Assembly (NCBI GenBank): GCA_963965975.1
Contig: OZ014422.1
Span: forward strand, 3,743,155 to 3,807,154
DNA from: Xestospongia bergquistia
Taxonomy: Eukaryota > Porifera > Demospongiae > Haplosclerida > Petrosiidae
Length of the DNA: 64,000 nt
Direction of reading: 5' to 3'
Shown here: one piece after another, positions 1-64,000 of the stretch
Position numbering within the stretch: position 1 is the first letter of the stretch
Layout: the number at the start of each line of letters is the position of its first letter
Position numbers and translations under genes: made by a program
The notes under the pieces: model-generated
The model's input: only the letters and a program-made list of their open reading frames with translations
Database searches by the model: none
What the model was told of the DNA's origin: nothing

Positions 1-2
1 GA

Positions 3-1463
3 CGACTTTTTGACTCACCTGAAAACATTCCAGAAAGCTCCCCAGCACCCTCCATCAGAAATGACCCAGTCAATCTTCCCTCCTCTGCTCCCTCCAACCC
101 AACCCTGAGGCAAAGAGAACTGGTTCAAACACCTCAAATCGAGGATACACATTTGGAAGGACTACCATTCAACCAATTGAACGGTCTCGTACCTCTCATA
201 ACTAACGAAACACACAGAGCACTAAATACAGAACAACGCTACAACGCTCTACTCAGACCTATAATACAGCCTAAAAGAACTTTCATGATGGTCCTGAAGG
301 CAAAAGACGATTTACCTTATCACAAACTGTACAACAAACTCAGAGACTTTGTTCATCAACACATGTATGAGGACCAGTTTCTATTGGTCAACTGTAAGCA
401 TTCCGGTAAGAACTCATGCATGAAAAGCACACACCATCACATAATAGAAGTGGCTCCCCTTCAGGAAGCTGACATTTACATTAAATGTTTGAAGAACTTC
501 TGTGAGGAGTTACACACTCCTTTCGGTGACAGAAATCTGGCCAACGACGGAAAAGGAGGATGTGGGAACTTTTGTCAATACGTTTCTCCAGACGGCACAA
601 TTAGACAATCTTCCATCGAAACAAATAGGACCGTTGTAGATCCTGACAGCGGTATACTGCTATACATCCGTGCCGGTTATGACTCTAGACAACACCATTG
701 CAAGTGGTACGCAACAATATATCCCAAAGAAAAGAACCAACTCAAAGCCATTTGGGACTGCCTACCTGGTGAAGATACACTCATGTCGGTACACAAGAAG
801 AAACATCCTTCCTGCTTCGAGGTAAGTTGTGTAACTAAAAATGTGGATGGGGTCATAGTAGATGAATTTGCTATGTTCCAATCCGATCTTGTCTGATTGA
901 CTAATTTTAACTTTTCTGCTTTCCAATACAGCAGACTCATACACTTCAAAGAACTAGATCTTCACACACTTTCTGCTAACTTTCACAGCACTCTAAAGAA
1001 ACTTTTCGAAGGGGATGAAGAACTCGTAGATGTTAAGTATTCCAGACCAGTTAAAATTTCGTCAGTGCCCATAATAATAACATCTAACTACAACCCTGAA
1101 GTCCTCTTGAGAAACTTTGTGACAACGATGAAGCATCATACAAAGCTTTCCTCAATAGAATATACATTTACAAGTCAGTCCAATTACTATTATTCTTTTT
1201 TTAGTATCATTATTAGGTTCAAAGTCACTTTCTCAAATCCCAACTTCTTCAAATCCATTCAAAAGTTATGATCGACTTCACAGAAAACTCTAGTAACTTT
1301 AACACTTACATACCTGTAGATAAAGTGAGGGACACAACCCAGTACATAGACGAGCGGAGGTCAGATGGCTTACAGGCCTGAAGACTACGTCAAACTCCTT
1401 AGATTAGACGTCCTTATCAAGTTGTTCGACTTAGAAGGAGATATCGACATATTTAACATATAG
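3..1463 (+). pseudogene. Viral replication protein (NS1/Rep-like) with SF3 helicase motif, broken
   Basis: The frame is open from the window edge, so the 5' end is missing. It runs to a TGA at 894-896 and then resumes in the same frame to 1271; short C-terminal pieces continue in other frames to 1463. The part after the stop contains SVPIIITSNYNP, which matches the sensor-1 (motif C) strand of superfamily 3 helicases of small DNA viruses. VIVDEFAMF just before the stop looks like a Walker B strand. No GxxxxGKT/S Walker A is visible, so the ATPase core is damaged or partly deleted. THHHIIEV (about 438-461) could be a HUH nuclease motif but is weak alone. A GTAAGT at 826 and CAATACAG at 927-934 look like splice sites, but removing that piece shifts the frame. 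The gene converges on the - strand structural genes, as in ambisense parvoviruses. The SF3 call is fairly sure; the virus family is inference. Confidence 0.55.
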
Positions 1464-1573
1464 GAACTTGACTCTAAGTTAGTCATTACTTTTATATGCT
1501 GTTTTAACTATGCACTTATTAATAATTTTTGTCATATCTCAATTTTTTCATAATAATAAAAAGTTATTAAAAA

Positions 1574-2782
1574 TTATTTGTACAATGAAGGTATTTGTGA
1601 TTCTGCCTTAACTAATAAGTCAGGATGTCTAACAGTTTGCATCTTCTGCAGTATGGCCTCACTCAATGCTACTGGATCTTTAGCAATTTTTGAATCTTCC
1701 ATGGCAAGTTGTTCAAAGAGCAATTGTTTCTTCTGCCTACTAGATCTTATGTAGTTCTTTTCTTCCACTTCCTTAGGATACCAAGCCAACTTGTGGCTAA
1801 AAGTACTTTGCCCTCAAGAAGCTTTGTTGTTGTAAGTGTTGCAAAGTTTGTTTCTTATCACGTTAGCTCTTTTCTTATAATAGGATATCTGTGCCAAAAT
1901 GTCGTCCTTGGAGATGTTCAAAATCAACACATCCCTCTTTTGGAAAGTCTCCAGAGTCTGCTTCATAGTTTCAAGGTAAGAGTGATCCAACCTCCTATAC
2001 TCGCTGGATTTCTTTGGATTCTCTTCCAATTTGGACAACAACCTATAACTGTCTCCAATCGTGGTAAGTACATCTACTAACCTAACCATTACAGGGGTTA
2101 GCATCTCCACTCCAATGTATATACCACCAAGTACTAAATTTCCGTTTATTGTAAGTACCAAGTCTTCTTCTTTGACACCTGGAACTCCCATCTCGTGCAA
2201 AGCTTCCATTTCTGTTTCAACTTGAGTGACTTTCCTTGCCAACTCTTCTTCACCTTTGCTTGTGTATCCTTCCAATACTTTGTCAAGTTCAGCCAAAAAA
2301 ATAGCAGTATGGTCTTTGGGATCTGCAGCAAGCATCTTTCCACCTGGGATTCTGACTGGCTCTGGCACTTCACCCTTGTGAGAAAGAGGTAGATTTTCTG
2401 GATGACTCAAAGCTTCAACCACAAGATGACTCAATATCTCAACATTTCTCGGATCAGTGCCCTCCTCAGGAACTGGATTCGAATAAACATAACATTCAGC
2501 TTCATTTGCAAAAGGTTGTATCACTAGAACAGGTTCTTGCTGCTGTTGCTCTTGTTGTTCTTGCTTTAATTGTGCCTGGAAAGGAATAGGAGGATTCTCC
2601 CTTTCCTGTCTCAAATCTACTACAAGAGTAGGAGGCAGTCTCTCTGTCACACCACCACTGACACGATACTGCAATGCAGCATCTGTGGCCTGCCTCTGAA
2701 GCTCTTCCAAAGTCTGAGGATAAGAATCTGCATGACCTTCAACTATGTTAGGCACTCTCTCCAAGAACTCTTCGGAAGACAT
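1574..2782 (-). pseudogene. Virus-like element gene, glutamine-rich/coiled-coil protein with in-frame stop
   Basis: The reading frame starts at MSSEEFLERVP (2782) and runs 322 codons to a TGA at 1814-1816. It then stays open in the same frame to 1574, which suggests one protein of about 400 residues with a late nonsense mutation. The visible parts are an acidic N-terminus, a Q/E run (EQQEQQQQEP) around residue 75, a hydrophobic beta-like stretch near NGNLVLGGIYIGVE, and a helical, charged C-terminus. I do not recognise the family. It lies in the same frame as the upstream block (3205-2792), separated by one stop and about 10 bases. The two may therefore be tandem cistrons or one larger gene with a second nonsense mutation. 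Its position at the distal end of the - strand cassette suggests a structural or accessory viral protein (inference). Confidence 0.4.
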
Positions 2783-2791
2783 ATCTTCTCT

Positions 2792-3328
2792 CTATATATT
2801 AGTTGGTCTCACATCAGTCACCGTGACGTGCCTCTCTTCAAACTGTGCCCTTAATTCCTGAAAAATGCGTGTTTCATTTTCACCAAAAGTGACCTTCTTG
2901 ACACCTTTGACTTTTTTCTTAATTTCTTTTTTGATCTTCACTTTCATCTTGCCTTCGCCCTTATTGAAAGGCTGAGTTTCGATGGCAACAATTTCTACAT
3001 CTTCATTATGATTAACAGGCAAAGAAGGATCAAAACAAACAATTTGAGAACCTCTGGAAGTCACTAGCAACACATTTTCAGTCTGAGGAGCTTGAGCTTG
3101 TTCTGCAACAGCAAACCAATCTTCCTCTTCTGGCTCTTGCACGTAAGGCGAAGGAGGTCCACTAGAAGGAACAGAAGAGACAGACAAAGGAGAACCTTCC
3201 ATCATACGTAATAAATTTGTAGGTCTATAGTAAGTTACTGTTACAGGTACTGGAGCTACTGGTACAGGAGTTACAGGTACTTTTATTGGAGTGACAAATG
3301 ATGTGTGTGTAGAAGTTGGAGGATTCTA
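2792..3328 (-). CDS. Virus-like element ORF, Pro/Val-rich then Lys-rich protein
   Basis: An ATG pair at 3205-3200 (MMEGSPLS) begins a 137-codon frame, but the frame is open upstream to about 3328. That extension is rich in alternating Pro, Val and Thr (VPVTPVPVAPVPVTVT). The remainder has an acidic segment (EPEEEDWF), then a strongly basic patch (MKVKIKKEIKKKVKGVKKV), and ends PTNI at a TAG. A possible short intron lies just upstream: GTGAGT at about 3372 and a pyrimidine tract ending TTTTTAG at about 3332, read on the - strand. If real, it would join this block to the protein at 3340-4177. The basic patch could bind nucleic acid. No family is recognised. Confidence 0.35.
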
Positions 3329-3339
3329 CTAAAAAGAAA

Positions 3340-4177
3340 AAGGTAATTAGAGCATGACATTAACTCACATATGCAGCTATTGACTGCGTTGTAGTCGCAG
3401 GTCTGGTAGATACTCCCAAACTAGGTCCAACACCAGAAGGTCTTACACCCGTAGGTGACACGTACGCAGGTCCTAATGTTTGTCTCATGAGTTCATTAAA
3501 TCCAGCAGTAGTAGGAGAATAAGCAATCCAACAGAAGATCCAGGACTACTTGGATAACCTCCCGTCGCAGCTATGCCCAAATCACCTAATTACCTGCCAA
3601 TACCTTCTAAATGATTAGCCAAGTACCTGTTCTGATATATCCAATCGTCAGCAGCCCTCAATGCTTCCAGCTTCCACAAACTCCTCAACCAAACGTGACG
3701 GTTGTTATTTTTGTAAGCCTGTACAATCTCCTCCACCATGTTATACATTTGCACAGTGTCAAAACCTTCAATGTATCCTGTAATCATGTGAAATGCATTA
3801 CCTTTAGTTCCTCTCAATCCCTGATAAAAATATCTGCCAGACGGATGTCGAACAACATTAGCGAAAGGATGATAGATAGACTTCCACGTCAAAGAAAAGT
3901 TTGTCTGATACAAGTCATGCTCCGGATCTACAGTTCTCACTCTCTGTCCAGGCTGCTTCTTAGGCGTTCCTATGGAATAGGAATAACCTATAATGCTTAT
4001 GTACTGTGGAAAATTCCACGTCTGAGTTATGTTGAGTATCAACTCATCGACTATGTAATTGCGAACTCTACCAGGATCCCCCCTAAATCTCTCATATACA
4101 GTATAGTTAGGATTTTTCTCTTGCCAAGCAGGCAACTGACCTCTAACCACAGTTCTCCAATTCCTGTAGTTAGCCAT
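3340..4177 (-). pseudogene. Virus-like element gene, aromatic-rich structural-type protein, damaged C-terminus
   Basis: ATG at 4177 (MANYRNWRTVVRG) opens a 195-codon frame ending at TAA 3590-3592. Downstream the same frame continues with Gly/Pro-rich sequence (ATGGYPSSPGSS). After one frame change it continues as another Pro/Gly/Thr-rich stretch to about 3372, where a GTGAGT donor-like site is seen. The folded part is rich in Trp, Tyr and Arg with beta-like stretches (QYISIIGYSYSIG) and looks like a virion or DNA-packaging protein more than an enzyme, but I cannot name a family. About 90 bases of AT-rich sequence separate it from the capsid-like gene upstream. The TAA at 3590 may be a mutation, or it may lie in an intron, since CAGGTAATT is donor-like. 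Confidence 0.4.
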
Positions 4178-4266
4178 TTTAATAATATACTTTAATTAAT
4201 AAACAAAATTAAGTGTACTATATGAAATACACTAATTTAAAAATTATAACTATTAATTAAACAGTT

Positions 4267-6269
4267 TATCTTGAAATAGAATAGTCACCTGTAGGATAAT
4301 ATTCTGGAGTCCAAGTCTTACCACCTATCTCTACTGATGAAAAAATTGAATTTGAGTAAGTGTATTGAGCATAATTTGTAGACGTAACAGTGTCGGTACT
4401 TGTAGTTCCTTCCCAAAAAAAGGACGAAATTCATCATCCTCAATGTATACATTGAAATCTGGTTTAGCATCCAACTTGTATGGAAGTTTAATCGTATTGT
4501 GACCCTGACCACCAACATTACTAGAACCAGTGTGATAACCGAAATATTTGAATACAACAAATTGACCTTCAGTACCTGTTCCCATATTAGCGTAGTAATA
4601 AACATATTTCTTACTTTCTTCATAATCAAGGTAATACATAGCAACAGCAAGCGAATCCTTTTAAACTAAGTAAGAGTCATCAATTTCACCATAAGTGACT
4701 TGCCATCGATTTGTTCCTGAAGCACCAAAAGGAGGTGCAACATAAAGATATATTTTCTGATCTGCGCTGTTAATACCAGCAAAACCCCAATCATGATTGT
4801 GATTCGTATGACAAATGTAAAACTGACTGTAAATATCATAATTGTGATGTGTACTCCACAAATCATGCAAAGGTATTTGATCAACTAAAACTCTCTGCTT
4901 TCCATTTTTGTATATAGAAACATCTTGCATTCGTACGTAATCTTTAAAATTGATTGTAAAATCTAAACAAGCACTGTCGAGAGACATACGAACTATCACT
5001 CTAATTTTAAAATCTTGATATAGACTTCCATTTTCGTTAACTTTTCTATATGCTTCTACTTTAAAGGTGACATTAGTAGACCATGTGAAATCTTGTATAT
5101 TTAAAGGTACCCTCTATACGATGTCTTCTTTCATGTATATATCTCCAACTTGTGTTGTCATGTTGTTCTGTAACTGCTTTAGTAATTTCTTTTGCGTTTC
5201 ATGAATGACACTCAAAGCATTATTGTTGTGCCAAATCCTACTAGTCAGTTCCTGAATACTTTTAGAATGTTCCCTATATTGGTATACATCCTTTTTAGCA
5301 TATACCCTTTGATTACTAGTATTAACCATTTCTGTTCCTCCAATAAATACAGTATTTTGCAAGAATTTTCTATTTCATTTGCATTAGCACTAGCAAAACC
5401 ACTATTAAAAACAATAAATGAAGTACTTGAAGGGGCACCATGATCGCTACAAAAACTAACAGTTGTTGCGTCACTCTCTGTTGTTACAGTATTTGTTATA
5501 GATAAGCCTAGTATAGATTTGGTAGCCATTGGCATTATTCCAAAACCTAAATAAGAATCGTTACCAGTAGAAGTCCTGTCATTCCCACATAAGCTTCAAC
5601 ACCATATATAGGTTGTGGCTGATTGCTCATGGGATCTATAATCTCCATAACAGTTGCAGAAGGAGTGACAGGAGATTCCATTGCAAATCCGTTAATTTCA
5701 ACTGTGGATCCGCCAGGTGCCACGTTTACTTTAGGTCTTGAACCCATCATAGGTAAGTTCATCATAGTCAAATAGTTGTCATTGTCATGACCACCTAAAT
5801 CTGTGTTTACTGGCTCAAATTTTCCACTTTTAAATTGGAAAGGATAAACAAGACCATTATACTTCTTATGTAAAGACTTGTAGTAATCTGCTTTACTCTT
5901 AACAAACATATCTGGTGGAGTAGGATCAGCCAATGCGTTATGCTTTAAAAAATGACCTAGTTCGTTTTCAGACATGTCACTTGAAGGTCTCAATGCGTAC
6001 ATATCATCAGTTACTTTGTGGACCCCCGGTGCCACATCCTCAGGTTCAAACTCTTCCGTCTGTACATTTTGAATGATCTCTTGATGTCCTGCGGGCTGAG
6101 ATACAGTACTCAGGACGGCATCTCTTCTGACTGGACTGCAACTTCTGGCAAGAGCACTTCGGCGTCCTTTGCTAGGCTGAGCACGAGGTCTTGCATTTCT
6201 TTTATTTTTGACTGCACTTTTGGTTTTGATCACACAGTGACTGTTTTTGTGAGAGCTTCTAGAGTACAA
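4267..6269 (-). pseudogene. Putative capsid-like protein of the virus-like element, broken by frameshifts and stops
   Basis: Consecutive open blocks (6269-5547, 5535-5245, 5362-5114, 4999-4661, 4639-4331, about 4330-4267) read in order with slips near 5545, 5360 and 4335. In-frame stops lie at 5114-5116 and 4661-4663. The blocks on either side of each stop share one frame, so this looks like a single gene of about 650-670 codons, close to the size of densovirus VP proteins. The N-terminus is very basic (KNKRNARPRAQPSKGRRSA), fitting a nuclear-localisation or DNA-binding arm. The middle has Gly/Asn-rich turns, and the C-terminal half is beta-rich with many Tyr, Trp and His. No phospholipase A2 loop or HD motif was found. 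The capsid role is inferred from size, basic arm, composition and position opposite the replication gene. Confidence 0.4.
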
Positions 6270-6398
6270 ACCACATTGATATCATACGTTGAGGGTCATT
6301 GTTAAAAATTGACTCCATAGCTTTGACGTCCCCCCATTCTATTGCCCCATCTAGGAACTGTTATTGGACTTTGGTATTGAGGTAGGTAAGGACGTACT

Positions 6399-6696
6399 CC
6401 CTCCCTGAGACTTCTTGCCCTGTCAGGACTGAAAGACATGATGGATGCTGTTGTGATGATGGACAAAAGGATAGATCACCTACAGGAAGGAATAGAGCTA
6501 CTGCAGAAAGAGTTTCGAAGAAGTCCAAGACAATTCTCGAAGCCAAGGGATGAAGTTTCAAATCCACGACAAGAGTATAGAATTGTTGGACGAACAACAT
6601 TTGGAAGTGATGAAAGATCTGGAGAAGTACACTACAATGGCAAAAGAGCAACAGAAGTGCATGATGAACCCCCTCCCTGAGACGTCTTGCCCTGTC
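6399..6696 (+). repeat. Coiled-coil gene fragment flanked by 26-bp direct repeats
   Basis: The 26-bp stretches at 6399-6424 and 6671-6696 differ at one base (core CCCTCCCTGAGAC). Between them, about 246 bases closely match 9281-9520 in the same orientation, including the peptide IDHLQEGIELLQKEF. The copy is an internal slice of the coiled-coil gene at 9122-9720, with frame damage. It lies upstream of the capsid-like gene, inside the virus-like element. The flanking repeats look like a long target-site duplication or a recombination scar. Confidence 0.6.
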
Positions 6697-6943
6697 TGAG
6701 ATTACCATACATTTTTGTGTAGTTCTCTCTTTTGTACTACCTTTCCTTTCTATTCTTTCCTGTGACAATGACATAAACCTCTCCATTTATAACTTCCTCT
6801 CTAGCACGTTTCCCAATGGTTAACTCATAATAAAAATGGTGGATATATAATTACATACTACTTATATACCAAAGTATTAATACAAATAAAATACAAAAAT
6901 AAACTAAGTAAATTTCCGTTTCCTAGAAAGTTACATAATATAC

Positions 6944-7215
6944 TTATTGAATAACACAAGCTGGAACAAACTTTTCAGCTTTATCAAAGACTTCCATGGC
7001 AGTTAACTTGCAGACTCCATGAAACGAACCATTCCTTGATTTCCACACATCCAAAAGTAACACAAAAGATTTCACCTTATATATCTTGAGCCATACATAC
7101 CATGAAGATATCTACGTACTTGATGATCATCAGAAATACATGCAAAAACTACCATATCGTTATAATCAAAAAGGTTCTTATCCATAAATCGTGAAATTGA
7201 TTTACTTGCAGACAT
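6944..7215 (-). pseudogene. Small ORF at the right end of the virus-like element, one frameshift
   Basis: ATG at 7215 (MSASKSISRFMDKN) follows the stop of the upstream small ORF by two bases. The frame runs about 48 codons to a TGA. A one-base slip near the motif SRYI lets it continue another 45 or so codons to TAA 6944-6946. The predicted product is about 90 residues, mixed hydrophobic and charged, with no transmembrane helix and no recognised domain. The tight spacing to the upstream ORF suggests they share one transcript from the promoter at about 7540. Function unknown. Confidence 0.35.
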
Positions 7216-7488
7216 TCACATGATACCTTCTTCACTGTTAGTTATATGTTCCAAATATTTGCATGCATGTTTACACCACCATTCATCAGCAGTACACCAC
7301 CAATCGTACCACGTAGCTATCTTTCGAGGACAAGAAAGTATATCAATCATACATGCTTCAGCTTCCTTAACCTCTGGAGGTAACACATAGTCATCAGGTC
7401 TTGGATAAAAGTTTTCCTCAAACCTTGATCGTTTTCTCTTTGGCTTATCTGGAGGTGGTGATGGTTGACCAGGATGATTATGAGCCAT
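7216..7488 (-). CDS. Small ORF (90 aa), Pro/Arg-rich N-terminus and Trp/Cys-rich C-terminus, virus-like element
   Basis: ATG at 7488 is the first start after a TATA-like box about 50 bases upstream. The first 30 residues are Pro-rich and then basic (PPDKPKRKRSRFEE), which could be a nuclear localisation signal. The second half carries several Trp and Cys residues (ATWYDWWCTADEWWCKHACK), which could form a small metal-binding or disulfide module. The stop codon is almost contiguous with the next ATG at 7215. I do not know the family. It is the most promoter-proximal gene of the - strand cassette. Confidence 0.45.
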   Translation of the reverse strand: MAHNHPGQPSPPPDKPKRKRSRFEENFYPRPDDYVLPPEVKEAEACMIDILSCPRKIATWYDWWCTADEWWCKHACKYLEHITNSEEGIM

Positions 7489-7550
7489 AATATAGTCTCC
7501 ACTGCAAGCACAGTTACCTTGTAAATAACAATTCCTTTTATAGTAAACTG
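7488..7550 (-). promoter_or_regulatory. TATA-like promoter for the - strand structural cassette
   Basis: On the - strand TACTATAAAAGG lies about 45-55 bases upstream of the ATG at 7488. No other start intervenes. It is a reasonable promoter for the rightmost gene of the element; there is no direct transcript evidence. Confidence 0.35.
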
Positions 7551-7821
7551 AGGAAGCTATGTATGTAATTCCTCTTTACATCTCTGAAAACAAGTGAATT
7601 ATGTAGAATATACTTTTTATTATAATATTATACTTTAAAGTACATCTATGTATTTACCTTTATTTTATACCCAAATACTATTGCATGCATGGTTGGGTGT
7701 AAGTATTAGGGTAATAATATATTAGGTAATAGTATATTAGTTCAATTCTTATTTAATTACTGTATTTATAAAGTATAATTATCTTAATTTACTTAATTTC
7801 TTAGTCTTACATAGTTAACTT

Positions 7822-8090
7822 ATATATATTTATTAATCCCATTTAACTTTCTGAAATTAAGTGAATTAATTGCACTAGTGATGCAGGCTTCAGTCCCACA
7901 CAATAGACCCACTTTATAATGCACAATTATCCTTTAGTCACTTTAGCTAAACAGTACCTCCTGGAAGCCCACTTAATTTCAGAAAGTTAAAGGAGATTAA
8001 TAAATATTCATAAGTTATACTTCAAAACAAATAACAAAAGTGTATTAAGTATACTAAGATCTAGTTCATATCACTTCCAGGAAAAGTATA
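7822..8090. repeat. Palindromic hairpin (terminal-repeat-like) of the virus-like element, copy 1
   Basis: Left arm sequence TAACTTTCTGAAATTAAGTG (7844-7863) is mirrored by CACTTAATTTCAGAAAGTTA (7970-7989). The match extends outward through TATTTATTAATCCC and its complement. The loop 7864-7969 is 106 nt. The right arm continues through CACTTCCAGG at about 8081; the left arm is truncated at about 7822. The palindrome at 58412-58743 has the same arms and a loop that matches this one in reverse complement. Such structures are typical of parvovirus-type telomeres; that this is one is inference. Confidence 0.7.
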
Positions 8091-8102
8091 TTATACTTAT
8101 TA

Positions 8103-8943
8103 CACTAGAAACAAACGAAGGTACAAAAACTGTTTTTCATTTGAATCCATCAGTACCAGAAACCATCTCTCCTCATCCAACTTCACAACCTGCGATTTTG
8201 CAAAGTACATTGCAAAAGAAGGCTTTGGGTCAATCTATTTCTTTTGGAAAGAGGAGTCTGACTACGGAAGAGGAGAGTCATTACTCAAAGTCCTTGCAGA
8301 ATCCTCTGAAAAAACGCAAATGAAAGGAAGGTACTTCCACAACTCATCCACTTCTTCAAAGTCAGAGGAGGTCATATAGTCGGACGACAAATCAATACAA
8401 GAAAAGTCGTCTGCTGCCATATCTACAAGAGACGTTCTAGTAAGTCGATTTTACCAAAAACTGAGAACTTTAGATATATTAGATTGTTTAGCCATTATCA
8501 ATAATGAGATTAAAGATGCCAATCATAGTATAACAAGAAGACTTGAAAAAACTAGATCAGAAGAGCAACTTAATCAATGGGAACAATTCCTTAATAATCC
8601 CATAAGACCTAATGTTACAAGATTTATGGTTAACCGTTGTGCATACTGTAGGATGACAATATATAGTATTGCTCTTCAGACTGTCTGCATGTTGAGTAAT
8701 TGTAGATTGAAGTATTATAATTTTAGTGAACGTGACATTGCTATGAGAGATTGAAAGTTTGAGAGGTGCATTAACTGTCTTGAATTTGTACCCTTTGATC
8801 ATTCAAAACCATGCCCACAATGTGTTAAGTCAGAACAAGCTTTAAGAGAGTTTGATATAGACTATTATGTAGGGGAAGAGGAGGAAGCACAAGACAAAGA
8901 AATGACCTGTATGGACATCTTGTCCTTGCCTGAATTGTCATAA
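8103..8943 (+). pseudogene. Zinc-finger-like accessory protein of virus-like element, 5'-truncated copy
   Basis: The coding similarity starts abruptly after the hairpin (8103) and misses the first ~115 codons seen in the copy at 57833-58281. It carries the shared block containing FHLNPSVPETISPHPTSQP, a stop at 8321-8323, then a second frame from about 8335. That frame has a TAG at 8377-8379, a TGA near 8752 and ends at TAA 8941-8943. The C-terminal half has Cys pairs (CAYC, CINC, CPQC with a nearby His) spaced as in zinc-binding modules, then an acidic tail (GEEEEAQDKE). The middle segment is helical (TLDILDCLAIINNEIKDANH). Densoviruses encode a Cys-rich NS3 next to the terminal repeat; the position fits, but homology is unproven. 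Confidence 0.5.
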
Positions 8944-9121
8944 ACATTTTGTTACTTACATTAGTGACTTTTGTTTATGACGTGATTCTAATCATTTCCT
9001 TTTTTTCAATAGATTGAAAAATTAATTTTGATTTATTTGTATTCAAATATAGTTTTCTTTAAATCTACTGACTAAAGACCTTCAAACGCACTAATTGACT
9101 TTTGTGCAATGGAAAGTAAAC

Positions 9122-9720
9122 ATGGAGAACATGATTTTCGGTCTCCAAGCTGCCAAAAAACTAATGCATGTAGGGCCTGCTCGGGAGACAACAGTATCTA
9201 AGGGGGATTTTTGTGTGAAAATTGGCTTAGTCACAGTATGTTTCTCGGAAGTGTACAAAATGGCAAAGGACAACAAGGAAGGACTGAAAGACATGACGGA
9301 TGCTGGTGTGACGATGGACGAAAGGATAGATCACCTACAGGAAGGAATAGAGCTACTGCAGAAAGAGTTTGAAGAAGTCCAAGACAATTCTCAAAGCCAA
9401 GGGATGAAGTTTGAAATCCACGACAAGAGGATAGAATTGTTGGACGAACAACATTTGGAAGTGAGGAAAGATCTGGACAATTACAAAACGATGGTGAAAG
9501 GCAACAGAAGTGCATGATGGAGACTCTTATGAAGTACAAGGAAGAGTGGACACACCGTCCGAATGTGTCTGTCACTCTGAAAGATGAACTGAAAAGCATC
9601 AACCAAAGTCATAAGGGAATGCAAAAGTCTCTGCAAGTGAGAGGACAATATCTCGGAGGAATACAGGATGCAATTGGACTCCTATTTCGAAGCCTCAACC
9701 AAGTAGGAGGAATAGTATAA
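9122..9720 (+). pseudogene. Coiled-coil protein gene, one frameshift
   Basis: ATG at 9122 (MENMIFGLQAAKKL) opens a frame to TGA 9515-9517. A second frame overlaps it from 9514 and runs to 9720. Comparison with the copy at 6425-6670 shows that one base is missing near 9500, so the two frames were once one protein of about 200 residues. Most of the sequence is heptad-like and highly charged (IDHLQEGIELLQKEFEEVQ, IELLDEQHLEVRKDLD), indicating a long coiled coil. The N-terminal 50 residues may be a small globular cap. There is no membrane segment. The family is not recognised. It follows the second virus-like fragment, and could be viral or host. Confidence 0.45.
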
Positions 9721-9844
9721 TTAATTTAAATAAAGCCATTTTAAATGTTTTACATAGCACTTACTTTTTAGAAATGTACTGAAAACATGTATTCATTAGC
9801 TATAATTTACTTAAAGTCTTGTCCAGTATAATTTAACACTGTAG

Positions 9845-9847
<3 letters not shown>

Positions 9848-9877
<30 letters not shown>
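9848..9877. repeat. (TA)n microsatellite
   Basis: About 15 uninterrupted TA units directly after the coiled-coil gene region. Confidence 0.9.
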
Positions 9878-9878
<1 letters not shown>

Positions 9879-10885
9879 CAAGCTTCACAGAACATCAAAT
9901 TGCCAACATTTTATAAATAATTCTTACTGAAAATACATGCATTATTAGACCACAGACAAATGAATCACCAAAGAAATGAGACCATATTAGATATTTCTAT
10001 CATTACTGTAACCATCCTGATCTCATGCAAGTATTCAAATTAATTTTGGCTCTCTGACTTAAAATGGGCAACTAGTAAATAAAATAATTAATTTGGTTTA
10101 CATATATTATGAGCCCAAAACATGTTCTGCATTGTATATTGACTAGCTGATGTTAAAATTGGTGATATTTCTATTGAATTTTTGGACCTCTGGTTGACTA
10201 ATACTTTCTTTACTTTTCTTTCTTTTGTTAGAATTCCAATTACATACCTGTAATTTGCATGTATTAGAAGCCCAGCATTGTAAGGATTGTTCATGTACAT
10301 ACACATACATGCATGTTTTGCATTCATATATTGAAAGTAGCTGGCACAAGGTGCTTGTTATTTTTCAGGCTGGTGAGTTTTTGTGTCTTGTCACTCTTAT
10401 CATTGTGACTCTCTTAAACTATACTGATCATCAAGTTATCAGTGGCAAAGGGTCATTAATGACTGCACTGTCTGTAATATTTAAAATTTGTCATAAACCT
10501 GATGTATGCTATTAATAAGACAATCTCCATAACTAATACAGATGTATTTTCACCTTAAGGGAATGAACATCTGAACACAAGACTATCGTAACCTAACCCC
10601 ACCCTTTTTCTGCAAAGACATCCAAGTAACCTTAACTTAAGACACTTCCTTATAAATTATAGTGTCTGTTTTAGAAACTTTAAAATAGGATGCATTGATA
10701 TTTCCTTTATGTATATTCAACAAGATACCTTGTGGGAGTTACTTCCAACAGTCAAGTGCTTGATCAATATTATCTAGGGAAATCAGAGGTAGAGCAATGG
10801 ATTATGTCATAGTCAAACTATAAAATAGATTGTTAGTCACTAGCAATCAGATTATCTGAAAGATGCTAAGAGAGAGAAAAAAAGT

Positions 10886-10916
<31 letters not shown>

Positions 10917-12900
10917 GTATTATATCCTTTTCCTACAATATGGCATATAAATGTTACTTTGTTTTTAATTTTAAGAGCTTCTTCTATAGTACATTCACTG
11001 AGCATATTAAGAGCTTCTTCATATCAGTATTGTTGAATATTGTGAGTAATAACATGATCATAGTCTATATGATAAAAGAGAAAAAATGTAATGAGAGTAT
11101 TGCTTAAATAACAGGTATTAACAGACAGACTATTAATATAAGGTACCTTTCATAAGTTTGGCAAATACAATGATATCATTAGTAGCTCTGTGACTAAAGA
11201 TCGGATTATATCTTGTCTTACTATTCTCTTGTCTTACTATTAATATGACATTATAATTACACTATATATTATACATGTGTAATAACATTATATACTATAC
11301 ATGGACATATATAGTGATTACCTTATTGTAAGTACTACTTTGACATATAGAGAACCTAAGCACTCATGAAATTCCTTTTGTAGTTTCAAAAGGCTGTCAT
11401 CTTTTCCTAATCATAAATATTTCCTAGTTCATTAAGATAGAGTTCAGTTAACTAGGTTGATAACATTGTCCATTGAGTTTTGTCTAGATCTGTTAAAGAA
11501 TCAAGTTTGTGATGAGAAATAGATTCAAAGCATCTTGTTTGTTGACCTTATTCATACCACTTGTATCAAGTAATGTCGTGTCCTCTTTAATTAATTATTA
11601 TTTTCACTGTCAATACTAACTGTTTTGTTTACTTGTCTGATCACTTAACATTATCAGTTATTAATTTGTCCACCTAACTGTCAGTCTATCTATCCATTCG
11701 TTATTATTTCAATAAGGATATGGTATTAGTTTTTTCTCAACAAAGACACTCTCTCTGCATTCCTGATCACCAAACACCATTGCACTTTAATATATACTAG
11801 CTCCAGTTAATCAAGCAAAGGGGCTTGAGGATCTTTACAATATGGTGGCCACACACATAACTTTCTCTCTTATAAAATACCAGGAATCTCTTGAAATTGA
11901 ATTAAAGAGAGAGGAGAGATAAAAAATGTTTTTAAGATCTTAATCTCCACTGCTTCATATACATAATATCTTACTTATACGTGTATATTTACATATCCAG
12001 TATCTTACTTTTAACAGTGTCATTATAGAAACTAAATAGTTCCATGAAGTGAGGTTCTAAATGAGGTCGTATTGGACCAATAAACTGATACACTCTACCA
12101 TGTGTAGTGGCCAGTATATACCACTTTCCTTTATTACCTCCACTGAATTGAGGAAATGCTTAAATAATAAGACTTATATGAACCAATGTAAAAGTGGTCA
12201 ATCAGCATTTCTGCATTTCAGACTTCTTCTTAATTTGGAATTATCATAGGAATTCTGATAATATTCACAAAAGGAAGGTGAAGGGATTCAGAAAATTACT
12301 TGCTGATCTTAATAAAGATTACTTTCTGGGAAGAGTAGTCCTTTTGCTACAGTTGCTCTTTGTTCTATGGCCTATATCAATATTCTGTCAAGTATTTTTT
12401 GAATTCCATATTTAAGATATTATTTGCATTCCACGTCTCTCTAGATATGTAGACAGGATATAGTGGATAATCACCTTTTATGGAGTATTTGGTATTATTT
12501 TATATTTTAGCATACCCTGTTGATGGCAGAGAAAGGATATTTGATGTCCTGTCTCACCCTAGGAAACATTAACAGTCTGGCTAGATATTGGTCATGACTT
12601 ATTAGGAAAAAGAGGAGCAATACAAGTGAAGCAATGTATCAGGTGCAAGACATGAGCACCAATATATAAATGATACTAAAGTACAAATTAACATTTGAAA
12701 CATTAATACAATAATTATAAGAATACGTTAGATTTGACAAGAATAAAATTTAAACCTATAGATTACATACCTCAACTCCTATCTCCTTAAGAAACAAGTA
12801 AAGCTCGGGCATTTAAGTAAGTACATCTCAAAAGGGTGTTAGCATTACCGTTAATACTCACCAGATGATGAACAACTGGAACTGGTACTGTTGGAGTTTA
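9878..12900. other. AT-rich stretch without a supportable gene
   Basis: Only short open frames without recognisable domains were found on either strand. A (GA)n run lies at about 10870-10913. The rest is AT-rich sequence with scattered ATATAT runs. Confidence 0.5.
10870..10913. repeat. (GA)n microsatellite
   Basis: Purine-only run dominated by GA dinucleotides. Confidence 0.85.
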
Positions 12901-12904
12901 GACT

Positions 12905-13075
12905 ATGTTGTTTTTGTATAGGATCAGTGTTTGAAAAGAATGTAACCACTTGATGGCTCTATGGTCAGTCTGAACAGTGAACAACTTTCCTAAAAGGTAC
13001 ACCTTAAAGGTGAGTTTAATAGCAAGTGACTCCTTTTCAACAGTTGAGTAATTTTCTCAAGAAGTAATTTCATAC
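12905..13075 (-). pseudogene. Ty3/gypsy RNase H remnant
   Basis: On the - strand a short block reads ENYSTVEKESLAIK, then LLGKLFTVQTDHRAIKWL. These are the conserved segments of the retrotransposon RNase H domain linked to reverse transcriptase (consensus NYST.EKE.LAI and F.V.TDH.AL.WL). A stop codon precedes the first motif, and no reverse transcriptase or integrase is visible beside it. It is an isolated relic of a Ty3/gypsy pol gene. Confidence 0.7.
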
Positions 13076-13806
13076 TCATACAAGCAAGTGTGTGTGCACA
13101 CTTAAGTTGTGTACGTATATAAGCCTAAAATTATTTGTTGTTTAACAATTAATTTGTAGCTTACATTGGTGGATTACTATCAAATCCAAAATTCATATGA
13201 ATTACTCACTGTATAATTTTGTTCCCATGACAATAAATATACAATGAGCAAAATCACAATAATTCTAGATTTCACAATAATCCACACATGCAGTTTTGTT
13301 ATTAAAATTGATTTATTTTAACAGTGTATGGCACAACCATTATTGTAAGTTCTAAATTAACAAGCATCAATATTTATGTCATACCAACTCTTAATATGCA
13401 AGCTTTCATTCAAACTTTGTACCATTTTAATATTTATTGTCACATATACAATTATATACTTTTCAATTTAACATATAGCATTTTATGATTACTTTATGTG
13501 TTAAAGTTTAACTTTTATTAGCAACACATTTATGCATTCAATCAGTTTGCTATCCACACTTGTATTTTGAGACAATATCAAACATCTTTGTACAGGTTAT
13601 AACTCTGGTTCAAAATCTCAAAGATTTAAATTCATATATAATAAATCTTATGAAAGATCATTTGAATGTATTCAATCTGAAGTCGAGTGATGGCATCAAG
13701 CAATTACAGAAATATCTCCAGTAAGGTCATACGTATATGCTCTAATACAAGCGCATTTTCTTGCCTTGTATATACTTCATGTTGCAGTCCTTAGCTTTGT
13801 ATAATT

Positions 13807-14275
13807 ATGGTGCCACACTGGATTTCAGCTTATACTATTTTTCTATTTCCATGTGCCTTTATTGAAAGTTTTATCTCCTTATCATCCTCCTCCACATCAA
13901 TTTTATCATCACCCATTACCTCAACCATCACAAATATCTTCTATCCCTACCCCTTTACATCCAACTCTACTGTTCCCTATAATACAGCACCCTTGTATTC
14001 AGAAGTCTTTAAACCAACCACAGTCACAGCCAGTACTACCACCACTCATACCTCCCATCCCACCCTCCCTACTTCCAACTCCACTGTTCCCTATCGAACA
14101 ACATCCTTGTACTCCAATGTCTACAGTATTACATCAACCATCACAAGTGCGTCCAACCCCTCTACTACCAACTCCCGTGGTACATCACATTTATGCACAG
14201 AGGATCTCAGCTCAAGCTAAGAAGTGTCCTCAATCTACTGTGGCAGACTCCCCACCCATCCAAAGAATCGATTAA
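13807..14275 (+). CDS. Proline/serine-rich ORF upstream of LINE endonuclease
   Basis: Two overlapping frames stay open for about 140 codons each because the DNA is built from CCC/TCC/ACC-rich repeats. One reads Pro/Gln-rich (PPLIPPIPPSLLPTPLF), the other Ser/Thr-rich. The block leads directly into the LINE endonuclease frame and may be the end of an ORF1 or a linker of ORF2. No zinc knuckle or RRM is visible. The coding status is uncertain because compositional bias alone could keep both frames open. Confidence 0.3.
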
Positions 14276-17010
14276 TAGGCCAGGTGTCTGATATGCACAC
14301 TTTATTTGTTGACAAGGGCCCTGGTTGTGGTGTTAATGTAAAAAATGTAAATAATGTAAAGGCAAATAACTCATGTGTTAAGTCTTTTTGTGTTACCTGT
14401 GCATGTTGTAATGTTGGTGGTTGGTATCATAGAAATAGTGACTTAAGAGAAGCTGTAATTCACACTCTTACTAGAGATATTGTTGGAATTGTTGAGTCTC
14501 ACCTAAGATTCAATGATAAAATTGATATTCCCTATTACACCTGGTTTGGTAATAACTGGATTATAGAAAATAACAGAGCGAAAGAAGGATTTGGTGGTGT
14601 TGGCTTTTTAGTATCTAATCATCTTTTTAACAACTTTAGTGTATCAAGATAAAGTAAAAGACTGTCTATGGTTACAACTAACACACCTAACATCTAAAGA
14701 TATAGCCCTGTTCTGTGTATGCTATCTTCCCCCTACTACTAATTCTAGAGGTGACCACTCTTTTGAATTCTTCAATATACTGAAGCAGCAAATACTACAA
14801 TACCAGTCCTTAGGCCATGTTGTTATTTGTGGTGATTTCAATGCTCGTTGTGGGCATACTATTAATATTCCAGAGGCTAACCCATTGTCTTTACCAGTAA
14901 GAAGTATATGTGACCTAAATACCAACTCAGAAGGATTGTCTTTTATAAATTTCCTAGAAGAAACTGATTTTTGCATTCTTAATGGGTAATTTGGTCCTAT
15001 TTCTAATAAGTACACCTCTGTCTCATACAGAGGATCAGCAGTAGTAGACTATTGTATTATATCTACCTCAAACTTTCACCTAATTGCATCTTTTCAAATA
15101 GAACTAATACATGACTTCATGGACAAATTTAACATTCACATAGATAGCATTGTCCCAGATCATTCTATATTACTTTGGGAATTTAAATTTAATAACCCTA
15201 TCCATAATACCACACATGCACTCCCTTCCTCTGTAGTTAGACTACCTAAACAGGTTATCCCACAGACTTATTTAGAAGATGAGGAGGCCTTACGCCATAT
15301 TGATGATTTGTGTTCATTAATTTCTAGTAGTAAAGGAGTGGACAGTGTTTATGCTATTTGTTCTTTTATTTCTAACTCATTATATTTAGATAGTTTTCCC
15401 AATCATAAAAGTAAAAAGGAAATTCAAAAAAATTTCACAAACCATGGTGGGATGGCGATCTTCATGTTATGAAGAAAGAAGTTAGACTTGCCCTTAAAGC
15501 ATGGTTAAAAAAGAAATCAGTAGTAAGCATTAAGCAATCTTATTTGACTCTCCAACAAAACTTTGACAAACTAGTTAGACGTAAAAAAAGACTGTTTCTT
15601 TCAACCCAAAGACAAGAACTATTAGACTTACAAAAGCACAATCCTAGATCATTTTTGAAGAATGTGAAAAAGCTATCTATCAGTTATTTAAAAAAGAAAT
15701 CAAACTTTCCCTGGGAAGTCATTATACAGGGTAAAATTTGTACCAACAAGGATACAATACTACAAGTTTGGAAAGACACTTACTACAAACTATATAATAG
15801 CTCCATTGTACAAGACAGATATATAGATTATTACTTTACATAGATAAATATTAAAAGTAAATGCCTTGATACATCTATACTCAATGATGACCTTTTGTTT
15901 GATGAAATCCATATGGCAATTTCTCTTGCACCTACTAAGAAACCTTGTGGATCTGATAACATATATGCAGATTACTTTAAACATCCTAATCTTATTCCTC
16001 TTATTACCCAGCTTTTCAGAACATGTTTCCTAACTAGTTGTTTCCCTAATTTATGGCATAAAGCAAATATCTTACCAGTCCCAAAATCAGGCAATCTTAC
16101 AGACCCTTTAAATTATAGGGGAATTGCCCTCCAATATAATTTACTTAAAGCATATACAAGTATATTAAATAAAGGATTTACTTACTGGCTAGAAGACAAT
16201 GAAATACTTGTACAAGAACAACTAGGATTTAGAAGTGGTCATAACTGTCTTAAGCATGCTCTCACTGTTTACTTAATGGCCCGAAATAGAAAAATAATCA
16301 ATAAAGATACATTTATATGTTTTATTGATTTAAAGAAGGCACACTATAGCCAATGAAGATTGGCAGTCTCAACTAAATAAACCTTTAGATCCTTCATCTA
16401 AGACAGGAGGTAAGTTAGTAATATATAGACAACTACAACAGGAGCCATTGCTACGTAGTTATGTGCTTGCCAACATGATCGCAAAGAGACGCGGGACTAT
16501 GGCAGCCATATGTGGAGGTTGTCTGCCCCTACCAGTTGAGAGGGGGTGTTTTCATGTACCTAAGATACCTCTAAAGGATAGACTATGTATTCTTTGCAAC
16601 ACCAATTCAATGGAATATGTACCTCATTTTGTCCTGTTCTGTCCAAAGTACAATAACATACGACTCAAACTTTACAACACAATCACTTCCAAAGTACCAT
16701 CCTTTTACTCTCTTCCCCACACAGACAAACTCACAATCATTTTATCAAATGAATTCAGCCATATATCATTGTTGTATTTTAATGAAATGTTCATTTTAAG
16801 ATCAAATTTAGTTTTGTAATTATTAATTTTGTTTTCCTTTATGTTTTGTATAGTCACTGTAAGTTTATTATTTAATCCAAAATTTCTTTATATCATATCA
16901 CTTTTATTTTGTAACTAACTTGTGACTCATAAGCCATTGGTGGCTGGGCAGTCTTCTGTGTGCGACATTAATAATAATAATAATAATAATAAATAATAAA
17001 TAAATTATAA
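14224..17010 (+). mobile_element. APE-type non-LTR retrotransposon (LINE), copy 1, degenerate
   Basis: Blocks in order: an AP-endonuclease domain (DIVGIVESHLR at about 14480, then VVICGDFNARCGH at about 14820, then DYCIISTSN at about 15050 and PDHSILLWEF at about 15160), a connecting region (15240-15840), and the start of reverse transcriptase (PCGSDNIYADYF, LNYRGIALQYN, EQLGFRSGHNCLKH, FICFIDLKKA). The palm with the YADD motif is missing: the text jumps at about 16350 to the C-terminal zinc-knuckle region (CILCNTNSMEYVPHFVLFCPKY). Frameshifts or stops occur near 14650, 14989, 15470 and 15841. The 3' end is a (TAA)n tail at 16966-17000. A second copy on the - strand retains the palm. The clade is not certain (CR1/L2/Jockey-like range). 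Confidence 0.85.
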
Positions 17011-17159
17011 TCTTATTGAAAGGATTCTTTATGACGTTTACCAGATTCAGCTTTTTAAAGTTTGACAACATCCAAATCTAAATTATTACATTCTATTGAC
17101 ATCAGCTATACAAGTACTGTCAATGATGTTGTTAATATATTAGTATTGACATTAACTGC

Positions 17160-19370
17160 TTAGACTGCTGTTTCACAATGGATGCTGACATCGTCAGGAA
17201 GTTTAATGCCAGCACATAGTGTAAGTATATACACCTGTGTATGATCTCTCTAACTATAATTATATACTAGGGTGTTATGGAAAATATGCTTGCCTTTAAA
17301 GCACTGTCTTTTCATTGTTTAAAACAGTGTGAGCAAGTACATAGCAAAATTCATTCTATGTTTACGGAGTAAGTACAACCTCAAAACTCAAGCCATATTT
17401 TTATTCTTCATTAGAATAGGTGTGGGCTATTTCTCTCTTTTCTTTACTACTTTGGACAATTTGGTTAGTCCTATCTGACTTCACATTTCCTAACTCTGTA
17501 CTTAGCTATATAGTGAGGTTAAGAGTCAATTTAGATTTGAAGAAGACAATCCACATATTATTCTTGTTACATATGAAAGTTATAAAATTTTTGAAGAACT
17601 GTCTGTGTTTGCTAACAATGTTGATTCTGAGTAAATTTGGACTTTTTTAGTCATTAATATACATGTATATACTCTAACATTTCTGTATTCATATATCTTT
17701 TATTCATTTATTTATATAGCTATAGTTTTTTAGGAAAAATGCAAGTTGTGGAGCTTACAGTTATTTCCTATCATCTTTGGTTTAAACCTTTTCTTTCAAA
17801 GTGGATACATCTTGCACAGAATAAAGCTAAAGACAGGCTGTTAAAAGCCATTGAATTAGACACTATTGTCAAGTATACAGACAGAGGATCTTTCTCATCT
17901 TCTGCTGTAGATACTCATGCCTTCTTCTTGCAAGTATGAAAATTTAAGTTAGGCTTCATGTAAATCTTTATTATACTAGGTAATTTCCTTCTGGAATGAT
18001 GTAAATTGGCCAGACAGAAAACAGTCTATAGGTTACTTTGTAACAGTTGTACAGGTACACATCATTGTCAATATATTATAAATGATTTACTGTTTAGAAC
18101 CTGTGTGAACTGTTTACTTACTATGCTGAGCTGATGTTTCACAAATTTGAACCTGATTATTATATTGATAAACATGGACACTTTATAGTCACTGACAAAG
18201 TAAAATAACTCTAACAAACAATCCCCTGTGTGCTATGATTCAATATTTTTTAGCTTTGCATCACTCTTAATAATATCCATCATGTTAAGCAAGTATTGCA
18301 AAATAGTGAAACTGAACTAAATTTACTTGCTTATACAATGGTTGTATGAATAAAGAAAATGGCTTAATAAAGAAAAAACAGTTGAAGGACCAAAGCTAAG
18401 CCAGCATGCTCGTTCTTTGATTGTTAGCATATTGAATAATGTTGATGAGGAAATTTTCAACAAGATTGATTCAATAGTAAAGATCATCAAGGGAAAGGTG
18501 TAGTACATATATTATGTACATAGATAGAAACATTGTGTCTCTAGTTGTCACCAAGTATATTCGCTTATTAACCTGGTATTATGGAAGCTAGTGATGATAT
18601 GCCTTCAGACAAAGTTAGTCAAGTCAGGAAATGTCAATATAATATCAATACTGCGTGTTAGGTATTGTTGCACTATATTGCTACTATTGCACTATATTGC
18701 TACTAATATGAGCAAACTGGGACAAGCTTTATTGACTACAATCTTCCTAAGGTAGTAAATAATTATCATATCTAGACATTGCTGTTACTATTATCATATT
18801 AGTATTATGAAGGAAATATGGCTAGATATTATCATCAAGTTAAAGGGAGAATATGTCAAGTTGTCACGCAAATCAGCTGTTAATTGTTACAAGTATAAAC
18901 ACTTGAGAGTAACTCTAATTACACTAGGTGACTTCTTTGAAGCTGATGGAAATGGATTATCACATACTGAACTGGAGACAGAGGACTACACAGTGAGTAA
19001 CTAAACTTATGACATGTAATGAGTTTCTTTGCAGACCTTGTTGGATGAACTTAGTGTTTCTGTGCTATCAACAGAAGATGTTATAAAGAAATTTTGTCAT
19101 GATTTAGTAAAACATCAGATATTGAGGTATTGTTATACTTGTACATAAATGTTTATATATATTTTAAAGGTTCTTTCAAAGGATGAATTTGGTGTCCTTC
19201 ATATAAGTCATATTTATGACTCTACAAAGAGGGTATTATTAGTTGAAATATTGTTTGCTGAGCATATTCCTGGTCTAGATTGAAGTGGTGAGTCAAGTAA
19301 TTTCATATGTCATAGTCATATTGATTTAGGAAAAAGCGACCCTTATGTCAAGCTGTACGTACCTACTACC
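17160..19370 (+). pseudogene. Unc13/BAIAP3-like MUN-domain gene, copy 1, 3'-truncated
   Basis: Small exons with GT-AG borders read as a Munc13-type MUN domain: GVMENMLAFKALSFHCLKQC (17275), FEEDNPHIILVTYESYKIFE (17530), then a long exon 17738-17935 with RLLKAIELDTIVKYTD and SSSAVDTHAFFLQ. Next come SFWNDVNWPDRKQS (17984), then EEIFNKIDSIVKIIKGK (18450), then the MHD2-like exon 18807-18990 (DFFEADGNGLSHTELE). The C2 domain begins (DLGKSDPYVKLY, 19325) but similarity to the other copy stops at about 19347. Munc13 proteins prime secretory vesicles by opening syntaxin. Stops in several exons and loss of most of the C2 domain mark this as a broken copy. The LINE lies immediately upstream, as in the inverted second copy. 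Confidence 0.7.
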
Positions 19371-19624
19371 ATGTCCATATACTTAGTACAATGTACTGTA
19401 TTAGTAGTTACTGTACTCTTGTTATAGTATGTCTTCTATAATATTATTTCTACTGTATTATAAACTATGTTGTATATGATCTTGTTTATGTGCAATATTA
19501 CATTTGTTAACATTGATATCTTTGTTAGGATAAGTTACTGATTAACTGTGTTAAAAGTAGACAGCTATATGAATTGAAACAAGGTTTACTACAAGAAGCA
19601 AATATCAATGCTCAATATGAGTAT

Positions 19625-19740
19625 GTAAGTGTCACAATATATTACTGTTCAAGGATGATATTGCTATATATATGATGAGAGTTTTTGTCTTTATCAAATC
19701 ACAATAACTGTATATATATACATATATATATATATATACA

Positions 19741-19774
<34 letters not shown>

Positions 19775-21313
19775 ATTGTATGATATGGAAATGTTATATG
19801 TAGTAATTTTAAAATGATTATAATCACAATATATTCTTTAAATCAACCTAGCATAAATTAACATGTGTTACAAGTCTTCATCAAAGTTTCAATCATGTAG
19901 TTAAACCATTTATATATAACATCTTATAAGATTTTATGTTTTATGTCAGTATTTATATGTAGCTGAAATATAAGGTTAATTTTGTACTTGTGTTATATGC
20001 ACAATGCTGATTTAAGTGTTTAGATGTATCATCATGATGATAATGTTTATAATATGTGTTATATTATATTATGTTATATGTGTTTGTATTATATCATGAT
20101 GATTCTATTTATAAATACATTCATTATGATATTAGCAGTCAGTAACTGACTATAATTGTCATTTGTATTATGAGTACATGTATGTGTGCACAACAAGATG
20201 GAAGAGTATACTGACTTATACTATCATATGAGATATGTGAATGAATGAACACAGCATATATCATAAATGGTTTACTCTGTTGCTAAGGCATAATGCTTGG
20301 ATGTTTATTAACTTTCATAAACTCGTTATTAGAGTTAACGAGGGATTTTTTTTATAACCTAGCCACTCTTCTGGTCACTTTTGGTCTTCTGGATTATAGC
20401 TCTGTATTTAAAAAAATGAATTAGAGTATTAGATTGTTTTAATATTTTATAGTCAAGTACAACTTGTAGGTTTGTTGTAATGCTCAGATGTAGTGTACAA
20501 AATGTCATAAAATGTTCACTGATTGTTTATTTAATTGGTAGAGTGTGGTCAATTATTTCATTAATGAGCCTTGACATTGTATTAGCGCAATTTTTCAAAA
20601 TGACAGTTGAGTTTTAACTCCTTTTTTAAATATAATGTCAACGAAGATTTTGCAATGAGAATTTAGTCAATATTATAGTAACTTGTTTTATAAGCATTTG
20701 AAGTTATTATATAAGACCTTGTAGCTTCACAAAAGAGGAAAGAGTGTCATTCACAAGCCATCTGGTAATGAAAATACTTGGAAGCTTAAAAGACTTGTGA
20801 AATTATTAATATGATTAATTCACTATGAATAAATTGCATATATCTTCATTGACAATAAAGGTGTTTGATCAACACTGTCTTACATAGTTACATGCTCCTT
20901 TCTCCTTTGTGTCTTTATCGGTTCCTGGACCAGATCATATAGATTTGTTGTTCACTGTGTGTAAAGTTTACTTATTATCACTTCATATTATTTACGTAAT
21001 AATATGATAGCATTACTTAATGAGATATAAATTAAATATGCGATGTTATATTTTACATGTGCATCTATAATTATAATATTAAATATTAATATTATATCTC
21101 TTATGATTATTGTCATATATGTGTAAGTACGCATGTATCAATGTATGTATATTGATTGTACTGTTGATAATTTGTAATAAGACACCTCTTCTGTCAAAAC
21201 AATTGTGACAAGATTTATGAAAACAAACACTGTTATAACACCTTTAAAAACAGTTTTGTATACATAGATAAAGTTTCATGAATAGTTGTGCATATATAGC
21301 AGGTGTATGTATA
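19625..21313. other. Intron 1 of the ankyrin-Roc gene, AT-rich, with TA/TG microsatellite
   Basis: Contains an alternating (TA)n then (TG)n run at about 19710-19775. No coding block was recognised before the hAT element. Confidence 0.5.
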
Positions 21314-21321
21314 CAAAGCTG

Positions 21322-23546
21322 TAGGCCTGGGCGAAAGTATTGGTATTGTCACTATCGCGATTATGATAACGATTAATCTTACTTTCATGATTATAACACG
21401 TGGTTTGCGCATGCGCAAATGTATTAAGTGCTTGCTGCTGTAACGTGGCTTTGAGTTGTTTGTACATGTACAGTGACTAACTGTCATAACCTTGTGATTA
21501 CAAGATGGCAACAGCAGCCACTCAAGAGCTACTCTTCCTTGAATGTTCAACTAGTGCTGTATGGAAACACTTTGGTTTCCCATCAAAGGATGGAAAAATT
21601 ATAATTGAGAAGAAAAAAAGAGATAGAGTTTATTGTAAACTGTGCAACAAGGTTATGAAGTACAGTGGTAGTACTACAAATATGAGATTTGATTTAAAAG
21701 AACATCACAGATCTGTTTTTAATTCCTTGCTGAACTCTGACAGCAGCTCACAAACTAGATCAGTTCAATTAGACAAACATCAGTCCACACTACCACAGGT
21801 CATTTCTGCCTCTCAACCAATTCAACCGTCTTCAGCAAGATGGAATAAGCTGACTGATGGAGGTCATGTACTTTATTATAAAGTATATTCAACCTTTGGA
21901 TACTATAGATGACAAAGGCTTTCGTCACATGATTCATACATTTGAACCTAGATACACTCCGCCTTCCAGAAAGACAATCTCAACTAAGCAGCTTCTTCAA
22001 GTCTATGAGTCAGAAGTGGCTCGAGTTAAATCGATCACTCAAACTGCTAACTCGTCTGCTTTGACAACCGATATATGGACGTCAAGAGCAAATCATGCCT
22101 ATACTGGGGTCACTGTGCATTTCCTCTCGAAGTCTTTTGAGCTCCATCACTATCTGCTTGAAACAAGAAAGTTTCCTACTACTCATTCAGGTGCCAATAT
22201 AGCAGATGAAGTGGAATGTGTCTTAAAAGAATGGGATATTAAGATGAACACGGCAAAAGAAATTACAACAGATAATGGAGCCAACATCACCTCAGCAGTT
22301 CAAATGTTGGGCTGATCCATGTCCCATGCTTTTCCCACACATTCAGCTTGCTGTAGAGAAAGTCTTGAAATTACCTGCAGTAGTTAAAGCAGTAGCACAA
22401 TGCAGACATATTGTCACACATTTTCATCACTCAAGTAAATCATCTTACCAATTAAAGGAGAAGCAAATTAGTTAGGTCACAGACAACACTACTTAATTCA
22501 AGATGTAGCAACCCGATGGAATTTGGCCTATTACATGATAAATTCTATCATGGAACAGCAGCAGCCAATTTGTGCCACTTTTTTAGCGATTCACAAAGGA
22601 GAGTTAATGCCATCAGACTTTGAATTTGCCACTTTAGAAGCAATTGTTTCTGTAATGAAACTAGCAGTAGAAATAACAGAAGCTATTGGAGGAGAAAAAT
22701 GGATTACCATTTCCACAATCAGACCGAATTTGCACAAATTGCTTCAATCCAGTCTACTTCTGTCTTATGATGACACTGCTCAGATTAAGACCTTCAAGAA
22801 GGTCTTACTGACAGACTTGCAGGAATGGTACATAGGTGAAACTTAAATACTTCTATTCCTTACCAAAGGTAAATTTCTTGATCCCCGTTTTAAACGATTG
22901 AAATTCTCCTTTCTCATGAGGATCATGATGAAGTGATTTCAAGTATCAAAAATGATGTAGCTTTGGTTGATGATTATGTAAATCTTAAAGAGAAAATATC
23001 TGAGCAACCTCCACCAAAATGATCTAAAGGGGAAAGAAAATTAATGCATATTTTAGAAGGCATAGGTGAAACAAATGACGAATAAGACTTACCACAAAAG
23101 AAAGAGAGATTGAATGTTGAAATATCACAATACAAAGGCGAACAACCAAAATCTCAATTGCCAATTGAACGGTGGAGGAAAAATGAAACTTGATATCCAC
23201 TCCTTTCTCAGCTCGCAAGAAGATATCTTGCTATACCTGCTACATCAGTGCCTTGTGAACGGCTGTTTAGCACTGCTGGTCATATTGCCTCAGAAAAAAG
23301 GTAGTGTTTGTTATCAGACAATGTGAACAGATTAGTATTTTTAGCTGAAAACATGCCATGACTTGTTATTTTTTATATTATACATGTATATCTGCTTCAC
23401 GTACACTTTTTTCATCATGTTAACTTGATAGTAAAATAACGTATAGAAACATGAAAATGTTAACCAACTATCGCGAAGTTGCACTATCATGAAAGTCAGA
23501 ATGGAAAATATTGTGAATGTGATTTTTTCACTTTTTCCCAGGCTTA
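21322..23546 (+). mobile_element. hAT transposon with 8-bp target duplication and terminal inverted repeats
   Basis: The 5' end TAGGCCTGGGCGAAAGT (21322-21338) is mirrored by ACTTTTTCCCAGGCTTA (23530-23546), 14 of 17 matching. The flanks CAAAGCTG (21314-21321) and CAAAGATG (23547-23554) are an 8-bp target duplication with one change, diagnostic of hAT. It inserted into intron 1 of the ankyrin-Roc gene. A perfect GCGCATGCGC palindrome at about 21408 (NRF1-type site) precedes the transposase. Confidence 0.85.
21505..23340 (+). pseudogene. hAT (ZBED-like) transposase, frameshifted
   Basis: ATG at 21505 opens with a BED zinc finger (VWKHFGFPSKDG, then VYCKLCNKVMKYSGSTTNM and a final EHH). The next frame (from about 21890) has the RNase H-like core start LTTDIWTSRAN, which carries the first catalytic Asp, and ITTDNGANITSAV, the region of the second Asp. 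Later blocks include DVATRWNLAYYM (22503) and GGEKWITISTIRPNLHKLL. The C-terminal dimerisation segment [14 protein letters not shown] (about 23250) is present. Frame changes near 21880, 22310, 22475, 22845 and stops at about 23020 make it non-functional. It encodes the cut-and-paste enzyme for the element that encloses it. Confidence 0.85.
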
Positions 23547-23594
23547 CAAAGATGTTTTGTGTTGTTTTAACATTTTTAATTATAGATACAAAAT

Positions 23595-23684
23595 TGTTTT
23601 GTGATACTTTTAACAGTTATATATGTTTTTGTGATATTTTTAACAGTTATATGTGTTTTTGTGATGTTTTAACAGTTATCCTTT
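23595..23684. repeat. Three ~32-bp imperfect tandem repeats
   Basis: Unit contains TTTTGTGATA and TTTTAACAGTTAT, repeated three times just outside the hAT 3' end. Confidence 0.7.
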
Positions 23685-23902
23685 TTCATAAATAATGTCA
23701 AAAATGTTTTGCCAGAAGTGGTCCCTTATTGTAAATCAGGTCATATATATTGATAAATAATTACTATTATCATTACATGTAGGACAATCGTACTAGTATA
23801 TACTGGGCTTCACATAAAGGACACACAGATATTGTTCAATATCTGTGTATTTTTTTTTCAAAAAAAATACAGTCTAAAGCAGATCCTAATATAGCAAATA
23901 AA

Positions 23903-26444
23903 GTAAGTGTACTATCATATTGATATACAGTGTAATCTCTCTTTACATGATACCTTGCAACCTGTGTTCATAGTGTGAAAGTATCTTCTTTAAACTTTTA
24001 CCAACAAAATTGTACATGTGCATTACTGTGCTATAGCGAAATTAATTCAATGGTCACCAAACAGTTTCCAAATGAAATTTGTGTACCCTTCTAAACTGCA
24101 TTGGGCAGGTCAATTCTTTACTTAGGTTCACTCAGATTATCAGTTTCAAAAACTGATAAGGAAAACACCTATGAATCATTTTTGTTTTGCTATAATTACT
24201 TTGTTTGTGTTTATAACTTTTATATTTCACCTTTTGTTTCTAAAAGTCTCTATTACTTCATGCTGTAAGTCATCTTCATTAATTTATTATCACTATAGTC
24301 ACACATAATTCCATTCCTTACATCCTACTAATGATTGGTGTAGTATCTCCGTCTAGCACGACTGACTACCTTAGGTCTTTCACTGAATTGAATATCTTTA
24401 ATCTCTGAACAACAATGGCAGAATACAAAATATACATATATATATACAGAAATGTATCAATGACGTCACAAATCATTACAAATAATTACAATGCATAGAT
24501 AACACAACATAATAAGTCTCAATATACTACAATTGGTTACTGCTTTTGATCACAACTTTGGCTTTCTAACTTATAATCAGGTCTCCTTTACACAATACTT
24601 TCTAACTTATAATGAGGTCTCCTTTACACAATACTTTCTAACTTATAATGAGGTCTCCTTTACACAATAATTATCGATCAATGTATCACAGATTTCTAGC
24701 TGGGTGTGATTATTACATGTACTAAATGCCATATATTCCTACTCAGAATTGTCCAAATGTACAGTATGCATTGTGCAGTAATTGAATGTTATTGGACTGT
24801 TCACAGCTTTTTTTTAACTACTGTGATTTTCAAATTTTGAAAAATCTTAACAAATTTACTGCGGTGATTTTTGGTTGCAGATTTGCATTTTAATATCTAT
24901 ACATAAAAGGTTGTAAATATGCAACTTTTGTCTCTAAGGTTAATTTATAGTGTACTTTAAGAGTGGTTCCACTGTAGTGGTATCAATATAATGTGATTGT
25001 AGTTAATTATTACGTTATTAGTTTTTCTCTAAATCTCTACAGTCTGTTCGTGTTCACTTTGCTGCTGGAAATTAGTAGTGGGTGTAAGTACCACATACCA
25101 CAGATCAGAAGTTAAATACTTGTGGTGTTATTCTTATATCACATGAAAATAAAAGCCCATGTGTCCGTGTGTAAAGAGTTGATTTTCTTTTCTTGTAAGA
25201 ACAAGTTTATTAGCTACAATAGTATAGTACTTTTACCTATATCTATATGATCAGACTGTTACAGTTAGAATGTATTTCTAACCATGCTGGTTTCTCTCTT
25301 CAAATGGCAGCCATGTTATTGATTAACGAAATTCGCGAGATCACATCCTTCATGGTCAATGGCATCTCCTATACTTTACTTATGGAAAGTACAACAAAAC
25401 CTTGTTCTTGTGGTCCTATCATTATGTCAAAAGAAACGGATGATGATCAGGAGACCACTTTACTTAGAAATTTTGCATTTGGTTGAGTTATTAGAAAGTT
25501 ATGATATTTTTTACCGGCAAGGTAAACGCGAACAGACTATTGCTATACTTTGTATGTGACACAATCTGACGATACAAGACTACTATAATATTTCTAATAT
25601 ATAATATATATAGACTGTGTACTATATGGTACTATAGATATAGTGATATATCAGTTATATATTGATACACTGTCTGACCACACACCCTATAGTACATCAA
25701 ATGTGTATGTTATCTTGTTAGACAATTAGCTATACTATGAAATAAACAGATCAATTTTACGTTGTATATACTATGATTGGGAAACATTCATGTTACAACA
25801 GTTTCATGTAAAAATAATATGTTGAAAATTTTTGAACACTATTACATACCATAAATATTTCAATGTGTGATAATCTTAGTGTGCTTATTTTTTGTATATC
25901 ATCCAACATTTAAACTTTTTGTCACAATAAAACTTTCATGATCTATGACAACAACTCTTTATGATCATAATACATCAATGAATGTAAACATTACAGTATT
26001 ATCATTTAATTAACACAAGCAGATTATTTTAGACAACTACACAGTTATCACAGTACCAACATACTGTGTGTCTATGGACAGACAAAGTCAAATTAGATTA
26101 CTGTAATCAGTTTATATAAATTTTACTACTAAAGATCATTTTGATCACCTACATATATGATAGAAAATATACATAACTATAAGGTAATGAAGGATAAAAG
26201 ATCAACAGAAATATGACATACAATATTACATGGCAACTAATAAATATCATTAATTGTACACTGAGCACCTTTAATTGGGTGTGAAGCTTCTGAGTTCTAT
26301 ATACTGGTCAATTAAGACCAGTATATCGAGTACTTGTATATTTTATATGCACGAACATGTACATAATGTTAAATATGGGAACACGTTTTTAATTTTAATG
26401 CTTAATGTGTGTCTTTGAATACAATTTGTTCTTATTAATTGTAG
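23903..26444. other. Intron 2 of the ankyrin-Roc gene
   Basis: AT-rich with a 3 x 36-bp tandem repeat (24562-24669). A short open frame at 25247-25486 has no recognised domain and is not called as a gene. Confidence 0.5.
24562..24669. repeat. Tandem repeat, 3 x 36 bp
   Basis: Three head-to-tail units of CTTTCTAACTTATAAT then AGGTCTCCTTTACACAATA. The units differ at one base, so the array is young. Confidence 0.9.
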
Positions 26445-27600
26445 TATGGTTCTACTCCACTGATGACAGCTGCAGGAAATGGTCACTTAGATGTCGTTGC
26501 TTTGTTGCTTAAGCGCATGGTGTGAATATCTACCATACTGATGAGGTCTGTATATTAAGTATATATATATGTGTGTGTGTGTGTGTGTTTATTGATGTAT
26601 TCCCTACTTTAATCTCTGTTCTTTTTATTGTATGTGAAATGAACAATAATATGATATTATATATATCATATTATGAGTCCAGTCCATTTTATGTAAATTT
26701 AAAAGTGTCATCAAATGATCAGTATTCAGTTTTCTTTTCAAAACCATGTACTTCTTTTATCATTTTTTTTTAATGTCATAAACATGTTCTAATAACATCA
26801 TGTTACATTGAGCTATAAAGAGATAGAAACTGTCGTTGTTAAGTAAATAGAGGTATAGATATGTCCATTTTTTATGGTTCAAGTTTACAAATAACCCTAT
26901 TTGTAAATTTACCAAGGATTATTTTTGTTTAATATGCAAACAAATAAATGTCAAATGTATCATGGTATGTGAAATAACAATTTGAATCTATAGAGGAGCT
27001 AGATTCAATCAATAACAGATTTCCAATGTTAAGACTGTATATCTCTTGAATGCTCTTGCTAATAGCTACTTAGAATAGGCAAGGCCAAAATGGATGTTCA
27101 GTACTAGCATTCTACAATGTAGGATTAGGTTTGTGGTAGTAAAACGTAGTAAATATGTCTTACTGGAGTTGACTTAGAGGTTCTGCTTGTGCTTAGTAAA
27201 GACAGAGTTCAGTTATAGTGTGACCTTTAAATAATGTAACTAAAAGGAAACAATACAAACTAAAATGAAGTCACATTTTTCAATGTATATTTCTCTGTTT
27301 AATTTAAAGTACCATTTCTTAGGATATGCAAAGTGCTAGGAGTCTCTAATTAACAGAGAGGCCATTTTTGTGTTGATTTGAATTTTCAATAGTTCAGTTG
27401 AAATAGCATAGGCAGTCCCACTTGATGAATTAAACAGTTGTCCGAAATTAATGGTAGTAAATCAGATATCTGTATTTCTTTATATTCATTGTTTATAAGT
27501 CAATGTTTTGTTAGTTACAATCTTGTACAATTTATGTTTGCCTTGAATCTACTATTTCATATATATGTTCAGTGTATACCAATGGTGTTCCCATAAACGT

Positions 27601-30005
27601 AATACAGTGAAGCAACAACTCTTTTAATGATAAATGTGGGGATTAGACACAATATAAAGATAAGAGAGAGAGGGAGAGACAACATAGCAACAAAACCAAG
27701 AATGACCCAAAAAACAACGTAGCTATTGTCATTGGTAGATTAAGCAAGAGTTTGTTATATTAATTTACTAAACCAAGAAATCCTTTGAGTTGACTCTTAT
27801 TTTTAGAAGATAGTGCTTTTTTAATAGTTGAAATGTTAGCTACTGTAGCAAGTAATCCTTCCTTGTCACGGTACTCTACATGAAGTATCATGAACAAACA
27901 CATTAAACATAAACCAGCTTGCATTGAAGTTTCATAACACTTGAGCTTAGATAACATAAATGCTCTTTGACCAGTTAATTGTAATACTAGTATGTCATCT
28001 AAATATACAATATACACACATGGTAGACAATCTTTGTAATAAGGACTTCGTGTTCCATTGAAATATCACCAGTGCTGATGCCACACCAAATAGTAGTCTT
28101 GTGTATTGAAACAACCCACCATGAGCATTCATAATGATTAGCTTTTGAGATTGCTAATTGAAGGCTAACTGCTGGTATATACACGTATATTGTAAGTCAA
28201 GGTTAGTGAATGTTGTACCACCAGATAATGATGCAAAAATCTCATCAATACCAAGTATTACCTATGATCAGTATCACATGCACCATTTACTGCTAACCAC
28301 AAAGTCTAAGAGATTTGTCATTCTTCATAATTAGCACAATAGGTGCAGCCCATTCTGAGTAATTAATAGGTTTATGACTCCTGGGGTTTGGAGTATCTCA
28401 AATTCTTTATCAACTCCACGTTTCAAGACAAAGGGAATAGGCAAGGCTTGTAATACTTGGACTTAGCATCAGAGTGAACATGTAATTTAATGAAATCTCT
28501 AAGAATGGGTCATCCCTGAGAAAACATTCTGGGTAAGCACCCTGTCTAATGAGAGAGAGCATCTTGGGAGTAAATTAATCTGTGTTCATTTCAACTTAAT
28601 ATTGTTTAACCACTCTCTACCAAATAAACCTGTCCCTTCCCCTTTAATGAATAGTAATAATAATAACTGACATTGATCTAATGACAGCTGTAACATTAGG
28701 GATCCCATAACTTCAAGAGAATCTCCAATGTACTATTTCAGCTGCACTTTTGAGGGCTAGAGCTCCTGATTGCTGTAAAACTCGTGTTACATAGTTTCAC
28801 TTATGATGGAAACTGATGCTCTTGTATCAAGTTCCATCTCTAGGTGATGACTTTCACTGGTATTCTATAACGTTTCATGGAACCTGATTGTACTAGATGT
28901 ATCGTTAATATTTTAAGTCATCTTCTACTGACAGTTTGTCTAATCTTATGACTGATCTAGTGTAGTGTACTGTCTCTGTGCTTACTTGTGTCCTCTTTTA
29001 TAATATACATTTATCAAATGACCTTTCTTTTCACAGACATGGTAGACTGTATCTTTAAAGAATAGCTTAGAGCCATATACCAATAACAAGATCTTGTCAC
29101 TGTCCTTATTCTCTACATTTTATTAGTTTGCTCGGATGGTAGAGAATCTACTAAATTAGTGACTTGCAACACTTGATTATGTTTACTAGCTGACTCCATT
29201 CATTGGGCAATACCTAATGCCTTCTTTAGAGTAAGATCCAACTAAGAAAGAAGCCTTCATTTTATTCTGCTATCATTTACCCCATGGAATAAGCAATCAT
29301 TAACATGTCATTGAGAACTTCCTTAAAATCATAGAACTTGGCTTAGGCTGGCAATATAAACTGCTATGGATCTGCCTTGCTTATTAGTGAGTAGAACGTG
29401 AAGACTTGTATGATAATACATGACTTAGGAGAGTAATGTTACTTGATCAAGGCAACTAGATTATTGTATAGTTTGTTTCCTAGCTTGCAGGTGTAACCCA
29501 GTTGCATGATAAAGAATACATATCAGTGCCCATACAGTTAGAAAGACAGGTCTTTTCTCAAGTTTAGTCGTGATATTGTTGGATTTGAAGTATTGATGAA
29601 GCTGTTCAACATAAGTAGAAAAATCTTCACCTCTTTGATTGAAAGACTCGATTTTGCTGTGGAGTAAGATATCTCAACAGTTTTTCATCTCATTTCAGAC
29701 TTTATGTTTGTCTGGACAACTGATACTAAAAATCAATAAACAAAACCAAGCTATATATACAATACAACAACCAATCAAAATACATCTAATGAGTCTATAG
29801 CAACAGCCAATGAAATAGCTGGAATAGAGTAACTTTTTAACAGATTTTCATCTCATCGCCAAATGTAGTGTTATTGTAAACTTTATACAGTCAAACAACA
29901 ACTTTTATTGTGACAGACATGGGGAATAGACACAATACAAACATAAAAGAGAGAGACAGAACACAAGAACAGAACCATAAGATGACCTAGAAACATTCTA
30001 ATAGG
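27601..30005 (-). mobile_element. Ty3/gypsy LTR-retrotransposon remnant in intron 3 of the ankyrin-Roc gene
   Basis: Reading on the - strand: reverse transcriptase blocks RIDEIFASLSGGTTFT-like at about 28230, a VASAL-type strand at about 28085, the catalytic YIVYLDDILV at about 28000, and the connection block STIKKALSSKNKSQLKGFLG at about 27800. Upstream (28900-29700) are gag/protease-like remnants with many stops. Related ~120-bp sequences at 27601-27720 and 29884-29998 are in direct orientation and are probably LTR remnants. Frameshifts and stops are frequent. Element ends were inferred from the direct repeat only. Confidence 0.65.
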
Positions 30006-33000
30006 GCAGTCAATTAGTGGCAGTCTAGTGACTTTTAAATGAAGGTGGTGCTTTTTTGATTTAAAATCACTACCCTATTTTATAAAACCACCACCCTATT
30101 TAAGACTTTACTACCCTCTCTAAGATTTCACTAGCCTCTCTTTAATGTGACTATTTTGGCACTAATCACCTCCCATAAGGGTCAGTGTTCAGAGATAAAA
30201 TGGCCTCTAAATGATGAGATAAACATAAATATATCAGAGTAGATTCACATTTCCAGGTGTATGTAAATTGTTATATGGTTTGTAAAGAAGAACATTCTGA
30301 CTTAGTTTGACTAGCCTCCTAAGTCTTGTTTAATCACTTTAGATAATGTGTACCCCTCTAACTTGTATGTACTTGTGAGGGATTTAAAACCTTATTTTTC
30401 AAAACTATACAGGTTAAATGTTTATTACAGCTTGTTTCCTTGTTTTCTTTTCTGACTGTGCACAGTCAGTTATTAACTATTATCTTACTGATGTCTTTTA
30501 TTGCAAAATGTTTACAACGTTAGCTCATTCTTGTAGAGTACAAAGTATAGCAGTTGTATATACAGTAACATAATTTTATAAGAATGTACTAATATAAAAT
30601 GTCACATGATGTAAATAGAATGCTACATATATGAAATAGGTAAAAACATAATTTTATTATATGTTACCAGTATACTCAGTAGAATGTCTAGTATTATTAC
30701 ATAGTGTGCAATGTTCATGTACTGCTTCTTTCTGTTATTGCTACAGGATGGTTGGACTGCATTACATTTTGCAGCCTCCAAGAATCATCTAGAGATCATC
30801 AAATTGTTAACTAGTAATTGTGCTGACATCAATGTTGTCAGTAAGGTATAATATAAATTTTAAGATAACAATACACATATAATATATGATCCCTTTAATG
30901 ATTTTTTGTAATTTACTGCACCATACAAGACAACTAACTATGTTATGCACACACAATTGCTGATTACACAATTGAATACATAACAATTTACAACATGACT
31001 GCAGAAAAATTGTGGAATAAACTAATTCCTTAAAGTATGAACAGAACTAGAGTGACTCATTGCAAATACCCTACCATAAAAGATCCTTGCATGGCTAAGA
31101 TTGACAAGTGCATTTATGATCTTACTACTTAGGAGTGACCATTTCCAAGTTCAAATTTAAAACAGATTAGTAAAGACACACCCTTTTGTTTATAATGATT
31201 GCAAGTTTAGTAACAATGACAGCATAAAATAGCATTTGTTAATCTTTACATTTATGTCATAATATAAGAAAGTGGTATCATTCCATGTTTTTGTTAAAAG
31301 ATCCATTATCATGTACAAAATAAATTGCAGTAAACTTAGTTATAACAATCAAAACATTTTAACAAAGAAGGGATCAAAACTACATTGATTTTTGATATTC
31401 ACATATTATTACATGCATAGCTTATGTGATTCATTAACTGTAGCATCACTAGAGCATGTAATGTGATTTGTAGCTAATATAGGGTAACCAGTAATGCCAT
31501 GACCATGTAATTACATTACAAGGCAATAATCTCAGTATAGATGATTTGTTAAATCACATTGTGAATTTGACTGTTTATGATATGATCTATTTTTATATAG
31601 TGTGGCATATGATGTAGCATCTCCATCATCAGAATAACCAATAATATTATTTTATTGATGAGCATAAAGACAAATTTCTAAACTAAGGATGTCTTATTGT
31701 TTAAAGTTATTTTGTGCATTTTTTAATTTCTTATCCGTAATCCCATCATTTTATGGCTTTGAATGTCCTTGTTGATGTAACTTTGTTTAATTACTCAGGA
31801 TGGTAAGACACCACTTGATTTGGCTAATGAAGAAGCAGCATGCGCTTTAACTGATGAAAGTAAGTTCAATTATAAAGAAGGTTATATATATGTAGACATT
31901 GCCTTACACGTATTCAATATACAATATTGATTTGACAATGTATGTTGTAATTTTTATTATCACAATTATCTTTTCATATAGAACTACAACAACTCTTCAA
32001 AAAAGGTCTTCACAAAGGCAATGTCTATCTAAATAACATGAGACTTGTTCTTATGGGGCCACTTTGTGTTGGCAAAACATCATTTAAATCATTACTCTTC
32101 AACTGGCCTGCACCAAAAGTTCATCATAGTACAGCATTAGCAACAAGACCTGTTCATGCTATTGAGAGAGTAGCTGAAAGGAATGAAGGCAAAATTTGGG
32201 AGAGAGTTACTGGTCGTGACCTATTGAAGATGTTGTGTGATGCTATCCCTGCTCTTGAACAACAGTCAGATGATGTAAATGATTCTACTTTAGAAAAAGC
32301 AGCAACATCTACTAACTTCTCATCACAATCATCTAGTTATGTCAGTGGAAATTCATCCATGGAGATTGAAGCGATTCAAGAAAGTAATAGCTCTTCTTTT
32401 GTTAAAGAAAGTTATATCTCATCTGTTGATATATCAGAAGTTCATCCTTCTCCTAAAAGTTCAACTGGTATGCCCCTGCATGCTCTATTATTATCTTCTG
32501 ATCTTGATGTTAGGTCATCTGGGGAGACCACTACAATATCTAATGTGATTCATACAATACTAAATACAGCATCTTTGCCATCTAAAGTTACTGCCAGTCC
32601 TATAACACAGTCACAGCAAAGTATACTCTCCACTGTTCCTGAAAGCTACTCAAATGAAATAGTCAATGTTCTTGCAGAATGAAAGATTTCAGAAGACCTC
32701 CATAAAGCCACTTGGATAAACATTCTTGACAGTGGGGGTCAACCACAATTTGCTGATGTATCACGAGCATTTATTCGTGGCAACACAATTAATATCATTT
32801 GCACTAACTAAACAGAAAAGTTATCTGATAAGCCACAGTTTTTTTACTCACTAAATGGTAAATTACTCAATCAACCAAGTGAGTTACAAATGACAAACAT
32901 GCAGCTTATAGAGCATTTTGTGTGTTCCATAGCTACTTCTAAGAGCATGGCTGTTGTTGATGGCAATCAGAGCCTTTTTTTGCGACCACTTTTTATGATT

Positions 33001-35762
33001 ATAGGCACTTACTATGACAAGACGAGATTTTCACTTTTTCTTGAGTCTTTGCGCAAAAAGAATGCCCAAATACTTTCTTCATTAAGTGAATTTTGTGATT
33101 GCCTCATTTTTTATAATGAGTCATCAGAAGAGGTGATATTTCCAGTAGATAATCTTTGCAAGTTGAATCGTAACAAGATATCATCTTCTATTCGTGAACG
33201 TATTATGTCCTTTCAAAATGATGTTGCTGTTTCTGCACCTATACCAGTGAGTTGGTGTATGTTTGAATTATGTGTAAAAGAGGATGCATCACAAAATCAG
33301 CATGGAATGATCTCCTTAGAGTCTTGTTGTGAAATAGGAATTAATTTTAACATGAATCGAGACAAAGTGCTTAAGTCTGTTACATATTTACATTCAATGG
33401 CCTTGTTTCTTTATTTTCCAGCAGTCCTACCTAATGTAATTTTTACTAATCCTCAGTATCTCCTTGATATGCTTTCAGCTCTAATATGAATTTCGTTTGT
33501 TGATTCCTTTGAGGATATTTTATCAGAGTGTCAGTCTTTAGAACCAGAAACTAGGCGCATATTTTGGGAAGATGGAATTTTTGATAGCTATTTATTAAAT
33601 AAGCTTTGCCTACCTTTTGTGTCTCCATTGTTTTCTGAGGAGAAGAGTCTTAAATTGCTTCAATATCTTTGTATTATTGCTCCTATTTTCTCATCTAACC
33701 CTCTCAAAAAATATTTCATGCCAGTTGTTCTACCACCTCATCAGATGACAGACAAACATATTGCAATTTTCAAAGCAACTTGTGATCTTATGATAGTTGC
33801 ATTTAAAACCAAAGTAGTCCCTCAGGTGAGATATGCACATGTATGCCCTAGAATTGTAGGTATATAATTCTCATATATATAATTGTTACTGCTGTGTTAC
33901 ATGTTATGTATGTTTTGTCATTTCCAGTAATACATACATCTCTTGTCTAGATTACATAATGTAAATAAAGCAAGATTTACCTAGTTTACAATAACACTTC
34001 ATCATTTTTAGGGCATGTTTACTGCTTTAGTGGTTACAATTCTTTCCAGACAGGGTAAGCCACAATTTTTTATTGCTAGTCGATCACCTACTTTCCCAAG
34101 ACAGCTTTGTTATGCTGTTTTACTTTATTCTGAAGATCTGTTTGGATCAGTACTACTAGTTGATTGATTCTATTGGCTAGAGATCTATTATAATGGACTA
34201 AGTGAAAATTGCTTTCAACTTCATTATATTATTTGTGAAGCTATATCAACACGTGCTGAGATATTAGGTTATGATAAAGAGGCCGTTATTGCTGAAATTA
34301 CTGTACCTTGCCAACAAAAACATCTTCTAAGAGTTCATGATAACAAGTTACATCCAGTTGTTTTGTCAGCAAACAAAGATCCTCCAGTCATAAGGTGCAG
34401 TGTTGAAAAGGAGCTCCCTACTTTAAGATTAACTGACAAACAACAAACATGTTGGCTAATTGGTCACCTTAAAAGTAAAGTATGGTATAGTAATTTATTG
34501 AGCTTTTTTTAAACAGAGTCTATGTGTACTTCAAGGAAAGCAACAGAAAGAGGTAGGATTATGCTAAGACCAAGCTGAGACTACATTCATTGGTAAAACT
34601 TTTACACACTTGTAGGTCAACCTAACTTAGAGAAGAGTGATAAAGAAGATAAATTAGGCAGGCTAATAGATAATTGTTTTATGTATGTACACCATTTTCT
34701 GCATTATTTATTTGTATGGATAGTTTGTGAATGTTTTGTATATTTCTAAAAGATGAATTAGCTGTTATTTCAGTCTCCTCTACTATACCAAATGGACCAC
34801 TAGGTAATGGTGCAATAAAAACACTGACTTATAGATATTTATGTAATAGATGAGTGTCACCTGTCTGCACTTGTAAAGCATGTCAAAGAGGTTGATGACT
34901 GGGAAATTTTGGGTATACATCTGGGTGTTAAAGATGCTGTAATAAAAGATATTAAAGTACTCAATCACTCTCAACCTGCACCATCTCATAAAGACATGTT
35001 AGTAAAGTGGTTAAAAAGTGGTTGTGCTAACAGGGGGACTTCATTGAAGCTCTAAAGGCCATTGGTAAACATCATATTGCACAAGACATACTCTCACAAA
35101 ATGGTAAAGATGTTGCAGTACTGAAACTATTACAAAACGTTTCCATGTTAATATAAGAATTTGTTAGTTATTAATAAATACACATTATGTTAGCCAGTCC
35201 ACTAGTTTCTTTTAATTACAAATCATTATATTAGCTGAAGATCAATACTTATTAAGTATTTTGCTACTTATACCTTGTAGATGATCTTGGTGCTTCTCAA
35301 ATCAATGAATGTGAAAGTATAGCTGACATTTCAATAACTATTGGTAAGATTTAAGGTTTCTCATAAAAGTTTTGTTTACATTCATTATTACACAATATAC
35401 ATAGCAAATTCTCACTTAGAGCTATTATGAAATGAACCCAATATTAATTTTATTTAACATTTTCTTTATCTACTATGTAGGTAACAAGTTAGACCTCATT
35501 CATTTACTCTTTTCTATTTCACATAAGTGGAAAAAAAATAGGGGAGGCCCTCAGTATCAAAAATGGTGATTTGGAAAACTTATGTGCTGAAAAGACTGAT
35601 GATGCAGATAGACTCTCTGCTGTTGTTCAAATATGGTTTGACAAAAGAACAAGTCCACTTAAATGGAGTACTATAATAAATGCTGTTAAATTGCCACCAG
35701 TTTATGAGCATAGCAAAGCGGAAAGTATTCTGGACAAATGTCTCTTGATTAAACAAAGTTAA

Positions 35763-37557
35763 CCTTTCACAACATCAGGTTTATTTATTGCATAGTACAC
35801 GCATGTCATAAATAGTGTCATTTAATTTTATAAGCTGCTCCCTAGACTTACTCATTAGTATACTTTCCTGAGTTTTTAAAGAGATTGTAAAATGTTTTTA
35901 GACTAATTTTTTGTTTTTATTTCTATTTTTACTAATTTAATGCTTGGGTTGTGTACTGAGAATATGTCGTGTATTTTATTAGGTGCCATTTAAATGTATT
36001 TGCTAAATTACTTTATTATGGCTACATTATGATTTATTAGATTCAGATTATTTAATTTTTAGTGATATTTTCTTTGTTCATTCCTTTTTTTCTAATTTTC
36101 CTTTCTTTTTTATTATATTGTAATTCAAACTTTCTAACAGTTGGAGACTGCACAGCAGTCTGTCCTATAGCTTAGGAAATCACAGTGTCCTAGTTAAGGC
36201 ATAGTTAATCACTTTAGGTAATATTAATAAGTAGCCCTGTAACTCGTAAATTGATTGTTGATGCCGACTGGTCCTATCAATGACAACAGAAACTTCAACA
36301 TTCGATATTACTACAAGGATTTTTTCAAAGGTACTTTACTCGTCATATTTTATATAATTATGCTCCCTCTCAAGCACTTAAGCATTAATAAATATTCAGT
36401 ATCAATAACATATAATCAGTATATATATATACCTTAATCATCATAAACAGCTCAAAATTACAGGTGAATTTCATCTTCCAATTGCAATGCGGGCTGATTT
36501 TCTTTGAAAAACGTCTTGTATGACATTAGATTTCTCATTATCTCGTTCTTATTTGTTATAATCATCAGAATGTGCCTCAAAAATCAGATAAGTAATTGAC
36601 AATGGAAATAGTGTGTGGCAAAGAAGACGTTCATTTCTCTTAACGTAAAGGTGCTACTTGTTTTACAGCGTTCAAAGGGTACTGTTGCGCCTGTTTAGGT
36701 TGTAAACCATCTCCTATATTCGTATCATCGCATTCAAGATTGCTATAACAGCTATTTTCAAACTTATTTCGATTCACTCGTCATATTATAGTCCCACTCA
36801 AAGTTGTGTAATGCAACTGTACCAACGGACAGTATCGTGTTCTCAGCCTTACTTAACAGAAAGCATATCATAAATAACAAAATACAGAACTTAATAGACC
36901 AAAGTACAATAGACAAAAGTAAGGTAACCACACAACAAAGAAGTGCAAAGTAACTATGACAAGATCTAATTAACCCACAAGTCATTCAGTAAGACAAATA
37001 CTGATTAACAGGACATTCAGTAAGACAATCAAAAAGGGGAAGTGTTGAGTGAACTCTGTTACAGTTCTTATTTTATTCATCGCTAAAATAAACATCCATT
37101 GAAGATATGGCATCAAAGAGGTATTTCTGGACAGACAGAGGGTCTTGATCTGAGTGATGGTGAAGATGAAGTTAATGAGTACTATTTCAATTCCCAGGTA
37201 GTGATCATGAACCAGATTTAATGATTTCGAAGAGGAAGGTCCAGTAGATAAAGATAACATCAAATGCAATGATTATATTGTCATAATGTTGACCATGGTA
37301 TATCTAGTGAAGATAATGACGTCTTTTGTAGTCATAAGATGATTGGTTTACATTTTTGATTGTGCATTTATCATTCATATAATTATGACTACAGGCTGTT
37401 AGACAGCATATTCCATTACACTACAATTAGTCAACATTTAACTAAAGTCTAAAGTGAAAAAGGAATAAAAAACAGGACATTCGTTCAGCAGTGTCACAAC
37501 ATGTAACGTTTTTAATGAAGAATTCATAGTATACACAGTAACGCATGTATATAATAT
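35763..37557. other. Intergenic stretch, no gene supported
   Basis: T-rich sequence follows the end of the second Death-like domain. The open frames at 36255-37269 have no recognisable domain on either strand. Confidence 0.45.
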
Positions 37558-38041
37558 CAGGGGTGGGGCCAATTACAATCGTAATTGCAATCAATTACAA
37601 TCAATTACATTTTTTGGTGTAATCATAATTGTAATTGTAATCAACTTTCTCGAAACAGTGTAATCAGTAATCATAATTGTAATCAGACAAAGTAATTACT
37701 GTAATCACAAGTGATTACAGCAATTAAGTAGCCTTTCCAAGTAGTACATGGAACAAGTACATGTTGCCTGTGTTAATATCTGTTATTGTAAATTTATGAA
37801 ATGATGCAAAAAGAACATGTGATTAGATTGATTACGCTTTGCATATTTGCAGCTGAATGTAAAGCCTATATATGCTGTCACTGCTATACTGTAATCTGTA
37901 ATCATAATCATAATTGTGGTTCTGTAGTCATAATCATAATCATAATCATACTATTTCCCTATAATCTTAATTGTAATCACCTTGCATAATCATTGTATAA
38001 TTGTATTCATAATCATTCTCATGTAATTGACCCCAACCCTG
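37558..38041. mobile_element. MITE-like element with CAGGG terminal inverted repeats
   Basis: Starts CAGGGGTGGGGCCAATTACA and ends with the complement of CAGGGTTGGGGTCAATTACA, 18 of 20 matching. The interior is made of repeated TAATCATAATTGTAAT-type words. The 8-bp flanks (TATAATAT and CATGATAT) match at 6 of 8, which would fit an old hAT-type target duplication. No coding capacity. Confidence 0.65.
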
Positions 38042-40261
38042 CATGATATAATGGCTTTATATCCATGTACATATCATATTCACTATGGATTACTACACTT
38101 TATTTTGATGATCTACCATTCGACATTCTGATAGCAGGTTGATATATTGATGAATCTGCCACTGAGGATGAACATTCTCTAACTGATCACGACAAGAGCT
38201 CTTTACAGGGATCACCCCACTTCCCAGTGCTCCACCTAGTTCAGCCACTCCTATAATAGTAATTTGACCACCCACAGCAGTATGTATATGCTTTCATAGG
38301 TATGTGTCAATCCATTCATTCAACTCTTAATCATGTCCATCCATTTATCTTTTCAATCGATCCATATATCAACATTGCTAGGCATATGTCAGTCTCTGTT
38401 ATTTATTGTATGGAGGAAATCTTAATTAAACAGACTTCATTTGCAATCAACAGCTAATCATGTAAGTTGTTCCTAGCTCTATGACTTCTGCTTTGAGGTA
38501 GCCATAATTAATGTCAACTGCTAACAATAAGTGTGTTAGTAATGCAATACATGTAAGATTGCTAATTCAATATTAATCATTTCATATTTATTAGTTCTGC
38601 ATTGACAATACATTATAGTTGGTAACTCTCCTGTGATCTGTACTAGTACTGATTCAGGAGCTGAGGAAGAACTTGAAAGTTGCTCCACTCATTGACCTCA
38701 CATTACTAAACTATGATGGAATTTTTTTCAATACATTTGTTGTTATTTACAGATGTTTTCTATTAAAATATTACATTCTTCATAAAAATATTAGAAAAAT
38801 TAAATTACAAATTTAAAGTGAAAATTTACAAAGTTAATACAACAGTATAAAACATGTTATAAATTAGAATACATTTAGTTAGAAATTTACACAGAGTTAT
38901 TGCAATAGAAAATTTAAATGTTATTACAACAATATAGGCACATTATATAATTTACAATACATTCATTTTTTTGTTATGCGTAAACAATTTTGTTAAATTT
39001 TAAAACACAGTTACATCACAAAGAACACATAATACTACAATTTTAATAAATCCACCATTATGTAAAAAATACATGGTACAAAATGAGTGGAATATTTACT
39101 ATTGTAATTATAGTATAAACCATTTCATTTCCATCATGAAAACAATGAATGTATTTAATACATTTTTCCTGTGAACTGCTAAACCTTTACATGCTCAAAC
39201 AATTAACATAACTTTCTTCATTGCTTCCAATGCCACCAAAGATTGACTTTCAACATAACAGTGGCATCCTCATTAGAAATGGTGAGTTGTTTCTACTATC
39301 CTCAGCTCAAAGATCAGAAAGATGACATTCTCATTTAAGTAGTTACTGAAGTCAAATGAGTGACTCAAAAACAACAGTTTTCTATGCAAGTAAAGTGATA
39401 GCACTTGAAACCATAATGACTCAACTTTAGAATGTGATATAAACCTATTGGAATTAATATGCCATACAGATACAAGAAAAAGGTAATTAAACTGTCTATG
39501 ACGTCGACTTTCTATCAGGCAGACAGTAGTAGTGCCAATGTAGGGATGGTGCAATGTTCTTTTCTTTCCTTCTTATTTTTCTAGTTATGCAATAAATAGA
39601 AAAGCAGAAATCTCTTGAAGAATACTTTTACATAGAAAGGTATGTTTTTACGCGAGGCATCTACTTTTATATTACAAGGGTTAGTTTGAGCGCTTTTAAG
39701 GATGAAAGTAGTGATTTGGGGGGAGGGAGGATTGGAAGTAGCTTTTGTTAGAGATACCATTTTGTGAGTTTTATGAATAAAAGAGAGTTATATTAACGGA
39801 AGTTTAATTTGTAGGCTAGGGTCAGTATATTCTTTACTATCATGATCGCGAGGTCTGTTCTAAAAATAAGCCTTGTGTTCTTTAATTTGTCAGCAACCTC
39901 AGTTCCAATCCTGTTTAGATTTCTCTTGTCTTCAAAAGAAAACAGAAACAAGTATGCTTATCGTACATTACCAGTTGAATTAGCTATTTCTAGCTTGGTT
40001 ATACAGATATATAATAAATCGTTTTTCTGACGCACGGGTTGTTCCCAGAATGTGTAATCTCAGAAATATTAGTTTCTAAACTAAAAATGTCTAATCAAAG
40101 AATGTCTAATCGAAATACCAAGATGTCTAAAAAGTATATTAATATATCCTGAGTACACTCATTCAGCTTTAATAATAAAGAAAACACATTGTGAACATAC
40201 TTTAACTATAGTAGATTGGGAAAGTTTCAATGTAGAAAAAGCTCGAACGTTGGAAGCTTAA
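38042..40261. other. Intergenic AT-rich stretch
   Basis: No domain-bearing frame was found. 38750-39130 is especially rich in AAATTTACA-type words. Confidence 0.45.
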
Positions 40262-40285
40262 CCCTTTTCGCGCATGCGCATAAAG
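40262..40285. promoter_or_regulatory. NRF1-type palindrome near a possible promoter
   Basis: CGCGCATGCGCATAAAG contains GCGCATGCGC, the palindromic NRF1 binding consensus, about 130 bases upstream of a candidate first exon. Regulatory use is inference. Confidence 0.3.
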
Positions 40286-40398
40286 CAAGTAATTACTGCC
40301 AACGCACGAGTATTTTCAGGGTTGGAGTGGTTGCGTTTCAGCTCTTGTATCATCTCTAAACTGTCTCCTAGAAGTTTAGCTGTTTCAAGTTTGCTTCA

Positions 40399-40455
40399 AT
40401 ATGGATACCTGGATGTTTTGTTCTTCTTATGATTGGTGTATTCGTCGTCTACAAG
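40399..40455 (+). CDS. Possible first coding exon (ATG to GTAAGC donor)
   Basis: ATG at 40399 starts MDTWMFCSSYDWCIRRLQ, followed by a strong donor AAG|GTAAGC. It lies just before the IS630-like insertion and downstream of an NRF1-like site. The downstream exons were not found, so the gene is unidentified and the call is weak. Confidence 0.25.
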
Positions 40456-40615
40456 GTAAGCATTATGTTATAACTACGCACACATTGTAAATGACGTATA
40501 AAGCATCTTTCAAGAGTCCCCATGTTTCTTTATTTGAAATAGACTTAGATGATAGTAGGAATGAGTGGAATGTTTTTTATTTCTTCGTTGCAGTGTTTTT
40601 TGCGTTGTAGTACTA

Positions 40616-42664
40616 TACCATGTCCGAGTTGAGAAGAGCCCTTCATTAAAAAAAAGGTGTTTTATGCATGGAATGTAAGGTGAGGAATTTCCTTCCCTAT
40701 TAAACACACTTAGCGCTGAAGCACATTTTAATTATATTCATTATTTGTTCACGTGAATGTCATGCGAACACACCACGTTTTCTCTCGTGTTTGTGAAGAT
40801 GCCAACTGGAAAGAGATTGAGAGCGCAAACAAAGGAGGTTGTTGTGAATGTCTATGACTACTTTGAGGAACTTGGCAGGCGTAAACGGACTGAAGGATCT
40901 CTAAAACGAACCTGTGATGCTACAAAAATTTCACGTACCAGCATCAAGAGGTTACGGAAGGAGAAACTTAGGACAGGGGGAGCTGCCTTTTCAACTCCAA
41001 CAAAGAGGTACAGATTCTCCAGACGCCTGTTAGTTGATGATTTTGATCGTGAAGCCATCAGACGAAAAATATACCACCTCTATCGGTGCAAAGAGCATGT
41101 GACACTATCCAAGTTGTTGGTTGTGTTGAAAGAGGATAACCTCTTTCACGGTCAGAGGACGACCCTCAACATCTTGCTAAGGGAAATGGGTTTCAAGTGA
41201 GTTAGCATAACTTTTGTTATGATGCCCATTAATATTGTACTTTATAGACATAAGAGAGTGGATGACAGACGCCACTACTATGAACACCACGCATTATGGA
41301 ACAGAGGCACTATTACCTTCGTCGAATGATGACGAACCGCCAAGAGAATAGGCCAGTTGTTTACCTCGATGAAACCTGGGCCAATGCTCATGATGGCAGG
41401 GATTGTGCTTGGGTAGAGAGGGATGATGTGACTGGTGGAACCCTTGGTGGTATAAAAAGGCCTCCTGGAAAGGGTGCACGGCTTATTATTCTTGGAGCTG
41501 GTGGTGAGAATGGTTGGATTCCCAATACCACTCTCATATTCAGATCCAAAAAAAATACTGGTGATTACCATGATGAGATGACTGCTGATCATTTTGAGGA
41601 GTGGTTTGGTACCAAACTTCTCCCAAATGTTCCACCTAACAGTCTAATTGTCATGGATAATGCCTCATATCATAGCCGTCGTAGTGACCCTGTTCCAGTC
41701 AAAAGTTGGACAAAGCAAAAGATGCAAGATTGGCTTCAGGCAAAGGGAGTTGAATTCCCAACAAATGCCTTGAAAGCTGAATTGTATAGCATCATACAAA
41801 GAATGAAACCTACCCCTCGCTATGTTGTTGATGACATGGCTGCTGCTGCAGGTAAGAACTTAGTCAAGATAGCCTTTGTATTTATTGATATGTACATCAT
41901 ACAGGGCATGAGGTGGTCCGACTCCCTGTTGCTCACTGCACTCTCAATCCTATTGAGTTGGCATGGGCACAGGTTAAAGGTCACATCAAGGCCAACACTC
42001 GTGCATTTAACCTCCGTGAGGTTGAGCAGCTGGCATGGGAGGGTTTCGATGTTGTGACACCTGACCGTTGGAAGAGCCTCATTCAACATGTCAAGATCCA
42101 CTTTGAAGACCACTATTGGTCTAATGATGGCCTCTATGAAGAGTTAGTGGATGAGTTCATCATTCGAGTTGGAGGTGAATCGGATGAGTCTGATGATTCC
42201 GATCAGTCTGATAGTTCCGATGACGATTAGTTGTAGGCATTCTCAGTCTTCCTTCTTTGCTGAAAGGTTTTTTTCAAAACCATGGTGGCTTTATAGCTGC
42301 CTCAAATCACAAAAGATGATACCTGGTTATTATTTTAATAATAATTGTTATAATATACCATTTGTTCATACAATTAGAATTGTAATTTTGAATTGCCACG
42401 TGACAGATGGCTGACTTCTCAAAGCGAAAATTGTTTTTTATTAAACCCTCGAAGGTGTGCAATTTGAAGTATGTGAAAGGTATGCCATTGAAAATGTATG
42501 GAGTTTTCCAGTTTGGTACTTTCTCGTAGTGCTAGAGAGCCAAATTTTATATATAAAATGCGCATTTGCAAGATAAATCGATTGTGCAAGTTTCATGTCA
42601 ATAGCACGTAAAACGGCAAAGTTATTCACATGTCTGGGTGGGCCCTCTCAACTCGGACATGGTA
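40616..42664 (+). mobile_element. IS630/Tc1-like transposon with TA duplication
   Basis: Terminal inverted repeats TACCATGTCCGAGTTGAGA are identical for at least 19 bases at both ends (40616 and 42664) and nearly so for the next seven. Each end is flanked by TA (40614-40615, 42665-42666), the target duplication of the Tc1/mariner/IS630 superfamily. The element is 2049 bp and contains a near-complete transposase, so it is probably recent. Confidence 0.9.
40757..42230 (+). CDS. IS630-like DDE transposase, three exons, one suspected frameshift
   Basis: Exon 1 (40757-41196) encodes a basic helix-turn-helix DNA-binding region; an alternative in-frame ATG at 40799 (MPTGKRLRAQ) is also possible. 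Introns of 51 and 53 bp have good sites (41197 GTGAGT to 41247 TATAG; 41852 GTAAG to 41904 ACAG). The catalytic triad is visible: Asp in VVYLDETWANAHD (about 41365), Asp in SLIVMDNASYHS (about 41655), Glu in TLNPIELAWAQVKGH (about 41960). The C-terminus is an acidic Ser/Asp tail. Exon 2 enters in one frame, while the catalytic core is in another from about 41290, so one indel is suspected there. Otherwise the enzyme is intact, about 440-450 residues. It cuts and pastes the enclosing element at TA sites. Confidence 0.85.
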
Positions 42665-42961
42665 TAGTTCTTTGAGTGGGCGTGGCCTTCTGTTTTTGGA
42701 ATGTACTTATATTGTGGTTGTAAAATAGAGCAATTAGGCATTTTTGAGGATAGTGAAATAGGTGATCACTTGCTACAGTGTAAGGTTATTAGATGAACAA
42801 AAAGCTTCAGCCTTAGTATGTTGCTTTTGTCAGTAGCAAGACATGTGAAGCTTCTAGTAAGATGTATCATAATTACAAACCACAATTGCAAGACAATAGT
42901 TATACAATGCAATACAACACAGTACAAACAGTGACAAGTAAGTAATATTTATATAGTTTAT

Positions 42962-44635
42962 TTATGTAGCTAAATGATAATTAACAAGTTCGTGGTAACG
43001 TTCAAAACAAATGTCAGGGTGTAACGGTGGATTGTGTGTGCATGTTTTACAAAAAAAGATAGTGTCATGTCTTTGTCCTCTTTTAGAATTGTTGCATACA
43101 ATACACCTACGTCTTGACTGTCCTCGTTCAATATAATGACGTCCCTCGAACCTCTCCTCCAACCTGGTAGGCCACATGAGCTGTCGTCTTACATCTCCTA
43201 CAGGCAACCCCTCACACAATCCAACTACCAGCTTACGCCGATAGTCAGAATGTGACAAATGATTTGAGGAAGTTGACTTGTAGAGGATATAAGAATTCAC
43301 AAGGCTGACCTCCAGCAACCAGAACATGAGCTTCCTCCACCACTTGATACTCCTCCTTCCAAATGAATAGTAACATCCATACTGATCAGCTATATCAACT
43401 CCACCCATGCTCTGGTTGTACTTGTCAACAATGAGAGGTTTCTCCCTGGTTTCTTCACGGCGACCTTGAACTGTCGTCATTGACCCCTGATAGACAGTGG
43501 AGATCATTACTGTTGGCTTCCCTTTGTCCCTCCATGCCAACACCAATTTCTTTCCATCTCTCCACGCCTTAGTTTCTCCCTTGTTCAATTTGAAACTTTT
43601 GCCTCTTACCTCACTTGGAAGCTGTTGCTGAGTCCTAACTAATGTCCCAGTGTAACCAGTGTTACACCTCTCTAGCTCATCGACCAAAGGGACACTAGAA
43701 TAGAGCCGGTCAGCATTAATATGATGACCCTTGTGAAGATAATTTTCAACAAGAGCCAACACTATCTGGGTGAGGCTTGGGAGTTCAGGGTTACAATTTG
43801 ACAGATATATGTCCTTTGTCTCACCTCCAGTGTATGGGATTATATTGAGAATAAACCCTGTAGCACTATCAGAACAAAGGACTTGAGGCCCCATTCAATC
43901 GGTTTCAGTGGACAATATTGGCGGAAACCAACCATTGTTTCATCCACTGAAATCTCACGTCCAGGGTAGAAAACACTCTGAAATGTTGTAAGCAGTTGAT
44001 CGAGAAGAGGCTTAACTTTGTCAATTCGTCGTAGTCTTGTTGATGTTGTGTCTTCTCATAGATGTAACATCCAGAAGATCTCTTCAAACCTGTTACGTGG
44101 AAGAACATCATGGAAGAACGGTATATAACTCTCCCATGATGTCTTCCAATAGCTAGCTCGTTCCGGGCAGTGCATTACCCCCATGTTTATAATAACCGCC
44201 AGGACCGCCTTCATCTCTTCTGTGGTGACTGGTCTCCACTTCACCCATCTGGATTTTGGAGTTAATTTTCCACCTCTCTCCTTCTCAGCAATAACATCAC
44301 CAGCATACTCATTTGTACCATCAACAAGGATCTGAATTATTACGTCATTAAAGAAAAGAGAAAAGAAATCCAGTGGGGAAGAGTCTGCCGATAGTGAAAT
44401 TTTTGGTCCTGGCTGTTCCATGAATGGGATAGCTGTTGGTGGAGTGTCAACTTGGAGGTCATCCACTGGTATCCACGGTTCAGCTCCATCACCTCCTTTC
44501 CCGTTACTACTACAACCACCTCGTCCCCTAACACCACTGTAACAACCACCTCGTCCTCTACCACAACCTCCACGTCCCCTGCCATGCCTATCACAACCTC
44601 CACGTACACTTCCACTACCACTTACTATTACAGGT
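42962..44635 (-). pseudogene. piggyBac transposase, nearly complete, frameshifted
   Basis: Three blocks read in order on the - strand. The N-terminal part (44635-44056) has an RG/GG-rich start (GRGRGGCGRGRGGCYSG in one frame), then the piggyBac N-domain with WRPVTTEEMKAVLAVIINMG. A short middle block carries the first catalytic Asp in GREISVDETMVGF (about 43960). The C-terminal block (43894-42962) has the second Asp in HINADRLYSSVPL, the NQSMGGVDIADQ motif with the third, and a Cys-rich finger (CIVCNNSKRGQ, FFCKTCTHNPPLHPDICF). Frame changes near 44060 and 43900 disrupt it. Flanking TTAA and terminal repeats were not resolved by eye. Confidence 0.85.
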
Positions 44636-44639
44636 AAGT

Positions 44640-45579
44640 TTTATAATGATAATACAATATATTGCAAAGTAATTTTTATCTTACCATTCAATTGTTCTTT
44701 TTCAGTCTCATCAACCACAACAATATTATCAGCTACTACATCAATTTCATCATCTATATATATATATTTTTTTTTTTTTTTGCTTTATTGAAATAAATTA
44801 TAATTAAATATTATAATACCTAAGTCTTCATCAAAAATGTCACGAAAAATTAGGTAAATGATCTACGAAAAATTAGCACACTTACATTGGAATGTTTAGA
44901 ATAAACTGTTGAGATTTATAAGAGTTAAAAAAGATCTTCTCAAGTGATGTTATCACTACAAAAATTGGATTGGTTTAAGAATTAAGAGATCATCTTGAGC
45001 AACGTTGTCATCACTTGTGTATGTGCTCCGTAGTTTCAAAGTCATGGCTATTGTGGTCATCACTTTCTCTTTAGCTTTATTCATCAAGATAACTCAATTA
45101 TTGATTGAAGTTGTGTTGCTCCATAAATATGTCAACCTGATACATCTACTGTGACCAAGTATACTTGATGATTTAATTAATAAGGGGATAAAAGGATATG
45201 TAAAAAGTGCATATTGTGCTGGTGATAGTGTAGGTGAAGTTGTCATTAGCGATATGGTGACATTTAATACCTTAGCACAAGATATTTTGACCAAAAATTT
45301 TCATGCTTTGAATACAGCTTGTAGTGGTGGATTAGCTTAATTGGAAAATTGAACAGCTTGAAGAACAACTTGAATTACATCACTTGGTCTAGTACCACAT
45401 CACTAGTTAAATTCTTAAACAAGTTGTAATCAATGAATGTATAAATGTATGATGTCCCAATCAAGTTAAGAAGTCAATAATAATCACAGCAAATAGCTAG
45501 AGTCCAAAATCATCCCACCACACATGACTTTATTTTGTACCTATTTGTACACACTATGTAAATGCTACAGTTGATTATT
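44640..45579. other. Intergenic stretch with A/T low-complexity run
   Basis: (TA)n followed by a T-tract at 44756-44780. Short + strand fragments near 45180-45340 look formerly coding but match nothing I recognise. Confidence 0.4.
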
Positions 45580-46003
45580 TGTGACCGGATTTGCGAAAAG
45601 GGACCACTTCTGTCAAAAACAAAAATTTCAGTATGGACAGAAAAAGTGATGGTTTCAATCTTTTGGAGAATTTGAGTTAAACCAAAAAACGAAGAGAATA
45701 GTTCCTGACAGTCATTTTGAAGCGTCTAAAAAGCGAAAGTTCTTTCTAGCATTGCACGTAGAAGCGTTCGCGTTATCAAATATTAGTGTACGGGATGCGG
45801 GGGTGGAAAATTAAATTCCACTTTTCTCAAAATTAATTTTTGGTAGTATCCACTCTATTTCCGTTTATATCTCGTTTCTTGAGCAATGCATGCATTTATC
45901 CAGGGTATCAAACAATTCAGCATTATCTACACTTTAAAATGGTATGAAAAAGTGAAAATGACAGAAATGACTCAAGTGGTCCCTATTTGCATATTCGGTC
46001 ACA
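45580..46003. mobile_element. MITE-like element with 30-bp terminal inverted repeats
   Basis: TGTGACCGGATTTGCGAAAA (45580) and the complement of TGTGACCGAATATGCAAATA (46003) match at 16 of 20 and continue with GGGACCACTT in both. 424 bp, no coding capacity. A partial relative of the right end is at about 23712-23746. Confidence 0.75.
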
Positions 46004-48147
46004 TTTAGTTATAGTTGAATAAACAGAGAACACCTAAATACTTTAACAAAATCCATACTAGTCGTGGCAGGATATTCCTGTACATCAGTCAAGAAAATGC
46101 TATATTTTGCAGGATGGTGTTAAAGTGATGATTGTTTTCATAGTGCCAACTTTCAGCTCAATACTTCTACCTATACTTGGACACAACCATAACCACCAGA
46201 TGACAACATACCTGTTGTGAAATGATCCAATGATGACATGATGTCACCTGAGTATGAAGGACAACACTAAAAATGATAGGATGTTATGGGTTCACATGCA
46301 CCCTCTACATAAATATCTCAAGCTCAATATTGTCACTTAGTCTGTGGTAGAGTATATACCATTGAGCACAATCCATTTGATGTATCAATTGGTAAGAAGA
46401 TTAAATTATCACATCTAATTGTCAGATATTGCTCACTACAGTCATTGTCATGATCTAACCACTACTACTGATGAGTGATAATGATGATTGTTCTATTTGT
46501 TCTTCTTTTAGGTAAATGGATCATATTTCAGATCACTGGACGTACAGTGAATGCCACCTGGTAGTTACTTTGAAATACAATATGAAGAAAAATCATCTCT
46601 GGTGGCTATGTTGAAGGTGCAGTATCAAATAGTCTCCATATATTGAATATCATCAAGTGTACAGTGGTAAGTTATTTTATCATACACTGAATGATAGCAT
46701 GTTGTATGAGACATATTAGTTGAGTTCATTTCTCTATCTAGCACAAGAATGCTGAGACCATTGCAACACTACAAAAGTACTTAACAATCTAATCAACTGC
46801 TCATGAGTTATTATTAGAAAAAATGTGTTAAGACTTGTCATCCCAGCAGAGGTCATCTCACCAGTAGAGTCTGTATATGAAGTAGTTGCTTAAGGTTTGT
46901 GGATTCAGGCGAATTTCATTTACCTAAAGATAGTATTGTATCAGTATGCAGATGCTCTGAGGACAACAAACCAGTTACTATTGAGCTAATGTTTGTGCTC
47001 ATATAACTGATGAGAGACAGACACAATATTTGTTGTTTGTTGCTGCTAATTCTAGTCCATTGTGTTCAACTACATAGAAGTACATGATTTTTTATTTATA
47101 GAAGTTCTTAGTAAATACAGGTAGTGGGATATATTTTGTTAGTTATGTATATAATAGTATATTGTATACATTTTGTGTGGACAGCATTGCCACATCATAA
47201 ACAGTTAATGATGATCGCTCATGAACAACATGTGACAAACAGTTGAGCATTGATGTCTGTAGTGATAATAAAATGTCATCTTCTTTGAAATGACCTAATA
47301 TCTTTAATATTGATTTCTATGTTTATATGATGTTTCATTCTCTTGCTAGATATATCATTGAAAAGCTGTAGGAGCAATGTACAATGTTACAAAGTATATG
47401 ACACGAGAAACTAGAATGATCATTGAAAGTGTTAAAAGATCATTCAGATCCTAACATTGTTGTTCTGTCAGTAGATGATAAATTAGTTAGAGTTAAGGCA
47501 TCTTAGATATCTATACCTATTGAGAGAAGCTAAACAATTTGATGATCAGTTTGCAATGAGTAGATGTAGATACAAGATACATGTAATAGAGATATTAAAA
47601 GTAGTTGTGACTGTTGACCATCATAGGATTGTGATAGACTAGAATATAGTCACAGTAACAACCCTAGTATACTCCGAAGGAATGACATTACTGTTATGAC
47701 CCTGATGACCATCCCAAGTCACAGTAACACCAATATTCTAGATTGCTTTGATACAATTGTAATTGCTCAAATGCTCACCTTAGGATTGTAACAAGACGTA
47801 ACATTATCAGTCAATGTAACTTTGATCAGTATATATATTCCAGGATACTTTTACACAAGGGCTATGACTGATGACTATCCCAGAATTGTCCTGGGATAGT
47901 CAACATAACATCAGTATTCTAACAATAGCCAGAATGACCAGTCAATCTTGCAAATTTTTCTAACTAATTGACTTAGTACAGTTATAATTCTAGTATCTTT
48001 GTTCTAAATTAACTTCGTGTAGAACTTTAAAAATTTAGAAAAAAAATTACACAGATACAAACAATTATTGCAAGTTTTTGTAGAAGATATAAAAATACTA
48101 CACCTTCTAATATATAAAAACATAAAGCCATGTGTATGACAAGTTTG
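46004..48147. other. AT-rich stretch without a supportable gene
   Basis: Many stops in all frames. No domain recognised. It lies beyond the 3' end of the second Unc13-like copy. Confidence 0.4.
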
Positions 48148-50480
48148 TTATTTGTGGTACCAATGAAAATGAGAACTGAATTGAAAGGAATGTCCAACAT
48201 TGGTTTCTCTCTTGAAGTTTTTAACACTTTTCATAAATTTGTGTGCCATTGGTTCAGTAATTTTCTTCTCTAGTTCATTAAAGGCAAGAGTGTTCTCATA
48301 GCGAAAGAGGTTTAAGTGCTCTAGTTTACATTCATCTCCTTCCAAAGGTGTTGTATTACAAGATACGACACATATACCAGAAAAGTCATCACTACCAAAT
48401 GTATCGTAATCAAACATAGCGAGAAGAAGAATAGCACCATCTTGTTTGAGTTGTGAAGGATCAGCAGTCCTAAGAGTAATATTACAATGAGAAAAAGACC
48501 TGGATGTTTGGGTAGATTAGCGTTTTCAATATTCATTTTTATTTCACCAAACAAAAAATGTATTAACACCAAACGTTTCAATAGTCAGACTGACTATCTT
48601 CGTCAGTGGCTTAAATAATGACTATTGAAAGTTAATACATTTTTTGTTTGGTTAAATAAAAATGAATATTGAAAATAATAATATTACAATTACAGTATAT
48701 ACGCATATATAGTTACTGCAACATATTGTCTTTACATATCTTGTAGAGACAAAATTTGGAGCTTACAATTCAAATGTCTCATTGAAGATTGGGTCTAATG
48801 TTTGTTTCTGCACAGTGGTTTTAAGGGGTTTGTATTCAACAGCAATAAATATTGTTGCTGGTAGTAGGTACAGCTTAACATAAGGGTCGCTTTTTCCTAA
48901 ATCAATATGACTATGACATATGAAACTAGTTGACTCACCACTTCGATCTAGACCAGGAATACGCTCAGCAAACAATACTTCAACTACTAATGCCTTCTTT
49001 GTAGAGTCATAAATATGACTTATATGAAGGACACCGTATTCATTCTTTGAAAGAACCATTAAAATATATATAAACATTAATGTACAAGTATAACAATACT
49101 TCAATACCTGATGTTTTACTAAATCATGACAAAATTTCTTTATAACATCTTCTGTTGATAACACAGAAACACTAAGTTCATCCAACAAGGTCTACAAAGA
49201 AACTCATTACATGTCATAAGTTTAGTTACTCACTGTGTAGTCCTCTGTCTCCAGTTCAGTACGTGATAATCCATTTCCATCAGCTTCAAAGAAGTCACCT
49301 AGTGTAATTAGAGTTACTCTCAAGTGTTTATACTTGTAACAATTAACAGCTGATTTGCGTGACAACTTGACATATTCTCCCTTTAACTTGATGATAATAT
49401 CTAGCCATATTTCCTTCATAATACTAATATGATAATAGTAACAGCAATGTCTAGATATGATAATTATTTACTACCTTAGGAAGATTGGAGTCAATAAAGC
49501 TTGTCCCAGTTTGCTCATATTAGTAGCAATAAATTATAGTGCAACAGTGGTTCCAATATCTAACACATAGTATTGATATTATATTGACATTTCCTGACTT
49601 GACTAACTTTGTCTGAAGGCATATCATCACTAGCTTCCATAATACCAGGTAAATAAGTCAATATACTTGGTGACAACTAGAGACACAATGTTCCTATCTA
49701 TGTATATAATACATGTACTACACCTTTCCCTAGATGATCTGATTCAATCTTACTGATTCAATTTAATCACTTTTAACAGCCTGTCTTTAGCTTTATTCTG
49801 TGCAAGATGTATCCACTTTGAAAGAAAAGGTTAAAACCAAAGATGATAGGAGATAACTGTAAGCTCCACAACTTGCATTTTTCCTAAAAAACTATAGGTA
49901 TACAAATAAATGAATAAAAGATATATGAATGCAGGAATGTTAGAATATATACATGTATATTAATGAACTAAAAAAGTCCAAATTTACTCAGAATCAACAG
50001 TGTTAGCAAACACAGACAGTTCTTCAAAAATTTTATAAATTTCATATGTAACAAGAATAATATGTGGATTGTCTTCTTCAAATCCAAATTGACTGTTAAC
50101 CATACTATATAGCTAAGTACAGAGTTAGGAAATGTGAAGTCAGATAGGACTAACCAAATTGTCCAAAGTAGTAAAGAAAAGAGAGAAATAGCCCACAGCT
50201 ATTCTAATGAAGAATAAAAATATGGCTTGAGTTTTGAGGTTGTACTTACTCCATAAACATAGAATGAATTTTGCTATGTACTTGCTCACACTGTTTTAAA
50301 CAATGAAAACACAGTGCTTTAAAAGCAAGCATATTTTCCATAACACCCTAGTATATAATTATAGTTAGAGAGATCATACACAGGTGTATATACTTACACT
50401 ATGTGCTGGCATTAGACTTCCTGACGATGTCGGCATCCATTGGGAAACAGCAGTCTAAGCAGTTAATGTCAATACTAATA
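48148..50480 (-). CDS. Unc13/BAIAP3-like MUN and C2 domain gene, copy 2 (partial)
   Basis: This - strand copy retraces the exons of the gene at 17160-19370, including the MUN exon 49419-49225 (DFFEADGNGLSRTELE) and the following exon with LDELSVSVLSTEDVIKKF. Unlike copy 1 it retains the end of the protein: the C2 domain DLGKSDPYVKLYLLPAT, then KTTVQKQTLDPIFNETFEL (48768-48890), then ILLLAMFDYDTFGSDDFSG (48460-48380) and a C-terminal helix ending about 48148. The C2 loops carry Asp residues suited to calcium binding (SDPYVK, FDYDTFGSDDF). A 153-bp palindrome sits between the last two C2 exons. Upstream the LINE lies at the same relative place as in copy 1. It may be the parent copy. Several upstream exons carry small lesions. 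Confidence 0.65.
48523..48675. repeat. 153-bp palindromic element in the Unc13-like gene
   Basis: Arms 48523-48567 and 48631-48675 are reverse complements over 45 bases with one mismatch. The spacer contains a shorter inverted pair around CAATAGTCA/TGACTATTG. It lies in an intron between two C2-domain exons and looks like a foldback MITE. Confidence 0.85.
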
Positions 50481-50614
50481 TATTAACAACGTCATTGACA
50501 GTACTTGTATAGCTGATGTCAGTAGAATTTTATAATTTAGATTTGGATGTTGTCAAACTTTTAAAAGCTGAATCTGGTAAACGTCATAAAGAATCCTTTC
50601 AATAAGATTATAAT

Positions 50615-53406
50615 TTATTTATTATTTATTATTATTATTATTAATGTCACACACAGAAGACTGCCCAGCCACCAATGGCTTATGAGTGACAAGTTAGTTA
50701 CATAATAAAAGTGATATGATATAAATAAAATTTTGGATTAAACAATAAACTTACAGTGACTATACAAAACATGGAAGAAAAACAAAATTAATAATTACAA
50801 AACTAAATTTGATCTTAAAATGAACATTTCATTAAAATACAACGATGATATATGGCTGAATTCGTTAGATAAAGTGTGGGGAAGTGAGTAAAAGGATGGT
50901 ACTTTGGAAGTGATTGTGTTGTAAAGTTTGAGTCGTATGTTATTGTACTTTGGACAGAACAGGACAAAATGAGGTACATATTCCATTGAATTGGTGTTGC
51001 AAAGAATACATAGTCTATCCTTTAGAGGTATCTTAGGTACATGAAAACACCCCCTCTCAACTGCTAGGGGCAAACAACCTCCACGTATGGCCACCATAGT
51101 CCTACGTCTCTTTGCGGTCATGTTGACAAGCACATAACTAGGTGGCAATGGCTCCTGTTGTAGTTGTCTATATATTACTAACTTACTTCCTGTCTCAGAT
51201 GAAGGATCTAAAGTTTATTTAGTTGAGACTGCCAGCCTTCATTGGCTATAGTGTGTATTATATTATGTAGTTATGAAGGTATTGGGTTCATACCTTTATT
51301 ATATTCTCTTATTTTACATATTAATTTCATGCAATGCCAAGACCAAGTGTGTTTTCCTAAATTACCTAAGTCAGTAGATTGTTTGAATAGACTCTGTAGT
51401 AAGGGTTACATGTATTACTTTCTAATTGTATAAAGAGCTTAAGAATGATATTCATTTGTCTATAATGGGTGGGAAGCCATCCAATTTCTCCTGTTAAAGC
51501 AACTAGAGGCATGGACTTATTACATCCTAAGAAGAAGCACATTGCATTGTTTTGTACAATAGTTAACTGGGGATGTTCTTGGTAGCCCCATATACAAGCA
51601 CTATAGTCTAATATTGGAGTTACTAATGATTTATATAACAATGTATATGTCTGATAAAGAAAGCCACCAAATTCTTTAGAACATACACAAACTCCTGCCA
51701 GAGCTTTCCTGGCTGATCTTGCAGTATGTTCTAAAGTTTGTTTACAGTCCAAATATTCATTAAACCATATTCCTAAGTATTTATATTCATTACAATAGTC
51801 TATGATGATACTATTACATGCAAAGGGAAAAGATGATCTGGCTCTTCTTTTTGGTCTAATATGCAGTACTTTAGTTTTATTGACGTTCATTGCTAAACGA
51901 TTCTTGTCACACCATGTAGCTACTCTACAAATAAGGTGTTGTAAATCATTTTCATTGTTTGCAAACAGTGCAATATCATCAGCATACAACAGGATACACA
52001 TAACTATGTCCTCTTCTGTATTTACTCCTAAATTTAAATTTTTAACACAGGGAACTAGGTCATTAATATATAAATTAAAAAGTACTGGCAATAGGAGGCA
52101 ACCCTGTTTGTCACCCCTATTTACTGTAAAGTACTCAGTGCCAGTACCATTTATTTCTAAACACTAATTAACTCTAGAATATAATGCTTTAAGATTTTAT
52201 AACAAATTACCATTAATTCCATAACATAACAACTTATACCAAAGTAAATTCCTATCTACACTATCAAATGCCTTCTTTAAATCAATAAAACATATAAATG
52301 TATCTTTATTGATAATTTTTCTATTTTGTGCCATTAAGTAAACAGTGAGAGCATGCTCAAGACAGTTATGACCACTTCTAAATCCTAGTTGTTCTTGTAC
52401 AAGTATTTCATTGTCTTCTAGCCAGTAAGTTAATCGTTTATTTATATACTTGTATATGCTTTAAGTAAATTATATTGGAGGGCAATTCCCCTACAATTTA
52501 AAGGGTCTGTAAAATTGCCTGATTATGGGACTGGTAATATATTTGCTTTATGCCATAAATTAGGGAAACAACTAGTTAAAAAACATGTTCTGAAAAGCTG
52601 GGTAATAAAAGGAATAAGATTAGGATGTTGAAAGTAATCTGCATATATGTTATCAGGTCCACAAGATTTCTTAGTAGGTGCTAGAGAAATTGCCATATGG
52701 ATTTCATTAAACAAAAGGTCATCATTGAGTATAGATGTATCAAGGCATTTACTTTTAATATTTATGTATGTAAAGTAATAATCTATATATCTGTCTTATA
52801 CAATGGAGCAATTATATAGTTTTTAGTAAGTGTCTTTCCAAACTTGTAGTATTGTATCCTTGTTGGTACAAATATTACCCTGTATAATGACTTCCCAGGG
52901 GATGGTTGATTTCTGGTTAAAATAACTGATAGATAGTTTTTTGACATTCTTCCCAAATGATCTAAGATTATGCTTTTGTAAGTCTAATAGTTGTTGTTTT
53001 TGGGTTGAAAGAAACAGTCTTTTTTACATTTAACTAGTTTGTCAAAGTTTGTTGGAGAGTCAAACAAGATTGATTAATGCTTACTACTGATTTGTTTTTT
53101 AACCATGCTTTAAGGGCAAGTCTAACTTCTTTCCTCATAACATGAAGATCACCATCCCACCATAGTTTGTGAATTTTTTTTTGATTTTCCTTTTTACTTT
53201 TATGATTGGGAAAACTATCTAAGTGTAATGAGTTAGAAATAAAAGAACAAAATTTAGCATAAACACTGTCCACTCCTTCACTACTAGAAATTAATGAACA
53301 CAAATCATCAATATGACGTAAGGCCTCCTCATCTTCTAAATAATTCTGTGGGATAACCTGTTTAGGTAGTCTAACTACAGAGGAAGGGAGTGCATGTGTG
53401 GTATTA
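50615..53406 (-). mobile_element. APE-type LINE, copy 2, 3' part with reverse transcriptase palm
   Basis: On the - strand this carries the blocks missing from copy 1: a palm with LLYADDIALFANNEND (catalytic Asp pair) and NKTKVLHI, thumb sequence, and the zinc-knuckle C-terminus (CILCNTNSMEYVPHFVLFCPKY, 51148-50795). The 5' direction continues with the RT start (FNEIHMAISLAPTKKS, 52714) and the connecting region up to 53406. There a 3.9-kb transposon interrupts it; the endonuclease fragment resumes at 57280. Stops and frame slips occur near 52100-52500 and 53030. The 3' tail is (ATT)n read on the + strand at 50616-50645. Confidence 0.85.
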
Positions 53407-53779
53407 CACTATAAAAAATTTTATTTGAAATAACCATGTATTTTTAAAACAAACTATTTTGTGAAACTCATTTCAACATAGAATATATTTGAATCAACTA
53501 GTAATGGTTAATTCAATAGCTTTGTTTAATTTAAGATGTTTCTTTTGATTTGACCATATATTTAAAGTTATTTTAACTGACTTACTGTTTGTTATGACTG
53601 AAATTATGTTAAATTAACCATTAAAAATTATTTTAACAAGCTACTGATTATTTTAACAACAATTATTGAATTAAATAAACCATTAAAAGTTATTTCAATA
53701 TTAATACAAGTAAGGCAAAGAAATGTAAATTGACTTATCAGTTTTACAAAACTATATTTAGGATGAATAGGACGATGAT

Positions 53780-54580
53780 CATAAAGGTTGTTGACCTCCA
53801 AAGCAGAGAAAGTTCCATGACTTACAATGACAAATGAATTGTAGTGAGAATAAAAAAAAAGACGAATGATACTCTTCAACGCATATTATGAAAATACCTT
53901 CACAAATAACAAAGTCAATGATTTTACCAAACAAATGTTCATAAATGTCATACTTCAGTAAAACATAATAACCCATTTTAAAAGATGAACTTTGCATCTT
54001 AACCCACTTAGGGTGTTTGACAATTGAAAATAAATCTAAGCCAGGTGAAAGCCTTGTTAATTCTGCTTGAATGTAATTTGGTTCAGTAGACAATGGATTG
54101 GTTTCACATACTGGATTTATTTTAAAGATGGAGAAAGGAGAGGAGGGTCAGATATAATCTTATGACAGAGCCAGTACTGATGTCTATTAGCCACAGTTTT
54201 ACTCACATTCTTATAATTACTCAAATATGACACCCTTTTAGCAAAACTTAACTTAGATTCTTGCCGCATAGTCCAAGAATAAATTAGAGGCCCAAACATG
54301 CTTATTTATGAAGGATAATGAATCATATAATGATGTTTAGGTTTTAATGTTGTAGCTGGATAGAGAGTTTGAATAAGTGTTAAGTATTCTTGAATTAAAA
54401 TACCAAGGTAAGCTATTGTGTCATAAGAAAAGGCTAAAAAACCTTTTGGTGCATCCTTTTATTCCACAATTTACATCGAAATTACAATCTTTTGAATGAA
54501 CAAGACGAAGATGACTAACATGAAAACGGAAATTTGGGGATAAAAGGTCACAAATCTGACATTTGACAACAGAGGCAGAC
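53780..54580 (-). pseudogene. Zinc-finger transposon protein, central part deleted
   Basis: ATG near 54580 starts a short zinc-finger segment (VKCQICDLLSPNFRFHVSHL, then RLVHSKD). After about 45 codons the sequence jumps to the C-terminal part of this protein class: MFGPLIYSWTMRQESKLSFA, then NYKNVSKTVANRHQYW (54300-54180). A further tail runs to about 53780. Proteins with such a finger and a FGPL.. W.MR.E.K end are common in animal DNA transposons, with several hundred residues of catalytic core between. Here that core is absent, so the element is not autonomous. The family assignment is from memory of the motif. Confidence 0.6.
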
Positions 54581-54701
54581 ATGACAAACTACTATAGGAG
54601 TGAGGGTTAATAATGAGTCAAGGTCACGTGACGATTTTAGAAGCACATGGTGTAAATCTAGTTGCTAACTGCTGGTAAATATTATTGATAAAGTGCCGAA
54701 A

Positions 54702-56835
54702 ATGACCGAGTTCAATCGAGATATGGATTATAATGAGCTGTTTGACTTACTTCTTGACAAGAGTATACCAATTGACGTATGTGATAAGCTCCATGGTAAG
54801 TTTCAGTACTTAAGCCGCTATCTGTGCACGTTCACCTTAGTATAGTTCAGTACTGAGATATGTAGCGGTTATTGTTATTTTACTGAATAATGAATAACGG
54901 CTGAAATAGACAAACTGACAGAATTTATAATATGCAACAGAATGATAAGAGTTGTAGAATGTTCTAGAGACTGAAAAACACGTGCATCTAAAACACTTAC
55001 TAATTAATTAATAATGATTAAGTGATAAAGTCAATTTACTATTCCAACAGTTATGAACCTTCTTAATGTTGTACTATGGTTTGTGTTTATTGTTATAGAG
55101 CATGAAGTAGATGGAGAAGCCTTTATGGAGCTCACTGAAGATGACATTTCTAAAGTTGTGAAAAAGATTGGTGTAGTTAAAAAAATCATTCGATTGAGAG
55201 CACAGTTTCAATGTCAAATGGTATGTTTATTTTCTATAACCACCAAGATTTGTTTATTCATTTTTAGACTAATCCTAACAATACTACTACTACACTCAGT
55301 CCACCAATATCCTCTCCATCAATTATCAGTCCACCGATAACCTCTCCATCAATATACAGTCCACCGATGTCATCAGAAATGAGTAGCTTGACATTTGATA
55401 TGGCATCTCCTTTTTCTCCACGCAGTTCAGATTGTGATGACTTGTTTTCTGTTCATTCAATTGGATCATCTGTATCTTCAAGCAAAGGAAAGTTTACAAT
55501 TCCATCTACATGGAGACCAACTATCATGGACTGTATTCATAAAGTAACAATTGAGGATCAACGGAGGGCATTAACACCTTCTCGAGTATGTTCTCGTATA
55601 AAAATAATCCAGACAAAGCATTTTGCACCCAAGCAGCCAAAATGCTTGTATCTAAGTACAAATTTTTGGAGGGCCTTGGGGACAAAGTCAGTGGTTATGT
55701 AAGTTAGTTGTCATAATTGACTTCTTATATACCAATGCAACTTTTATAGGGATCATGGGAGAAAAAAATAATTGAGCGTGTTTATAATATGAAAGCTGCT
55801 TCTCGTAAGCAACACATGGAACCTGACATTGAAGGAACACCCAAGAAAAAGAGGGGTAGGCCGAAGAAGCAGAATTTGGAGGACCGGTATCCTCCTATAA
55901 AAGGTTTCAATGATGATCATATCACATTATCTCGTAATAAATCAGCTCTTTATAAAGAGCTAGAAAGGGAAAAACCGCGAAAAGAATTAATTATTTCTTT
56001 ATGTAACCAAACGTTTATGTACAGACGTGAAGAAATATTAAACGAATCTTCAGAAATTACTGCTTCTGGTCTGATCAACAAATTTCAGGAATTAAAAATT
56101 CTCTATGTGGTTAGTTGACATTGGTTTCACTCGTTTTTCATGTATTTTTACATTTGTAGATTATAAATGAGATGGACCTTATTCTTGACAAGAAAGATGT
56201 GTTTAAGACATGTTTCCAAAATTGGATGAACAAATGGGTTCCTGCTATAATAGTGTATGGAAATTCATTAAAAGGAAAAACTAGAGGATTTTTAAAAAGA
56301 GTTGAGGCTGAATATCAAGGTAGTAAGTGATTATTAATTGAAATGTATTACTTTTAATTTACAGGTGATATAGACTGTAATGCTAAAACTGCCTTAGCAC
56401 TACTTTGCCATTTGTTTCCTAAAAAAGGTGTGATTAATGCTATTTCGTATATTTATGACGAACGAAAGGTAAGTTTGTAAATTCTAATTATTTTAGAATG
56501 CTTACTGAAATTTTATCCTTCTAGATGAATGTTGATATAGCTGATGTTGATATTCAGGTCCTCACTTTATTGGATTTTATAGAGAAAATGGCAGTGCTCA
56601 GTTTTTCTTATATGTAGAAGGTGTCGTTTTGACAACGTCCCATTCGTTCTCTGAGATGTCGATGACCTGGTTCTCCTCCTTTTATGTACTTAACTGGGAG
56701 TACATGGTTGAAGTGTTGGAGGTGTGTCTATTTTTTCAAGAGTCGGTATTTAATTTACCAACTGGCAGTTACAAAAAAGCTAAAAGCGGTAGCTTTCTCT
56801 CGATCGCAACCGATATCAGGAAATTTGTTTCATAA
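54702..56835 (+). CDS. SAM-domain protein (SAMD3-like) carried by the CACTA-like element
   Basis: About seven exons: 54702-54795, 55099-55220, 55268-55698, 55750-56109, 56160-56319, 56365-56468, 56525-56835, most with clean GT-AG borders. The first two encode a sterile alpha motif domain (DYNELFDLLLDKSIPIDVCDKLHG, continuing VDGEAFMELTEDDISKVV). A Ser/Pro linker follows. Exon 4 has a basic AT-hook-like run (TPKKKRGRPKKQN) and the end is a conserved C-terminal region found in transposon-borne SAMD3-like proteins. A frame change near 56580 needs either a tiny intron or a lesion. Role unknown; it may help transposition or be captured cargo. Confidence 0.6.
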
Positions 56836-57279
56836 TAATACTGTTTTTGTTTACTAGAACACTCATTATACATGTTGTCTATCATTGAAACATGTTGCAA
56901 TAGGTTATTTTCAATAAAGGTTCATATTATTTTAAATAGGGGTATTGTAATTATACAATTATGAAAAGATTAAAATGCAAAATTTTATTTATAACGGTAA
57001 TAGTTAATATTTAAATCAACCTTTATTCATTTCTTAAAACGTTTATTCAAATGTAAAATTAACTTAAACTTATAGTACATTTAACCTTTTTCTATAGTAT
57101 AATTATCCTTTTTTATACAGTATAATCAACTGTATTTAATATGGTTAAATTAAGTAATATTTAAATGGCAAAAATAACCAATTTTTGGTATTTTTGTTAC
57201 AACTATGAAAGTGGTTACCTCAGTTTCAATTAAAATAACCTCAAAAAAATAATTAAATCAACAATAATTTTTCGTAGTG

Positions 57280-57514
57280 TATGGATAGGGTTGTTAAATT
57301 TAAAATTCCAAAGTAATATAGAATGATCTGGGACAATGCTATCTATGTGAATGTTAAATTTGTCCATGAAGTCATGTATTAATTCTATTTGAAAAGATGT
57401 AATTAGATGAAAGTTTGAGGTAGATATAATACAATAGTCTACTATTGCTGATCCTCTGTATGAGACAGAGGTGTACTTATTAGAAATGGGACCAAATCGC
57501 CCATTAAGCATGCA
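57280..57514 (-). mobile_element. LINE copy 2, endonuclease fragment
   Basis: Continues the LINE interrupted at 53406. It reads NGRFGPISNKYTSVSYRGSA, then PDHSILLWNFKFNNP, matching 14980-15200. Its upstream end is joined to the virus-like fragment at about 57520. Confidence 0.85.
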
Positions 57515-57526
57515 AAAATCAGTTTC

Positions 57527-57832
57527 TTACTTCCACAACTCATCCATTTCTTCAAAGTCAGAGGAGGTCACATTGTCGGACGACAAATCACTACAAGAAA
57601 AGTCGTCTGCTGCCATATCTACAGGAGACGTTCTAGTAAGTCGATTTTACCAAAAACCGAGAACTTTAGATATATTAGATTGTTTAGCCATTATCAATAA
57701 TGAGATTAAAGATGCCAATCATAGTATAACAAGAAGATTTGAAAAAACTAGATCAGAAGAGCAAATTAATCAATGGGAACAATTCCTTAATAATCCCATA
57801 AGACCTAATGTTAAAATATTTATGGTTAACCG
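57527..57832 (+). pseudogene. Virus-like accessory protein, middle fragment
   Basis: Nearly identical to 8335-8635 in the same orientation (ILDCLAIINNEIKDANHSIT and flanks). Unlike copy 1 it lacks the TAG at 8377 (reads TLSDDKS), so this segment is open. It ends at 57832, where sequence identity switches to the opposite strand. Together with the next feature it shows an inversion inside the gene. The Cys-rich C-terminus is missing. Confidence 0.65.
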
Positions 57833-58281
57833 GACTTCAAGGAATGACTCTCCTCTTCCGTAATCAGGCTCCTTTTTCCAAAAGAAATAGATTGACCCGA
57901 AGCCTTCTTTTGCAATGTACTTCGCAAAATTGCAGGTTGTGAAGTTGGATGAGGAGAGATGGCTTCTGGTACCGATGGATTCAAATGAAAAACAGTTTTT
58001 GTACCTTCGTTTGTTTCTAACACAGAACGGATATCTGACAGTGGCAATGATCTCTGAGGTGGTGGGGTATACCCACGGCTATGCCTTTGGCACGCGTTGT
58101 TTAAAGTACAAAATTTGCAATCTGATACTACGTCGGTAGAATCTTTCAAAGTGTGATCTTCGTCTTGAGAGTCTAAGTCAAAACGAATGGTCTTCTCTGT
58201 GGATGACATCAAGATAGATCGAGTCTTGCAGTCTTTGATCTTCAAGTCTTTAGTCTTTCTTGGGTTCTTTTCTTCTTCCAC
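57833..58281 (-). pseudogene. Virus-like accessory protein, N-terminal fragment, next to hairpin promoter
   Basis: Open for about 150 codons on the - strand; the first ATG in frame is at 58209 (MSSTEKTIRFDLD), with open frame upstream to beyond 58281. The segment holds an acidic run (DSQDEDHTLKDS) and a Cys pair (CKFCTLNNAC), then the Pro-rich block that matches 8103-8290. It starts about 100 bases inside the promoter in the palindrome arm, so the intact virus probably expressed it from the terminal repeat. The 3' continuation is inverted at 57832. Positionally like densovirus NS3, but this is unproven. Confidence 0.55.
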
Positions 58282-58304
58282 TTTGACTCTCCAACTAGAA
58301 GTGA

Positions 58305-58345
58305 ACTAACTGAACTTGCACCAAAAGTAGACTCTTATATAGTGT
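58305..58345 (-). promoter_or_regulatory. TATA + initiator promoter in left palindrome arm
   Basis: On the - strand CTATATAAGAG is followed about 25 bases later by TTCAGTTAGTTC, which resembles the arthropod-type TCAGT initiator. It points at the accessory ORF starting near 58281-58209. Densoviruses use TATA/Inr promoters in or beside terminal repeats; the parallel is inference. Confidence 0.5.
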
Positions 58346-58962
58346 TTACTGTGTGTGGGTGTATAGGTAATATGAATAGCATTAATTTATATAGACATAT
58401 AAATTAATCATCCTGGAAGTGATATGAAACTAGATCTCAGTATACTTAATACACTTTTGTTATTTGTTTTGAAATATAAGTTATGAATATTTATTAATCC
58501 CACTTAACTTTCTGAAATTAAGTGGGCTCCCGGGAACTACTGTTTAGCTAAAGTGTCTAAAGGATAATGGTGCATTATAAAGGGGGTCTATTATGTGGGA
58601 CTGAAGCCTGAATCACTAGTGCAATTCATTCACTTAATTTCAGAAAGTTAAAGGGGATTAATAAATATTCATAAGACATACTTCAAAACAAATAACAAAA
58701 GTGTATTAAGTATACTGAGATCTAGTTTCATATCACTTCCAGGAAAGTAGAAAGTGTAGCAATTAAATGTTGAATATACTTTAATTAAAAGTATAATATA
58801 AGAGTAATGAATATAATTATAGTATACTTAAAAGTATATTATACTTATTACACTTATATATCTAACTATATTATTTAAAGTTTAATATATGTAACACTAA
58901 TCTATATATGTCTATATAAATTGATGCTATTCATACTACCTATACACTCACACACAGTAAAG

Positions 58963-59000
58963 ACTATATAAGAGTCTACTTTTGGTGCAAGTTCAGTTAG
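58963..59000 (+). promoter_or_regulatory. TATA + initiator promoter in right palindrome arm
   Basis: Mirror copy of the left-arm promoter: ACTATATAAGAG then GTTCAGTTAGTTC. It points outward to the right, but no viral ORF follows, as expected if the next part of the genome was lost on integration. Confidence 0.5.
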
Positions 59001-59177
59001 TTCACTTCTATTGTAGGGCTAATGGGAACTGTTATTGAACCTCTCTCTAGTATAAATAGTATTAGCAGTAAAACTACATAGGTCAATATAAATGATTTCT
59101 AATACAACAACATAATAAATTTAAATACAGCATAATTTCCGAATTAATTATAAAGGTACAATGCTATTAATATGACT

Positions 59178-61043
59178 TTACTTACCAAATTGCACAGCTG
59201 TTTTGAAAGGAAGACTAACAGGTTGAGTTTCTGTATGTAGACAAACATTAATGCTACACTTTAAACATTTTACATACCAATAAGCCAACAGGTTTGGAAG
59301 ATGACTTTCAATACTGCATCTAATAGCTGGAGGATTCTTGTCCATCGATAGAATGACAGGGTGTAACTTGTGACCACTTAACTGATGCTCTTGTAAACAT
59401 GGCACAGTGACTTTAGCATTTATTGCCCCTTCATCATAAGCCAGAATCTTTGTACAAGTTGCTACTGCTTTAGAAATGACTTTACAAAGCTGAAAACAAT
59501 TCTCTGTCAGACCATTATAGTACACCTCTATCCAGTAGAATTGATCCACAAGTACCACTGAACCAAATAGATCTTCTGAATAAAGTCAAACAGCAAAGTG
59601 CAACTGACAAGGGAAGGTAGGTGAATGACTGTCTATAAAAAATGGCTCTCCTTACGATTAACAAGAGCAACAATGGTAGCAGGAAATATACCCTATATGT
59701 AGTCTAATAGAAACATAATCACAACATCTCCAAAGATCAGTATAAAATGAAATAATAACTATGTTCATTATTTTCTTAGCTGAGGTATTACTTTGCTCTC
59801 AAAGGCAATAATCATAGGATCACATGTTGTTGTAAACTCAGCTACAATGTTCTCTGTCACTTGATTAGGTGGTAGTACAACTGGCATGAAAAAGTGTTTA
59901 AAAGAATTACTGGTGGAAAGAGGAGCAATAATACAAAGATGTTGTAATAACTTTAGAAGCTCAGCTTTTGTAAATAATCTAGAACAAAAGGAAAGCAAAG
60001 CTTATCAGAATTAAATCATCAAACACTCCTTTAATATGAAACATTTTCAAAGAGTCTGGTAATAAGGACTGACCCTCTTGTAACATGTCTCCTATGAGTT
60101 GACAAATAAAACACTTATCAAAGCTGACAGCATATCAAGAAGATACTGAGGATTAGTGAAGATTATATTTGGAAGAACTAGTGGAAAATACAGATATAAG
60201 GCCATGGAATTTAGGTGAGTAATAGACTCAAGGACATCATCTGGATTCATGTTAAAGTTAACTCCTATACTACAATAAGAATCCAATGAGACCATGCCAT
60301 GATCCTGTTGTGATACTTCCTCTTTCAGACACATTTCAAACATATCCCAACATACAGGTATAGGGACAGTGATACCTATGTTCTTTTGACAAGACATGAT
60401 ACATTCACGTATAAAGGATGACATCTTCTTAGGACCCCACCAACAAAGATAATCATGGAAAATATAAGCTGTTGTGGATTTTTGTTATAGAAAATGAAGT
60501 GATCTTGAAACTCAAGAAGAGTACATATATGCTGTTCATTCTTTAGATGTAATAATTCAAAGGATTTAAATGTCAAACCTTTACCTTGTCATAGTAAGTG
60601 CCAACAATCATGATTAGTGGTAAAATCTTGTTACCTCCAACAACACCAGCATCCTTATAAGCAACTGTTTACCATACAAAATGCTCTATAAGCTGTTGGT
60701 TGGTCATCTGTAGCTCACTGGATAGATTAAGCAATTTACCATTCCGTGAGTAACTAAACTTAGGCTTATCAGAAAGACTCTCTGTTAACTTTGTGCATAT
60801 TATGTTCAAGGTATTACCATGAATAAACGCATGTGACATATCAGCAAATTGAGGTTGACCACCACTATCTAAAATATTTATCCATGTGGTTTCATGGAGA
60901 CCTTCTGAAGTGCTTCTCTCTTCATGTATTTCCATCATCTCCTTAGAATAATGGTGAACACTAGTGTTGAGCTTAGAAAGTGATGCATCTCTAGCTGTAC
61001 TATCAGTTGTCCACGAGTCTAACGATGCCATTGTGGATACCAT
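59178..61043 (-). pseudogene. Ankyrin-Roc-COR paralogue, GTPase/COR part only, broken
   Basis: Closely matches the large exons of the gene at 31982-34474 in opposite orientation. Blocks: a Ser/Thr-rich linker then WINILDSGGQPQFADMSHAF (G3-like, about 60880), a stop after EHFVW at 60669, a G4-like region at about 60590, then the COR-like part (GITVPIPVCWDMFEMC, NPQYLLDMLSALI, about 60130). Further exons are 59998-59768 and 59558-59178 (LVDQFYWIEVYYNGL). The P-loop, ankyrin and Death parts are absent here. Frame breaks near 60420-60580 and the stop show it is dead. It retains codons where the other copy has stops (ICTKLTE, LVDQFYW), which confirms those as lesions. Confidence 0.7.
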
Positions 61044-61629
61044 GCTTGAAAACTTGATGTAGTTTTATAGAGAAAGGAAGAAAACTATTTTTCTAAAATA
61101 AATATACTAAGACTACAGAATAAAGAAAAGCGTTTGCAACATTTTCTCATTAGAAAGTCATTTTGATACTATAGCTATCAATAACTGCTGGTATCCAATA
61201 GTATTGTATATTCATATTAACTGTCGTATAGCTACAATATATAAAATATATTAAGTATACTTTACATCAGAGATAGCTCACTTACTTCTAAAACCACTAC
61301 AAAGATAGCATTAACCTGATAATAACATGGAAATAAAACAAGCCACTCAACCTATAGTATGCCTGACTATGCATCTACTCGAGAAACTGTTTGGTAAGAA
61401 AATAACAGTTGAAATGGCTGCCATTCAAAAGTAAGTCGGATTAAAGGACTGTGGTTTGTTTTGTATTGGTTAGTCTAGCTCATAATACTGATCCAGCAAA
61501 ACAACAATTCAATTAATCACTAACGAGGGACCATTTTCTTACATGTTTTGAGAAAAATGTAATTTCACTATTTTCATAAGTAAAGTCACATTAAATAAAT
61601 TGATTAAATATTTGTGTTACATTGGGTAA

Positions 61630-62466
61630 TAGTTATGAATTGTCTATAATGTCAAGAATTCCAGCTTTCCTAAATCCATTCATTGCCAGTTCAGGTTGCT
61701 TTTCAATTTCATGTGATGAAGACATTATCCACGAAGAACTAGGTGTTTTAATAGTTGATAAATTCAAGTTAATTTTTATTTCTTGAAGTGGTACATTATT
61801 AGAGAGGTGCTTCTTCACTTTATTAGCATAATATAATTGAAACTGCTTTTTTAGCTCACTTTTTATTGATTTGTTGAGAGAAATTGTAAGTGATTGCAGC
61901 TTGTCAGTGCAGTTAGGTGGAATTCTACACAGCTGTTGTTTTTTCTTCTAGTATTGAAAGGAACTCTGTTGTGTTCTGTCCTCTAAGTCCATCAAAGGTG
62001 ACAAGAGCTTGATGTGTTGAGCTTAAAAATAATTTCTTGCACTGTTCATTTACAAAGGGAATCGTTATTTCATCCAAGTATCTTTTGATTGCGTCCTCAT
62101 TGGACCATTGATTACTGGAGTGCCAAACATCCCATCCACATGGAAAAGCAACAACTGGATGACACCTTTTTGTCATACCTTTATACAAAAGTTGAGGTGA
62201 CAGATACTTTTCACTATACGTGTTCCTACCAAAACAGCTGTTATTTCTTGTTTGTCATCACTTCCAACTATAGAAATGACTTTTTCTCCAGCGAGATTCA
62301 TGGTCCATTCACCTGTTGGGACAATCTTAAGTCCAGTCTGATCCCAATTAATGATTAAATCTGGTGGAATATTGTTCATAACAAACTTTGCAGCCATATC
62401 AACTAGAAACTGTTCTTTCAACTCTTCAAAATCAGCTAATATAACCTTTCCTGCATTGAATAGCTT
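61630..62466 (-). pseudogene. pogo/Tigger-like DDE transposase remnant
   Basis: On the - strand: KFVMNNIPPDLIINWDQTGL, which carries the first catalytic Asp (about 62370); EKVISIVGSDDKQEITAVL; GMTKRCHPVVAFPCGWDVWH; ALVTFDGLRGQNTTEFL, which carries the second Asp (about 61995); and a PPNCTDKLQ segment with the third at about 61910. The C-terminus ends MNGFRKAGILDIIDNS at 61633. Frame changes near 62190 and 61925 break it. The N-terminal DNA-binding helix-turn-helix domain is not present, because a Ty3/gypsy LTR starts at 62469. It belongs to the DDE_1 family. Confidence 0.85.
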
Positions 62467-62468
62467 TC

Positions 62469-64000
62469 TGTGGTAACTTAAATAAACTTATTATGTAATG
62501 TTTATATAAAATGTTTTGGAACTCAATTTGTGCACTATATATTCTTGTGTAATTCATTTTTGTTCAGTTTACAGTCTATCGTCATTCGTTGAGTTATTGT
62601 TAATTCATTGTATATGTTGTACTAGTAAACTTGGTCACTAGCAGAATTACAACATATTTGGTGACGAGAGGTAAAAGAGATGGCAGTGCTCATCAGTAGA
62701 CAATTGGAACCGTTCGACCCGTCAAAGTATAAGATGTTACAAGATACATGCAATGTTTCGAACTATTCATGAAGGCCAGTGACATCCCCAAGGATAGGAA
62801 GAAGTCAGTCTTTCTTATGGCCATTGGCTACGACTTGTATAAAGTTCTGGCAAACATTTTTGAGAAACCGGAGCAAGAGACTCTCAAGACACTTGAAGCT
62901 GAACTAGAAAAGCATTTCAACCCCAAGTCTTTGATTATAGCATAGTGGTAAATTTTGGTTGTTGACACCAGAAAGAGTCAAAAAGTATAGCAGATTTCGT
63001 TGTGGACTTACGTAAGTTGGCACAATTGCGGCAAGACTGGCCACCTCTCTAAGGTGTATCAGAGCCCTACCACAAAGTCTCAGAAGCCCAAAGGAAGAAC
63101 AACAAAGGGTCTGCACTCTGTAAACAAGGAGGAGTCATCACCTCTGGATTAACTCACTCCAGAACAATCTAATAATTCATTTATGACTTATTCTTTTTCA
63201 CCTAGGTCTTATCCAATCAAGCTAGCTGTGGAAGTTGGTCACAAATGGTCACAAGTTAGACATGGAGTTGGAGACAGGTGCTTCAGTCTACATTATTAGT
63301 GAAGACACTTTCAACTTAGTGCTGTCCTCCTCAGTTTAGCTCCGCCCTAGTAACGCGTATCCACTTCATATTCAGGACACTCGTTAGAAGTGCTGGGAAG
63401 TGCAAACGTCAAGTTTAAGTACCAGACACAAAGAGTCACACTTCCAATTGTTGTAATCAAGAGCAACGGTGTGAGTTTGTTCAGTCGTAACTGGATAAAG
63501 AGGATCAAATTAGACTGGCAGATTATCAAGAGCTTTTGTATTAACTCACCATTGGATGAAGTCATTGAGAAACATTCTCATCTTTTCAGATCTGAGCAAG
63601 GGAAGTTAAAGGGTATGAAAGCCAAAATCTGTGTCCCCAGCAATGCTCAATCTCGTTATTATAAACCTCACCCAGTCTCATACTTGTTACATGACAAGGT
63701 AGATCATGAACTAGAACGTGTACTCAAAGCTGGAATTATCTCACCAGTTTAGTTTTCTGATTGGGCTATCCCAATCATACCAGTTGTCAAGTCAGATGGG
63801 AGTATACGTATTTGTGGAGGAAATTACAAGGTGACAGTCAATGCAGTGTCCAAACTAGAAGAGTATCCTATTCCCCGAGTGGAAGATCTATTCACAGCCC
63901 TTTCTGGAGGAAAGCTATTCTCTAAACTAGACCTTTCTCATGCTTATCAACAAATTGTACTAGAAGAGGATTCCAAAACGTTTACTATCATTAACACATA
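62469..64000 (+). mobile_element. Ty3/gypsy LTR retrotransposon, 5' part, cut by window end
   Basis: A probable 186-bp 5' LTR (62469-62654) starts TGTGG and ends ACAACA, followed by TTGGTGACGAGAG, which is typical leader/primer-site sequence of this group. The gag start ATG is at 62680, with a frameshift into DIPKDRKKSVFLMAIGYDLY (62780). The protease reads MELETGASVYIIS (about 63260), so the catalytic Asp of DTGA appears as Glu. Reverse transcriptase begins about 63620 (HELERVLKAGIISPV, a TAG at 63750-63752, then IPIIPVVKSDGSIRICGGNY and AYQQIVLEEDSK). The element abuts the pogo transposon and is inactive. Confidence 0.85.

Follow-up and report, generated by a model that had tools for sequence, protein, structure and literature searches.

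Decayed ambisense virus-like elements with hairpin palindromes and 12-14 kb units in the genome of the sponge Xestospongia bergquistia

We analyzed a window of 64,000 nucleotides from Xestospongia bergquistia (contig OZ014422.1, positions 3,743,155 to 3,807,154 of the forward strand; C12 below), whose left end lies inside an endogenous virus-like element. A reading of the sequence alone had placed a + strand frame with an SF3 helicase sensor motif, converging on a - strand cassette, in an element spanning 1..8943. The convergent arrangement was confirmed, but the window cuts the element, whose true start is at C12:3738532, ~4.6 kb left of the window, and whose end is at window position ~9710. 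The window copy consists of one ~12 kb unit followed, head to tail, by 1.6 kb of a second unit. Rep, with its SF3 helicase, shares the + strand of this copy with a zinc-finger ORF and coiled-coil-like ORFs; the - strand has five late genes, for each of which another lineage holds a relative; and in two copies the early and late 3′ ends are separated by 110-132 bp. ORFs are called coiled-coil-like from their composition and from weak Pfam hits (HAUS1, E 4.9e-5, 23.7 bits vs a cut-off of 40), and the zinc-finger label reflects paired cysteines read by eye, for which the Pfam scan of that ORF gave no support.

The N-terminal and middle part of Rep (1..896, + strand) is an open frame that begins at C12:3742977, left of the window (297 aa fall inside the window, and the left part extends it to 357 aa; database copy P0001). 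It has no Pfam match at E ≤ 1 and is matched in seven other window-type copies as well as in the divergent lineages C1 and C9. The motif rule for HUH nickases is His-hydrophobic-His; the Rep stretch THHHIIEV resembles this motif, with an HHHI stretch in C12, C1, and C9, but reads HHH, and no catalytic tyrosine was assigned. The C-terminal SF3 helicase lies in other frames at 897..1378 (+ strand; Pfam; alignments A1 and A6) as pieces covering Walker B and the sensor region, the last at 1217-1378. In the window copy, Parvo_NS1 matches at 897-1271 (E 7.4e-5, 22.3 bits, Pfam cut-off 20) ahead of PPV_E1_C (E 0.005, 16.5 bits). This copy is without the P-loop stretch, which is present in C13 and in C9 (GPSNTGKS in the latter). 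Parvovirus NS1 also scores higher in the second P-loop-less piece, L011 (17.5 bits, under the cut-off, vs 16.3), whereas papillomavirus E1 scores higher in the longer or intact pieces. The C9 helicase matches PPV_E1_C at 59.2 bits (E 4.7e-16) and Parvo_NS1 at 35.2 bits; for P0003, Parvo_NS1 is above its cut-off (21.5 bits) and PPV_E1_C is higher still and the best Pfam match; and the C1 piece likewise favors PPV_E1_C, with Parvo_NS1 at 13.3 bits, under its cut-off. With the Rep pieces, a PDB sequence search gave no credible match; parvovirus NS1/AAV Rep and papillomavirus E1 came up at E 0.056-0.06.

Facing the 3′ end of Rep is the 3′ end of c322 (1577..2782, - strand, two pieces), an acidic product with 19 Q that has stretches 30-40% identical in C1 and C9. 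It is followed by p137 (2792..3205, - strand), which is 41% identical to a C9 stretch and has no C1 relative among the matches listed. These 322-aa and 137-aa ORFs of the earlier reading were confirmed, and its aromatic-rich protein is p195 (3590..4177, - strand; 30/195 residues F/W/Y), with 11 matches (alignment A4) and identities of 51% in C1 and 48-54% in C9. Two tiny promoter-proximal ORFs, by contrast, are in fact pieces of one gene, p190 (7075..7575, - strand), which is a single frame of 177-196 codons in the C7 and C1 copies and has no C9 relative among the matches listed. Between VP, the largest late gene, and p190 lies an inserted 242-bp copy of early (coiled-coil) sequence (6425..6666, + strand) that is absent from C13.

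The capsid candidate VP (4334..6281, - strand) had been described as a single basic-armed gene of ~660 codons. The basic N-terminus is borne out (15 K+R and 1 D+E in the first 60 residues), but the gene is broken into five open pieces and lacks some 500 codons present as a block in the C1 lineage, whose VP region reaches ~1,190 codons. No Pfam family, parvovirus capsid and phospholipase included, matches the VP pieces above its cut-off; one PolB hit in a VP piece scores 12.8 bits (E 0.054) vs a cut-off of 25.8. A PDB sequence search with the VP pieces gave nothing credible (best E 0.43-0.45, to a nitrile lyase, a phage sheath, and a coat protein); alignments A5 and A6 gave no match, and A4 had a best E of 0.3, to a ribosomal protein. 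Structure prediction, proposed as a check on the - strand products, was run on VP and p195 and yielded low pLDDT values of 36 (alignment of 15 sequences) and 38 (alignment of 4 sequences), respectively; the VP model at this pLDDT found no match at E ≤ 0.001 in a viral fold library. That this large - strand gene encodes the capsid protein is a prediction.

The late cassette ends in a palindrome at 7813..8088, which folds as DNA into a hairpin more stable than expected (z -8.5, 0/200 shuffles as stable). The hairpin end proposed from the sequence is therefore real, but it forms the junction to the second unit, and the element continues past 8943. The incomplete second unit (8106..9710, + strand) is a direct repeat, 94% identical to the left end at L009:1606-3175, and contains decayed zinc-finger (8105-8898, + strand, with relatives in C1 and C9) and coiled-coil-like (9053-9699, + strand) ORFs. 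We considered 8106-9710 as a host repeat and dropped this because C1 and C9 carry the same ORFs adjoining Rep. Host flank shared with other copies and with a virus-free locus (C12:3209192) follows at 9711..12500. The left-end palindrome (L009:376-1326; z -63, 0/20 shuffles as stable) and the C1 palindrome (z -47, 0/100 shuffles as stable) fold strongly as well, and none was found in C9 within the stretch read. Nor is the palindrome an unrelated MITE repeated thousands of times without the ORFs: the search located it in at least 11 places, 10 of those listed adjoining other sequence of the element. The terminal 20-mer occurs with at most 1 mismatch at 31 sites in 146 Mb vs 4 for a reversed control. 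A 14-base word, AAGTGAACTAACTG, is common to two lineages, though only modestly unlikely by chance (19/2000 shuffles).

Three divergent lineages coexist in this one genome: the window type (C12), C1, and C9. Protein identity in the C1 and C9 lineages is 23-73%, and gene order is the same where read; C12 and C1 share it, and C9 has VP, p195, p137, c322, Rep, the coiled coil, and the zinc finger. Unit length is ~12 kb in C12 and 14.0 kb in C1, and head-to-tail units were found at C12, C13, and C1. In comparisons between lineages (n = 10), pS is 0.71-0.84 and pN is 0.18-0.48; synonymous changes come close to saturation, unlike amino-acid changes, indicating that the genes were once maintained. 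Within the duplicated group, dN/dS ranges from 0.37 to 1.39 (35 comparisons).

The genome, which its Wnt genes mark as that of an animal, contains eight coding copies of the window type. The window copy, C7:5.46 Mb, C13, and C12:3.955 Mb have a common right host flank, and C7:4.46 Mb and C12:3.955 Mb have a common left host flank. At least five of the eight thus share host flank, and host duplication therefore spread those. Two insertion edges could be read, and both are at the palindrome. At C12 the insert starts ≤2 bases from the palindrome edge, and comparison with the virus-free duplicate locus indicates that ~2.2 kb of host DNA was replaced; at C1 it starts ≤3 bases from one of three tip-like centers of the palindrome, namely the third, away from the overall axis. 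This host loss and these edges fit what would be left by end-joining of a linear hairpin-ended DNA.

As a check for host or transposon families among the - strand proteins, ORFs were compared with Pfam, and no family matched any of the - strand ORFs scanned above its cut-off. Among the ORFs scanned there was likewise no PolB match over the cut-off, no transposase or integrase, and no L1 or L2. Protein searches matched 3/2314, 6/4129, and 5/6617 candidates, amounting to 11 different proteins; 10 of the 11 are on contigs of at least 159 kb, probably from assemblies of the same or a near host, and P0011 is on a contig of 8,060 bp. The virome side of the search for an intact copy consisted of IMG/VR scans, which gave no confirmed relative. 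The analysis supports the view that the locus holds an ambisense, virus-like endogenous element, which greatly exceeds a densovirus in size and apparently belongs to a separate lineage.

The decayed copies likely represent an undescribed virus lineage with a densovirus-like layout and about twice densovirus size. Our preferred explanation, to which we give a probability of roughly 0.6, is that they derive from an animal virus of ~12-14 kb that became integrated, probably a linear, hairpin-ended ambisense replicon with parvovirus-like copying that was end-joined to the host genome. The element is known here from integrated DNA, from which we infer the form of the genome in the virion. In such a virus, Rep would nick or resolve the hairpin, possibly near the shared 14-base word, and the helicase would unwind the genome for host polymerases, which we invoke because no viral polymerase was recognized. 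The late strand would make the particle, with VP as the predicted main capsid protein, and head-to-tail units may have arisen via a circle or by recombination between ends. Linear hairpin-ended viral DNA would have been joined to host DNA by end-joining, and a host locus with one integration would later have been duplicated to several places, where the copies decayed. More tentatively, and at somewhat less than even odds, the lineages may constitute a new family of linear, hairpin-ended, ambisense animal viruses of 12-14 kb, with an E1-like helicase, parvovirus-like telomeres, and a five-gene virion module, several lineages of which infected host ancestors.

The strongest competitor, which we consider unlikely, is a circular DNA virus of medium size, akin to adomaviruses or to large circular parvoviruses, with the palindrome as an internal replication origin and head-to-tail copies derived from rolling-circle replication or integrated circles. 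Under the broad definition of Buck et al. (2024), adomaviruses are predicted circular contigs of 9-20 kb that encode an SF3 helicase, Penton, and Cah; a zinc-finger gene occurs in one member and adenovirus-like virion genes in many (PMC11071296). The element resembles them in its unit size, its SF3 helicase (an E1-like class included), its zinc finger, and its coiled-coil-like ORFs, which parallel alpha-helical/coiled-coil proteins, and one palindrome per head-to-tail junction also fits a circle with a palindromic origin. However, the two insertion edges that could be read both coincide with the palindrome, a result seldom expected if circles opened at random; the element has large hairpin ends where adomaviruses are predicted circles; and no protease, hexon, penton, or packaging ATPase of adenovirus type appeared among the Pfam matches of the ORFs scanned. 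Large parvoviruses (>5 kb) bearing Cah are reported to be, in most cases, probable circles (PMC11071296); compared by description only, they share a parvovirus-type helicase, coiled-coil proteins, and above-usual size with the element.

Members of the Parvoviridae with the ambisense densovirus layout have a genome of about 4-6 kb, a jelly-roll VP, often with a phospholipase A2 motif, a Rep with an HUH endonuclease and catalytic tyrosine, and linear single-stranded DNA in the virion. Ambisense densoviruses such as Acheta domesticus mini ambidensovirus have genomes of about 5-6 kb and resemble the element in convergent cassettes with nearly meeting 3′ ends, an SF3 helicase in Rep, and palindromic ends of several hundred bases, as in C12 and C1 (PMC3820778). 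Size excludes an ordinary densovirus, and a true member of the family enlarged by captured genes is improbable: the layout, the terminal hairpins, the above-cut-off Parvo_NS1 match, and the NS1 preference of the two P-loop-less pieces speak for it, but the element differs in its 12-14 kb unit, its zinc-finger and coiled-coil-like early ORFs, its five late genes, the higher E1 scores of the longer helicase pieces, and the lack of parvovirus capsid or phospholipase matches in the ORFs scanned. Least credible of all is a nonviral, host-borne mobile element multiplying by its Rep helicase and hairpin ends, which could account for the eight window-type coding copies but conflicts with the spread of at least five of them by host duplication rather than transposition, the 2.2 kb target loss at C12, the absence of transposase or integrase matches in the ORFs scanned, and past constraint on the late genes.

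Two further families share parts of this combination. The Bidnaviridae have a helicase of parvovirus-like type and a genome totaling about 12 kb, but encode PolB and have two segments with terminal repeats that do not form hairpins (PMC4061559), whereas the element is a single unit with hairpins, and its ORFs scanned gave no PolB match above the cut-off. The Papillomaviridae share the E1 C-terminal domain that best matches the C9 and P0003 helicases; the element differs in its missing L1 and L2 matches and in its two-strand layout and hairpins. Both of the latter features are, to our knowledge, foreign to papillomaviruses.

How papillomaviruses, parvoviruses, and adomaviruses are linked, with a helicase in common but genomes of different form, is an open question. 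If our interpretation is correct, a hairpin-ended genome with an E1-like helicase and twice densovirus size, preserved as three fossil lineages in one animal genome, would look like an intermediate and would extend the known sizes of hairpin replicons. The divergent lineages, together with a virus-free locus, make gene constraint, mode of integration, and later duplication directly testable in this sponge genome.

The window covers G000:C12:3743155-3807154, and the element at its left edge is a real, decayed, virus-like insertion. The edge cuts it, and the missing part lies in the adjoining C12 DNA to the left (L009); across the two stretches combined, the insert spans C12:3738532 to approximately C12:3752864 (window ~9710), or 14.3 kb. 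An imperfect palindrome of 951 bp forms its left end (L009:376-1326) and is followed by early genes on the + strand (a zinc-finger ORF, coiled-coil-like ORFs, and Rep), which are faced by late genes on the − strand (from the left, c322, p137, p195, VP, and p190). To the right of p190 are a second palindrome (window 7813-8088) and then a partial second unit. A direct repeat (window 8106-9716 versus L009:1606-3175) is 94% identical with a start-to-start distance of 11,500 bases, and in the copy on contig C13 the palindrome and the repeat are separated by ~600 bases that are missing from the window copy; the unit therefore measures ~12 kb from palindrome to palindrome. Elsewhere in the window, some frames resemble by eye the reverse transcriptase of non-LTR retrotransposons (13807-16356 and 51366-52091) or hAT, Tc1/mariner-type, and piggyBac transposases (21505-22315, 40757-42057, and 42962-44466, respectively).

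The host genome carries Wnt genes, which mark animals and were present in 0 of 14 control genomes, so the host is an animal. Across its 146 Mb, we found at least eight window-type copies with coding sequence (C12 3.74, 3.905, 3.955, and 4.08 Mb; C7 4.46, 5.46, and 5.52 Mb; C13 2.85 Mb), and end sequence alone matched at three more C12 places (3.37, 3.64, and 3.80 Mb); these counts are lower bounds, and the second C1 unit, at a minimum, went unlisted in one search. The 3.80-Mb place falls within the window (57528-59300; C12:3800682-3802454) and is a rearranged, left-end-only remnant of repeat pieces and palindrome, 91 to 97% identical to L009; almost the same sequence also occurs at C12:3370 and 3640 kb. 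Two further loci carry different lineages: C1:17216829-17238824 has two units arranged head to tail, one of them 14,010 bp long (17216829 versus 17230839), plus an inverted piece, and one decayed unit remains at C9:5461-5470 kb. Between lineages, protein identity is 49 to 73% for helicase pieces (matches at E ≤ 1e-10), 48 to 55% for p195, 38 to 57% for p190, 41% for p137, 30 to 40% for c322, and 23 to 29% for the zinc finger; VP reaches 41 to 53% in its N-terminal part (72% in one short stretch) and 27 to 43% in its C-terminal part.

The Rep helicase scores higher with the Pfam model of the papillomavirus E1 C-terminal domain (PPV_E1_C) than with that of parvovirus NS1 (Parvo_NS1) in the C9 piece, which has the P-loop GPSNTGKS (59.2 versus 35.2 bits), in the database helicase protein P0003 (42.4 versus 21.5 bits), and in the C1 piece (15.1 versus 13.3 bits). 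This order flips in two window-type pieces without a P-loop, from the window (16.5 versus 22.3 bits) and L011 (16.3 versus 17.5 bits). The P-loop stretch is absent from six window-type copies read (the window, L011, L013, L014, L017, and L019) and retained in the C13 copy. The N-terminal part of Rep in C12, C1, and C9 contains THHHI or IHHHI, a stretch that by its residues resembles an HUH motif; none of the Pfam models backs such a motif there. A separate Rep-like open frame at C1:16417300-16418900 (L081, 2-1156, + strand) contains THFHAYI and GPSGSGKST, matches Pfam RNA_helicase (E = 2.6e-9), shares 33% identity with the C9 helicase, and likely derives from another, CRESS-like endogenous virus.

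VP is a candidate capsid protein on the basis of size, basic arm, strand, and position. In C12 and C1 alike, 15 of its 60 N-terminal residues are K or R; the C1 VP region covers ~1,190 codons by coordinates, in several pieces. A hydrophobic, glycine-containing stretch in mid-VP is common to C1 and C9, and this block is absent from the C12 copies. Structure prediction gave no usable model of VP (pLDDT 36) or p195 (pLDDT 38).

Folded as single-stranded DNA, the palindromes are far more stable than their shuffles: z = −63 for the C12 left palindrome (0 of 20 shuffles as stable), −47 for C1 (0 of 100), and −8.5 for the window palindrome (0 of 200). Direct BLAST of the C12 against the C1 palindrome gave no match; the two share the 14-mer AAGTGAACTAACTG, and a shared word of that length also arose in 19 of 2,000 shuffles of one arm. 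A 20-mer extended from it has 31 sites at ≤1 mismatch (22 exact) in 146 Mb, versus 4 for the reversed control; 27 of the 31 lie inside element palindromes or ends, 2 where the C1 left edge is repeated upstream, and 2 on C2 and C4. Two of those 27 fall in a palindrome-only locus (L075, C7:4344700-4347300) of nested inverted repeats with 346-nt arms, 95% complementary, resembling the C12 and C1 ends in short stretches (49 bases at 84 to 86%, ~83 bases at 76%); it may be an end from a fourth lineage. The C1 left edge itself recurs at C1:17201668, 17209257, and 17216846, and the exact 7,589-base spacing, together with 307 identical bases at the copy read (L076), points to recent tandem duplication.

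A virus-free host locus (C12:3206700-3209400) and its diverged paralogue (C1:26664700-26666950) align across the insertion site. The host match of the left flank ends at L009:377 and that of the right flank begins at window ~9711, with ~2.2 kb of intervening host DNA replaced by the insert, which starts ≤2 bases from the palindrome edge. In C1, upstream sequence switches to element ≤3 bases from a tip-like centre; that palindrome has three such centres in tandem, and the insert edge is at the third, not at the overall axis. These edges and the target loss are consistent with linear, hairpin-ended DNA having been joined to breaks in host DNA. On its right side, the window copy shares its host flank with C7:5.46, C13, and C12:3.955 Mb, and on its left with C7:4.46 and C12:3.955 Mb; one integration therefore gave at least five of the eight coding copies, the window's included, a count drawn from the five whose flanks were placed. 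Four copies, two on C12 and two on C7, carry a 242-bp early fragment inside the late region; the C13 copy has no such fragment and therefore probably split first.

The element is like ambisense densoviruses (PMC3820778) in layout and ends but unlike them in size and gene content. In its size and in having an E1-like helicase, a zinc finger, and coiled coils, it is reminiscent of adomaviruses and large Cah-bearing parvoviruses, which Buck et al. 2024 (PMC11071296) report as circular. In PMC10433990, the helicases of papillomaviruses, adomaviruses, and polyomaviruses share a branch that excludes the other viruses in the comparison, and bidnaviruses are described as requiring PolB and having no hairpins (PMC4061559). 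Parvovirus-like sequences are reported from starfish and a sea anemone (PMC6085071). Among the matches listed for sponge or demosponge with parvovirus-type literature (subscription papers and most preprints being outside this scope), the element is unreported, and its lineage is apparently undescribed.

Simple counts made without a tree put pS between lineages at 0.71 to 0.84, near saturation, and pN at 0.18 to 0.48 (10 comparisons of helicase, p195, and VP; the remaining 2 of the set are within the window's group and outside these 10). Within the window's group, such counts gave dN/dS of 0.37 to 1.39 (35 comparisons), and several copies have stop codons. Judged from these substitution patterns, the element's genes were constrained before integration and have mostly been drifting since then.
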